A program made the translations under genes and the position numbers. Positions 1 to 64,000 of a stretch of 64,000 nucleotides of DNA are shown here, in pieces (position 1 is the first letter of the stretch; each line of letters opens with the position of its first letter). The DNA comes from Phorcus lineatus (Eukaryota; Mollusca; Gastropoda; Trochida; Trochidae): contig OV121081.1 of the NCBI GenBank assembly GCA_921293015.1, positions 48,881,877-48,945,876 on the forward strand, read 5' to 3'. The notes beneath the pieces are model-generated. The model saw nothing but the letters and a program-made list of their open reading frames with translations. It searched no databases and was not told the DNA's origin.

Positions 1-608
1 AAATGTCAAAGCTTTAATTGTAACAGGAAATTGAGGTTAAAAGAAAAAAACCTTGTTATTTGATAAGAGCGTGGGTAGGGACTTGAATATTTAACAGGTG
101 AGTGGAGGGGAATTGATATTGCAAGGCAATGACTTTTGACTTTTCACTGTTGCTTCTATGTGTGTAAAACTTTGTTTTGATTCCTTGGTAACATGAAAAC
201 AAACTTCTTTAGTAAATATGTCAGTTATGACACGGTTTGTTTACTGGCTTGTTTCAGTGACCTGTATTCAAATGTTCTTAGTTTTGAATACACCCTGTCT
301 GTTTTTGACGTCAGTTGTTGCCCTGAGAGAATAATGTTGTTTTAGGAACAGACCAGCAACATTTTTTAAATATTTTGAGCTTATGATATTGTACTAAGGT
401 TGTAATCATTGGGTGTCATTTTTGACATTTTCTAAAATGGGATTTTTTGCAAAGTTTGAACTCTCTTACTTCAGAAGTCAAGGGTCATAAGAGCCAAAGG
501 GTTCAAGAAGGCCAAGGGCCTCCTTTCACAAAGAAATTAAGTTTAATTATAACCCCCATCCATATTCTTTAACATTGCACTAAGGTTGCCTTAGTATCTT
601 ATCTCCTT
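1..608. other. No gene recognised
   Basis: AT-rich sequence with no supported exon, RNA gene or repeat boundary. It may be an intron or the intergenic DNA upstream of the visible ORP exons. Confidence 0.5.
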
Positions 609-782
609 CAGGGATTAGGAAAGACACCTCTGACAATGGGCCATTTCGGGGCTTTCAGTCTTTTTCAGATATTATGAATGGGCCACTCCCCATTGTAGCA
701 ATAGTAAATTTATAATTCTATAAGGCCATTTTTTCATCCAATGTGCAAAAAGGCCCATGTCCCCTGCCTTTCCCAATCCCTG
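609..782 (+). mobile_element. MITE copy 1, CAGGGATT family
   Basis: 174 bp with terminal inverted repeats CAGGGATTAGGAAAG / CTTTCCCAATCCCTG, flanked by the direct repeat TCCTT at 604-608 and 783-787. The copy at 5749-5908 is the same family in opposite orientation. No coding capacity. The CAGGG ends look hAT-like, but the duplication seen is 5 bp (6 in the other copy), not 8. Confidence 0.8.
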
Positions 783-1654
783 TCCTTTAGGCTTTGTGAA
801 AGGAGGTCACAGTCTCAAGGAATTTCACTCTGAATACATGTATATGCTTATATTTATATTGACATACTGTATTTGACGTGTTAAGTGTCCTCTCCCTCTA
901 AGTGACCCAAACCGTATTTCTTAATTACTAAATAAATTAATAAGTGCCCCTTCTCATAACTTTCCCTGTGTAATAAAGCCAGTCAATTATAGTTGAATCA
1001 TGAGTCTTGCTCCTTATTCCTTTAGTCAGGGAGCTGTATTTCAAGTGAAGCTTGCACATAAGCAACTGTCTTTTTATTCTCTGTCTTTACCAAGCAAACT
1101 TGTCAAAACTGAGAAATATTTGTTTGTACATATCTTGAACAGCTTGAACAGAGAAATACATGTTAACAGGTAGATATCTTAAGAAAAAGATATTATATAT
1201 TTATGTATATATATATCATTACGACACTATTAGGTTGTAAGAAATTATTGATAAGAAAGATAAATTTTTCTTTTGGTGTTGGCAAGGACAGAAATACTGC
1301 AGGCTGTAATGCCTTCAAAGTAACACAGAGTATTTTTAATGATTTTTCTTGTGGCTTAAGTAAAGCGAAAGTAACGAAAATAAGGCTTAAGTTAATTTCA
1401 AATCGCCTCCCAAAATTTGCATCTTTATCTCAACAATGCCAAAATTATGATATTTTCTTGTTTTCAATGACAATTGGAATTCAATCCTATAAATATTGAA
1501 AAGTTGAAATTCTGTGTCTAATTTACATGTATAGAAGTTGAATGACCTACTTAATCTATGTTTGTCTCTGTGTTGCTGTAAATAAGTTTCCAAAATTACA
1601 CTTGAGTAATTCCAGCGCACATCACTGTCCAGTTGTCGATCACAAATAACAACT
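783..1654. other. No gene recognised
   Basis: AT-rich sequence between two mobile elements; short open frames have no recognisable content and overlap on both strands. Confidence 0.5.
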
Positions 1655-1658
1655 TTAA

Positions 1659-2767
1659 TATGGAAGGGGATGTGTGCCAAAAATGAAATCATGTAAACTC
1701 GTGATTCGCAAGTTGTAATAAGGCTTCTCGTTCTCAACCATGCAATTCTCGAAAAGACAAGTCCAAGTATGCAAACCTAACATTTCAATCCTGTAAAACT
1801 CAAGTTGCTGTTCTCAACTTTACAAAGTTCAAATGTAATTCTAGAAATGTCAAAGTCGAAACTAATTTTTTTATTTCAAATAAGAGGGATATACACATTT
1901 AGCAATGCTACAAGTTACGTTTTACAAATGGTAATTAAAAAATGAAGAGGTTTAAAATCAGCCTTACGAAACAGAGTTTTGCATTTCGAGTTTTACATAG
2001 TTGCACGGTTATGATTGCAATGTACCGAAATACATCTGTACACGATTTCACATTGACCATATTTGGAAGTTTAACGAAGACTGCCGATGATTTCCGAGGA
2101 TGATCTGTATTTGACAACAACGAGACCTCCCTGATCCAAGCTCCATGCAACGCTGTGCAAGCTTTCCGGATAGCTTTGAGTCCATCGTAATGCGCGGAGT
2201 TTGGGCCTGTTACCTTCACCTTTTATCAAAATTCTTGGTCAATATAGATCTAGATATATTTTTCTACTGTTTTTGAATGGGTTATACACGAGGTTTATCT
2301 CATGAAAGAATATTATGAACTTTAATTCTTGGTTAGACTTTACTGGACACTTAATTACTGCATCGAAATCATTCACTATAAAAAATCTCATTTTATATAT
2401 TAAGGTAGGGTTTCAAAAACTCACCAAATTACGAGACTGGTTTTAGAATAATGAAACAACGACATATAAATTTTTTAAATTCTTAAATTTTTATTTACCA
2501 CTTGTAAAACGTAACTTGTAGCATTGCTAAATGTGTATATCCCTCTTATTTGAAATAAAAACATTAGTTTCGACTTTGATATTTCTAGAATTACATTTGA
2601 ACTTTGTAAAGTTGAGAACAGCAAGTTGAGTTTTACAGGATTGAAAAGTTAGGTTTGCATACCTGGACTTATCTTTTCGAGAACTGCATGGTTGAGAACG
2701 ACATGTTACAACTTGCGAATTACGAGTTTACATGATTTCATTTTTGGCACACATCCCCTTCCATACT
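1659..2767. mobile_element. Foldback-type element with ~285-bp inverted arms
   Basis: Arms 1659-1943 and 2485-2767 are inverted copies that align almost base for base by eye, beginning ATGGAAGGGGATGTG and including CAACCATGCA and CTGTAAAACTCAA. TTAA lies at 1655-1658 and 2768-2771, consistent with a TTAA target duplication. The ~540-bp centre has a 94-codon minus-strand open frame (1935-2219) of unknown meaning. High arm identity suggests recent insertion. No transposase is visible, so it would be non-autonomous. Confidence 0.8.
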
Positions 2768-2771
2768 TTAA

Positions 2772-3689
2772 CCCTTTTATTGACCATATGCTGAACTGAT
2801 AAACAACAGGAGTCTGATTTTCTGAAACAACCACTTCTTCTCAATAAAATAACACCATGTATGAAGTTTGACATATTTTACTCCAAAAACACACTCTGTG
2901 CCCCTTTAACTTCTTTTAAGGGAATCTTGCTTCAGACTTTCTACTAGAATGACATAGTGATGCTTTAACATGATGCTTTTATGTCTGTTTTGTTTTGATT
3001 CACTCATGTTATAACTTAAAAAGCATATTTATAAAGTAGAGGGATATTGTGCTTTAATACATCAGTCAACATCAGCTATTTCATGAGATCTGATAGAACC
3101 AAGTTTTCATCAAAGTTCAACCCATGATATCCAGTGCTGTTTATAATAGTACTTTGAACATCTTTTAGTGAATCTATAATTATCATTCTAAAGGAAAGTT
3201 AATTGACTGAAGCCTTGATGTATTTGATGTATTTGAGGACATTTCTAATTTGGCATTTATCCATGAAAAGACAATGAGCTGGATTTCACATTTATCTTAC
3301 TTGATTGGAAGTGTAGCCATGGTTACCAGAAAACTAATTTGTCTTGCTGAGGTAACTATCAGACTTTCAAACATGTTCACATTAATTTGTCTGTAAATCT
3401 TGATTCCTTTGTCATGTAGTAAATTCTTCCATCATTTTTTTCCAATAGATATTTAATACTACATAGACAAACCCAATAATGGCCATATAATGTATATTTA
3501 ACAAATTGCTGCAGAACAACCGTGTCCGTAGGTTTGCCCCCTTTACTTCTAATGTATGTTTACTCATTAAAGATAAAATCCCTATGATATTTATAATTGT
3601 TGAGGAGTTGGGGACGAAGTATTCAGGTCTGTACATCTGTCCCATTCTTGCTGGCACAAAATTTATGAACCACTGCTCCGAGGATTTCC
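2772..3689. other. No gene recognised
   Basis: AT-rich sequence without supported exons. Overlapping small open frames near 3412-3745 run across a decayed tandem-monomer element and are not taken as genes. Confidence 0.5.
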
Positions 3690-3780
3690 AAACTTGGTAC
3701 TGGTCTTCATATGGGAAATACACAGACATCAGTCAATTTTGGTGACTTTGACTTTATTTTCAAGGTCATTATGAGGCTGA
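3690..3780 (+). repeat. Diverged monomer of the CAAGGTCA tandem element
   Basis: Resembles the monomer of the nested element at 13876-14958: a cagacatcagtc block, GTGACTTTGACTTTATTT and TTCAAGGTCATTATGAG in the same order. With the 3'-end fragment at 4267-4312 it looks like an old element of the same family, later split by the SINE at 3843-4159. Confidence 0.6.
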
Positions 3781-3842
3781 TTAGTTATTTAAATGTTGTT
3801 AGCATAGTATCTTAGTATTGGATAAGTATCCAGTACCTTTTC

Positions 3843-4159
3843 GGTTGCGGGAGCCCAGTGGATGCCGTGATTACCGTGTTTGACTTCGGATCAAGGGTTC
3901 TATGGTTCAAATCCCACCAGGGGCTCTGCAACTTTGTCTGCAGTAGAGAACTGTTCTATGTGCTTTAAGGTTTGGCTGCAATGCTACACTGAATTTCAGC
4001 GCATGGTTTGCTAGTTGCACCCGATGCTTGCAGGTTTCACCACAATGCATATAGCCACCATGGTGTTGCAGGCTTTCTTCCTGCAATAATACCAGCAGCC
4101 GTGATATAAGTGAAATACTCTTGAAAGCTTGAAACTCCAACTCACCTCACCTCATCTCG
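3843..4159 (+). mobile_element. tRNA-derived SINE, full length
   Basis: Flanked by the perfect 11-bp duplication AGTACCTTTTC at 3832-3842 and 4160-4170. The head has a B-box-like GGTTCAAATCC and an A-box-like GAGCCCAGTGG. The body has CTTTGTCTGCAGTAGAGAA. The tail reads GCCGTGATATAAGTGAAA, a CTCTTGAAAG block and a CACCTCACCTC end. Related copies lie at 20862, 52385 and 53163. Confidence 0.85.
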
Positions 4160-4266
4160 AGTACCTTTTCATAAGGATAGTAGCAATTGAATCTAACATG
4201 AATAGTTAACTACTTTTTAGAAACTCTGCATATTTGTGTCCATGACTTATTTAGCTCATTTCTTAA

Positions 4267-4312
4267 TTCCGGCGGGGGATAAGGCCACGTTTGTGACAGT
4301 TACTAGTTTTAG
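4267..4312 (+). repeat. 3'-end fragment of a CGGCGGGGGA-type element
   Basis: CCGGCGGGGGATAAGGCC followed by GTTACTAGTTTTAG parallels the 3' end of the nested element near 14922-14958 (CGGCGGGGGACATTGCC). It lies in the order expected if 3690-3780 is the same element's monomer. Confidence 0.5.
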
Positions 4313-5742
4313 TTATGTTCTTTCTTCACATCTATTTCTCAAGTTTGGAGGCCAAACACTTCATCCTTTGGGACCAAGATTTCCTGGGATAGCCTAACCT
4401 GATGTTCCTTTCTTTGTCAGGAAGCATTCTTTGATGTTGGACATCAGAGTGATCTGGCATTAATTGGTCTATGGCTTAATATACAAACAGTTTGAAATCA
4501 GAAAACAAATAAGAAGTAGGGAGAAGTCTGGTGGAAAATGTTCACGTTTTCATGCAGATTACGGGTTAATGTGTGATAAGAGATAGCATAATTCAAACCA
4601 CTATTTTTGCTTTTTCGAAGTACTGTGTTTTTTAAGAGATGGTCACTTGATTTGTCCTAGTCTGTAATAGATTTCACATCCTTTGGGACCATTTTCTTCC
4701 AATAATCAGTGAAAAATGATAAGATGTTATAGAGTTACTATCCCTTAACTAATGTGGGTTTATTCATTCAAAACGTGTTTGGTCAAACTAAAATAGAGAC
4801 AACAAGGGCAATGAATTATTATTTGATATGTTTGTCTTCAATCTAAGAGTAAATAAATAATGAAAACCCTGATGACCTATGGAGTCAGTTCCACTTTCTG
4901 TCTTTTATTTTTAATTACACAAAATATCATAACTTTCACACAACATAGAAAGCATGGTCTAAAATAGTATTACAATGTTTAAGTCCATATAAGATGACCG
5001 GCTAATGTGTATTTGGCTAAGCATTGATATTGAGCAGCTTGGTTGTGCATATGAGTGGTCTCTTGTGTGAGAGGATCAGATGATATGAGTGTAGCCGATT
5101 CTACGTTATTGACCAGCGCTAATGGTACCGAGTGCTCAACCTGAGCTATAATCAGCTTATACACCAGTAGCTATGTCACGTAGACAGATCAACACGTAAT
5201 CACCTCCTTCCGATTGGTCAATCTTGGGATAGTTTTCTTGAAATTTTGTTTTTACAATATTATGGTGCCTTTCTATGTGTTGCTGCTTTATTAGCTCTTT
5301 CTTGAGATGTTTGCCTTTAATTTTGTCTTTTGGATGTCTTTGTAAGTGTTCAGATGTATGAAATAATGGCAGTTTTTTTTGAGTAAGTCATATTATAAGT
5401 AATTAGGCTCTAACATTATCAATTGCTGAAAACATTTCTTTTATTATCATGATTCTTGCTTATCATGAATTTCAAATAATTAAATGTATATTTTGTTTGT
5501 CAACCTTGTTTTTATCTTTCTTTATGAATTCAAGGGTGATTTTTAGCTCAAATAAGATTAATTAGAATATAAATTGCTAATGGTAACAACATGCTTCATA
5601 ATCCCAAGGCCAACATTTTTAATTTGATCAGATAATGTTATTGACATATTCTTTGATCATCTTGTTTGTCATCAGATTAGTGTGACTTTAATTTCAAGGA
5701 TGCCACGTGATGGGACCAAACAACACAATGGATACTTTGATT
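4313..5742. other. No gene recognised
   Basis: About 1.4 kb of AT-rich sequence. I see no exon, repeat boundary or RNA gene. Confidence 0.5.
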
Positions 5743-5748
5743 TTATTG

Positions 5749-5908
5749 CAGGGATTGGGAAGGTAGGGGCCATGGGCTATTTTGCACACAGTGACAAAAT
5801 GGCCCATTAAAATTAGAAATTATACCAATGCTACAAAGGGGATTGGCTAAAAGATGACTAAAAGCCTTAAAAATTGTCCCATGTCAAAGGGGTCTTTCCG
5901 CATTCCTG
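5749..5908 (-). mobile_element. MITE copy 2, CAGGGATT family
   Basis: 160 bp, reverse orientation relative to 609-782. Ends CAGGGATTGGGAA and CGCATTCCTG; flanked by TTATTG at 5743-5748 and 5909-5914. Shared inner segments include GGCCCAT and GCTACAA blocks. The clear flanking duplication supports a genuine insertion. Confidence 0.8.
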
Positions 5909-6361
5909 TTATTGTTATCAAAGAAATATAAGTCTCATAGAAAAGTATAAAAACAAGATGTTTGAGTGACCACCTTTTAAGTTAGGTGTTGTTGCAGCTG
6001 TTTCAGAGATTAAATCTCAACAACAGTTGCCATGTCACGGTGTTATAGACTAATAATGAAAGAAGAGTGGAAACAGCTTGAGCTTTAGCTTCTCAATCTT
6101 TAAAGCCAGTTTGTCATATAATGTAGGGGATCAAATGCTGTCACGTTGCCAAAGTAGCACTTGAATGAAATAATTTCAATTGCTAGTATAGTTGTAAGTC
6201 AGTTTTTGAAAATTGGGAAAGGATAGACAGTGGCAATAAACAACATGAATTTTTGTATTCGAATGCCCACATTAAACCATAGCTAACCTTGAGATTAAGT
6301 GGGCTGTAAGTTTAATTAAATATTAATTATTCAGGTAGTCTATAGTTGTCATCCAATATTA

Positions 6362-8613
6362 TTAACCCTTACGTTGCTGAATATTATTTTGACCAGTTTT
6401 GCCCCCGTGGCTGAATTTTCCAGCACTCGCCTCGCTACCTGTATAGCGCAATTAGCCCCTGTGGCCGAATTTTCCAGCGCCGCCATATGCGACCGTTTTA
6501 ACAACATATGGCGTGTTTACATGGCGAAATACGGACGTTATCGTCGTTTTATACAAAGCTAGTCGTCGAATCCCGTGCTACAAATGGATGATACTTACCT
6601 GACACTTTGAATGAAATTTCTATCACCCCTAGAACGGTTTCTACAACCGAAGTAAACTTGTTTTCAATTCGGGCGCCATAACTCAATAAATTCTAAGAGC
6701 GCATGCGCGAAATGAAAACGAAACTAAAGACGAATAGTTCCTCTTGACATCGATATAAAAATTATTACAAAAAATTGTCTAGCACGAATTTTACAATTAT
6801 TCAAAAATTGTCTATATTTCAAACTCTATAAAGTCATATAATCACTGAGTGCACATAGTCAAATTATATACGGAAATGAAGCTAATTTATTGCTCTATAT
6901 TTTACATCCTAAACGAAAGATATAAATAACAAAAGCAGGGTAGTGATAAACCCCGATAACGTTCTGACCCCCACAGTATTATTACTAAGCTAGTAGCCCC
7001 AGGCAAAGAGCGCGTGCAGGCGGGGAATCCCCGCTGAAAAATACACTCACACTTAACAGAAATTGTCTTTATTTCCAATTTTATAATTCAAGTTATTCGC
7101 TTTGTATACATACAAATTATATATGGAATTGAAGGCAATTTATTCTTCTTTACGAAAAAATAAATCATAACAATCTTTTGCACTGTAATTCAGAGTTATT
7201 ACCAACGTAACGTGGTTATAGCTAGTGAATAAAGTCTTTGATAATTGCCTTACCGCGACATTTGTCGCATAATTTCCACACGTTTTATTTTTATGCAAAT
7301 ATGGGCACATTACACATGAAAATGAAGGTATTTATTTCTTCTTTACGTTGATATTAAAATGATAAATATGTACCGCTTGGTTCGGAATATATATAGGTTG
7401 CAAAGATTGTACCCACAGGTATTTGAGAACAGATTTTGATATTTGCGACATCACTTACCGCTCCTTTATTGTTTCATTGTAATTTGCAAATTTTATATAG
7501 AATTGAAGATGATCCCTTTTCTCTTTATTGTGATATAAAAATGTTGATAATTCGCTCTGCCTTTAAATGGATAGGAAGTGTAAAAAGCAGTTGAAAAAAT
7601 CGCTTCTCGGTTAACAAGATATGAATAGAGAAATTGCCTGTTTGCACGATGCTCGTCGGGTCTTTACTGATTTTCGTTTACATACAAATCTTATATGGAA
7701 ATAAAGATCATCCCTTTCTCTATATTTTGATATATGAAATTTCAAAATGTCCCGAGAAGTTTATGTGATATACAGTGCGAGAAAATGGTAAAAACACAAA
7801 GAATAAATAAAAGTTGCAATTTTGCGGCACTTGCTGTATCTTTATTTTTTATACTGCATATAACTTTTTTACATCAAATCGAAGACAATTATTTCTTCTT
7901 TATCACGAGGTAATCAATTTCTATCTTATAATATATATAATAAAAATTGTCAAAATAAGTTGAGCACATCATGTGAAAATTGGTGTGACAAAATGGTGTA
8001 AAACTAAAAATATGTAAAAATCACCTTGTTTGCGGCACATGCTGTATCTTCATTTCAGGTGGCATAGTTATGTATTTTATATTAAATGGAAGACAATTTT
8101 CTGCTCTTTCAAATGATCCAACCGGTATTGTAATACGCCCAAGGGTTCAGAGCATAGGGCGTGCGATAGAAGGTTGTAAGTTTGGTGTGAGTGCACGCTT
8201 GTAAGCAAACAATAGCACGCGCGGGTCGGTAAGCTCGTGCGAGAGGGGAGAAAGTGCCCACAGGCTATTAGCACGTGCAGTGGGGAGTGGGGGAAAATTG
8301 AGTGATTTTAACGCTTATTTTCGGTACGATAAATGTTATCAATGTTTGCAGAATTTTCGGAACATGTACGCGCATTATTTAGAACACCAACGAAACAAAA
8401 TTCTGTAGCTCAGCGACAGCCGGACGGAAAGTACAAGCATTGAACTGAGACTATTGCTGGGCAATAAATTTCCGTCCTTCGCTACTGAGACCCGCGGCGA
8501 TAATTAGTTAGCGTGAGAATAACAGAGTGTGCTACTCGCATCTCGCTAAGGGGACTTGCGGGCTAAGCTAATTTCATCCCGGAATATTCCGGGACCCGAA
8601 TCTTAAGGGTTAA
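6362..8613. mobile_element. 2.25-kb TTAA-flanked element, piggyBac-like ends, non-coding
   Basis: TTAA at 6362-6365 is followed by CCCTTACG; at the other end CTTAAGGG is followed by TTAA at 8610-8613. TTAA targets and CCCTT-type ends are typical of piggyBac elements; the matching inverted termini are short (about 7-8 bp). Inside, two copies of a GGC(T/C)GAATTTTCCAGC block lie near 6410 and 6470, and diverged ~190-bp units fill 6850-8110. Base composition is more CG-rich at the two ends than in flanking DNA. No transposase frame is visible. Confidence 0.55.
6850..8110. repeat. Array of about seven diverged ~190-bp units inside the TTAA element
   Basis: A block like ATATGGAATTGAAGGCAATT followed by TTTATTCTTCTTTACG recurs near 6860, 7110, 7312, 7487, 7683, 7865 and 8066, at spacings of roughly 180-250 bp. 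The last two units also share GCGGCAC(A/T)TGCTGTATCTT upstream. Confidence 0.6.
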
Positions 8614-11600
8614 GTTATAAATTGTTATTAGCTTAATAAGCAGTTTGCTTCAATTTGACGGATCAAAAGGTCAAGGATGTCCCTAGAATTATCACAGCTT
8701 GCTAATCAATTATTCATCAGTGGAATTTAAAGAAGTATGCTTCTTCCTTCAATTTCCAGGAAATATTGATTTTCTTATACTTAGTAAAAATAAGCTATAA
8801 ATAAAATTCTTTTTTAACATTTAAACAGAATCTGATATTTTTAGATGACAAGTGTTTCACCCAAAGGAAATAAACTTGTAAGCCAAAGGCTTAGTTTGTC
8901 AGCACATGCTAGCGTGCTGTGTTCTCATCATCAGCAGGGGCGTTGTCAATTTGAATATCCACTTCCGTCTGTATGCATCACTGAACACATGTTTCATCTT
9001 CATTCTATGTGTATGTTTTAAGTTGACACCCAAGTCAAATCAGTCGCAATCGGATCATGAGTTTCCAGGTGAAGAAAAGTATCTGAAAATATGTTTGTGA
9101 ACATCCAGATAATAGCATTTTAATCTTGTATATTAATTTCTAATGAAATAATATCCAAATTCTTATGCTGTAAAAAAGGTTTTTTGATATTCACAGATCC
9201 TATACTTATCAATTTGATCGACCAAATTTTGTTTTGATTTCTCTTAATGTCTTTTTATAGCCTCAAAAACATTGACCAGAAAATATCTATTATGATTCAA
9301 TGATTTAAGTTCCCTTGCAGTGTAAATAGGTTTCTATGGTTGTTAATAAACCAAATAGTAATGATTAAAGGCGAAACTATTCTCCTCCTATGATAGGTAT
9401 TGGTATAACGATTCATTGATATCATAGTATCGATTTTTACTTCATACGAGTGCATTGTTGCAAAACATATTTAAAACAATATATCAGGATATTCATATCG
9501 TGAGGATCCAAGATACATCCATGTATCACCACAAGGGAGAATAATATCCCTTTATATTTACAAAATTTGTTTCAAACAAATCACATTTTAAACTTACTAA
9601 GTTAAGTTTTAGTTCTGTTTAAGAAAGATTAACACTAATCAGACCAATAAAAAACATATATTATTTCTGATATGTTATCTGCAATTTAACAGTCTCTCTG
9701 TTTTTATGACTTCCATTCATGTAATGTTTTTGACAGGTTGTTACCAAAGAAAAAACATACTTGTATTTTGTGATGTAGCATCTTTTCTGCCTACTTAAAC
9801 TGTAGAGTATCGGGATACATATTGCATTGCAAGCATGGTAAAGTGATGATTATTGTCTCGCAGGTTCTTTAGTAATACTACCATGATGTATTGTCTTGCC
9901 TCATAAAACTGGAATCAGGATGTATTGTCTTGGCACTAAGACAGTGATGCACAGATCTAGTGGGAGCTCTTGCGAGTCCAAAGAACAGCTACTTATGTCC
10001 ACTCCATTAGTTTCTAAACCAGGTTGAGCAGCTTCCTGTATGAACTGCCTATACTTGTTAGCTGGACTCATAGCTGGAGAAACTGGAGAATTCCTCCTAG
10101 ACAGGGCAGTTCCTAGAATATATTCAACTGATTGAAAGTTCTAGCCCTAAAAGAGCTGAAATATCTGGGACTGGTTAAACTTACTGTTTTCACATGTTGA
10201 TGCATATGTTTTAGAATCGACTTAAAATGTACATTAGCCAGACTTCACATGTTAGGGCTTTTGACTTAAAAACTAAAATCATAAGTGGTTCTGGTAGGCG
10301 CACATTTTTTTATCATACTTCATATGTATGTTAAATCTCTTTGCCAAATTGGGCATCAAATTTGAGACCTGATCTAAATCTTTATTATGATAATGAGTAA
10401 TGCATTTGACATTCTAGTTATATTTTATAAGCTGTGAACACAAAACAAGAATGTTGATGAAGAAATGTTACTTCAATTTATTCTAGAAAATAGTTGATTA
10501 TATCTATTACACAATATAAAATATAACATCTATTCTAAAATCAAATTTGCCTCAGAAAAAATTTCAAATTAAGCCCACTTGTTAATTTCACATCTTTAAA
10601 GTTCTCATTTTCATTCATTTCACTGTAATACATTAAATTTTAGTGCAAATACCATAGGATTTTCAGTTGTTCTCATGATGCATGTATGCATGTTATTGAA
10701 GCACAAGCATCTAATTAGTTAATCAAAAGCTTAATTACCAAAATGGTCTTATTATGGAAAGCGATAAGACAAAGATTTGTGAAACATCATTCTCTTGATC
10801 ACGACCTTTTCGTCTGTTGCATTTAGAGTGTACCACAGGCCTATTACTCATTCATGAAAACACTGTCGATCAATTGCAATCATTGGATTGTTGGCCCAAA
10901 ATCTCAGGCTGTCGTATTCTGAGCCTCAAAATTGAATAGCTTGCCTTTGCTGTTATGAATACCATTGCTTCTTCTGTATAAAGAGTGTTTTCATGGCTAT
11001 ACTGTCTTGTCTGATACTAAAATGGAAATTATATATATAGACTTTGTTATGGTCTTTATTTGATGTAGCAATCTCATTGAAATATCTTTTAGGATGCCTT
11101 GGTAAAACAACTAAAAGCCTTTGCATATTTCTTTATAAAGTTATAACAGTATCATTCTGTGTATTTTCTTCGGAGACTAAAGCATTTGAGGCTTACAATA
11201 TCATTTGTTTATGGGTTCTGTTTTTACAGGTTTTGAGCGAAAAGATAGTGCTTGCATTGCTACTCTTACAAACGATAGTTTGAATTGTAGATTAAGAAAA
11301 GAAGTCAGGTGTCTGTACTACAGTATCAAGAAGTTGCTAGAGTTAGCTTATATTTGTTTTGATGAGGAGTTGTAACCAATAAGTGGCAGTCCATTGTCAC
11401 CTTTTTGACTTCCATTAAAAAACTTGATAACATGTATTTTTCAAATAAATAGCAATAATCATGTGCATATTTATGAAAGAATACCTGGAATTCTATCTGG
11501 TTCAAAATATGAGGAATATCTTTTTCATAGGAAATGCTCACACCCTCAATACAATGTCAAATTACAATATTAATGCTTTTGAAATACCGGAAACTCATGT

Positions 11601-12918
11601 CTCATCTATGAAAGTAAACAGTTTCAGTCAGTAGTGAAAATAACAAAGAAATTTATCAATTTTCTATAACTTCTCACTTGTAATAAGTAGACAATAATAT
11701 CATCACAAATTCCAGTTCATCTAGCTTAGCTTGTGTGTTAGAAAAGTAAGAAAGTATCACTCCTGTTTCTGTCACTCTAGATATTTTAGACTGTCTAGCT
11801 GTCCTTGCTGAAGAAACGAATGTGATTAACAGTGATTGAAAAAACCCTGATAACCTCTAGATATCTGAAAATGTCATGTTCAAATTACCAGATCAATTCA
11901 AGACAAGAAAGTTCATCCTCCTGTAATTCTACTCTTTTGCTAATTCCATGTTGTAAATGTGTTTGAACTAAATCTACACAAAGTTTCTGAAGGACTTCAG
12001 TCTTCTAACAAGTCACACAAAAATGAATGAGTAAATACAGCAAGCAAACACTGCACTCTCTTTGTAATTTCTCTTTCATTGCTCATTTTCTCAAGATTTA
12101 ATCCTAAAAGAAGGGTGGTTACATTGTATTTTAACTTGCAAATAAAAATTCTGCTTCTGTTAAACACAAGTACTTGACTACATTCTCAGTATGGGAGATT
12201 TAACCAGTCATAAGCAATACATTTATATTCATATTGATTTTGTAGTCCACATAAATGACATGAAAATGAACAATAAGATCTTTATTCTTACAAAGCAAGG
12301 TACTGCCACTATTGCAGCACTCTGTGCTTGTGCTCTGCTATATAAAAAAGAATATGTGTGTAATATTCCCTGAAAGGACATAAATAATCCTTTATGAGAG
12401 TCTTTCTCTTCACCTTAATACCCTCTCACCTTGCAGTTAAACTCTTTAGTGACCAACAGAGTTTATTTTAGTTCATGGCCTCAATCCAAAATGAAATTGT
12501 GTCAGTATGAAATGAAGAAATTATTTTATTTGTATGCTCAAAGGTATAATTAACAAGTTTTGTTATTTCACAAAGAATGTATTTATTGAAAATTTTTAAC
12601 TTTTTTTATTTTACAACACAGTTTCAATTCAAGCAAAATATCCAATTCAAACAAATTCTTTTTTTTATTTCTAATTTTCACATTTACAATGCATTTCCAA
12701 AAAGGGAAGGAGTGCATGCAAACATTATGCAAAATTGTTACAATGGAAACTTGCCTGTCTTTTATATATATGTCTAACAAATAATTTTCTCTTAGCCTCA
12801 GGCTGACTCTGGTCATGAAATCTTTTCAGTAATGAAATAGAAGAATCAATTATTAACAGGGCAAAGCACCAACTATTTTCACCAGAGTAGTTTTTTTCCA
12901 AATTGATGCACGTTTCTC
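8614..12918. other. No gene recognised
   Basis: 4.3 kb of AT-rich sequence with scattered short open frames of no recognisable content. The only structure I see is the possible MITE at 9377-9549. Confidence 0.5.
9377..9549. repeat. Possible small inverted-repeat element
   Basis: Left end ACTATTCTCCTCCTATGAT and the reverse complement of the right end (TATTATTCTCCCTTGTGG) agree imperfectly, and inner ATATCAT/GATACAT tracts are also loosely mirrored. No clear target duplication. Confidence 0.3.
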
Positions 12919-13140
12919 TCTCAGCTGGCTACAAGATCGACTATGGGAGACCGTGCGCTTGCCTTTGCAGCTCATGTGTTCTGGAACAATCTGCCCCTAT
13001 ACCGTAGAGAAAGCAACACAAGAGACTCTTTCAAATCAGCCCTTAAAACATTTTTGTTCAGACAATCTCTCCCATAAACTTCTCTTCTTTTCAAGCGCCG
13101 TTGAGCAATCACTGATTTGATAATTAGGCGCTTAAAAAAT

Positions 13141-13171
<31 letters not shown>
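12919..13171 (+). mobile_element. LINE 3' fragment (CR1/L2-like reverse transcriptase C-terminus, 3' tail, ATT repeat)
   Basis: Frame 12919-13077 reads MGDRALAFAAHVFWNNLP, then a SFKSALKTFLFRQSLP end and TAA. This matches the common C-terminal pattern of CR1/L2/Rex-like reverse transcriptases (FWN-x-LP ... SFK-x-x-LK-x-x-LF). The 3' tail has GCGCCGTTGAGC and AGGCGCTT, then about ten ATT units at 13141-13171, typical of LINE 3' ends. 5'-truncated and non-functional. Confidence 0.8.
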
Positions 13172-13335
13172 CCCTGATGATCCAGAGTGTGTTGATAATT
13201 CCCCACATATACAATGGATCCAAGGTAGGCTCGATGCAAAAATTTTATTACCTACAGTTGCTGGCCCCGCCTTTTTTCAGTTACCTGATTCAGCTGATGG
13301 ATAAAAGACCAGAAAGGGAGTTGATAAAATTATTA

Positions 13336-15660
13336 TACCCCCGCCTTACAGCGTAAGCGGGGGTATATAGCGTTCATTCTGTCCGTCCGTCCGTCTGTCT
13401 GTCCGTCCGTCACAAATGTTTGTCCGGAGCATATCTCCTAAACTATACATGCTAGCTTCACCAAACTTCATACACTTATCAACCATGATCCCTAGATGTG
13501 CCTTTTGAGGGTTAGACCAACAAATGATTTTTATTTTTTGCAGTTTCCATGGAAACATGACTAAAACAGTGACTCTATGACCAAGTCCTTTGTCCGGAGC
13601 ATATCTCCTAAACTATACATGCTAGCTTTACCAAACTTCATACACTTATCAAACATGATCCCTAGATGTGCCTTTTGAGGGTTAGACTAACAAATGATTT
13701 TTATTTTTTGCGGTTTCCATGGAAACATGACTAAAACAGTGACTCTATGACCAAGTCCTTTGTCCGGAGCATATCTCCTAAACTATACATGCTAGCTTCA
13801 ACAAACTTCATACACTTATCAACCATGATCCCTAGATGTGCCTTTTGAGGGTTAGACCACCAAATGATTTTTATTGTCCCCCGCCGCAACGCGGAACGGG
13901 GGACTATGAATTCAGCGGCGTCTGTACGTACGTACGTACGTCCGGATTCTTGTTAACGCGATAACTCATGAAGCTTAGCACCTAGAGTATTCATATTTAG
14001 TGACAGCTTTCAATGGAGGAAGACTCAGACGCCAGTCGACTTTGGTGACCTTGACGTTATTTTCAAGGTCACCATGAGAAACTCGTGAAGCTTAGCACCT
14101 AGGGTGTTCATATTTGGTGACAGCTTTCAATGGAGGAAGACTCAGACGCCAGTCGACTTTGGTGACCTTGACGTCATCTTCAAGGTCACCACGACACTAC
14201 ATTCGTCCGGATTCTTGTTAACGTGATAACTCATGAAGCTTAGCACCTAGAGTGTTCATATTTGGTGACAGCTTTCAATGGAGGAACACTCAGACGCCAG
14301 TCGACTTTGGTGACCTTGATGTTATTTTCAAGGTCACCATGAGAAACTTTTGAAGCTCAGCACCTAGGGTGTTCATATTTGGTGACAGCTTTCAATGGAG
14401 GAAGACTCAGACGCCAGTCGACTTTGGTGACCTTGACGTCATTTTCAAGGTCACCACGACACTACATTCGTCCGGATTCTTGTTAACGTGATAACTCATG
14501 AAGCTTAGCATCTAGAGTGTTCATATTTGTTGATAGCCTTGAATGGCGGAAGACTCAGACGCTAGTAGACTTTGATGACCTTGACCTCATTTTCAAGGTC
14601 ACCATGACACTTTGACCACTGTGTAATACATTGTTAGCGCGGTATCTCGTAAAGCTTAGGACTTAGGTTTTTTTTATATTTGACAACAGCCTACAACAGT
14701 GGATGACTCAGGCACCAGTGGACTTTAAACGACACTGTCATCACTTTGTAATACATTGTTAACATGATATCTCGTAAAGCTTAACACCTAGAGTGTTAAT
14801 ATTTGGTGACTGCCTTCAAGGGAGGAAGACTCAGACGCCAGTTGACATTTGTGACCTTGACCTCATTTTCAAGGTCACCATGACACTTTTGACTTTGTGT
14901 AATACATTTTTCATGCAATAACGGCGGGGGACATTGCCATGTTAGTGGCAAACACTTGTTTTTTTAGGTTTCCATGGAAACATGACTTAAACAGTGACTC
15001 TATGACCAAGTCCTTTGTCCTTAGCATTTATCCTAATCTATACATGCTATCTTCATCAAACTTCATACACTTATAAAACATGATCCCTAGATGTGATTTT
15101 GAGGGTTAGACCAACAAATGATTTTTTTTTTGCGGTTTCCATGGAAACATGACTTAAACAGTGACAAAGTCCTTTGTACGGAGTATATCTTCATAACTAT
15201 ACATGCTATCTTTACCAAACTTCATACACTTATCAACCATGATCCATTGATGTGCCTTTTGAGGGTTAGACCAACAAATGATTTTTATTTTTTTTGCGCT
15301 TTCCATGGAAACATGACTAAAACAGTGAATTTATGACTAAGTCCTTTGTCCGGAGTATATCTTCTAAACCGTACATGCTATCATCACCAAACTTCATACA
15401 CTTATCCATATTGGTGCGTCTCTTGAGGGTAAGACCAAAAAATTATTTTTATTTTTTGCGTTTTACATGGAAACGTTACTAAAACAATGACTATCTGACA
15501 AAGTGCTTTTTCCTGAGCATATCTCCTAAACTATACATGCTAACTTCAACAAACTTAATACACTTATCAACCATGATCCCTAAGTGAGCTTTTTGAGGGT
15601 AAGACCAACAAAGAAAGCCAGACTATAGTTTGAAGCGGGGGTATGTGAGCTGTGCTCACT
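13336..15660 (+). mobile_element. Pearl/Helitron-like tandem-monomer element (outer), seven ~170-bp monomers
   Basis: The 5' hairpin CCCCCGCC ... AGCGGGGG is followed by a GTCCGTCC microsatellite (13379-13410). Monomers start with TTTGTCCGGAGCATATCTCC at about 13420, 13590 and 13760 (exact 170-bp steps), then diverged ones near 15015, 15168, 15341 and 15500. Each contains the palindrome GTTTCCATGGAAAC. The 3' end near 15630-15660 reads AAGCGGGGGTATGTGAG. Helitron/pearl kinship is from general architecture. A second element is inserted at 13876. Confidence 0.75.
13876..14958 (+). mobile_element. Nested tandem-monomer element with CAAGGTCA sites
   Basis: Starts GTCCCCCGCCGCAACGCGG (hairpin with GGGGGAC), then an ACGT microsatellite. 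The main unit starts TCCGGATTCTTGTTAACG at 13941, 14205 and 14471 (264-266 bp steps), each made of two related subunits. The 3' end is CGGCGGGGGACATTGCC ... CACTTGT. The outer monomer stops at 13875 (TTTTTATT) and resumes at 14959 with TTTTTTTAGGTTTCC, which proves insertion. Each subunit carries TGACCTTGA and TTCAAGGTCA. Confidence 0.75.
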
Positions 15661-17621
15661 TCTTTACTTGTCGTGTAGAGCCTACCATCAATCAAGGTGA
15701 TTACCAGAGAGTTATCAGAACATTTACACAGGATTATGAAGGCTTAGATTGATGCAGTAATGCAGAAATAGCTTTGAAGAGTGTTGTAACACTGGGTAAA
15801 GATACCTCTCTCATGTCAAGGGTATGTGTAAAAATAAGATGGTGTTGGAAAGATTGCTTGAGGGTGGGGCTTCTTGAGATCAGAGTTTTCAGTTTTATGG
15901 TTCGAATTCAGTTATCTGCTGTAGATAATTGTTATACATACATACATAAAGCAAGTAAGGTGCGTCTTCATGCCTGTTACATGAAAACAGTGATACTTTA
16001 AGGTTCATTCACGGCCTCAAGTCTTGTTAGCTTTCACAACTATAAAACAACATGATAAAAGACAATTTTCTTGAATTTGAAAAGACCATCAAACCACTAG
16101 ACTATGAAGCAACTCATGCTTCTTGCATGTGACCAGGGTAAGTGAATAGGTCAAGCTATGTTGTACAAAACGTCAGTCACAAGACTCGTTAACTATTTGA
16201 CTGACACTCATTCATATATGTTGGTTGACCCACTTACTGACCACAGAGATAGTCCTTGTCTTTTTTCATATTTTGATATACATCAGATTGCAGAAGAGAT
16301 TAAGCAGTACAAAAAAATCCAAATAGTTCAAATTGAAGAAGAGGTTGCAGCCTGCAGAAGAGGGTTAGGGGTTAATTATGTATCAGTAGTAGAATTGTTA
16401 GTGATGAGTACACGAGTAGCAATATGTGATGTTATTCAGTTAGTAAATGAAGGTTAGAGGTTGATATACCAGCAGCAGAATATGCCACTACTGGATAAAA
16501 TAATTGCTCAGACGTCACTAAACAATAAGTCTAGCAGTTAAATCAGATTACAGAAAAAGGTTAAAGGTTGGTACGGTCACACTGAAATTTTGTATAGGCA
16601 TATGATCGTTTCTGTTTAAGTTCTCTGATACTCCATATAGATCCTAACCAAACCTTATATATTATGTTCTTTTTTTCTTCATATATTTATCAGTTTTTGA
16701 ACAACTCCTTTGAATGATTTAACAGCTTAATGTGACATAATCTTTTTTCCATAACATGCAAAAATACTCATTCTTGAATCATCACATTTGACAAGCTTAT
16801 TCACCACCAAATGTTTTCAATGAACATTTTGCAGCAGCCTTTGATACATCAGTACAAGCCATTATTACAAGCCAGTTTGTAGGAATGAAGGAACGCGAAT
16901 AAACCAATGCTGTTTTATTCTGACTTCTGACTTTTGACACGTTTCTAGAATAACCTTTGAATAATGTACCTGCTTCTTCATGAAAATCCCTAATTGATAA
17001 CTTTTATTTTTATTTATGATTCTGAAAAATTAGCATAAAATTTATAATTTTCCAGCAATAATTACTGATTAATTCTTTTCAATAAAACAGAATATTGTCT
17101 TATTCATAAAGCAACACGTATCGTAAATCTTTCCGTCAGTCAATGAAGTAAATGAAAGCCATCACTGTAAGACCTGATTACATAACTTTATCCTGGTGAA
17201 AGCCACTCATTGAAGAAACATATATGTGCATGTTGAATAGTTATAACTATTAACCGGAGACCCAACCTAGCTTCATACTATTCTGTCCATTAGCAGTGTT
17301 GATATTCCCTAGAGAAAAGTTTGGAAGTTAGCAATTTCAAGATCATTTTTTGTCTAGTGAAATGATAAAATGAAAACAAACAGAAAGATTACTTGCCAGT
17401 ATGGATCAGGTTTGCATGGGTTGTCAGCCGTGAAATAGGTTGTTCAATTTGCTTAAATGCAAAAAGAAATCGGCTAATACTTGTGTTGTGTTGTTTGGTA
17501 TTGGCCATTGCAAAATTTAGAATTTCATTTCTTGTAATTTGGCCTCTTAGAATAGTTTGATAATTTTCTTGAAACTTATGAATGTTGGTACCTCTTTTTA
17601 ATGTGTTGTCTTCCTCCGCAG
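15661..17621. other. No gene recognised upstream of first visible ORP exon
   Basis: AT-rich, probably the intron before the exon at 17622. A 99-codon open frame at 16158-16457 has no recognisable content and no convincing splice context. Confidence 0.5.
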
Positions 17622-17697
17622 AACATGTCTTCCGGTGCCGATGTTTTCAAGAAATGAGTTCAGTATCTGGAGTATCCTCAAGCAATGTATCGGCAAG
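17622..17697 (+). CDS. OSBPL2: ORP gene, first visible coding exon
   Basis: Acceptor CCGCAG before 17622 and donor GTAGGT after 17697. The first base completes a codon begun in an unseen upstream exon; then 25 codons include [13 protein letters not shown], the lead-in to the lipid-binding domain in ORP1/ORP2 proteins. A long intron of about 8.6 kb follows. Confidence 0.9.
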
Positions 17698-20600
17698 GTA
17701 GGTTGACAGAAGATTGCTGGTGTACACTAAGAATGACCATTGGTCATCCCACTATTGGTCAGTCAAAGTGTAGGTTACAATTGTCTAAATACCGTCTCAC
17801 TTTGAAAATTTGTCCTGAATAGAATTCAATATGATAAATGAGATATACTGAATTAACAATATGAAAAGCAATTTAGTGCACCGAATTTCTTCAAGGTCAC
17901 TTTTATGATAGAAGTGTATTTGTAAATAGTTCCTACTGACAATTTGTGTGTGTCACCTTTTCTACAATAGAAGTTGCAAGTTTCAATTTTGAAAATTTGA
18001 GTGAACTTTCTAATAAAAACATGTAATAACTTGCTTCCGTAGGGAGTTGAGGGATGAAACGTAATTGAGGAACCTAAAACCTAGCTTGCACATGACTTCT
18101 GCTTCAGTGACAAAGACTTAATGAAACTCCACTGAATTGCACAGGTTGTATTGCTTCTTTTGAGCAAGGGGTTCAAAGAATGAGAGATAATTAATGAAAA
18201 GGGTGCTCTGTAAGTAAGCCCTTTGTAATAACCCATGAGACTAACTCAGATTCTAAAAAATTGTTTTAATTGTTTGCAATTTCATGAAATAGGAGGTTCA
18301 GTAAATCGTAAAGTCAGGTCCTGAAAAGAATTACTCTTGCTGGCAGAGGGTCAAGTTTTTAGACAATATTTAAAGTAGAATTGGTGAGTTGTGCATTGGG
18401 GAAAACTTGAAAGGCTCATAAGGCTAGGCTACATCAGTAGTCAAATATGAGATTTTCATAATATTCAGTTTTATTTCCATTTCAGTTATATCAGAAAATT
18501 CTAAAACTTGTTCATACATAAGGCCTACTTCTTGTGAAATCTTTCATTAGTTTTATCACATTCATACATGTATCAGATGTTTATTTCAGTTTTCTCGTGT
18601 TTTCTTGGTCAATGGTACAATATGAAATGTGGAACAGTAGCCTTCAAATGAATTTACAGCAGCATTTCCAGTTCGGTTGAGAATAAGCAACACTTAACTT
18701 CCTCTTTTTATTTCATTTATATCTTTTCTACATGGCATAAGAGATTGACTGGATCAAATTTGTCTATCTTTGAAAATTATGAGTTGAACTAGAACTCATC
18801 ATGATGAATCTATGATATTTGTGTAAGCTGATGAAATCTATACATAAAGTAACCTTTCACAGGGTTCAGAACTGTTAGGATATATGGAGGCCATTGCATG
18901 AAGTTCCACGCACAGGTTGTCTTCTTTGATGGAAGAGCAAATTTCTCTCAATTCTTATCTTATTCTTATACCGATATGATTATATGATACATAATTGACT
19001 TATTTCTGTGTGGGGAAATCAAACTGATAGTGACCTAATTTACAATTACACATGATTGATTTAATTCTGTTCAGGGAAATCAAGATGATTGTACATGCTT
19101 GAGGAATCGATTATCGATGTCTGCAAGTATAGGACCATTCTTACTCAAAACAGGCTTTGCTACAGAACCAGACAGCTCAATCAGTCCCTGGCATGAACAG
19201 GATGAAGGGACATCATGACACAGATAAAAATATGGAGCATAACATCGTATTCTAACAGGCTTTAAGTGCTCTATTAGCTTATAATGACTTGATCTTTCTG
19301 TCTGTAAACCTGTTAACTTTCACATTTAAAACACATTTTTGAAAACCAACTGGCTCCTTAGAACTTACATCTTGTGTCCAGTTGCCTTGGCCATAGGGAT
19401 TTATTTTTTAGTTGGACATTTGATGACTCATAGGTTTCTAAACCGAAATCATTTGTCAACAAGAAATCATCAATGGGGATATGCTTTAAAGTTTTGTGTG
19501 AAGGTCGACCTTTTCATATAACTACATCTGTATTGATAAGTCATCAGATATATATATGCCATGTCATACAGACCTCTCTATAGCATTAGCAAGCTCACTA
19601 ATTAATTAGTTAATTACTGTTCAGGTCAGGCAAACTCTTAAGTAGCATCGAAGCATAAGTGAATAGATGTGAATGACAGGGTCAAGCAATTCCACATAAT
19701 GCTTAGATAGATATTTATTACTCTCCCGTGTTTGATACGGCAGTGTAATATTTACAGTGTGTAGTTGTGATGTCTCAATGTTAGCACCATTGTCACAATG
19801 GAAGCCATGTCGCAGAGAGGTTAGTTTCGGATCACTATCGGCAACCATGCTTGATTTTTGAGGGCGAGTAATAAACAGAATACTAAACTTCCCACCATTT
19901 AATACTATTCTTATCAAAATCATGAATGATTGGTATTGAACTCGCTTTCTCTCGATCGTTATATGAAATTTTATAAAAATAGTATTAACTTAAGTGGAAG
20001 GTCGCTTTGGTGATGGAGAAAGTAGCATGGACGTTATGCTTGGATTAATATTTGAATATGTATGTATGAAATCTCAATCAGCATAACCAATAAAAGTTAT
20101 GTGTTGTTATAAATAAAGATTTAAGAATTGTGTCTGGTGTCATTGAACAAAATTTTCGGTAGAACCATTTAATTGCATTTACTGAAAATGTGTAAATATT
20201 TTTCTTATCCAGTCTTCCTGTTTCAATTATAATTTCATTCTATCAGACTTTACCAATTATTTTGTTTAGAATATCTCAAAACATAAGAGTTTCGATAGAT
20301 TTGACAAAGTATTTGTTTGCTCTCATGCTCAACATCAAAATCCCCAAAATCATGATCAATATTGACCCAATTCAGAAATAAGCAGGCAACGGTAAGGTAA
20401 TCAAGGAGTTTATAGATTGATTTGACATAATGACAGGTTTATTCTGCTTGTCTGTAATGTAGGACACTACTACAAGCAGAGTAGTAGATGCTGGGAGCAT
20501 ATTGATTGCTGCACAGGCATTAAATATTGAAACTCTTCTCCCGTGTCTCTCACTGTCAGAAAGAAGATTTTTTACATTTTCTTCTATAATACTATTGACG

Positions 20601-23600
20601 TGAAGAATATATTGACGGAATGAAATGAATTTGGAATAGTTGGGAACAAGTTGTTGAGTTTGATATTGAATAGAAAAAAGTCTTTACTCTATTCTTTTAC
20701 ATGCAGGATCTTTGACAGTGTGACTTGAATCTTGAAAGGATGCTTAGAAATTTTAGTTCATCAGGCCGGTATAGGCTTATGGCATAGCCTGTTGACAAAT
20801 ATCCACCAGCAGTACCATAGTTGCACCATTATAGATACACCATTCTCTAAAGAATTGTCCTGCCAGGGGCTCGGCAACTTTGTCTGCAGTAGAGAAGTGT
20901 TCTACACAGTAAGGTTTGGGTTCAATGCTACACTGAATTTTAGCGTAGTACTACTCATGGTTTGAAGGTTTCACCGCAATGCATAGCCACAATAGTAGTG
21001 CGGTCTTTCTCCCTGCATTAATACTAAGCCATAATATAAGTGAAATACTCTTGAAATTTGCGTTAAGTCAGCTCACCTCACCTAAAAAGAAATGCCAGGC
21101 ATATGATAATATTTTATGAAAATCAATTTGCTTGAACATAGACTGTGTACAAAGGCATGTATAGGGCACGCTAAATTTGACAAAATATAACTGGTAACAA
21201 TATGATTCAGGGCTCCAGATAACATGCGTATCTGCGTAAAATATGCATGGCTTATTCATATATACGTACGCATTGATAATTAAATCAATGAGTGACAGAT
21301 ACGCACAACTTTCCAAGTATACGAGTAAGATATTTGTTTACAAGAGTGATTGTGACTTGTCAAAATAAAGTTTCATTTCTACATGTCTGATCTTTACATC
21401 TTGAGTAGTAGCCAACTTGATGCCAACCTGTATGAAAACAAAGATTACCGAGTTTAAATTTTGTCAAAGATAAATCACTCGTTTATTTACAGCTTAAACG
21501 TGTGGAAAATATAATCAACGACTAACATAGAAAAAGATGCTAATTTGGAATGAGGATCGGAAAACGATAAACCTTGAAATACTCATGTATTTTTCATGTG
21601 GTAATTTTACTCCTCAATTTCTATTTTGAGGAGTGAAATACCCCTGAGTCCAAATAATTATCTGGAGCCCTATGAGTTTAGATGGGATAGCCATTTTAAT
21701 AACCAAAATAACACCATGCTATTTTGTCCACATTTATTACAAATGGTCTTCCAGAAAAAAAGGTAAAATGAAAGGACAAAAAGGTTGAATTTATATTTAT
21801 ATCTTGTGTAAATTTAGATTGAATTTCAGAAGACTGTTGTGAGTTCTAGATGTGAGTGGAAGCTAATGCGGGGACTATGAGCCCGTGTAGATTCATTGTG
21901 TGCTGAACTCACTGCTGTCAGTGGTTCAGATATTGGGAGGAATGTTCATGTCTACTCTCATATCACTGACAGGATAAAAGCACTCCTTTTCAAACCATTC
22001 AGTTAGGCTTGCCAAGGCTCTGAAATAGTATCTGAAAACAATTTACAATTTTGTAAGGAGAAAAACTATCACCGAAAGCAATGTGTTTTGACTTGTGAAA
22101 ATTAATGTTGTGAATCCTTGTGAAATACGTATGGTAATGAAGCATTAGGCTTTTGTTCCTCAAGAAAATTTGAAGGACAATATTTGTCAAGAGACTCATA
22201 GACAGTCGAAGGATAGGCTCCTGGTGGCAAATATGTAAATTTCTCTTGTTATGTTATCATGATTAAGTTTTGTCTTTGCCAGGGGATTCATGTCTAGCCA
22301 GCAATCTAATGTAGATAAGAGAATGATTGAACAGGCTATCATAAGTATGGATCTTTTCCTAGAGCTAAATGGACATAAAGAGAACAAGTTCCTTGGATAA
22401 ATCGATGGCTGATGTAAAGGCAAAAGGCAGGGACTTGCCGTGGTGTTATTGGAAAATTTGGAGTTATTGATCTGCTTGATTTATGCAGGTTGTTCCGTCA
22501 CATGACCAATATTTTCAAATTAATGATGCTGAGGGTCACACATTCTGTTCTTAGAGTGGAACTGCCGCCAAGAGCAGCGGGCCAAAGTTTGATGTTGGGA
22601 TAATATTTGTGTAGATAGGGGTCACTTCAGCGACCTGCGCCTTGCTCAAGGGAGAAGTTCAATCGCAAAGGAAACTAAATTTAGTAGAAAATTGATTTCT
22701 GGAGCCTCAGTCCGGTTGCAAAAGGGAACAAATTTGGGCCAATCAATTTTGTGTGTAAGCTCGCATCTTAGGTGTGATAAATCATTTGGCGGACACGGAG
22801 TGTGAAGAGTTGGTTGGACCTCCCGGTGGTTTCAGCGCTGGTTGTTGATTGCTTTGTTTCAGGCTGATGGCAATACGGAGATTCAAATCTTGAAATCACT
22901 CTCTTTCTTCATAAAAGAACCATTTCAATATTACTAAATAAGAACTGAATCCATTACTTCATCAAGCTGTCTGTTGAACAGCAGCTCACAATACGCATAA
23001 TTAGAGAGGTGTTAAATGTTTAAAGTCCTTCAATCAATACTGTGAAATAATCATTTTGAAGATATCTAGACATTAAAAGGAATAATGTCTTGTGTCCGAA
23101 TCTTGATTGGTTAATATCAATTTATTGATCCAGTCATCTAGATTGATTGGTAAACACATTTAGGAATCAAAAGGATTGATTGATGAACCATGCAAGATGA
23201 AAACTTGATTATGTCATAAACCTGGCTATCAAGTATATTATGGGATTAATCATGCCGTTGGATAACTTGTAACCAATCCTTTCTTCTGAATAAATGTGTT
23301 AAAATAAAAATCATGCCATTTGTCTTTTTATATAATCTTAGATAATCATCTTCAGGTAATCAGACAACTACTCTCCATGTGTGATAACATGTAAAGACTT
23401 TAAAAAATGATTAGACTTTGAATTAGACTTAACAGAACTAAAATGTTTGTAGAACCAAAACATTATCAATAACTCTAGAAATATTTTCTGTGTAGTACTT
23501 TTGCTTATCATTAACAATTTTCTACTATGCTTCCATTGGTTAAAAAATCAAATTCATTTTTGGTTAAGACCAAGTATAATCATCCTTATCAAAATGTCAT

Positions 23601-26600
23601 ACCTTAGAATAAACAATTCTCGTGATTTTTTAAAGCAGACTTCTAAAACGCAATTCAAAAGAGTAACTCTTAAGACTTCAAAGCATCAATCGAAAAGCCT
23701 TATTGACTAACACACAAGAGTGATTGATTGGTCAAGATTCCGTTAGACTGATGCATGGATAGTGATTGGATGGAAGGACAACAGACCAAATCATTGATTG
23801 AGAGCACTTTTGTCTCAGTGAAGTGCTGACCGAGATCCGAGCCAAGTTTGTCTCACATCTGAAGTTTGCGGGGCCAAGCTAATTGGATAGCTGTGTCCTT
23901 CTATACTAAGATCCTGATTGTTGACAAAGGTTTCTCCTCTGTGATGCACTTTCCAGTAGAGTTAACTGTGCCAAACCAAATATAATTACCTTTATAATGA
24001 AAGCAATTATATAAGGGTATATATATATATCTGTGCACTGTAAATTGGGTTCTGGATAGTTTTCCTGGTAATCTTTTAGTGGTTCCATTTAGCCATTTGT
24101 CTTTGGTACTTAACCATTTCCTTGCAGATTATTGTAATATCAATTAGATGCCTTACCATGATTTATAATGAAGAAAAAGGAATTGATAGGTTGCTGATAA
24201 AATAAAACCTTAATAACTTTGACAATATGTAATTAATGAACATAAACCTATTAATGACGTAATTGTTTCAAAGCTTTGGATTGTCCAGCTTTTCAGCTCT
24301 ATGCCCATTAGGCCAGATCTGCATATGAATTTAATAATGAAACAAATAATCATCCAGAATCTGCTTAGTTTTCACATTTGTCTCATCCAGAACTGCATCT
24401 GCAAAACTAATTTTGCTAGAAGGTGCACTGCACCTAGAGGATCAAAGTTTGTATCCCCTGCCGCTATTTTATGGGTGTGCAGGCATTATCAGTTAAACCT
24501 ATGAACAACCTCTCTGAAATCCATGGGCTTAGCATTTTAGAATAATGTATTGGTTTCAGAGAGATGTATTTCTACAAGTATTTGGTAATGATATGAATTT
24601 TTATCTCTTTGGCATATATAAAAATCTAAATTTGGTGACTGTCAAAACCATGATTGTTGCCATTTCATTACCTTCAAACCAAGATAATTAATTGATTATA
24701 TTAGTGTTTAGCTTTACAGATATATGCAAAACATGATAGGCCACAATTAAGGATTCTATATTAATTATATGCCAGACTCTTAAATGATTTTGTTAGTTTT
24801 ATTGTTATTTGGAGTTTTGGTCTTGAATAAATTTCAAGAGTATTTCACTTAACATGGCACAACCTTTATCATAGCAGGGAAACATTTATGATACAGCGAT
24901 TTGGCTATGCAGTCTTTGAACTGGAATATGTGACCTAGGGGTAGAAATGCTCTTATTTCCAAATTGCAACAAAAGCTTATTGTGAGCAGAAGAGTTCTCA
25001 ACTGAAGACTACATTGTCAAACTCCTTGCAGGATTAGCTTCCCATGGATCCTTTGTCTCAATGTACTTAATGTTGCCAACATTTAGTCTGGTGTGAAATT
25101 AGACCTAAGCGTGATTTGCTATTTATGTCAGACTGCTCAGTGCTAGAAGATATAACTTAAAGTCATTGTCTCATTTTTGCAAGGCAAATTGTAATGCATG
25201 CCGGACAAATAGTTCACCACTCACAGAAATCTTTCCCCTGACGTTTGCAACAATTTTCAGAACTCTGCAGGCATTCTAGCCCTCAATAATTAAGTTCAAA
25301 CTACCCTACCCTACCCTAATATTACGTGTTTGGCGAGCGTTAGTCCTTACCCCGTCATTTCGCTAAGGCCGTGACGAAGAACACATAAAATTTCCCAGCT
25401 GAATATCCAATTTAAATAGCTAATAGCTTACCCTTTTTCAAATACAGAAATAACAAAAAGGTGGTAAACTCAATTAAGAACGCGTCTTTCATAAGTATCG
25501 GCGCTGCAATTACTAGATTTCCGGTGTTTCGCACTCGCGATGGGATTGCACTTGATTCGGTACCTCATCGGTCTGAAACGGCATACGCCTATAAGCTACT
25601 TCATCCAAAACTGTAAAACGGGCATAGAAATGAAAATCTTTGCAAACGCGACAGGAAATATTTGTGTTAGTGATCAGATTTTGTTCGTGAAGAATATTTA
25701 GTTCAGTTTAGTTGCCTTACAAAAATGAGACTATGACTTTAACTAATTTTGAACATAGACAATCATGTGTCACCAGGCTAAGAGGTTTCAACAGTGTCAA
25801 ATGCTTAAAATTGACTCTTGATACTCAAATGAGTTTTAGATTGGTAGTACTGTAGGTGATGAATAATATTCAAAAGAAACATTGAGAGAAGTTGGAAATT
25901 CAAATTAATTATATTTGTGAAAACTTCATTGTCTTTACATTGTATTGTAGGATTTTTTTAGGTTAAAAACTGCAAGGTTTGCATAATGTCAAAATCATAC
26001 GTAGTATGAATACAATCCAGAATACAATCTTCAAATTGATTTGGAATTTTTTTTTCATTGCACTTGTAGAGTAGTTTTCAACTTTATCAGAAATGTTTCT
26101 GACAGAATATTACAATTTAGAAAATGTGTCAAAATTTTAATTCTATTAAAAATTTTAATTCTCAACTTGGTTTTAAACTTATATCTTGGTTCCCAGTTGA
26201 CTTAAACAGATTTTAGTTGAATCCAATTTCAAAAAAACATCTAAGACTTACACCATTAACATTCTTTTTTATTGCAAGACTATTGCTCGTTTGTTATGTA
26301 GTGCGAGGTTTTTCAAAGATGTATTTTTTTGCAGGAATTGTCAAAGATCACAATGCCAGTGATATTCAACGAGCCAATCAGCTTCATCCAACGAATCACT
26401 GAGTACATGGAGTACAGCTATCTATTGGACGAGGCCGCCCGGCAGTCGGACCCTGTCAAGCGGATGCAGGTAGGGGAGACAACTCTTGTTTAACTAGTTT
26501 TAATTTCAGGCAAATAAAGGTCATTTTGGGCTCCACATTGTTGCCTTAAAATTTGTCTACCGATCCATCCCACATAATAGAGGGAAATCTTCAATAGTTA

Positions 26601-29600
26601 TTTGTTTCGCAAACACAAAAATCAATATATCATAATAGAGTTGACTTTGCTAATTTTGTAATTGCCAAAATCTTAAGAGGGTACCTTTGATTGTTTGACA
26701 GATAACTTCCTGCCCCTCATTTTATTTTAATGTTAGTCAAATCTCATTTGGAATCAGCTTGATATGACATTGTTCAGTTATTCTCAAGATATATAGGACT
26801 TGTGTGGCTAGTGCATCATAACTTGATGAGGGAGACATTTGATTACTCCAAATGTTGATGTTTTTAAGAAACCATTTGGTTGTTTGTAAATTGAAACAAA
26901 ATAAGGTATCATTACTGGAGTATGGAAACAAATGATTAAATTTCAATTACATTAATTTCAAATTGTTGTAAAAAAATTTATATATTACTTATATTTGAAC
27001 TCTTCCATTGTTTGAATGTATAATAGTCAAAATGAACTCATTATTTTTGCAGTATGTGGCAGCTTTTGCTGTGTCAGCAATTTCATCAAACTGGGAAAGA
27101 ATAGGAAAACCTTTTAATCCTCTTCTTGGAGAAACATATGAGCTTGAAAGGTGAGGTTAAAAGAGAAATATATTAATCACGGTGTTCTTATTCTGGAATT
27201 AACTATGCTTGGCCAGAATTAAAATTTATTTTCATTCTCATCATAATGTTAATATCATATTCATGTATCCATTAAAAAATATTATGAAATCATTTTTTGA
27301 TGAATTCACATTTACAATTTACAAAGTATTTTATGGCAAAGACAGTGTTTTATTCCGCCATCATTTTCAACATTCAATCAGGTCAAAACTTTATATTTGT
27401 TATTTTAATTTAGAGTGTTAAGTTTTGATTGCAACCTATCCCATAAAGTGCTTCACTTGTATCAGTGGTCACTCAGGAAGAAATCACTCAAGTAACCAGC
27501 TGTAGGGGAGGAATTCATGTTGACTATTGACATTGTTTCTGTTTCAGACCTGACCTTGGTTACAAACTGGTGGGCGAGCAGGTATCACACCACCCCCCAG
27601 TCAGTGCCCTCCATGTGTCCTCTCCCTCGTATACCTTCCATGGATCCATCAACCCTAAACTCAAGTTCTGGGGAAAGTCTGTCGAGATTAACCCCAAGGG
27701 AACCATCACACTAGAGTTGAAAGGGTGAGTGACGTTTGCTGGGACAACAAGACATGAGAAATTAGTAGCAGAGATCAACTTTCAATAGCTCTGTATTTTC
27801 ATGGATGTTTTGACCTGGTCATGCAATGGCTTGTAATAGGTTGAGATGGTTTCCCTTAATTACTGAACTTGAACATATGCTACTGGTAGATTTCTAAAAA
27901 TCTTGAGTTGATATTGACTTTATTTTTGCCTGAATGGTTTATGACATAGGCCTACGTAAAGATATACCCATATGAAAAAAAAGGTTATAGTTTACATGTG
28001 TATATTTCCCATGGGGAAACATTCTTTTGGTAAGATAACACTGCCCTCGTTAATTGTTCATGCTTCAAGTGTCCACTGCTCAAATTCTTTTGATTTTCAC
28101 TTTTTTCTCTTGCAGTCATAATGAAGTTTACACCTGGTCCAATGTCAACTGTTGTGTGCACAACATCATTGTGGGCAAACTCTGGGTGGAACATGTAAGT
28201 TGACTTATCAAATATAATCTTTAATGATAAACAATTCTTTGATAAGATGGCTTTAATTACAAAAAGTTAACTACTGGATAAAGCCACAGTCTAAGGGAGG
28301 TAACCCATCACTATCGTTTTTGTTGCTCACTTGTTTAGGCATGTGATATTGTATGAATGATTATTCTACAGTATGGAACAATGGAGGTTATCAACCATTC
28401 AACAAAACATAAGGCTGTCCTCAACTTCAAGCAGGGCGGCTGGTTCGGGAAAGATTTACACAAAGTTGAAGGTTACATTTACGATTCAAGGTAATTACTT
28501 GGAGAATGTACTCCTAACTAATGGTTTAAGTAAGAGAATCTCTGGAGTGAAAGTTATATCTTCTTCAGTTGACTTAAAAGTATGTTTTCCCTTGTACGTA
28601 AATTGACGATGTCTTCTTGGTCCAACCATGTTTTTGAGGAATCAGCCATGGCATAAATATTATCAAAACTAAAGGATTCAAGTATCTGGGGAATATCAAA
28701 GTCTAACAATACAATCTATCTATGGTAACTGACTATTTTCTTTCTGTTTAATGTTTCAGCAAGAGAAAATGTCGAGCACTGTACGGTAACTGGGTGTTGG
28801 GAATGTTTGCATCAGACGCTGATGATTTTGATGCTTACATGAAAAGCAATGCTTCAAACTCATCCCCAAGCCATAATTCATTCCCAAAGGTAATGTTCAG
28901 AGGGTCTGAATGAAATATTTGCAAAACATGCTTGTGAAGAATTTATAAGAATTTCTTTTGAAAAAAAAAAGCAAGTTGATTGAACAATATTGTCTCTAAG
29001 GTCATTATGACAAAGCTCTTTGAATTGTTTTAATTCGAAATGGCTCTTTTGTATCCAGAATATTATTTATCAATTGCATAGGATAAAATCACTCAAAATG
29101 TTTTCTGATTTCCTGAATCATGGCCATAGATTCATTTATGTGACCCTAAAATTTGGAGTTATGTGATGAATTTGAAAGATATCTAATTTAATGTAACACT
29201 AAGCAAAAGATATTACAATCTCTTTATATAAAGGATTATAACATGTACAGACAGTAAGATACAGGATCTCACCTGCAGGCCAATGGTGCAGCATCAGCTT
29301 CTAAGGGTGCCGGTGACGATGTAGCAGATGACATTCCAAGTAAAAACTTCCAGCCATATGACCTTGGCCTTTCCAGCCAGCTGACCTTGTGGACAGCCTG
29401 TCCGCGACCTGTGGATTCTCATCAGGTGAGAGGTCTTCTGAATTTCTGATTTGGTCAAGAAGACTATTCTGCAGAACAGTACATTTGCAGGTCTTTAGTT
29501 TTCAATAGCTTGATGAAATGCCAGGACACTTATGATATTCATCAACATAAAAAATAATATACCCCTTCTCTGTGATGTGTGTATATATATATGCAATATA

Positions 29601-31825
29601 TAGATTCCATAGCTCTTTAGAAACATTTTAAATTATGTCAAATGATTTTATTAGATCATGAAAATATTTTCATTTTAAATCACCTCAACTTTGTAAAACA
29701 AAACAAAGCTTTGGCGACTTGAATATCTTCCAAACATAACCTCGGAGCTATTTGGAACAGAATGTTAAATTGATTGACCCTGCAAAATTGTGTTAATATT
29801 TTTCCAATTAACAAAACGTTTCTTGATCTTTTCAGTATTTCTGCTTTACATCATTTGCCATGGGTTTGAATGAAATCAGAGAGGGAATGGTGGGTAGACT
29901 GCCCCCTACAGACTCCCGACTGAGGCCAGATATACGACTACTGGAGGATGGAAATATTGGTACGTACACAGACTTGACAAACACAGAACGGGAAAGTGTT
30001 AGCAGCTTAGGGTAGACCTGCAGGAGTTGTCTCCCTTCACTAACTCTGCTGTGTGGCTGTGTTTGATGTAACTACAGAGAGGTTGAGATGTGTCTTGTTG
30101 TCTGGATTTTGTAATAAAAGGCTGCAAATACTACTTGATGTTAGCCAAACTTTGTTGAGATTATATAAATCCATGCCTTTTATGATTTCATTAGAAAATT
30201 GAATGAATACATAGAATCAAGCTAGGCGGTCAACGTCAGCCCTTGTTATTGATTTAAGTTACTTAAATGATATTAAACAGTTAGGGATTGTTCACAGCTA
30301 GTTCTCATATAGGTTTAAAGTTATCCAGGAGACTTTGCAGAGATCTCTTCAACATCCACACACAGTTAAGAGCTGAAATACCGCCCAGCACTATATACAG
30401 TATCTCACTCACTCACTTCACCATCCATGTTTCTATGCTTTGCTGTAAAATAAGAATTCTGCTGTCAATAGTTGCTTTATGATCGTATTATCAAAGTACT
30501 GACATAATGAAATTGATATCAGAATTATTCATTCTTTGTCAATGGCAACTATGATAACCTTAAGACTTGTAGATGTAGTAACACTAATAATGAAGCCATA
30601 ACTCGGAGAAAGTCAACAGATAAATAAGAAATGATATGCTAAACGAGTACCTGAAGATAATACGATATAAATTGAGAATTGAAAATAAGATTGTTCGGTA
30701 ATGTGATAATATGTTTATGCAATATTATGAGCTTAAAATATTTGTATGACAAATTAAGATGATTATATATAACTGATTGATATATTTTTGGCATTGTCAA
30801 AAAGATACCAGGGAACATTTTCTGCATATATAAGCTTTTGTTGGCAACATGAAATCGGTTTAGGTTGTCAAATTGTCAAAGGAACCAAAATATCATTTAA
30901 GTGATACATTTCAACTGTGTTATCAATCATGAATTGATAACATGATGTAAAAACAGGAATATTCCCTCAAATTTTGTTTCCATAAAAAAAATCATCAATA
31001 AATATGCCTCTCTAAAATTGATGCAATCAGGCTTCTTTATAGTAGGGTAGCTCCTTCAATTGTCAAAATATGTTTTCATATTGCAAAAATATGACTATAG
31101 CTGTTAAGATGTCGGTTAAGATTCAATGTCAAGTTCAGTCAATGATTTCTCTGCTCAGATGCTGCAGCCCTGGAGAAGAACCGAGTGGAGGAGAAGCAGA
31201 GAGCAGCTCGGAAGGATCGGAAGAAGAAGAAGGCAGAGTGGACACCTCAGTGAGTTGATGAGTTCATTAATGTGACTGTTCTATTGGCTTATGGGCCCAT
31301 GATCTTGTCTGTTAACACTATGGTAGAGATACCCGCCATGCATGAAGTGAATTTTCAGTTTGATAAAGTTGAAATATATGTATCTATGCAATATTAAAAA
31401 ATTAGCAAACAATTAATGATTGGACTGATCAACAATGACGTATCATGCTGTAGCAAGGTTTTAATTGCTCATGTCACCAATGAATGGCATTTTCAGAGGT
31501 TTCATTTTGTTAAAGTTGTGTATACTATCATGTCAAATTATCAACTGAAATGCAACATATTACCCTTTAAACCATTTTTTTCCACTTCATTCTATAGCAA
31601 TGTATTATGAGTGCATATGTGTAAACGGGAATATTCCATTTTCAACAGTCATTTCCACTAAAAATGCCCAAATGAACCAGCTCTCCAACATATCTTACAT
31701 GCTTCTCTCTTCATTGTTTCAGATGGTTTGAGCAGTCGACCAACCCGTACACAGGCAAGGATGACTGGCTATTTAAGGAGGAGTACTGGAACCGTGAATG
31801 GAGCAGGTGCCCTGATATATTCTGA
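17622..31825 (+). CDS. OSBPL2: Oxysterol-binding-protein-related protein (ORP1/ORP2 group), lipid-binding domain; 11 coding exons, 5' end missing
   Basis: Joined exons 17622-17697, 26335-26469, 27053-27150, 27548-27724, 28116-28194, 28372-28490, 28760-28889, 29279-29425, 29836-29959, 31159-31249 and 31723-31825 encode 425 complete residues and a stop. Every junction is GT-AG and keeps frame. Seen: [21 protein letters not shown], then [13 protein letters not shown], the family fingerprint [45 protein letters not shown], a basic EEKQRAAR helix and a C-terminus ending CPDIF. Known of the family: the domain is a beta-barrel that carries sterol or PI4P between membranes at contact sites; the HH pair and basic residues hold the PI4P head group. 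The wording around exons 1-2 and the C-terminus fits vertebrate ORP1 and ORP2, which probably share one invertebrate ancestor, so the symbol marks the group, not strict orthology. Exon 1 starts inside a codon, so upstream exons (ORP1-type ankyrin/PH parts or a short ORP2-type leader) must exist. No frameshift or missing key residue is seen. Confidence 0.93.
20862..21081 (+). mobile_element. SINE, diverged, within ORP intron 1
   Basis: Same family as 3843-4159: CAGGGGCTCGGCAACTTTG, GTCTGCAGTAGAGAAG, CAATGCTACACTGAATTT and an ATATAAGTGAAATACTC tail ending in CTCACCTCACCT. The tRNA-like head is missing or too diverged to see. Confidence 0.75.
21208..21671. mobile_element. hAT-like non-autonomous element (~465 bp) in ORP intron 1
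   Basis: Terminal inverted repeats CAGGGCTCCAGATAA and TTATCTGGAGCCCT. CAGGG...CCCTG-like ends suggest hAT. Flanks share TATGA-T/TATGA-G, too imperfect to prove an 8-bp duplication. No transposase frame. Confidence 0.7.
24838..24900 (-). repeat. Remnant of SINE 3' end, minus strand
   Basis: TTCAAGAGTATTTCACTT is the reverse complement of the SINE tail segment AAGTGAAATACTCTTGAA, followed by a diverged AGCAGGGAAA block. Too short for more than a fragment call. Confidence 0.45.
26335..26469 (+). CDS. OSBPL2: ORP gene, visible exon 2 (lid and first helices)
   Basis: 45 codons in phase 0, between acceptor TTTTTTGCAG and donor GTAGGG. Encodes [14 protein letters not shown], the N-terminal lid region that closes the lipid pocket in this family, then [15 protein letters not shown] and a PVKRMQ end typical of the ORP1/2 group. 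Confidence 0.93.
27053..27150 (+). CDS. OSBPL2: ORP gene, visible exon 3
   Basis: 32 codons plus two bases, acceptor TTTTTGCAG and donor GTGAGG. Encodes [16 protein letters not shown] and then [15 protein letters not shown], one of the strongest conserved blocks of the family; its lysine and asparagine lie in the PI4P-binding site of characterised members. Confidence 0.94.
27548..27724 (+). CDS. OSBPL2: ORP gene, visible exon 4 with EQVSHHPP fingerprint
   Basis: Acceptor TGTTTCAG and donor GTGAGT; completes an Arg codon, gives 58 codons, and leaves two bases. Contains the invariant EQVSHHPP signature (the two histidines contact the PI4P phosphate in known structures), then [17 protein letters not shown] and GTITLELK. 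This exon alone assigns the family. Confidence 0.96.
28116..28194 (+). CDS. OSBPL2: ORP gene, visible exon 5
   Basis: Acceptor TCTCTTGCAG and donor GTAAGT. Completes a Gly codon and adds 26 codons, including HNEVYTW and [15 protein letters not shown], conserved strands of the lipid-binding barrel. Confidence 0.94.
28372..28490 (+). CDS. OSBPL2: ORP gene, visible exon 6
   Basis: 39 codons plus two bases, acceptor TTCTACAG and donor GTAATT. Encodes [35 protein letters not shown]; the LHKVEG block is conserved in ORP1/2. Confidence 0.93.
28760..28889 (+). CDS. OSBPL2: ORP gene, visible exon 7
   Basis: Completes a Ser codon, then 43 codons; acceptor AATGTTTCAG, donor GTAATG. Encodes [11 protein letters not shown], matching the family's K-K-K-L-x-x-Y-G-K-W strand, and then a Ser/Asn-rich stretch that falls in the variable loop of other family members. 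Confidence 0.92.
29279..29425 (+). CDS. OSBPL2: ORP gene, visible exon 8
   Basis: 49 codons in phase 0, acceptor CACCTGCAG and donor GTGAGA. The first half is a low-complexity, acidic variable linker (DDVADDIP); the second returns to the domain with [19 protein letters not shown], the counterpart of the LLWR-x-x-PRP segment of vertebrate ORP1/2. Confidence 0.92.
29836..29959 (+). CDS. OSBPL2: ORP gene, visible exon 9
   Basis: 41 codons plus one base; acceptor CTTTTCAG, donor GTACGT. Encodes [14 protein letters not shown] and [20 protein letters not shown]. The TDxRLRPDIR block is diagnostic of the family's C-terminal part. Confidence 0.94.
31159..31249 (+). CDS. OSBPL2: ORP gene, visible exon 10 (basic helix)
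   Basis: Completes an Asp codon, then 29 codons and two bases; acceptor TCTGCTCAG, donor GTGAGT. Encodes [16 protein letters not shown] followed by a lysine-rich run and AEWTP. The EEKQR helix supplies PI4P-contacting basic residues in known members. Confidence 0.93.
31723..31825 (+). CDS. OSBPL2: ORP gene, last coding exon
   Basis: Acceptor CATTGTTTCAG; completes a Gln codon, then 33 codons and TGA at 31823-31825. Encodes [23 protein letters not shown] and the terminal CPDIF, matching the WF-x-NPY-x-G-x-x-DW and CPDIY ends of ORP1/2. Confidence 0.94.
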
Positions 31826-34800
31826 TGACGGACACCAACACTAGCTCTAGGTGTACATAGGACTTAACTAGGATATGCAATGTGTACATAGGAGGTTCCA
31901 GGACAGTGACCGCCTCACTATATCAGCATTTTATGGAAATAGAATGAGACTTGACAGCTCTGGACAGGAAAAAGTTAAGAAATGTGATGTGGAAATGGGA
32001 AGTTTTACGGAAGTGTTTCAAGAGTTTGTGGCTGAAATAATGCTCTAAACAATAAATCACATAAGGGTTTGCCTATGGGTTTGTGGTGTAAGAAAATAAG
32101 AGTAAATCGGGAAGGATGATGAAGTTGCCTTCACTGATTTGTCATTGAGGAAATGATTGAACGAGAGTTTTTCCTATGGTTTCCTGACATTTTAGTGTAG
32201 AAGCATGCTATTGGAGAACTGAAATATTCAAGCAGGAATGTTAAAAGGAAGAGTTTATCTTTTATTCACTAGTGGAGAAGAGGAAAAGTAAAGGAATTTG
32301 GATGAGGACCCTTGAAACAGATTGCATACCTTTATCATTTACCTCACCTTTTGCCAACAAATATTCAACAATGAATGTACTCAAAAACTCATCTGTAAAA
32401 ACAATTTGCTATGGAAAATATATTACGGTTCCAGTTATTAGGACAAGAATGACAGCATATGAAACCTTTGTTAATACCTTGTCTCTGCCAATATCTTCAC
32501 TAGTCTAAACTTTGCACACAAAAAACTGACCATGGCCAGATATTTTTGGCTTATTACTGTTACTTTTTGTGTGAAATAATTGTTAAGTCAGGGAGGTTGA
32601 TAAGGAAGAAAAATTGGCCTAAAAATCTGCATGACAATATCTCTGTATATTTAGGAAACTGTCAATAGACATGTTAGTAAAACCACACTCCTAAATGAAG
32701 GGTTGAACCCAGACCATAGACTCCTAGTTGTCAATCACCACTGTTGTACTACACTCTAGAATCAATATGCAAATAGTCACACAAGTGTCTCTTTTTTAAT
32801 CTGTAAGTCATCGAACAAACCAGTCCAAACACAAGTAGAGTAGCTAGGAAATGAGTGTTGTTTTGACAGGGTTCTTAGACATTATGATGTGGACCGATCT
32901 CATGTTATTTGTTTCCAATGTTTTACTTTTTTAAGCATAATTGGTTTCCCTGTTAATACGCTTCAATTTATTATTCATATTTGACAAATGGGTAAATGAC
33001 ATAAATTTGAAATAATTACTTTGTATACTCTTCGCCTACTATCTAAAATAACAAATATTCCTTAGTTTTTAAGCTTGGCTTTAATTCACTTTTGAATTGG
33101 TTAATATTACAGTAAATGAATAATTAGTATTAATCATAATATATCAAATTATTTTTGTAGGATACTGAATGTTAATTTTGATTTAACAACATTAGGATGG
33201 AGTTGACACATGCTTTCTGATGTTTTAAAAACCTTGAACAGGACTCAAATGTTTAGCCAGTTGTTATCAACAATATCTAAATTTGCATCAGCTTTGTAAA
33301 TTGGTTTTCCATTTAAAATAGAATAAAACCTACCCACAATGCCTGTGATGTCCTACTCTAGTAACCCTTGCAAAATTGGGGAGCTTTTTGATTGGCAAAC
33401 TTGAAACTTGATTTGGAAAATCACAAAGCAACCCACATGACCATTGAATACTAGTAAATGATAGTTGCAAATATCTTCTTTCTCTCTACTAACTCGTGTT
33501 TAAGTTTTGCAAGTTTGTGGTTACTTCATAGTCACACAATAGTGTTACAGTGGTCTTTGGTCTTCATAAATGTCATAAATGATTAAAGTCTGTCTGTCAT
33601 TCAGTTTGTTTCTTCTGTATTGAATTGTTCCATAAAACATTAACTGAAAATAGTCGTCAATCTGATGTATTTATTTGCCAGGAACTCATTAAGATCGGTC
33701 TCATATTCGATTAAAGTTGTACAAAGGAATGAATGGTGTTCATTCATATGAACGATAGCAATTGTTATGATATTGTTGTTGTAATATTATCATGTCTTGT
33801 TGTTTGTTTATATACTCATGGCCATGACCAAGTTGATTTTGTAAACCAACTTTTCCAATATAATAAAGGTTTTCAAGATATATGTTTGAGCACTAAATTT
33901 TTACTTGAAAGGTGCTTATGTCAGTTATGGTAAGCTATTGTTGATATTAGTTTTGAGATTCTGATATGACTTCACGAAATAACATATTTAGGGGTCAGAT
34001 GCCAGATAATGAAACTCAGAGATTTTAAATACAGCAATTGTTTTACAAGTAGGTGCCTAATGTGTTATCAATTGAGATATTTTGACAGTGTAATAGTAGT
34101 GGGAATAAATTTTGTCTGTTGAAACTAAACATCCAACATTCATTGTGGTATTTTAAAAATGCTGTTGTTTTTGTATTCAAGAAATGTACAATATTAGTTT
34201 TTTTGAATGTCGATTTCCAATGAATTTGTCCATGGTGATTCTGAAATAATATTTGTTGGTCTAACACAAGTTAAAGTCATATACTCACTTTTGTAAAGAA
34301 ACTAATTGTTCATGCCGAGCAGAAAGATGATCACTTACACCAATCATTCCTGTCGCGTTTCTAATAATCATCATTTTTATACCCCTTTTACAATGTAGGT
34401 GAAACCGCTTATTGGCATATATAAGTGCTCCCCATTACAGTTGCTTGCGAATTCTGTATACTGAGAAATCTAGTAATTGCATTGCCGATACGTTTATGAC
34501 AGAGGCATTTTTCCTCGTTTAGTTTATAAATTTTTTATGATGTTTTTGTATTTGTAGAAGGTAAGCATAAGCTTTTATCATTGCATTTTCAGTTGGGAAA
34601 TTTCTTGTGTTCTACATCACAACTTTGACATGCGAAATGACATGGTAAGGCTAATTGTACAAGAATGGGGGAGGGGTAGGGTGTTTTGAGTTTCAATATT
34701 GAGGGCAAAGATATGAAAACTTTGAAAAATTGTTGCAAACCTCAGAGGAAAGATTGATGTGAGTGATGAACTATTTGCCTGGTGTGCCTTTCAAAAGTGA

Positions 34801-35830
34801 GTCAAAGGACATATCTGTACACAGCAAATGTTGGGTCTCAAAAGAGTCATTATACATATGTTAAGGTTATTATGTTGTGTCTTTTAAAGAAGCTAGTGGC
34901 TAGGTATTGGCTTGAGAAATTAATACTGAGTGTCTTAGAAAGAAAAAATATCTTTCAAAGGTCTCTGTTCTGGTTCATAAGCTAACAAAGCAATATTCTC
35001 TACAGAGTAGTGTCATGGAGTCTTATTGTTGAGAAATCACAAATTTTATTTAAATACAACTCCATCTGACAAGTTCTTAAAGCCAAATGTTTCTGTATTT
35101 CCCCATCACAGAATGAAAATGAAAGTTAAGGTTTGGATTTGTCTTTCAACCAATTAAATTCATGTAGGAATGTAGTTTATAACTATATAAAATTTTAGAC
35201 AGAGAAGAAGGTTTTGTGTGTCTGCAATATTGTCAAATATAAGCCTATTTGTGGAAAGTAAAGCATAATAGCATTGACTGTCATTATTTAGCTTTGTATT
35301 GTGTGTATAACAATTACATTATTCACTGTGAATTTGTGCAGCTTAAGATCCAATCTATAAAAAATCTGTAAACAATGGAGTTATTTCACTTACATAGATT
35401 AATGGACAAGCCATTTTAAAAGTAATTTTTCAGGATAATTTTGGCTCCCATTTTAAAGTGTTCTTTCATCAGTTGACTATCGGTTAATTGCTCATTATTT
35501 GTCACTTTCTCATAATGGATATCATAAAAACAGTTATGACCAAAAGTTATAGTTACCATTTCTACAAAAAATTGAAAAAGAAATATGTTCTTTTAATTTT
35601 CACAAGCTCAAAACTGTCTTGTCCTTTAGGACGAGTTTAGTTTAGCTGAATGGTTTTATCTTATATAGGCTGGTCCCAGTCTCCTGTTATCCTGGGTTTG
35701 GTCCTGGAATTGAGCTTTGTTAAGGTGGAATACTTGTTAACTTGTTCTGTAATTTGACTGCACCAAAGTCCACCGTAGGGATTGGCATACTTGTACATAG
35801 ATTGTAATAAAACATTGCATCAGTTACTTG
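31826..35830 (+). other. Probable long 3' UTR of the ORP gene, with alternative poly(A) signals
   Basis: About 4 kb after the stop lacks recognisable transposons and long open frames, unlike most of the window. AATAAA hexamers occur at 32051-32056, 33862-33867 and 35806-35811. The last has a GT/T-rich stretch just downstream, as expected at a cleavage site. The UTR end is inference; RNA evidence would settle which signals are used. Confidence 0.45.
35806..35811 (+). terminator. Candidate distal poly(A) signal AATAAA
   Basis: AATAAA followed within about 20-30 bases by a GT/T-rich stretch (TTGGTGTTTATC). It is the best-placed candidate for the end of the longest ORP transcript; those at 32051 and 33862 would give shorter forms. 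Confidence 0.4.
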
Positions 35831-36740
35831 GTGTTTATCTTTATCAAATGAGACCTGAGAACAGTACAAATTTTGTCAGGTGATGAGAAAATGCTCTGAC
35901 ATGTACACTGTCTATAGAACATTGTTGATATCAGATTCTTCTCAAGTATTCTTGATACTGTTCCAGGCTTGAAAAAATCCCCCCTTATAGGCAGTAGATC
36001 TACAGAGGACTTTGTTAAGCTAATGGTATGGATGATGTATGCACATGTTATTAACTCAATTGAGCATAATTTCTTCCTTTGCTTTGAATAACTAAATGTA
36101 AGGATATATTGGTCTTTAGATTTGGGTATTGCCATGGATATCTTTACTTCTTCAAAGAGACAAGCTTTGACAAGTGTTGTTGGTTAAAAAAACTGCAACA
36201 CACTGAGAAAGTTAACAATACAATCAAATACTGATATTTTTAGTTCATGATTTTAAAACACAATTTATATATTCATTTGGAGAAATGGGTTTCTTCTGGT
36301 TCTGTCATCGTAAAGCATGTAAAAATTATGTTAAAACTTGGAGGTTTTCATTATAAACAAAATATAGAGGTAACTTAGCACAATGGCATTAGGATCTAGA
36401 ATAGACAGCCAATTTACTGTTATTTGCCTTGTTCCCTGTTCCTCATAAAAAAAACCTCCTTGTCATAATATCGTATGCTTAGACAACATACATATGTGTA
36501 TATATACGTGCAACTATGAGCAATTCGTGGTATGTACAATAACATTAGTGTTCGGGACAAGCTGAAATTGTGAGTGCTAACAGTAATTTTATTTTCATTC
36601 CCAAAGAAATCTGAATTCAGATATGTCCTCTTCATGGGAAGATGTCAAAAAGTATTTCAAAATTAGGAATTAAAAACTTCTCCTAAATTAAATAGTTGGA
36701 CGTAACTGCCCCTGTAACGACTTTAAATATAGTTAACGAC
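35831..36740. other. No gene recognised
   Basis: AT-rich spacer between the likely ORP transcript end and the TATA-like box at 36741. Minus-strand open frames at 35824-36135 and 36420-36635 have no recognisable content. Confidence 0.45.
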
Positions 36741-36747
36741 TATATAT
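36741..36747 (+). promoter_or_regulatory. TATA-like box upstream of the putative small gene
   Basis: TATATAT in a short, comparatively CG-containing stretch, 112 bases upstream of the ATG at 36859. A start site some 30 bases downstream would leave a 5' UTR of about 90 bases. Supportive of a gene start but weak alone in AT-rich DNA. Confidence 0.3.
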
Positions 36748-36858
36748 AACAGTGCGCACCAATACTTCGGAGATTCAACGAACGCGCAGATAATGAATAT
36801 CTCTCGATATTACTAACGATCCACACTCGGGTAATCTACCTCATAAGTTATTTAACAA

Positions 36859-39800
36859 ATGAGTACGGAGTCAAACTATGAAGATGATTCTAGAAGACTG
36901 GAAGTAGTTAACGCAAAGTTGCATGAAATCAGCATGAACGACGATATTCAAATTTTGTTTGTGGCCAAAAGAGCGAAAAAGGTCAGCCGTTATCTTACTC
37001 GAACAACCACGCTTAAACTACACTTTCTAAATCAGTTTGTTTACAAGATTGCTTTAATAAATATTATGATCTCCTTTAATCTCAGTTCAGAGTTAATTAA
37101 AAATCAAACCTTAGTAGTTCAGCCGTTTTCAACTGTCCATAGGTTTTCCACTCCTTAGTTTTTCCACTTTGCTCACAGCAATTTTTTTATATCTCTAAGC
37201 CGTCTTAACTTTTTCATTCTTTATTACAGGTCAATTGAAAAGAATAATAAGTATTTCATTGCATTGATAGAAAGGTAAAGTGAGTGCCTATGTCCCCATA
37301 TGCCTTAAAATGACCAATTTTAACATAAAAAGCTTGCTCTTGTGCCTTTGACATAGTCTATACCAATATCAAAATCAATGCCATTTCGACTTTTCCCAAA
37401 TTTCGCAGTCTTACTTTATAATTGCAACCTGTTAACTTGGATTGTTAAAGTAGTGTTGTTACAAACTGTAAAAACAAAAAGCATCCAAAGCTTTTGCTAC
37501 AACATTTACAAATACAGGAATATAACTTTATTATTTGTGATTTCAGTTGTGAAAATAAGTATATGTTTAGAACACACGATGTAAATATGCTGGCATAGAG
37601 TTGTCAAAACAAGCAGATTATATTATATATTGTTTCAACAATAACAAACACAAGCGGTAGGTATACAGTTCTTGGAAAGTACACATGCTTTGAAACATAA
37701 TCATGTTCGGTATGAGTAGACATCGGCTTTGTAAATATTGGTTTAGTGTGATGTCAGAGTTATTCTTTCTGCTATAGATACATTTAACATCCACTGATTG
37801 CAACGGTTAGGTCATTGTACTCATCATAAGTAATTTCATCCTGCTAAATCAGCGTAATTGAATCCGTTAATCGAGCTCCTTCTATATATCCTGATCTCCT
37901 TTAAGCCAAAAGCCACGTATCGCTAGCTATCTAACCAGCCAATGAGACGACTCGCATTCAGCAACAGCGGCACAACCCGAATGGAAAATCCCTTTGAGTT
38001 TAAGAAAGTAGCTTCAAGCTGCTTGGTTAACGACATTTCATTGGCTGAAAAAATAACAGGTGAGCACGAATATCAAGCCGTGCTAGCAGAACGAGGGATT
38101 AAGCACGAAGGAGATCAGGGAATATGGAAGGAGCTCGATCAGCGGATTCATACGCGCTGATGTAGAAGGATGAAGTAACTTAAAACGTACAACTTTCACG
38201 ATCAATTCCCTAAGTTGATGGTTTGTGAATCACCTTTTCTCATTTGTTACCACGAGATCAATTTATCGGAGATATTAATGCGACGATTGACGAATTGACA
38301 GCTTAGCATGAGTGTTGTCACCCACATTTAATTACCTGTCACTTTGTACAGCTAGTACACATCAACAAGTCCTTTCTTATCACATTAATTTTGTAAAACC
38401 ATATAGGCTTGTCATATGCCATACACTGACTGATGGAAATGTCTGGATATCGCAAGTATTTAATAATGGCAATTAGAAATAGGGTAAATGAGATCTGCAA
38501 GAATTCTTGGATAACAACTTTTTTATTTAGTCGAGGGGAGAAAGCCGAGTTGGTAAGCTGATATAAACGCTCAATATTGGCGGTTTTACCTGGGCGACTC
38601 GCTGCGAAATACACAATGTTGTCCCTAAAATAACGATGTTAATTTTATTGTAAAATTTACGTTTTATATGCTATTATTAACATATGCTTTCTCCTTCCTT
38701 AGTTTGAATTTGTGTTTAACTGTGTATCAAGTTTGGTAAAAGTATCTTGAATAGATTGAGAGGAATCCTCTAGGAAAACAGGCTAAAGGAGACATTGCTT
38801 AAGTCAGGTTTCATGGAAACCGCGAACAATAAAATTCAGATTTTGGTCTGACCTATTGATCATGGCTGCAATGTGTATAACGTTTGGTGAAGGAATAGTT
38901 TGAGAGATATGAGGTAAACAGTCCCATCTAGAGGCCCTTCCAGCCAACTAAAGCACAAAGATGGATTCTGTGGGAGTCTAGAGGCCAGAGAGTTCGTGTC
39001 AAGGATTGCCCTATACTTCCATGTCGAGCGAAGCACATTAAATTTTGTTAATTCCAGCCAACACGTTATAAACTATGGCTGAAAAGTGTAAATAGGAATA
39101 TAGGCATACAACATTATTAGGTCTTCAGACGAAAGTCAGAAGACCTACTGTTATTATCCTGATTATTATTCTTCTTCTTCTTATTCTTATTATTATTATT
39201 ATTTTCCACGATTGTGTGCCCGCTCTAGCTCTAAAACTACTGATGCAAATTCAACGGAACTGTCAGAATTGCCCACAAGGCAATCCTAGTTATACTTGTA
39301 AATGACAGAAACACTTTTAGACAGAGAAATTGTTTAAAACACAAATACGTTTCACAATAACAAATAGGATAACAAGAGTAATACACACAGCTAAGGTGTG
39401 GTGGACTTGTCAACTCATAGGAAAACTGCGTGGGGACATAGCCTATCATGCACATTTTCAAAGATATTTCTGTCATTTTAGATTACTGATTAAGCCCTCC
39501 TTCTCATATTAAACGAATCACAACCACTAAGATTAAATGGGACAGTAGCAATACAAATGGACTAAACGGACGTCATAGAAGACTGACAAGTGTTTTCACT
39601 CGTAACTACATATATGGCTTCATGATATTAAAGGCGTTTCATCAATTCTTTCAGCACGTCCACTTTAAAGAAAGTCAATGTACACAAGATTTCTATGGTA
39701 TTCGTTTTTTTTGTATTGGTGCTGATATGCATGATTGTACATGAAAAATATTGAATCAGTTGCTTTACAGAGCATTTACAAATTAGTTCTAGTATGACAT

Positions 39801-40521
39801 CATATAAATATCTACGAGTCATACTTAGCTATTGATTTTTAAGTTTTAAAGTTAACCTTTGACAAAGTTTTAGAATTTAAAATTCAATAGTGTTGATAAT
39901 GATACTGGCATTGCCTTTTACACTTGTGCAGAGGATCTATAGTAATCGTTTATGTTTTTATTCTGTAATGAATATTTTTCTAACCATATTCAAGGTTATT
40001 TTAATACATTGAATAGTTATCAATTGTGATTTTTTTTAACGTATTAAAATGGTATACAGGCCTTTTATATAACAGATTAACTAACAAAAATTAACTGTTT
40101 GACTGATTTAAAGTATCTTTGAGTGAGTTATTTTTAGCGTCGCTTTGGAAATACTAGTATTTGTCAAGAGTTACCAAATTCATAAGGGATAAATTCCTAT
40201 TACATACACCTTTTTATGAACACAAGAAAAAATGTGCACCTGTCCTATCAGTAATGTGGGTTATTTGGTTACCAGGTGAGTGGGTGAAGCCATATTCATA
40301 TAAGTGAAGATTTTGTATTTCTAGATTTTTAAAGCTATCAAATTGTGTCAAATCAAATCATTATGAAATTGAGTTTATTGTATTTATTGTTTCGTATCAA
40401 TGTATTTGTATGTTATCATTGCAAGTTAAAACTATTATTTGTGACTGATCTCGTCTCATTCAAATATCAAATTTCAAAATCTCATTTCCTTCTCGTAGAA
40501 CAGGAAGCCAGAGAACCGTAG
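36859..40521 (+). CDS. Putative small three-exon gene, unknown function (88 residues)
   Basis: Proposed coding exons 36859-36981, 37939-38059 and 40499-40521 join in frame (phase 0, then phase 1) and end at TAG. Exon 1 gives MSTESNYEDDSRRLEVV and later ILFVAKRAKK, with the rather weak donor GTCAGC. Exon 2 has acceptor ATCTAACCAG and the good donor CAG|GTGAGC; it reads PMRRLAFSNSGTTR, ENPFEFKKVASSCLVNDIS, LAEKIT. Exon 3 adds EQEAREP. The product would be hydrophilic, rich in charged residues, with a basic patch across the first junction (AKRAKK-PMRR) that could be a nuclear-localisation-like sequence. No signal peptide or membrane segment is visible. I do not recognise the family. It starts about 1 kb past the likely ORP poly(A) site, same strand. 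The reading rests on coding-like composition and matching phases only. Confidence 0.35.
38803..38918 (-). repeat. Single diverged monomer of the 170-bp tandem element
   Basis: The reverse complement of the 13.4-kb monomer can be followed through it: TTTCATGGAAAC, AATAAAATTCAG, TTTTGGTCTGACC, TGATCATGG, GTTTGGTGAAG and GAGATATGAGG come in the right order. It lies in the proposed intron 2 of the putative small gene. Confidence 0.6.
39117..39300 (+). repeat. AGGTCTTC-hairpin repeat with CTT/ATT-rich microsatellite
   Basis: AGGTCTTCAGACGAAAGTC followed by AGAAGACCT forms a hairpin, then a stretch of ATT/CTT trinucleotides to about 39205. This arrangement resembles a dispersed repeat type I associate with marine invertebrates; the family name is not established here. 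The 3' boundary is uncertain. Confidence 0.45.
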
Positions 40522-42454
40522 GTGGATATCAAATAACGGAAGAAGAAAGTGGGGGAAGACAGAAAACTAAAACTTTGTGAACAAATACGAATCTTCTGTA
40601 ACGGAAAGTATATGAACTGTTGTAAAACAGTTTCAAAATGATAAAAGAAAAATTCGTGTCTGAAGTCTCCAGTGTTTCATCTATTTCATGACAACGAAAC
40701 ACAAGATTTATGGATATCCAACTTCTTTTTTTAATATATTTAAGTATACATGTAGCTCCTCATACCATTTTTAAGCATTCTTCTTCTCGAAGCGGGCAAG
40801 CGTGTCAATGGTCTTGACAGACACGTCTCCATGTAGACAGTCAAATGTATGATCATATTGTTTCGTAAAGGAACAAGAAACGAGAAATTAACAACTACTT
40901 AAAATCGAGGCTGAAATTGTCTATTCAACCTACATCGATATCGATGATATTTTCTAGTTTACAATAAGGATCTGATAAACAATTTACTTTGACAACAGAG
41001 CAGAAAGAGAGATAAGCTGCTAATTGACAGAATGATCTGGTCAGTCATTATACTCGTTGCTAGGACCATTTGGCTGCCGTAAACCTGGGTATTTCTGAGT
41101 GTGTACCCCTCTAATAGAAAGAGAACATTCAATATCACCATGATAGCTAATGTAAATAAATTTTTATCGACAGTCCCATTCTATGTTACCTAATATAATT
41201 ACTTAGATACAATTAATGATTAAGATGTACATTTGATTAGATTGCATTAGAGCCATAGTAATGTGTTATTTTCACAAAATACAAGACCCTTTTTTGAAAC
41301 AATCCAGTTTTGTAAACGTTTTCAACATTCGACAGGGAATATGAATAAGCATCCAAGTAGACCAATCACTGTTTCACAGTGGAGGATCCAGAGTTCAGGG
41401 GGTTATGTCATCTCGTAGCTGTGTTTACGAAGATGATGTCGGTGTAAACAGCACTCCTTAAATGTTTCAGCTCTACATTATTATGATCATTCACTATTCA
41501 TTTCAATGAAAATGACACATTAATGATTATTTCGGGCTATGTGTCAATCAATGACCTTCGGTTTAAATCGAAATGGTCCGACTTGTCATCAAAATCCCTT
41601 CATTTTACTGGAATCATAGATGTAATGGTTTTGCATGAGTAAACCTTGTGCAGCGTTGAATGTTTCCCTTTTTGTAATGAAATCACTGAACACTTTTATT
41701 GGTTGTTGCTTAAATACAAAAATGTAAAATAATCACAATCGACATATTTTACTGAATCTATCATCTATGGACACACGCTACTTGATCCTGATATACCTAA
41801 ATCATCATGATGCAAACAGTGTTTATTACGTGTTGATATAAGTGACGCTTTTGATACGTTGCTGCCGGTGTCAATGTGATCAGCAAGACTCCTATGAACA
41901 AAATCGAAGCGGAAGGAGAAGGTTAAAAGTTCATATCTGATAAGATTTGACTAGCCAACGTTAGTTGTGATGAACATCTCAAGCCATTACAATCCCTCCC
42001 CGGTACAGAGAGGATCAGAGTAATGCATGTTGATCAAAGAGGAGATTGGAGGCGATGACTTACGACTTACTGACATGAGTATCGAGCCCCTAAGGTGACA
42101 TTCTTCAACTAGTTGTTTTTATCACAGAACGCGTTCGGGGTACGTTTTGACTGTTATGAATGCGTTCATTATGCTTCAACAAGTAGTTGATGTCTTTGTT
42201 CTGGTTACACTAAAAACTCGAAATAAATTAAAACGAATACAGATATACACAAAATGAAAATTCAAAAACACCTCCTCGTTTAAAAACGGAAACGGATTAA
42301 AATTGTCAATAAATTAAAAATTGAGATTTAAAAGATATCCAAAAAGGTCATTCAAAACTCCTTCTCGATAAAAAACGGAAACGGATTGATATTGTCAATA
42401 AATTAAGAATTGAGATTTAGAAGATATGTGCCCTTCTGAATGTCTTAAACAAGG
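40522..42454. other. No gene recognised; one local duplication
   Basis: AT-rich. Contains a two-copy tandem duplication at 42261-42430. I see no supported coding region. Confidence 0.5.
42261..42430. repeat. Two-unit tandem duplication, 90-bp period
   Basis: Units start TTCAAAA at 42261 and 42351. Both contain AACGGAAACGGATT, ATTGTCAATAAATTAA and TTGAGATTTA. Differences are few, so the duplication is fairly young. Confidence 0.8.
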
Positions 42455-42458
42455 TTAA

Positions 42459-42787
42459 AGAGCCACTCCGTGAGTTGTTGGAGTCTTATATGCCAAACTT
42501 AATCAATGGTCAATTTAATTTGATCGCGAAGTAACGACTGTTACCAACATTTTTTTAAAGCTTTTTGGTTTTTTACAATGACAATATGAAGGTAGAACGT
42601 CGCAATTATGATCGAAAAGCGGACAGTGGAGCGCGTTTAATAGTCAAAAGTAATTTTGGAGACTTATCTGAAACAGCCAGGAGGGCAGTTAGGAGTTCAT
42701 AGTGTTAGTTAGGTTATATAGTGTTAGTAAGGTTATGTAACTAGTATCCATGTATACGTATTTGTTCAGGTATGTCCTTTTTAGCTA
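42459..42787 (+). mobile_element. AGAGCCACTC MITE, 3'-truncated copy
   Basis: TTAA at 42455-42458, then AGAGCCACTCCGTGAG. Matches the full copy at 60134-60579 through GTTGTTGGAGTC, TCGCGAAGTA, CGCAATTATGATCGAAA and ACTAGTATCCATGTA, with a short extra repeat near 42710-42735. It ends where the GGCCGGAAAAGGCC element begins. Confidence 0.75.
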
Positions 42788-42960
42788 TTTAGGCCGGAAA
42801 AGGCCGACGGGCTCATGGCATGATAAGACGTCAAGTGTCCGTCCTTCCATAAACGGTTTTTTTTTACTTGTTCTCAAACACCACTAACCCTACGAATTCG
42901 AACTCTTGTGTAAAGACTGATTGCTAATAAGAATTCTCATTTATAGTTTTGGTGACTCTG
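42788..42960 (+). repeat. Hairpin-plus-GTCCGTCC repeat fragment
   Basis: GGCCGGAAAAGGCC hairpin, GGGCTCATGGCATG and TGTCCGTCC form the 5'-end arrangement of a tandem-monomer-like element. It seems to have cut the MITE at 42459. The 3' boundary is not clear. Confidence 0.45.
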
Positions 42961-43533
42961 TGGCCCCTATTAAAGACTAAATCATTCTCGCTTTCTCTAG
43001 AATCAAATGGCCTGGGATCTGATTTCCGGTGTACATATTACTGATCGTAACATAGATAATAGAGTTTGTCCCCGATCTTAAAACGGTCTTAGGGAATTTT
43101 TCCCCTTTCGCTTCCTTCTCTAGAAGTGAAATGTTCTTGATATGTGAAATCGTGTGTTCAGACTCCTTAGCTAATTTGGATAAAAAATAAATACTGATTA
43201 AAACAAAAGCATCGAACGTCTTCCCTGACATATTTCGAACTATATATTTTGAAGCTTTCCACCTCTCGGGCTAAACAAAAATGAATTTCTAAAAAGAAAA
43301 TCAAGAGAATTTATTTCACTTGTGAGAAAGGTCATACAACTGAAACCTTTTAGACCAGACTAGGAATTATAAAATAGATTTGATGATCACCTGGCCTCGG
43401 ATAAGGGACACACAAAAACATTACGCTTCTTTAACTGATGTTTTACTCCCAACCTTCATCTATATCAAGTACTGTGCTGTAAGCAACTGAATCATCCTAC
43501 CTTCAACAAGTTGTTCAGTGTATCAAGAAACAA
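42961..43533. other. No gene recognised
   Basis: An 84-codon minus-strand open frame (42977-43231) lacks recognisable features. Nothing else is seen. Confidence 0.45.
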
Positions 43534-44212
43534 GCATGGATACGGGTAAAAATAAAAATGCAAAGAAGTTGAAAACCCCAAAAGGCACATCTCCGCATGA
43601 TTCCCGTTGCACATACCAAATTTCGTCGAGATAGGTCTCACCGTTTTGGAGTTGTGCTCCGGAAACGAAATCCTACATTTCATTTCCATGGAAACGGGTA
43701 AAAATAAAAATGCAAAGAAGTTGAAAACCCCAAAAGGCACATCTCCGCATGATGCCCGTTGCACATACCAAGTTTCGTCGAGATAGGTCTCACCGTTTTG
43801 GAGTTGTGCTCCGGAAACAAAATCCTATGTTACGTTTCCATGGATACGGGTAAAAATTAAAATGCAAAGAAGTTGAAAATCCGAAAAGGCACATCTCCGC
43901 ATGATGCCCGTTGCACATACCAAGTTTCGTCGAGATAGGTCTAACCATTTTGGAGTTGTGCTCCGGAAACAAAATCTTATGTTACGTTTCCATGGATACA
44001 GTTAAAAATAAAAATGAAAAGAAGTTGAAAACCCCAAAAAGGCACATCTCCGCATGATGCCCGTTGCACATACCAAGTTTTGTCGAGATAGGTCTCACCG
44101 TTTTGGAGTTGAGCTCCGGAAACATTATCGGGACGGACGGACGAACGGAAGGACGGACGGACGGGCGGAGACCATTTCAATATGCCCCGCCAACTACGTT
44201 GGGGCGGGGGAT
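43534..44212 (-). mobile_element. Tandem-monomer element, minus strand: four ~153-bp monomers, ACGG repeat, hairpin
   Basis: CATGGAAACGGGTAAAAAT-type starts recur at 43534, 43687, 43839 and 43991 (152-153 bp). They are followed by a GACGGACGG microsatellite (44129-44166) and the hairpin CCCCGCC ... GGGGCGGGGG at 44185-44210. Read on the minus strand this is hairpin, GTCC microsatellite, monomers: the same plan as 13336-15660. The monomers share AAAAGGCACATCT and TGCTCCGGA with that element, so the two are diverged relatives. Confidence 0.75.
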
Positions 44213-44469
44213 AAAAAGCAACCATTTTATGGGCATGGTCATGAGGGAGATATTCATTTACTTAATTCAACAGGTGCGCTCATCATGGAAAACATGCAAC
44301 TAGTTCTCCAACGCGTGAACGAGTTGACACAGACTGTGGTCGCGTTGTCGAGTCCCAACACGTTGTAGACCTGTACATTGTTGTAGATGATAATGTACTT
44401 AATGAACAATTGGAAATGAATTAAATAGTTTCTTTTTCAAGTACCTCCTGACACTTTTCAACAACTCGA

Positions 44470-44720
44470 GAATAATTTAGTCAAACGAACTAGTTGTACA
44501 AAATAAAAACGCGTTCTAGATATTTAGAACTATTTCCAGGAAGATTTAACTTGTTCTCATTCAGTTGCAAAGTTGCGATCAGCTTCCGTACGAAAAGCAT
44601 TACTACATTATGCAACAAAATGGTTCTTCATAAAGAAAATGTGTGTTAAACAACTCGGTAACAAGTTCTTGAGTGGTGATCGAGTTGTTGAAAACTTGAC
44701 CGAGTATGCGTATCATCAGT
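44470..44720 (+). repeat. Fragment of the AACNNGTT unit (left-arm orientation)
   Basis: AACGAACTAGTTGTAC, AACGCGTTCTAGATATTT and, further on, GATCGAGTTGTTGAAAAC parallel 47477-47720 and 54790-55130 in the same order. Confidence 0.6.
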
Positions 44721-47459
44721 TTGAACTTTATTTCATCCCTAAAGACTATACTGTCCATTTGCAAAGGTTTTTTTAGAGATTTATTTTAATCTTTATTACC
44801 ATGGTGGAAAAAAGAAAAAAACTTCTTGTCAAGGTCACTGCATTTAAAGAACAACTACTTGAGTATTACTCAAGATGAACATAGTGCAAATCTCCATTTT
44901 ATTCTCCATCTGTTCGTTGTGTATATATCCTTGATGTCATCCGCTAAAACCAACTCAGTAAGCACGAGGACCCCTCGAATAAAACAGCGTGAACGACATG
45001 TCACTAGTAGAGGAAATGAGGAACACGTTCTGCAAAGCGTGAACTAGTTGATGCAAGTTTGAACGCTACGCCTCGGAGACCCACGATTCAAACAGGAGGT
45101 GTATTGAGCGATACAACTCGGGAAGTGTGGGTATATCTAATACAAGTTGTATGTATGTTATAATTGGACTTTGACAGATGGAAACCACTTGTACATTTTG
45201 TAGATCTATTTGTTAGTTGTTGAGTACGTGGAATGAGTTGTATATGTGTGATTTAGTGAGTTGAAGCACAGGATGAGACGTAGAATTTATATATTTGTGC
45301 ATGTTAAGAGTGCGGAACGCGTTATACAAGCGTGATTTAGTTGTAGGGAGTGATAGCATATATCGAGTTGAACAAAGGTATAAATGTTGAAGATATGTGA
45401 ATTAGTATAAATAACGGCAAACTAGTTGTATATTTTTTATTTAGTTGTTGGCTTATCTTCAAGTTCTAAAAGTTGGATCTGCATGTTGTGAGTGCGAATA
45501 GCGTTGTAGACGTGTTATTAAGGTGTTGAAAGCATAGACTTTTTTGCATGTTCGAGGGTTATTAAGTTGTGAACGATTTGTAGAAATTTGAGTAAGTTGT
45601 TGCCTCAGCATTTGTGTACGTTATCGTGTACGTAAAAGGAGTTGTTTGAGAGAGATTTAATTGTAGAAAGCCTGGACATGATGTAAAGATGTGATTTAGT
45701 TTTCGAGAGCGTTGAACAACTTGTTCAAGTGATATTTAGTTGTTGGCTGAACATCGGCTCAGTGTATTTTTGAGGTCTTGCGATATTGCACCAAAATTAA
45801 ACTTAACTAAAACACATGAAGGAATTACCAAACACTGACGTGCATGTATCATGTTCATCACCCTGTATAGGGCAGCGAAGCCGAATTCCAACTGTATTGT
45901 TTTATATCATTGAAAAATTCAATAAACATAGCTTTTGAAGTTAAAGATTTCAAAAATGTAAATAATAGAAATATTGCAAGAGTGTGAAATAATCCCACAT
46001 AACTTTTGCCAAGCAATGATTGATTCAGCGCGAGTTACCGTATTTTGATGTGATGTGACGATTATTCATGACGCCACTATTACGGGTCGTCGAATACACA
46101 CGCGGTTGAAATAGAATAGAATCGGTATTAAGAAGTTATTACCCTCGGAAGTGTATCATATGACACTTACGAATCTCTTTCAAATGTGTATATAACCCGA
46201 GCGTGAATAAAAAAAATCTCACTCGTTTCGTAAAAATCTTACAACACACCTCCTCGGGTAATAATCTCTATATATTTAAGTAGCTCAAGAGTTACATTAA
46301 AAGGCTACTCCGAACGGAGAATAAGCATTTAAAATGGACGACATAAAATAATTTCTTCAATTTTAAATTTTAATAAAACCCGGAAAATAGTCTTAGGAAA
46401 GAAATCTTTGGTTTACATTTATCTCGACGCATGTCTACCTACATGTCGATATATCCTTTCAACTGCAATAAAACCTATACGTTTTTGTGACTTGGGTACA
46501 TGAGTTTTCCGTTCTGCAACGGAAACAAATTTCCTGGATGTGTTTCTATGCGAACGGAAACCAAAATATAGGTTTCATTAAATGAAATTTCCAAAAGGCT
46601 CAGCCACAAATTATCATTGTTCAATATGTTAATTTAACTAGGCCTTATGGTTTTATAGTTGAGAAAAGCTGAGACGGAGATAATTTAAATATGACCTGTC
46701 AGATTCGCTGTGTCTGGGGATGAAAAGTATAAGGACTTATATCCGTCACCAAATTCTTTTATGATAATCCTCATCAGGTAAGAACTCTGTACAGGCCTTT
46801 TGCTTCTGGAGCAGAAGATGAAAAAGACCCCGTAGAACATGGGATGAGAGTTATCAATATTGACCGAATAAATCCCACTAACGTTACCCAACGTAAAGAA
46901 GTGTATAACTCTAAAAACGAAACAATGCAATTTTCAATTTCTCCTGTGCCCTAAACTGTTGAACTAATTGAGCGAGACGATGAACAAGTCCAGAAAGGCA
47001 TGAACTAGTTGCTGAAAGTCCGGAAAATCCCATTGTTGATTTTAGCTGGTAAAAAGCAAATTTTGCAAACACTCTTTGAATTTTAGATATCGCTACTATT
47101 TATCAAATCATTTATTTTATGTTTTGAGAAGAAAATATAAGTATAACAAATCGAAAAGAGCTGCTGAATTTACATTTTCTTTTAATTCAAAAGAATCATC
47201 AAAGAATGGTAAGCTGTAACAATCAACAATACATTATTACTACAGTCACCCCGAAAAGTGCAACGGTGTTAAGATTCAACAAGAAACAAAAAGTTCACCA
47301 CATGTGCTCTCGTAAAATCGCGTTGAGGACTCGGAAGAATGTGAGCAAAGTTTGAATATTAATGACCACAGTAGGATAAAATAAGTTATTCCTTTCATAA
47401 GACATGTTTTATTTGTTTAAGAAATACGTTGGAACCTACCTTGTTGTTTTAAACAGACA

Positions 47460-47740
47460 TAGCTGACGACGTTGCGAACTAGTTGTAAAAAGTCATAGCG
47501 CGTTCTAGACATTTACAACTAGTTCTCGACATATCGAACTAGTTCTCCGAACATCTAACGAGTTGTGGATTTGTTGAAACCATTTGTTATAAACTTTGTA
47601 ATCATTAAGGAGAAATGATTCTTATTTAGTTTGATCTCATTAAAACTCGTGAACTAGTTGTATAGCGCTGATCGAGTTGTTGAAAAGTTTATCGAGTTGT
47701 ATCAGTGCGAACTGCCTTATACTTTGAAAGTCTTAACACG
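47460..47740 (+). repeat. Fragment of the AACNNGTT unit with five motifs at exact 20-bp steps
   Basis: GTTGCGAACTAGTTGTAAAA, AGCGCGTTCTAGAC, then three more motifs to 47564. CTCGTGAACTAGTTGTAT and GATCGAGTTGTTGAAAAG follow. Same orientation as 54790-55130. Confidence 0.7.
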
Positions 47741-47989
47741 ATGATCCAATAAACATCTCTCTAGTTCATTAAGTTACCTTAAATAATTCAGATCTGTTTT
47801 GGTAATTAGTTTAAGATTTAGATCTCGAACTTAACTTTTTTTTACTAGTCCTGAGTGAATGAATTCGAATCTATTATTTTAGCGTTCAATTGTTTTTTGA
47901 ACAATCATGTATCTACAATATCAATTCAGCATAAGAATTGCTTTTTATACTGTTCTTGATCAAAATCGTCACCAGAGAAAGAAGTTACT

Positions 47990-48370
47990 CTCAGCTTCTA
48001 ACAAAAGCAAGTTGTGAAAAACGTTTAACGCGTTGGATCGCGTTGTGGACTGTTTGTGATCAAGTTTTTGAGAGTTTCAAACGATTTGAACAAGTGTCAT
48101 TTTCTTGTTCAGTCCAAGGAACTAGTTTTACAAATAACTTTAAAATGTTCAATATGTGTAAGTCATTAAATGTTAGATAATTTAGTCAACGTCAACTCAG
48201 GGGCTCGATAGTTACTTCTAAGACAAATGAAACATGATTGATTGATTTAAATATGCAATACGACCAGAGGTAGAACTCGTTCCGACTTTTCAACAACTAG
48301 TTCACAACTAGTTCACGCTCTCGCCGAACTAGTTGAACTGTTGTAGGACAAAAGAAGAAGTGTATCACTG
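47990..48370 (+). repeat. Two rearranged fragments of the AACNNGTT unit (right-arm orientation)
   Basis: 48050-48175 follows 60010-60130 (GATCAAGT ... TTCAGTCCAAGGAACTAG). 48220-48360 follows 58340-58870 and 51640-51790 (ACAAATGAAACAT, CTCTCGCCGAACTAGTTGAA, GGACAAAAG). Their order is swapped relative to the right arm, so rearrangement occurred. Confidence 0.6.
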
Positions 48371-48969
48371 AAATCAAGTGGGAGGGCTAATGAAAGCAAC
48401 CTTAAATGTTGTTGAACAGTTGCCGTTTTCAAGATAGAAAAAATAACTATCAGTCGTTGAAAATTCAGTCACTATCCCACTTTTATTGTGAAACATCAGG
48501 AGGTATTTCCATGCAAAGTCCATTTTCCTGCACTTTGTTCCGCGTGACGTCAATATGAAACTATATGTTCAACAAAATGATTACAAAAAGATAACTTATA
48601 TTATCTCACGAACAATCGGTCGTAAACATAGGATGTAAACATTCCATCATGATCACCGTCATTTTGTCTCTTGAATAATAACAATTGAATTGCGCTTTTA
48701 AAAACAATAGGTTAATTACAGCCAATGAAACAATGGAGTAACAGTTCACGTCCATTGCGCTTTTCCGTTTATAATCAACGCATTTTCATCTTTATTTGAA
48801 TTTTCTCGTGAAAAAGACCTCGACCCAATCACATTCATTTCAGCACACTACAGTTGAATTTTTATTATCTTCTGAGCATTTTTTAACGCCTCAGTGAAAG
48901 TTTTGTACAACGTTGCCCACTATCTTGTTTTCGCACAAAATGTTAGCGGCACTAGGTATTCAGAGGGTA

Positions 48970-51960
48970 AATGGTAATTTAACAATTACGTTAATCCAAT
49001 GTGATAATTATATTCTTTATTCCTCCAACGGAGAGTTACAAAAACATGGACGTCTCTGTTTTGCGTTCTTAGTGGTTGTTTTTTCAACACGAGGGGTGTT
49101 AGGGTTTAAAATTTTGTCGTTAATTTAGAATCTACTTATAGGCTTCACTAAATCTTAAATGTTTTGAATTTGAAATATAACTTTAATCGAACGTAGCAAT
49201 TCTATCCACGCAACGATGTACGGCTAAAACAAAAGGAGAGCTACTTTGTCAATTTAAATCTTGTATTCGTCAGTGGGTGGAAAGGTACATAGAGACGCAT
49301 CTTAACAACGTCACGACTGGAACCCGAAGATTACAAACTCGTCCCGCTCCGAGAAAATTGATAGTCTATATCGATACGTTTTCACTTTGCCGTGGGAAGA
49401 TGGTAGAATTGAAGCACGTAGAATAGCCTTTCAATCACCTCGAAGCGAAAAAATGACAATCCCGAGCTTGGATGAAACCATTTCAACTTATTCCTACATA
49501 AAATTGAGATACGTCAATTAATTACAATTAACATTCTTTACTTAATTCCCTTTCTCTATAAAACGAAAATATTAACACATTTTGAGTGAAATGTTTCTAG
49601 TACATGTATTTACCTGCTTAGTAGCAGGTCAGAGCAAGTCCAAGCAACGCGTTCGCCAGTTGTGGAACTAGTTGTATTTTCGACAACACATTCGCAAGTT
49701 GAAGAACTAATTGAATTTTCAACTACAAGTTCGCCAGTTGTGGAACTAGTTCAATTTTTAACATCACGTTCTCCAGTTGAAGAACTAGTTAAATTTTCAA
49801 CAACACGTTCGCCAGTTGTAGAACTAGTTCAATTTTCAACAACACGTTCGCAAGTTGTAGAACTAGTTAAATTTTCAACAACACGTTCGCCAGTTGTAGA
49901 ACTAGTTCAATTTTCAAAAACACGTTCGTCAGTTGTAGAACTAGTTCAATTTTCAACAACACGTTCGCCAGTTTAACAACATGTTCCCCACTTTTTAAAC
50001 ATTTTTTTGTTATTAATAATGAAATTCAAACCATAAAACCATGTACATATTCTGCAAGGTTAAAGTATCATCCGGTAAAATATGATAAAATATTTTTTTA
50101 AAATTATTTGTGTCTCACCGAGGAACGAGTTCAACGTTTTTCAGTTTGATTTTCTCCTGATTCACGGCTGTGTTGTATCAAAAGACATACAGGTATTACA
50201 GTTTTCTATATTCACGTCATGTTTCCCAATCTTAGACACATGCAGTTTAATTCAACATGATAAAGCCTGACCCTAACTAGACCGTTTGTGTTGGAGAGCG
50301 TGTTTAAGTTTAGCACAACTTGTTTTGCTTACATGATGAAAAGTAGCGATATGAAAGTATTTCTGCAAACGAGTTTAATATGTCACAGGTAAGAAATATA
50401 TAAACCTTGTACCTTAAAAAATCATGACCGAATTTAGTCACTCGCGTTACAGTAGAAGGCAGTTCACACTGATACAACTCGGTCAACTTTTCAACAACTC
50501 AATTAGCGCTCGAGAACTAGTTCACGAGTTGATGTAATTAGAACTAGTTCACAAGTTGATGTGAATTTGACCAGACTTATAAAACTTTTGAAATACTAAT
50601 AGATAGTCAGTCTCTCTTGGAATTAATACATGCAAAATTCGGAAACACCTCCATAAATAGTACGAGTGACATTGATGAATAAACTCGATACATTTCAACA
50701 TTACCTGCATCACATTCGCAATTGTTAAACCAGTTCGAGTTTTTCATGAACGCGTTTCAAGTTGTGGAACTAGTTACAATATCGTTTTGCCATATGATCT
50801 TTGGAATATCTTAATCACATTTATAAAGCAAGGTTTATATCCTCTACATGTGAAATAATTTTGTATTGTCACAGCTTATATTTAATCAACAAAGATTTCA
50901 CACATTGTGGAACAAGTTTCACAATAAACGAGCTTGTTCCAACACACACTGTCTCGATTGTCTTCACCGGATTTCGCGGACAGCCCATACTTGAAGACGC
51001 AAGTGCTACATTTTTCTATTTTATTACAGGTATACCTCTATAATCCCTAAACAAACTCTACAACCCGACCTGGCCTACATCGACTACTTCACCATTGATG
51101 AACGCGTTTCACGTTTTGCACGTTTTTATGAGGAGCAGAACTCTATATTGCAATTTGTTCAATGTGAAAGTTTTTCTGATGACGAAAAGAGGAAATAACC
51201 TGTTAATTTGTTATTTTTTTCTAAACAACCTTTGAAGCTACAATATTCTTCATAATACTGATTTTTGTAATCGAAATTATTCACTCGATATTAGTATAAA
51301 TAGTAAAGTAAATAGTAATATTACTAGTAATAATAGTAAAATAAAGTAGAATATTTATCTTTCATGTTGGAATCGTTCACTTAATGGGACCGAGATCTTA
51401 AATATGTTTCTAATGCAATATTTTCGGTGGTTTGAATAAATCAATTGGGTAAACAAACAATTTTACACTAGACAAACTCGGTTATGTATCACTTGGACTC
51501 GTATAAGGATTGAACTAGTTCAACATGTCTAGAACTAGTTGTAAATGTCTTGAACGTGTTCTGACTTTTTACAACTAGTTCGCAAGATCTTCAACTCATT
51601 CCGAATTTGACAACTATGTACATACAGGTTTCGTGTTATTTCATAGACAAAACAAACATACTACCCAATACTACCCACCAGAGGCAGAAGTCATACCGTC
51701 TTTTCAACAACTGGTTCAAGTCTTGCGAACTAGTTCATCCTCTCGCCGAACTAGTTGAACAGTTGCAGGACAAAAGGAGAGGAGTATTATACGGAATTTA
51801 ACTTTACTTCCCGACTCGGTTTTCGACTTTAAATAGGATCACGTACATGTTTTTGCTTAAATATTCTATCAATATGCATTGCTGTCAAGTCATTTTCGTA
51901 ATGAAATAAGAATTAGGTTTGTTTAAACACAATACAAAGTACCAACATGTTACTTATTTT
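48970..51960 (+). repeat. Third copy of the unit, direct relative to the right arm
   Basis: Shared landmarks with 56880-58980, in order: GGGGTGT-AGG-TTT (49093), GCACGTAGAAT (49418), GGTCAGAGCAAGTCCAAGCA (49627), the CACGTTCGCCAGTTGT array, CATATTCTGCAA-GTTAAA (50047), GCGATATGAAAGTATTT (50346), ACAACTCGGTCAACT (50475) and TTTTACAACTAGTTCGCAA (51566). It shows that the unit exists independently of the palindrome. Confidence 0.75.
49646..49986 (+). repeat. 39-bp tandem array alternating AACACGTTC and GAACTAGTTC
   Basis: About eight units built as AACACGTTCGCCAGTTGTAG + AACTAGTTCAATTTTCAAC, so motif starts alternate 20 and 19 bp apart (49646, 49666, 49685, 49705 ...). The unit is divisible by three, so long frames stay open on both strands. 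Related shorter arrays are at 57495-57680 and, inverted, at 55640-55880. Confidence 0.9.
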
Positions 51961-52384
51961 AATATTTACAAATATTGTTTTAGGATCAGAACTGAATTAA
52001 TATGATGTTTAGGTCATTGAATCGAGGTATATTGACAAAACGTTATGTTTAATTTTTATGGTTTTTTTTTTGAATTTCAATGTTCAAACGTTATCGTTTC
52101 CTTGGGAACAAAGATTTTCGATTACCACATAGATCTAATTATCACAAGCCTTTATTATAAAAACTTTGCATGTTGTTTACAAAATGTCATCATGGAAAAA
52201 CATATAATAATTTTAAAAAGGACCTAATTTTTATATAAAATCCCATCTCAGAGATTTAAAACCTAATGCATAAATGCATAATTGAAAATGTTTCAATACA
52301 TGTAAATATGAAATATTCAAATTAGCATTCCTTGAATGTTATATAATTATTCCGGGATGTTAGTACATAGCCACGGTGCGCCCG

Positions 52385-52541
52385 CGCGGTTAGGAGCGAG
52401 ATTGCCCAGTGGTGAGAGCGTTACGCCTTGGATCAGAAGGTCCGTGGCGCATCCCACAATGGTGATGCGGGCTTTCTCCCTGGATATTACTGCAGCCGCG
52501 CTACAAGTGAAATAATCTTGAAAGCGGCGATAAACACCAAT
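52385..52541 (+). mobile_element. SINE, internally deleted copy
   Basis: tRNA-like head GATTGCCCAGTGGTGAGAGC with a B-box-like region near 52440, then GGTGATGCGGGCTTTCTCCC and the tail GCAGCCGCGCTACAAGTGAAA with AAGCGGCGATAAACACC. The middle body of the 3843 copy is missing. Confidence 0.7.
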
Positions 52542-53162
52542 GCACGCGCAGTGAGATCTACATTCCTTACTAAGCTAAAATAATTCTTCCAAACGCACAT
52601 ATTTCATAACGTCATTTGAAACGTGCTGAACCTAATGTATGCGTGACAAAAATGTGAACAAATTACATTTGCTTATGTACTTGCACTCCACTCCAGCCAT
52701 ACTCCTCTAAACTAGGTCATACCCAGAGAAAAAAGAAATGAAAGAAACTTAAACTTCATATATCATAAATGTCATGTCATCTTGCTGTGTTCAGTGCAGT
52801 AAGAAATCGACTGATTCAAATAATAAAATGAGAGGACAGATAGGGTTAATTGACAAAGATAGTAAAATGACTCACATTGAACGACTTCGTCTCGACATAC
52901 TTTTTTTTCACTATAAGTCGAACTGGGCTTTTTATGCAATAACCGATTAGGCCCAAAAGCTTTCACCACAGGTCGACTAGAAATGTTTGCTTTTATAGCA
53001 TCAGTCCTTTTCGATAAATATGCTCTATAAAATCGGTGAAATAATAATGATTTTAGAAACTTGCTGAACACGCCAATAACAATTAAGGCTGAATCCTGAA
53101 TAACAAAAGAATTCATTTATAGAGCGCCTATATCATGGTCAAGCCAAAAGAGCCCAAACTTG

Positions 53163-53231
53163 TTTCCATATAATAGCAGCCGCGATATAAGTGAAAAACT
53201 CTTGAAAGCGGCGTTAAACCTCACCTCACAT
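53163..53231 (+). mobile_element. SINE 3' end
   Basis: ATAGCAGCCGCGATATAAG, CTCTTGAAAGCGGCGTTAAA and CACCTCACATCACATC match the family tail. It abuts the outer end of the left inverted arm at 53232. Confidence 0.75.
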
Positions 53232-56150
53232 CACATCTACAACTCGTCCCGTTCAGATAATTATATCTCGTTAAAAACCACCAGCAACTAAATAACTTAA
53301 AACTTATTATCTAACAGTTTGTTTTACACATTTGACAACTATTTGTAAAACTCGTTCCTTATATTAAAGAACAAAATGATACATGTTCAACTCGTTCGAA
53401 AATCTCAACAACTTGACCACATTTCTTTACTTTTGAATCCGACTTGTTGTACCCCTTAAAGCCTTTCGACAACATGATCACAATTGCGCAATGAGTCCAA
53501 CGCTCCGAAAAACGTATACAAATCGTCTCGACCATACACTAATGAAATAATACGTTTATAAATCCGCCAACTTCATTAACAACAATCTCTACCACGGTCC
53601 ACACAGAAAAAAATATAAAAAACATCTTGCACATCTAGTTCCTAACCCACAGCATTTCAATAATGTTCCACGTTAAAACGTTCACGGGTGCAGCGAACAA
53701 CTAGATTGCGCTTCGTTCCAAAACATTTACGTCAACTATCCTCATCACGTTTTCACGATAGTTTTCGTCGTTTTAATCCTGCAACTGATGAACTCGTTGT
53801 GCGAGAAGACGAACTTGTTGAGGCCTGAGAAAGAGTGGGCGCGTTGAAAGAGTTCTCTAATTCGTAGTGCTTCCGATGCCGTGACATGCATTTCCATAAA
53901 TGAAATGGTGACCTGATAAGCAGAGGTTGAATGAATTAAATAACTTCCGTATGAAGTGATACATGAATACTAAGGAAGTTAATTTGCGCACCCCTCATGT
54001 TACCATACTCAATTGACACAAACAAAACAGCGGGCTAAAATGTTTACAATTAAATTGCATTCTCATCATGGTACGACACCTTTTTTATGTTGACATACAT
54101 GACAATTTCATGAAAATTGGCTTCTGCATTAAGCTTCAGCATCATATTTAATCTAACAGAATCAAACGCACTGAGCCTTTAAAATCTTGACAAATTGTAC
54201 ATGTACTTATCAAAAAGGCTATCAGTACTTGAAGGTCGGTTCCGAATATATATTTGCGGAAAACTCGACACGCGTTGATTAGTCGGAACGCTTTGTACAT
54301 TTTGGGAGAGAAATATGACTTCCATTCAGCAACGAATTGCCTTGAAAAGGATAGAAATTGTTATCTCTCTCACAGCCGTGGACTAGTTCGCCAAAAGTGA
54401 AATCCTTAGTTGTAAAGAGGGTGAAACTAGTTCTCAAATTCTGGTCGTATTGAAGATTTCACTCGGTTAAGATGTTCAAATGATAAAAACTTGCACACTG
54501 ATGTTTATAAAAACAACTTTTTAGCAGTGTTGAGAAAAATTGTAAATTACTACGATGGAAAAAGTCAAAGATATTACAAAGATATATTGAAAGGTTCAAC
54601 AGTAGCTGCAAATAGTCACAGCTGCTACAGACTTTGAAATGTGCGAGGACTCGACACGCTGTGAACACATTATTGTTACATACATGTACATGTTTAATGC
54701 ATTTTTAAACAATCATCGAATGACTTATTGATCAAATACTTTTCATCTCTCTGAAAAATACCCTGCAACCAATCCTGTCTTCCAAAATGGAAAAACTTTA
54801 GATATTGCGAACTAGATGTACAAATCCGGAACACGTTCAAACTTTGGTGAACTAGTTCTCAACATATGGAACTACTTCATCAAGGCTCGCGCATATTTGG
54901 AATCGTTTTTCAGTTCAAGCAGACCAAAACGGGTTCGCTTTTGTTTGAAATGGTTCAACATTATGGCAAAATAACATATTTGATAAAAATTGCCATCAGC
55001 ACAAACGTTAGCAGACACTTTTTAACTTTGGTCTCAATACAAAATTTACATCAACTCGTGAACTAGTTCTAGAGCGCTGATCGAGTTGTTGAAAAGTTGA
55101 CCAAGTTGTAATAGTGTGAACTGTTTATTTATAGCAAATGACCAGATTCAAATTCATACCTTTTCAAGGTATTAGCTATATTAAGATTTTATGCATCTTC
55201 GATTATAAGTACAAATTTACCCGTGACAATTCAAACTCGGTAGAAATACTTTCATATCGCTGCGTTTCACATTGTAATCAAGTTTTGGAAAAGTTAAACA
55301 AGTTCTCTTCAAACAGAACTAGTTGACTTAGGCTTGATAATGTTGAGTTGGACTGTTAGGAAGATTTGCAAACAATACGTTAACATTGAGCTGTAATACA
55401 TGTATCTCTTTCATTACAGGAGACTCGTAAAATCAGGGTGAAAAAGAATCTACACAATTTCTGTTGAACGATCAAGCCCTATAAACGTGGAACTCGTTCC
55501 TCTGTGGGACAAATAGTTGTTGATTTTATTACATTTTGCCGGATGATACTTTAACGTTGCAGAGTACGTACCTGGCTTTATGATTTGAAATTTATTATTC
55601 GTAAGATGTACCAGTTAAAAAATGTGGAAGTATAGTTGTTTTACTGGCGAACGTGTTGCGAAAAGAAATGAAGTAGTTCTTCAACTGGTGAACGCGTTGT
55701 TGGAAAAGGATGAACTAGTTCAACAGCTGGCGAACGTGTTGCAGGAAGTTAGAACTAGTTCATCGCAGGGGAACCGAACTAGTTCTTTAAAAGGAGAATC
55801 TGTTCCCATAGGTTGGAACTTATCTTACAACTGATGACCGTGTTGGAAGGAATGTTGAACTGGTTGTGTAACAGGCGAACGTTGTGAAGTAGACTGGCTC
55901 TGACTTATGTGAATAAAGGGAAGGGGTGAAATTTAACCAAAACGTGTTGATTGTTTCTTAATTATAGAATTGTATAGTGAGTTAAGTAAAGAAAGTTAAT
56001 TGAAATTAATAGAGGTATGTCCATTTTATGTAGGAATGAGCTTAAATGGATTCATCCATACTCGTGCATTGACATTTGTTTCGCTTCGAGATGTCATTGA
56101 AAGGTAACTCTACGCGCTTCAATCAATTATACATGATCTTTTAGGACTAG
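53232..56150 (+). repeat. Left arm of a ~2.9-kb inverted repeat
   Basis: Its reverse complement aligns with 57225-60640 throughout. Paired landmarks: CAACTCGTCCCG (53237) with 60610; CACAACGAGTTCATCAGTTG (complement, 53780-53800) with 59620; ATTGCGAACTAGATGTACAA (54804) with 58290; TCATATCGCTGC (55250) with 57850; CTTTATGATTTGAAA (55575) with 57690; the array at 55640 with 57495; ATTGAAAGGTAA (56096) with 57265. Divergence is moderate, with many small indels. Confidence 0.85.
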
Positions 56151-57224
56151 TTGTAATTGTGTACAACTCTGTACAACCAGTCCGTCTTATCTAACCACCT
56201 TCGTGTTTCATTACAAATATTTGGAGTTGTGCGCCTCGCAAATGAAATATCTTATGCATGCTTTGTTTGAAAGCCGCGTTTCTTGCGATTGTCTTATACG
56301 TGTTCGAACTCGAACGCGATCAAAGCCTGTGTCAACTAGTTCATGCGATGTATAAGTAGTTGCACCTTTCTACATCGGGCGTATGTATCACAGGTGATTT
56401 TCATCCGCATTTTGACTTTTCGTGCACAAATTGAAGCTCTGTGAATATTTTACCTATTTAGGATTCATACATTCTAATTGTGACTCCAATGGATTATTTG
56501 GTAATTCAATCATCAAATCTAAATTATACAACCGATGAAGTGTTTTTCCATATGTTCGTCAGATGACTTGATGGTTTTGACAGCTTATGACTTTCACAAT
56601 TCGACAATGATATCAGGCCAAAAACATTGAGTTAAATTTTGTTATCATTTTTCAGATTATATTTTTCTGTTGAGGTGTTGTGGCATTGAAAAAGACTTAT
56701 GTAATAAAATGCAACAACCAGACAATATCAGATAAATCACACATGAATTCGCGTTCAAGAAGAGGGAATGTCTCAGTTTGATTATTGAGTCAAATAAGGC
56801 GAAAACCTAGAGGATTATGTACAGTCAGTTATTATGTACAGTTATTGTAGAATTTTGAAATGTTATGTGTTAATCCCATTAATTGTACGTTAACACAAGA
56901 TGATAATGTCACTGTATTGAATTTTAATGGATGATTTTTTCAAGATTCCACTGCTATTTTTTCCGCTTATCAGGGGTGTGAGGTTTTTAAAATTTCTTCC
57001 TTAATATAGGCTACACTCATAGCCTTCAAGGATGGTTAAGTCTAAAATGTCTTGAATTTGAAATTTAACTTTAGGGAATATGTGCCTTTTAAGCTTCGAA
57101 CAACCTCCCGATTGATGACGTAGAGATTATATCCACACGGCCGCGTGGACCTGACACATAAGGCGGGTTACTTTGTTCGTAAAATCTTCCGTTCGTCGGC
57201 TGGTGGGTAACGCGCGGAGATCAC

Positions 57225-60200
57225 GTCGAGGACATGTATAATTAATTTATTAAAGCACGTAGAATTACCTTTCAATCACATCGAAGAGAAAAAAATGCCA
57301 ATGCACGAACTTGGATTAATCCATTTCAACTTATTCTACATAAAATGGACATAGTTCAGTTAATTTCAATGAATATTATTTACTAAACTCAGTGTACATT
57401 TCGGTAAAAACGAAACAATCAACACATTTTGATTTAATTTCATCCCTTTCCTTAATTCCTTGCAGGTCAGAGTCAGTTAAGTTTAAGCAACACGTTCGCC
57501 ACTCGCCAGTTACACAGCTACATTTCTTCCTCCAACACGATCACCAGTTGTAGAAGTAGTTCTAACTTCCCGCAAACACTTTCGCCAGTTGTAGAACTAG
57601 TTAGATTTGTTCAACAACGCGTTCACCAGTTGTAGAACTAGTTCATCATTTTAGCAACACGTTCGCCAGGTATTTCTTACGAATGATGAATTTCAAATCA
57701 TAAAGCAAGGTACATATTCTGCAAAGTTAAAATATCATCCGCCAAAATGTATAAAATCAACAACTATTTGTCTCTCCGGGGAACGAGTTACACGTTTTTT
57801 AGCTTGATTGTTCAACAAAATCTTGTTTTGATTACAAGATGAAATGCAGCGATATGAAAGTATTTTCTTCTACAAAGTTTGATTTGTCAGAGGTGAATTT
57901 GTAATTACTATTGAAGATGGGTGAGATTTTAATAAAGCTATTACCTTGGAAATTGATTAATTATTAATCTAGTCATTGGCTATCAATGAGAAGGCAGTTC
58001 ACACTGATACAACTCGGTCAACTCTTCAACAACTCGATCAGCGCTCTAGAACTAGTTCACGAGTTGATGTAAATTTGTAATGAAACTAAGTTTAAAAAGG
58101 ATCTGCTGACGTTATATTGATGACAAAATTAACAATAATGTTATTCTGTCATACTGTTGGACCATTTCAAATGAAATCGAACCCTTTTGGTCCGCTAGAA
58201 CTAAACAAAACGATTCCAAATAAGCAACGCGTTCAAGCGTTGATGAACTAGTTCTCCAAAGTTTGAACGTGTTCCGACTTTGTACAACTAGTTCGCAATA
58301 TCTAAAGGTTTTTTTCCATTTTAGAAGACACGATAGGTTGGAAGGTATTTTACAGACAAATGAAACATATTTGATCGATTATGCATTAGATGATTGTTTC
58401 AAAATACATGAGACATGTTAGTAACAAAAAAGGTTCACAGCGTGCAAGGTCATCGCGCATTCCAACGTGTGTAGCCGTTGTGACCTTTCTCAGGTACTGT
58501 TGAATCTTTATTTATATCTTTGACTTTTCAATCGTAGTAATTAAATTCTCGATTGCATGCCGGGTTTCAACAATATTATAACTAGTATATAAATTCACTT
58601 AAATAGTATATGGAATTAAAGAAGAAAATTTTATTTCTTTACATTTCTTTACATTTTTCAACTGCTACAAATATACTTTTTTAAACATTAGTATTATTTA
58701 GCTTTATGAGCGTGGGCAAGTTGCTATCATATGAATATCTTAACCACGTGAAATCTTCATTACGACCAGAATTTGAGAACTACTCCCACCCTCTTTGCAA
58801 CTAGTTCACGCTTTTGGCGAACTAGTTCATGGTCGCCCAACTAATCCACCGGTTGTGAGGCACAGAAATTTAACTTGAAATTTCATGGTTATTCAGATGC
58901 TACATTAGATAGTGTACATGTTTTTTTTTGTTTTTTTATTGTACTGCCATTTCATTTTCACAATAAGATAGGAAATAATTTATTGGAACATATTACATAG
59001 TACGCACGGTGTACAAAACCGGAAACTTAGTTGCATAATGATGTAAACATAGTGAATTACAGGTTATATTATGACAATAAATGAGGTTAGGAATTTCTTA
59101 TTCAGTTACAAATGGTTGTTTTGCTGTACTTCGTTTGATATTTCATTAAGAAATAGAAGACGAGTTGCTGTGCATCTATCGTTGAATAAAACATAGCAGG
59201 TAGCATAAAACACGACGGGTGTTCATTTCTGATTAACGTAGAATCCAATTTGCGTTTTATTCTTGGTTTTACCCATCACTAATCAGTCTGATTAATCAGA
59301 AGGGTGTTTATCAACATAAACCAGAAGTCTTAACATAATGAGGTTCAATACCATTTTACTTTAAACATTTAGCCAACTGTTCCGTTTGTGTCAATTGAAT
59401 ACGGTTACTTGAGGGATGAACAAATTTATTTAATTTCTAGATTATTCATTTATCACACGATATCACATGATATTCATGTAGTTTAACTTCAGTCATCTCT
59501 TATTATCAGATCTCCATATAATTTCTGGTACAAACATATATCGCGTCAAGAATTACAGAACTCTTTCCACGCGCAGATCAACTACTTCAGGCTTTTGTGA
59601 ACTTGTTCGTCGTCTCACACAACTAGTTCATCAGTTGCAGGATACAAATTTGAGACTTGAATGTAAACAATACAACATGTTGTTGAGAGGAAGTGTTAAT
59701 GATACACACGAGACGAAGCAGTAGTGTTTTCTAAAGGCGCAATCAAGCTCAATCTTTTGTTGTTGGATTCACCCGTGAAGCGGGAAAAGAAAAAAGTTCG
59801 TTCGTGCCAAGTTAGATTTCCTGAGTTATGTTAGCGTGGAACGCGTTGGTGGAAAATGATTTAGAAGCTGTGAGCAACGAACGAGATGTGCAAGTGTGGT
59901 TTAGTTTTTGAGTTTGTGGAGCGTGTTGGAGATCGGTTGAACGTTGAACGAGTTGTAAACGTACTATTTGATAAGAGGCTTGTATGGGTGAAACAAATCT
60001 GATTTTGTTGAAGGGAAAAATGTGATCAAGTCGTTTAGTTTCGAACGAGTTGAATAAGGGGCATTTTGATATTCAGTCCGAGGAATGAGTTTGACAAATG
60101 TAAATAAGTTGTATGAAAAGTGTTAGTTATTAAAGAGCCACTCCGTGAGTTGTTGGAGTCAAATATGGCAAATTAATCAATGGTGTCATTCGATCGCGAA

Positions 60201-60640
60201 GTATCGACTGTTACCAAAAAGTATCGTTTATAAGCTAATTGGTTTTGTACAGTGACAATACGAAGGGAGAAAGTCGCAATTATGATCGAAAGCCGGACAG
60301 TGGCGCGCGTCAAACAGCCAAACGTAATTTTAGAGGTCAGTTTGGTGTTGATAGTGTTTGTTAGTTTATATAACTAGTATCCATGTAAACTGAACGTGTG
60401 ATATCTGCCTCTGTGCATTTTTAAGGCTATTTTTAGATTTTCGTGGAAAACCAGTGTTTGCCATATATATGTCTTTTGGACATGAAAAATCAAGATGTTT
60501 TGATTCTATATCATAACATATTTCATTTTGGTTCGTAACAAAGGTGAATAATATTTTCTGAAAATCACTGAGTGGCTCTTTAAATTGCTGGTGGCCTGAT
60601 ACGAGATGTGAACGCGTGATTTACAGCTGTGAGATCCAAG
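57225..60640 (-). repeat. Right arm of the ~2.9-kb inverted repeat (interrupted by a MITE)
   Basis: Inverted partner of 53232-56150. Length is 3.4 kb including the 446-bp MITE, so about 2.96 kb without it, matching the left arm. The intervening loop (56151-57224) has a few isolated motifs such as GGACTAGTTGT and GTCAACTAGTTC. Confidence 0.85.
60134..60579 (+). mobile_element. AGAGCCACTC MITE, complete, TTAA target
   Basis: 446 bp with inverted ends AGAGCCACTCCGTGAG and TCACTGAGTGGCTCT, flanked by TTAA (60130-60133, 60580-60583). The left arm keeps the matching empty site near 53285-53300: its reverse complement GTTATTTAGTTGCTGG corresponds to GTTA-TTAA-ATTGCTGG. Non-coding. A truncated second copy is at 42459. 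Confidence 0.9.
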
Positions 60641-61180
60641 GGTAGAGTTATAGAAGGAAATGTTCATGTTTGCGCGTTATAGAACCTTGAGTTGGTTGTT
60701 AAAGACATTTGATTTGTTGAAGTTGTGATATCTCAAATCAAACATATTAAAAGTCATTATCTACCCCTCGTTTGATGACATATCCCTTTGATATTTCGCT
60801 TACACCTGTTTTGTCATCACGTATATAACATTGTAATTGTCTTCCAAATTCCAAGGGGGGGACGTCATAGCAAATAGCTTTATATAGACAGTCAGTTGTT
60901 CGACCGATTGACCCCTCTCACCCAGAGAGTGAAATCACCAAGTAGTTTAACGCTAAAATCTACTGAAACTAACACTTGCTAATAGTGTGCAACAAGAAAA
61001 CGCTTCGCATATATACAAACTTGCAGTTTACCGTCTACCAGTAGGTTAACAACTTACCTACAAAACATTCAGCACGATCTCAACAACTGCATCACATTTT
61101 TTCAAATCTTCAAACTTATTCTAACCTTACATTTTGCTGAATCATATGAAGAAATATAGAAATATATAGAAATATATTTT
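60641..61180. other. No gene recognised
   Basis: Outer flank of the right arm, with decayed GTTGT-type motifs to about 60720, then ordinary AT-rich sequence. The next clean motif cluster begins at 61185. Confidence 0.5.
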
Positions 61181-61292
61181 ATAGAAGTAGTTCTAATGTT
61201 TTAGAACGTGTTATCAAAATGTGAAACTAGTTCATTGGACATAACTTCGTTCTTGTTTTATAACAAACATTTGAAGTGACTGTGTCAACTCC

Positions 61293-62399
61293 TGTCACGG
61301 TGTAACGATATCTAAACTCAGGTGAGACCCGTTATCCGACAGGAAGATAATAAAAGAAAATAATCAGGCCAATAAATAACTAGAGAGAAGCCAATCCGTG
61401 AATCAAGTGATTTATTAGCAGTCAACACAAGACGATAACCGGGTACAGCAACAAGCTACCCGTAATCCACTCAACAGGAGTTAACAACTAATTAAGGAAG
61501 TCAACAACCCATGAATAAACAAATAGACAAACTGTAGGGAATCACTCAAATATACCCCCACACGTTGTAATAACAAGATAAGCTAATGGCCGTCTTAACG
61601 AAATAGCATTCATAAGACAAATCAACACTTGGCGAATATACAAAAGAAGGGAACGGGGCCCGGGTGACCTAACAATAGGGATGTATAAAAATCAAGCACA
61701 CAGTACTTTAGATTATCCCTAATCACTACTTGAGTGAGTAAATGAATAAGAACACTAGATAAGGTATAGTAGAACTTATCAAATAATTGGAGGGAAGGTA
61801 AGGTTAAAACTGTAAGTTCTTAAAGGAAGTGATCACATACTCCAGAAAGGTAAAGAGGAAATAAGGAATATCAACCTCACCAATTCACCTCCAACGTCCC
61901 AGGTCACCCGTGACCTCTCCCCGCAAGGATCAAGCCAGGACTACTGGTACCAGAGCTCGCTCGGCTAATTATTGGTTAAGTTCGGACGTCAGTGAAGACA
62001 AGGCCGAGGAGATGGTAGCTTATCTAAGGATATCGTGAATCTGTGTTTCTTTGCGAAACTAAACTATCCCTAGCTACATTAATAGTTAAGGTATGGAGCC
62101 CTACAATGGCTTATTGTAAAGGGAGTAAACTCCTCTACAAGAACATATAATATATATATATCATGAGTATTGGCATATAAATGCTACATGTAATAAGGCT
62201 GATAAATGGAGCATGAAAATGACATTTGAACATATAAAAATAGCCACAGTCGGCGAATAAAGACATGAATGATAAAAATAGATACATGAATGTAAAGTAC
62301 ATAATATGTACTTTCGATATATACAATAATTGATGATATTTTATGAAAGTACATTAGAGGAGAGGCGAGAAATAGGTCGCACGCTCGAACTGCGTGACA
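61293..62399 (-). mobile_element. Possible solo LTR, 1107 bp
   Basis: Begins TGTCACGGTGTAAC and ends CTGCGTGACA, so the TG...CA ends carry the inverted repeat TGTCACG/CGTGACA. On the minus strand a TATA-like run lies near 62150, and AATAAA (TTTATT at 61408-61413 on +) lies about 115 bases before the end, as in U3-R-U5. Flanks are AACTCC and AACTGA, not a clean duplication. It interrupts the AACNNGTT region and has no internal domain. A TIR transposon is an alternative. Confidence 0.4.
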
Positions 62400-62499
62400 A
62401 ACTGAAAGTTTAGCAGAGTTCATGCAAAACTAAGTTGTCACTCAGTATGTCTTTCCTTTTTTCATTTCCACGTGACTAGAAGGCGTTCGGACTCTACAA

Positions 62500-63230
62500 C
62501 GAGATTCAGGCCTACATTAACTCGTTCACGGGATGTAGAACAATTGCACGTTTTTCTCAACGAATCCTTTGGTCAAATGAGAATACCTTGTTTATTTTAA
62601 TCTGAATTGTGATTTCAGGCATATAGAATTAAAGTTCTAGTATTGAAAAGGGAATATGTTTAAAATGATACAGACGTGTTGTAAGATAATAACGTTAGAG
62701 GGTCTGGGACTGTTTTTTTCAAACTTAAACATATTTCCTTTCACCACATTAGATCTACAAAGAAGAGCACTACGAATGCAGCAGAAACTGATAAGGACAT
62801 TTTTATCACTCTCTCAGGTTGACCAGGTAAATTGAATTGGACCTTTCTCGCAACAAGTTCGCCTGTTATGCACCTAGTTCAACATTTCTTGTTACACATT
62901 AGCCATGCAGTTGCAGTAGGAGTTCGAATTTTTCAATTCGTTTATCGGTTATGTTACGAGTTCCTCGTTCTCTGCAACGCGTTCATCAGTTGTAAAACCA
63001 GTCCCCTTTTTTCCAACACATTTGCAAGACTTTTCAACATACTCACATTGTGGCACTACTTCCACGTTTATCGAAATAGTTCAATTTACATTGTCTCGAT
63101 TGTCTTCACCCTGAGTCACCGCTATAATTTGCTTGAAAGAATGAATGTAGTAACAGAAAACAGTTATTTATTTTAGAAACAGTTCATCAACTAGTTTAGC
63201 TTTGCTGGAACGCGTTCACATTTAGCATAA
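62500..63230 (+). repeat. Decayed AACNNGTT unit
   Basis: CAGGCCTACATTAACTCGTT (62508) parallels 51070 and 56320; CGCAACAAGTTCGCCTGTTA (62849) and GCAACGCGTTCATCAGTTGT (62977) parallel the 39-bp array; TGTCTCGATTGTCTTCACC (63091) recurs at 50949. Heavily mutated. Confidence 0.6.
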
Positions 63231-63599
63231 CATGTTTTTCTTCGAAGCTGAAAGCAGCTTCGCCATATTTCCGATGAGAAAGTATTCTCTGCTGACCATA
63301 CTGATTTCCATCGACACTATTTTGGAATTTTTCGATTTAACATCTATACAACGCTTTTCTATTATATGAACTGTTAACCGTGCTAATGAAACCTTTTTGA
63401 GAACTGGTTCTAACATTTTCAGAGCTTAGAGACCTATATAGGGGATTTCGTCTGTTGTTTCGGAGGTCTCTTGTTTTCTCATAATAACCTACCAGGAAGT
63501 TTTACATTGGACAGTCGAGGCATTTTTTCATATGTATGACCTACCCTGAGTGTGGAAGGTTTTTATATTTTCTTTTCCCCCATACTACAGTCTTTTGGA

Positions 63600-63690
63600 A
63601 AATTCAAAACTTGCAACCTTCCAAGGTGGATTCGAACCCCCAACCCTCTAAACCGTAAGCGAGCGCCCTAACCACTAGTCTTACGGGTCA
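63600..63690 (-). repeat. tRNA-like sequence, probably a SINE head
   Basis: On the minus strand: GTAAGACTAGTGGTTAGGGC (A-box-like), GCTCGCTTACGGTTTAGAG, then GGGTTCGAATCCACC, a perfect B box. Anticodon and acceptor stems do not pair convincingly, so it is not called a functional tRNA. Unlike the other SINE family in the window. Confidence 0.5.
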
Positions 63691-64000
63691 GACAGAATTC
63701 AAGGCTTAGTTTAACAATCTAATGATTGAGGTTAAATTTTCAATTTTAAAAAATCGGTCCAAAAGTTTTTTGATATCTAATCGCTCTTTAATTTCCATTT
63801 TTAAATGCATACAAACATTGATAAGTCATAAAAATAGTGGGACACCTTTTTACCTGCGATAAATTTATAGGATCCAAAAACGGTATCAACCACATGACTT
63901 GTCCATTGTAATTTGTACACCTTACGCCACGAAGAATGCTTTCCACGTGCATTTTGTGCCATGTCAATTACAAAGAGTAAATGTTTGCTTTAAGAGGAAA

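What the first reader, a model, noticed from the sequence alone, without database searches (positions are those of the whole stretch)
44213..63230. AACNNGTT motif repeated on a 20-bp grid over 19 kb
Seen: dozens of AACTAGTT, AACGCGTT, AACACGTT and AACTCGTT sites in clusters, with starts 20 bp apart (five in a row at 47477-47557; also 44298/44318, 45022/45042/45062, 61185/61205/61225). The filler between motifs is not conserved between clusters, yet motif and spacing are. Twenty bases is about two helical turns, so sites would face the same side of DNA, as in iterated protein-binding arrays. As 20 is not a multiple of three, coding cannot explain the grid. I know of no described family with this signature.
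Basis: partly seen in the sequence, partly recalled or inferred. Interest (0 to 1): 0.85.

Follow-up and report, generated by a model that had tools for sequence, protein, structure and literature searches.

The report
Giant non-coding transposon with motif arrays
The repeated 8-letter motif is real and belongs to a family of very large jumping DNA elements (about 36 to 76 kb); the copies read seem to carry no genes but are full of evenly spaced, probably protein-binding, sites.

Summary
In detail: 107 AACNNGTT sites in 44001-64000 against about 10 expected, with pair distances peaking at 20 bp (26 pairs, shuffles ~0). Some listed triplets contain a 5/6 or absent member. The region is not a free-standing array. 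It is the left 22 kb of a 36.9-kb DNA transposon (window 42080 to C1:48960820) with 23-bp terminal inverted repeats (TATCGAGCCCCTAAGGTGACATT) and a 6-bp target-site duplication (CATGAG). Genome-wide there are 11 inward-facing end pairs 35.9-76.3 kb apart; the 9 checked all have perfect 6-bp duplications. One insertion splits a mariner-like transposase frame. The two copies read whole hold 213 and 215 sites and no open frame over 141 aa. Sites lie at fixed places near the ends. Pieces of the array DNA, mostly 95-99% identical, also sit inside two elements with Polinton-type ends. On-grid neighbours keep the motif while filler is near-random, so motif and spacing look constrained, though other tests are weaker. 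Most likely they bind the transposase or another oligomeric protein. No transposase was found; terminal features fit IS3EU, but membership is unproven.

The parts
42080..64000 (+). Part of the giant transposon that lies in the window; the whole copy is C1:48923956-48960820 (36,865 bp) and continues 14,944 bp beyond the window
   Evidence: Inverted copy, mostly 96-99% identical, at C1:30176589-30217089 and terminal repeats at both ends
42074..42079 (.). Target-site duplication CATGAG, left side (right side at C1:48960821-48960826)
42080..42102 (+). Left terminal inverted repeat TATCGAGCCCCTAAGGTGACATT
   Evidence: 28 exact copies genome-wide, control 0
42107..42135 (.). Subterminal sites AACTAGTT (42107) and AACGCGTT (42128), 28 and 49 bp from the end
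43535..44124 (.). 152-bp tandem repeat (3.9 copies) inside the element; related repeats lie inside the copies at 3M, 30M and 41M and elsewhere in this copy
44298..45049 (.). Array clusters 44298-44364, 44488-44555, 45022-45049
47477..47698 (.). Array clusters 47477-47585 (6 grid sites, 4 exact) and 47652-47698
48188..48210 (-). Internal degenerate copy of the terminal repeat (3 mismatches); the same degenerate form lies inside three other paired elements and near an unpaired end on C32
49646..50005 (.). Main tandem block: 39-bp unit holding two sites, 19 grid sites, 14 exact
49092..51787 (+). Module A, homologous to B and C
53341..56129 (-). Module C, left arm of a large imperfect inverted repeat
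56972..60099 (+). Module B, right arm of the inverted repeat (axis about 56.7 kb)
51513..51756 (.). Array clusters 51513-51600 and 51709-51756
54830..55865 (.). Array clusters 54830-54955, 55061-55126, 55297-55324, 55650-55760, 55777-55865
57595..58293 (.). Array clusters 57595-57663 and 58226-58293
61205..63236 (.). Array clusters 61205-61232, 62976-63081, 63189-63236

Best explanation
Shown: the array region is the body of a 36.9-kb member of a family of giant DNA transposons (11 inward-facing end pairs, 35.9-76.3 kb) with 23-bp TA...TA terminal inverted repeats and 6-bp target-site duplications. The two copies read whole show no long open reading frame. Inferred: the elements are moved in trans by a transposase encoded elsewhere. 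The (G/C)AACNNGTT(G/C) decamers, placed about every two helical turns both next to the ends and throughout the interior, bind that transposase or a partner protein as a dimer per decamer. Neighbouring dimers then contact one another on one face of the DNA, building a nucleoprotein complex that brings distant ends together. I put the transposon at about 0.97, non-autonomous and non-coding at about 0.75, and arrays as binding sites of the mobilising machinery at about 0.4.
For: Ends and perfect 6-bp duplications in 9 of 9 exact pairs checked. Joined flanks of the 30M insertion, less one TCAAAG, read ...IVTQDETWVHHFDPDTKKQSKQWK..., an uninterrupted stretch that I recognise by eye (no domain search) as mariner transposase. 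Sites lie at the same offsets from the ends in the 9 elements: 28 (9 of 9) and 49 (8 of 9) at one kind of end; 53 and 73 (9 of 9) and 93 (8 of 9) at the other, for the window copy measured from its inner right end. Motif count is 213 in 36,796 bp and 215 in 40,502 bp. A position 20 bp from an exact site is again 6/6 in 20 of 96 on either side, against 0.5% background, while the filler of the 20 exact pairs is 35% identical against 30% at random: motif and step kept, filler saturated. Between duplicated modules identity is 0.906 for the core and 0.823 for filler. Against the older C7 relative divergence is core 19/192, filler 46/323, NN 12/64.
Against: No transposase was found; only 4 of the element's ORFs in the window went to Pfam, plus two from this copy's continuation, so an intron-split gene is not excluded. 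Only 2 of 11 end pairs were read whole inside. The constraint tests are uneven: masking the motifs during alignment removes the excess (core 0.806, filler 0.786); in the recent copies core and NN diverge about alike; in the module comparison NN (0.887) is nearly as conserved as the core; against the C7 relative core versus filler is p = 0.10. Permuted-pattern controls were matched by some patterns. Fixed end positions in recent copies reflect common descent, not independent selection. No binding data exist, and a host factor would explain the arrays as well.
Confidence: 0.6

Rival explanations
1. The arrays are binding sites for a host transcription or chromatin factor of palindromic-decamer type (p53/p63-like or Grainyhead-like), used by the element for expression or nuclear placement.
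For: GAACTAGTTC fits the p53 half-site RRRCWWGYYY (recalled); the centre is WW in 112 of 213 sites (counted).
Against: 101 of 213 centres are not WW; GC (33), GA (20), GT (16) and AC (13) centres are common; the Grainyhead core AACCGGTT (recalled) is nearly absent: 1 of 213 has a CG centre. No binding test was possible.
Confidence: 0.2
2. A selectively neutral, ancient 20-bp minisatellite that expanded and decayed inside a transposon.
For: Local homogenised blocks exist: a 39-bp unit at 49645-49973; pieces repeated at 162- and 243-bp steps in the 41M copy; filler two units apart is more alike (0.475, 8 triples) than adjacent filler (0.35). Masked alignment gave no clear core excess.
Against: Filler between adjacent exact sites is near random while the six core bases are intact, and neighbours are bimodal (intact or background).
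Confidence: 0.25
3. The arrays belong to a Polinton/Maverick lineage (virus-like element) as replication, packaging or partition sequence, and the TATCGAG elements are derivatives.
For: Array DNA mostly 95-99% identical lies inside a Polinton-type element with integrase, capsid-like and adenain-like genes at C1:3724621-3742014 (duplication TCAGTC) and inside a 24.1-kb element without such genes but with the same kind of ends at C1:41576846-41600931 (duplication CGTGAT); both classes make 6-bp duplications.
Against: The 190-bp Polinton-type end shows no AACNNGTT (read by eye) whereas the TATCGAG ends do; the 5,035-bp gene part of the 3M element has 1 site. The 15.0-kb member at C1:15593924-15608931, with a 99% identical integrase, has no strict array triple. 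None of the 102 integrase matches scored (of 902 candidates) falls inside the 11 TATCGAG pairs. The other nine Polinton-type pairs were not examined for arrays.
Confidence: 0.15

Closest known systems
IS3EU/GingerRoot DNA transposons
   Same: TA...TA termini and 6-bp target-site duplications (features as stated in PMC10045372, passages read)
   Different: No transposase found here; 36-76 kb; palindromic-decamer arrays throughout; I recall no IS3EU member of this kind
Polinton/Maverick elements
   Same: 6-bp target-site duplications; two Polinton-type elements in this genome carry the same array DNA
   Different: The window element has TA...TA instead of AG...CT ends (Polinton signature recalled), 23-bp instead of long terminal repeats, and no integrase, polymerase, capsid or protease ORF seen
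Foldback-type transposons with short repeats in their arms (recalled: Drosophila FB, sea urchin TU)
   Same: Short repeated sites near the ends and large internal inverted repeats
   Different: Terminal repeat here is 23 bp and not made of the repeats; the big inverted repeat is internal and only 68-84% alike
Giant eukaryotic transposons (Teratorn, giant Helitrons; PMC6431247, passages read)
   Same: Size class and tendency to carry extra DNA
   Different: Those carry genes; the two copies read here appear gene-free

Membership tests
[quoted passage not shown]
   9 of 9 exact pairs with perfect 6-bp duplications; two further pairs not checked
IS3EU/GingerRoot | TA...TA termini | tested here: met
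   TATCGAG...CTCGATA
IS3EU/GingerRoot | 6-bp target-site duplication | tested here: met
IS3EU/GingerRoot | IS3EU-type DDE transposase | tested here: inconclusive
   Longest frame 141 aa in the window copy; no Pfam match above cut-off for the six ORFs of it that were scanned; an autonomous partner was not located
Polinton/Maverick | AG...CT termini with long inverted repeats (recalled) | tested here: not met
   Window element TATCGAG, 23 bp; met by the neighbouring class at 3M and 41M
Polinton/Maverick | Integrase, PolB, capsid, protease genes | tested here: not met
   No frame long enough in the window or 30M copies; none of 102 scored integrase matches inside the 11 pairs; PolB, capsid and protease were not searched for one by one
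Satellite or minisatellite DNA | Whole unit, filler included, repeated head to tail | tested here: not met
   Only 49645-49994 and a few arrays of about two to three copies among the motif clusters; adjacent filler 35% identical
p53-type response element array | RRRCWWGYYY half-sites (recalled) | tested here: inconclusive
   WW centre in 112 of 213 sites

The most novel reading that the evidence does not exclude
A new kind of giant, gene-free transposon whose mobility depends on a phased array of decamer sites spread over its whole length, used as a nucleoprotein scaffold to bring ends 36-76 kb apart together; the same array DNA also gets into virus-like Polintons, which could spread it further.
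Probability: 0.2. Interest if true: 0.85.

Novelty: new variant of a known kind. Interest (0 to 1): 0.62.

Why it matters
Non-autonomous DNA transposons are usually short, and large DNA transposons usually carry genes (general knowledge). A family that is very long and, in the copies read, gene-free, with clean insertions, raises the question of how ends tens of kilobases apart are synapsed, and offers a concrete candidate: phased palindromic sites. Because nearly identical array DNA occurs in two element classes, it also gives a natural case of DNA exchange between a DNA transposon and Polinton-type elements.

Tried and rejected
Coding explanation: no Pfam match for 9 of 10 long window ORFs (4 of the 10 lie in the element); the tenth is the 39-bp tandem read and gave four families, all below their curated cut-offs. 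RNA family or tRNA: none at gathering threshold. Prokaryotic or viral relatives: pattern scans of viral contigs gave 6, 11 and 12 stretches (28 distinct). I inspected the 6: short tandem runs with repeated filler or few units, and nothing like this element. The 22 further ones were not inspected. blastn against phages gave only short pieces, best listed E 0.03. The search for related loci with the capsid-like ORF found nothing in viral contigs.

Selection tests that did not support constraint: masked alignment and recent copies. My first versions counted motifs intact in both copies twice, which overstates conservation; searches use the union of sites instead. In one search the permuted-pattern control was equalled or beaten by 8 of 46, 51 of 168, 19 of 75 and 5 of 19 patterns in the four comparisons, and six of 33 null patterns had an intact fraction at least as high, so those controls are not decisive.

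Literature: ten searches. Among the titles and abstract starts listed I saw none that describes a giant transposon with AACNNGTT arrays; the lists are capped (364 papers hold the letters AACTAGTT, 30 listed), only open-licence PMC papers are held, and I read passages of three papers only (PMC10045372, PMC12730594, PMC6431247).
Full report
Observation. AACNNGTT is tenfold enriched in 44001-64000 (107 against a shuffle mean of 10.5) and not in 1-44000 (15 against 15.7); 20 bp is the leading pair distance, with 40 and 39 next. Leaving out the main tandem block, 20 pairs at 20 bp and 9 at 21 bp remain. The extended consensus is mostly (G/C)AAC(T/G/A)(A/C/T)GTT(C/G), with TA the commonest centre (88 of 213 in the whole copy).

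What it sits in. Self-comparison shows duplicated modules in both orientations, among them a large imperfect inverted repeat about 53.3-60.1 kb with axis near 56.7 kb. In the host genome (957.8 Mb, 74 contigs; window at C1:48881877-48945876) the strict triple AACNNGTT-N12-AACNNGTT-N12-AACNNGTT occurs 490 times against 9 for the reversed control. The listing shows only the first places, all on C1 up to 41.59 Mb, and these fall at four loci near 3.73, 25.63, 30.18-30.21 and 41.58 Mb. The window copy matches the 30M locus along its length, mostly at 96-99% identity.

Ends and insertion. Both copies end in TATCGAGCCCCTAAGGTGACATT, facing inward. The window copy is flanked by CATGAG on both sides, the 30M copy by TCAAAG. 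The window copy has a 70-bp repeat of its left end joined outside its usual right end. The 30M copy interrupts a frame that I recognise by eye as mariner transposase and that reads on across the joined flanks. Exact matches to the repeat number 28 (13 forward, 15 reverse; control 0), giving nine inward-facing pairs of 35.9-76.3 kb. The seven pairs beyond these two also have perfect 6-bp duplications: GGAATA, ATTAAC, AATATG, ATAGAT, GATAGC, ATTATC, GTTATT. With up to 3 mismatches there are 43 matches and two more pairs, 44.1 and 38.4 kb, whose duplications I did not check. The only shorter inward combinations in that list (5.4-7.2 kb) pair an outer end with an internal degenerate end carrying 3 mismatches, seen in five places including window 48188-48210.

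Content. The window copy has 213 sites in 36,796 bp and the 30M copy 215 in 40,502 bp. The longest stop-to-stop frame is 141 aa in the window copy and 128 aa in the 30M copy, read in 10-kb stretches, so that frames across borders are cut. No start-to-stop ORF of 150 aa or more was listed in L033, L034, L038, L039 or L048; L034, of the 41M element, has stop-to-stop array reads of 269 and 157 aa. Not all ORFs were scanned for domains, and 9 of 11 end pairs were not read inside, so 'gene-free' is firm only for two copies and only against unspliced genes. The array sites begin close to the termini: 28 and 49 bp from one end, 53, 73 and 93 bp from the other.

Are motif and spacing constrained? Positions 20 bp from an exact site are either intact (6/6 in 20 of 96 on each side, 5/6 in 11 of 96 on each side) or near background, while the 10-bp filler of adjacent exact sites (20 pairs) is 35% identical against 30% for random pairs. 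That is hard to get from neutral decay of a tandem repeat. Between modules identity is core 0.906, filler 0.823, NN 0.887 over 53 sites (core against filler p = 0.0005; the rows are related, so p is only a guide). Against the older C7 relative (L077, C7:6897563-6907562; 32 sites, 16 intact in both) divergence is core 0.099, filler 0.142, NN 0.188, overall 0.149 (core against overall p = 0.03, filler p = 0.10, NN p = 0.05). Against this, masked alignment shows no clear excess and recent copies show core and NN about alike (for example 9/1260 and 3/420 against the 30M copy).

Link to Polintons. At C1:3724621-3742014 there is a 17.4-kb element with 190-bp AGTAGTGTATG... terminal repeats and duplication TCAGTC. 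It carries an rve-plus-chromodomain integrase and a Peptidase_C5 protease (Pfam) and a 469-aa ORF related to mollusc 'F54H12.2-like' proteins (best named match Haliotis asinina, 62% identity over 72%; that this name marks Maverick capsid proteins is recalled). Its other 12.4 kb include array DNA (46 sites; the 5.0-kb gene part has 1). At C1:41576846-41600931 a 24.1-kb element with the same kind of ends (arms about 696 bp) and duplication CGTGAT holds 154 sites, and I saw no Polinton gene in it. Twelve inward pairs of these ends exist. One of them, C1:15593924-15608931, has a 99% identical integrase but no strict array triple; nine others were not examined. So at least one member of this Polinton family lacks the arrays; capture is the simpler reading, with the direction inferred from the sites at the TATCGAG ends.

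Mechanism. The element moves as a DNA transposon; this is shown by ends, duplications and an interrupted gene. Superfamily: TA...TA ends with 6-bp duplications are what PMC10045372 states for IS3EU (passages); without a transposase this is a lead. The arrays are most likely cis-acting sites for the mobilising machinery or a partner that must span tens of kilobases; this is inference. A host factor or a passive minisatellite origin remain possible.

Organism. Not named by any tool. Relatives of the Polinton capsid-like ORF and repeats that look mollusc-like from memory suggest a mollusc; this is inference.

Noticed in passing
L047 (C1:3720001-3730000) 5432-9525; C1:3724621-3742014: Polinton/Maverick-type element with integrase, capsid-like and adenain-like ORFs; no PolB seen among its frames. 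Seven integrase copies genome-wide are 99-100% identical and open over 406 aa.
   Followed up: partly
L046/L043 (C1:25617660-25628099): ORFs that look Polinton-like by eye (no Pfam hit for the five scanned), with a Gypsy-like stretch between them (also by eye), directly beside an older array copy whose end reads AATCGAGCCCCTGAGG.
   Followed up: partly
L077 1557-1967 (C7:6899119-6899529): 137-aa frame in the older C7 relative that by eye resembles a transposase C-terminus (TNNHLEGWH); no Pfam match and the genome search with it did not complete.
   Followed up: partly
C1:48960728-48960820: The window copy has two right ends: a 70-bp copy of its left end capping the usual right end, as if an end had been replaced or added.
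   Followed up: partly
window 13419-15612: Block of tandem repeats with periods of 117, 265 and about 162-170 bp, unrelated to the arrays.
   Followed up: no
window 52454-52535 and 53168-53237: SINE-like stretches inside the element that also match places elsewhere in the window; the SINE label is by eye.
   Followed up: no
C5:8988525-9064818: 76-kb end pair, twice the size of the window copy; may hold a nested insertion or genes; could not be fetched.
   Followed up: no
L034 3695-4975 (41M copy): Expansion of an array piece with matches repeating every 81 bp or multiples, giving open frames of 269 and 157 aa.
   Followed up: no
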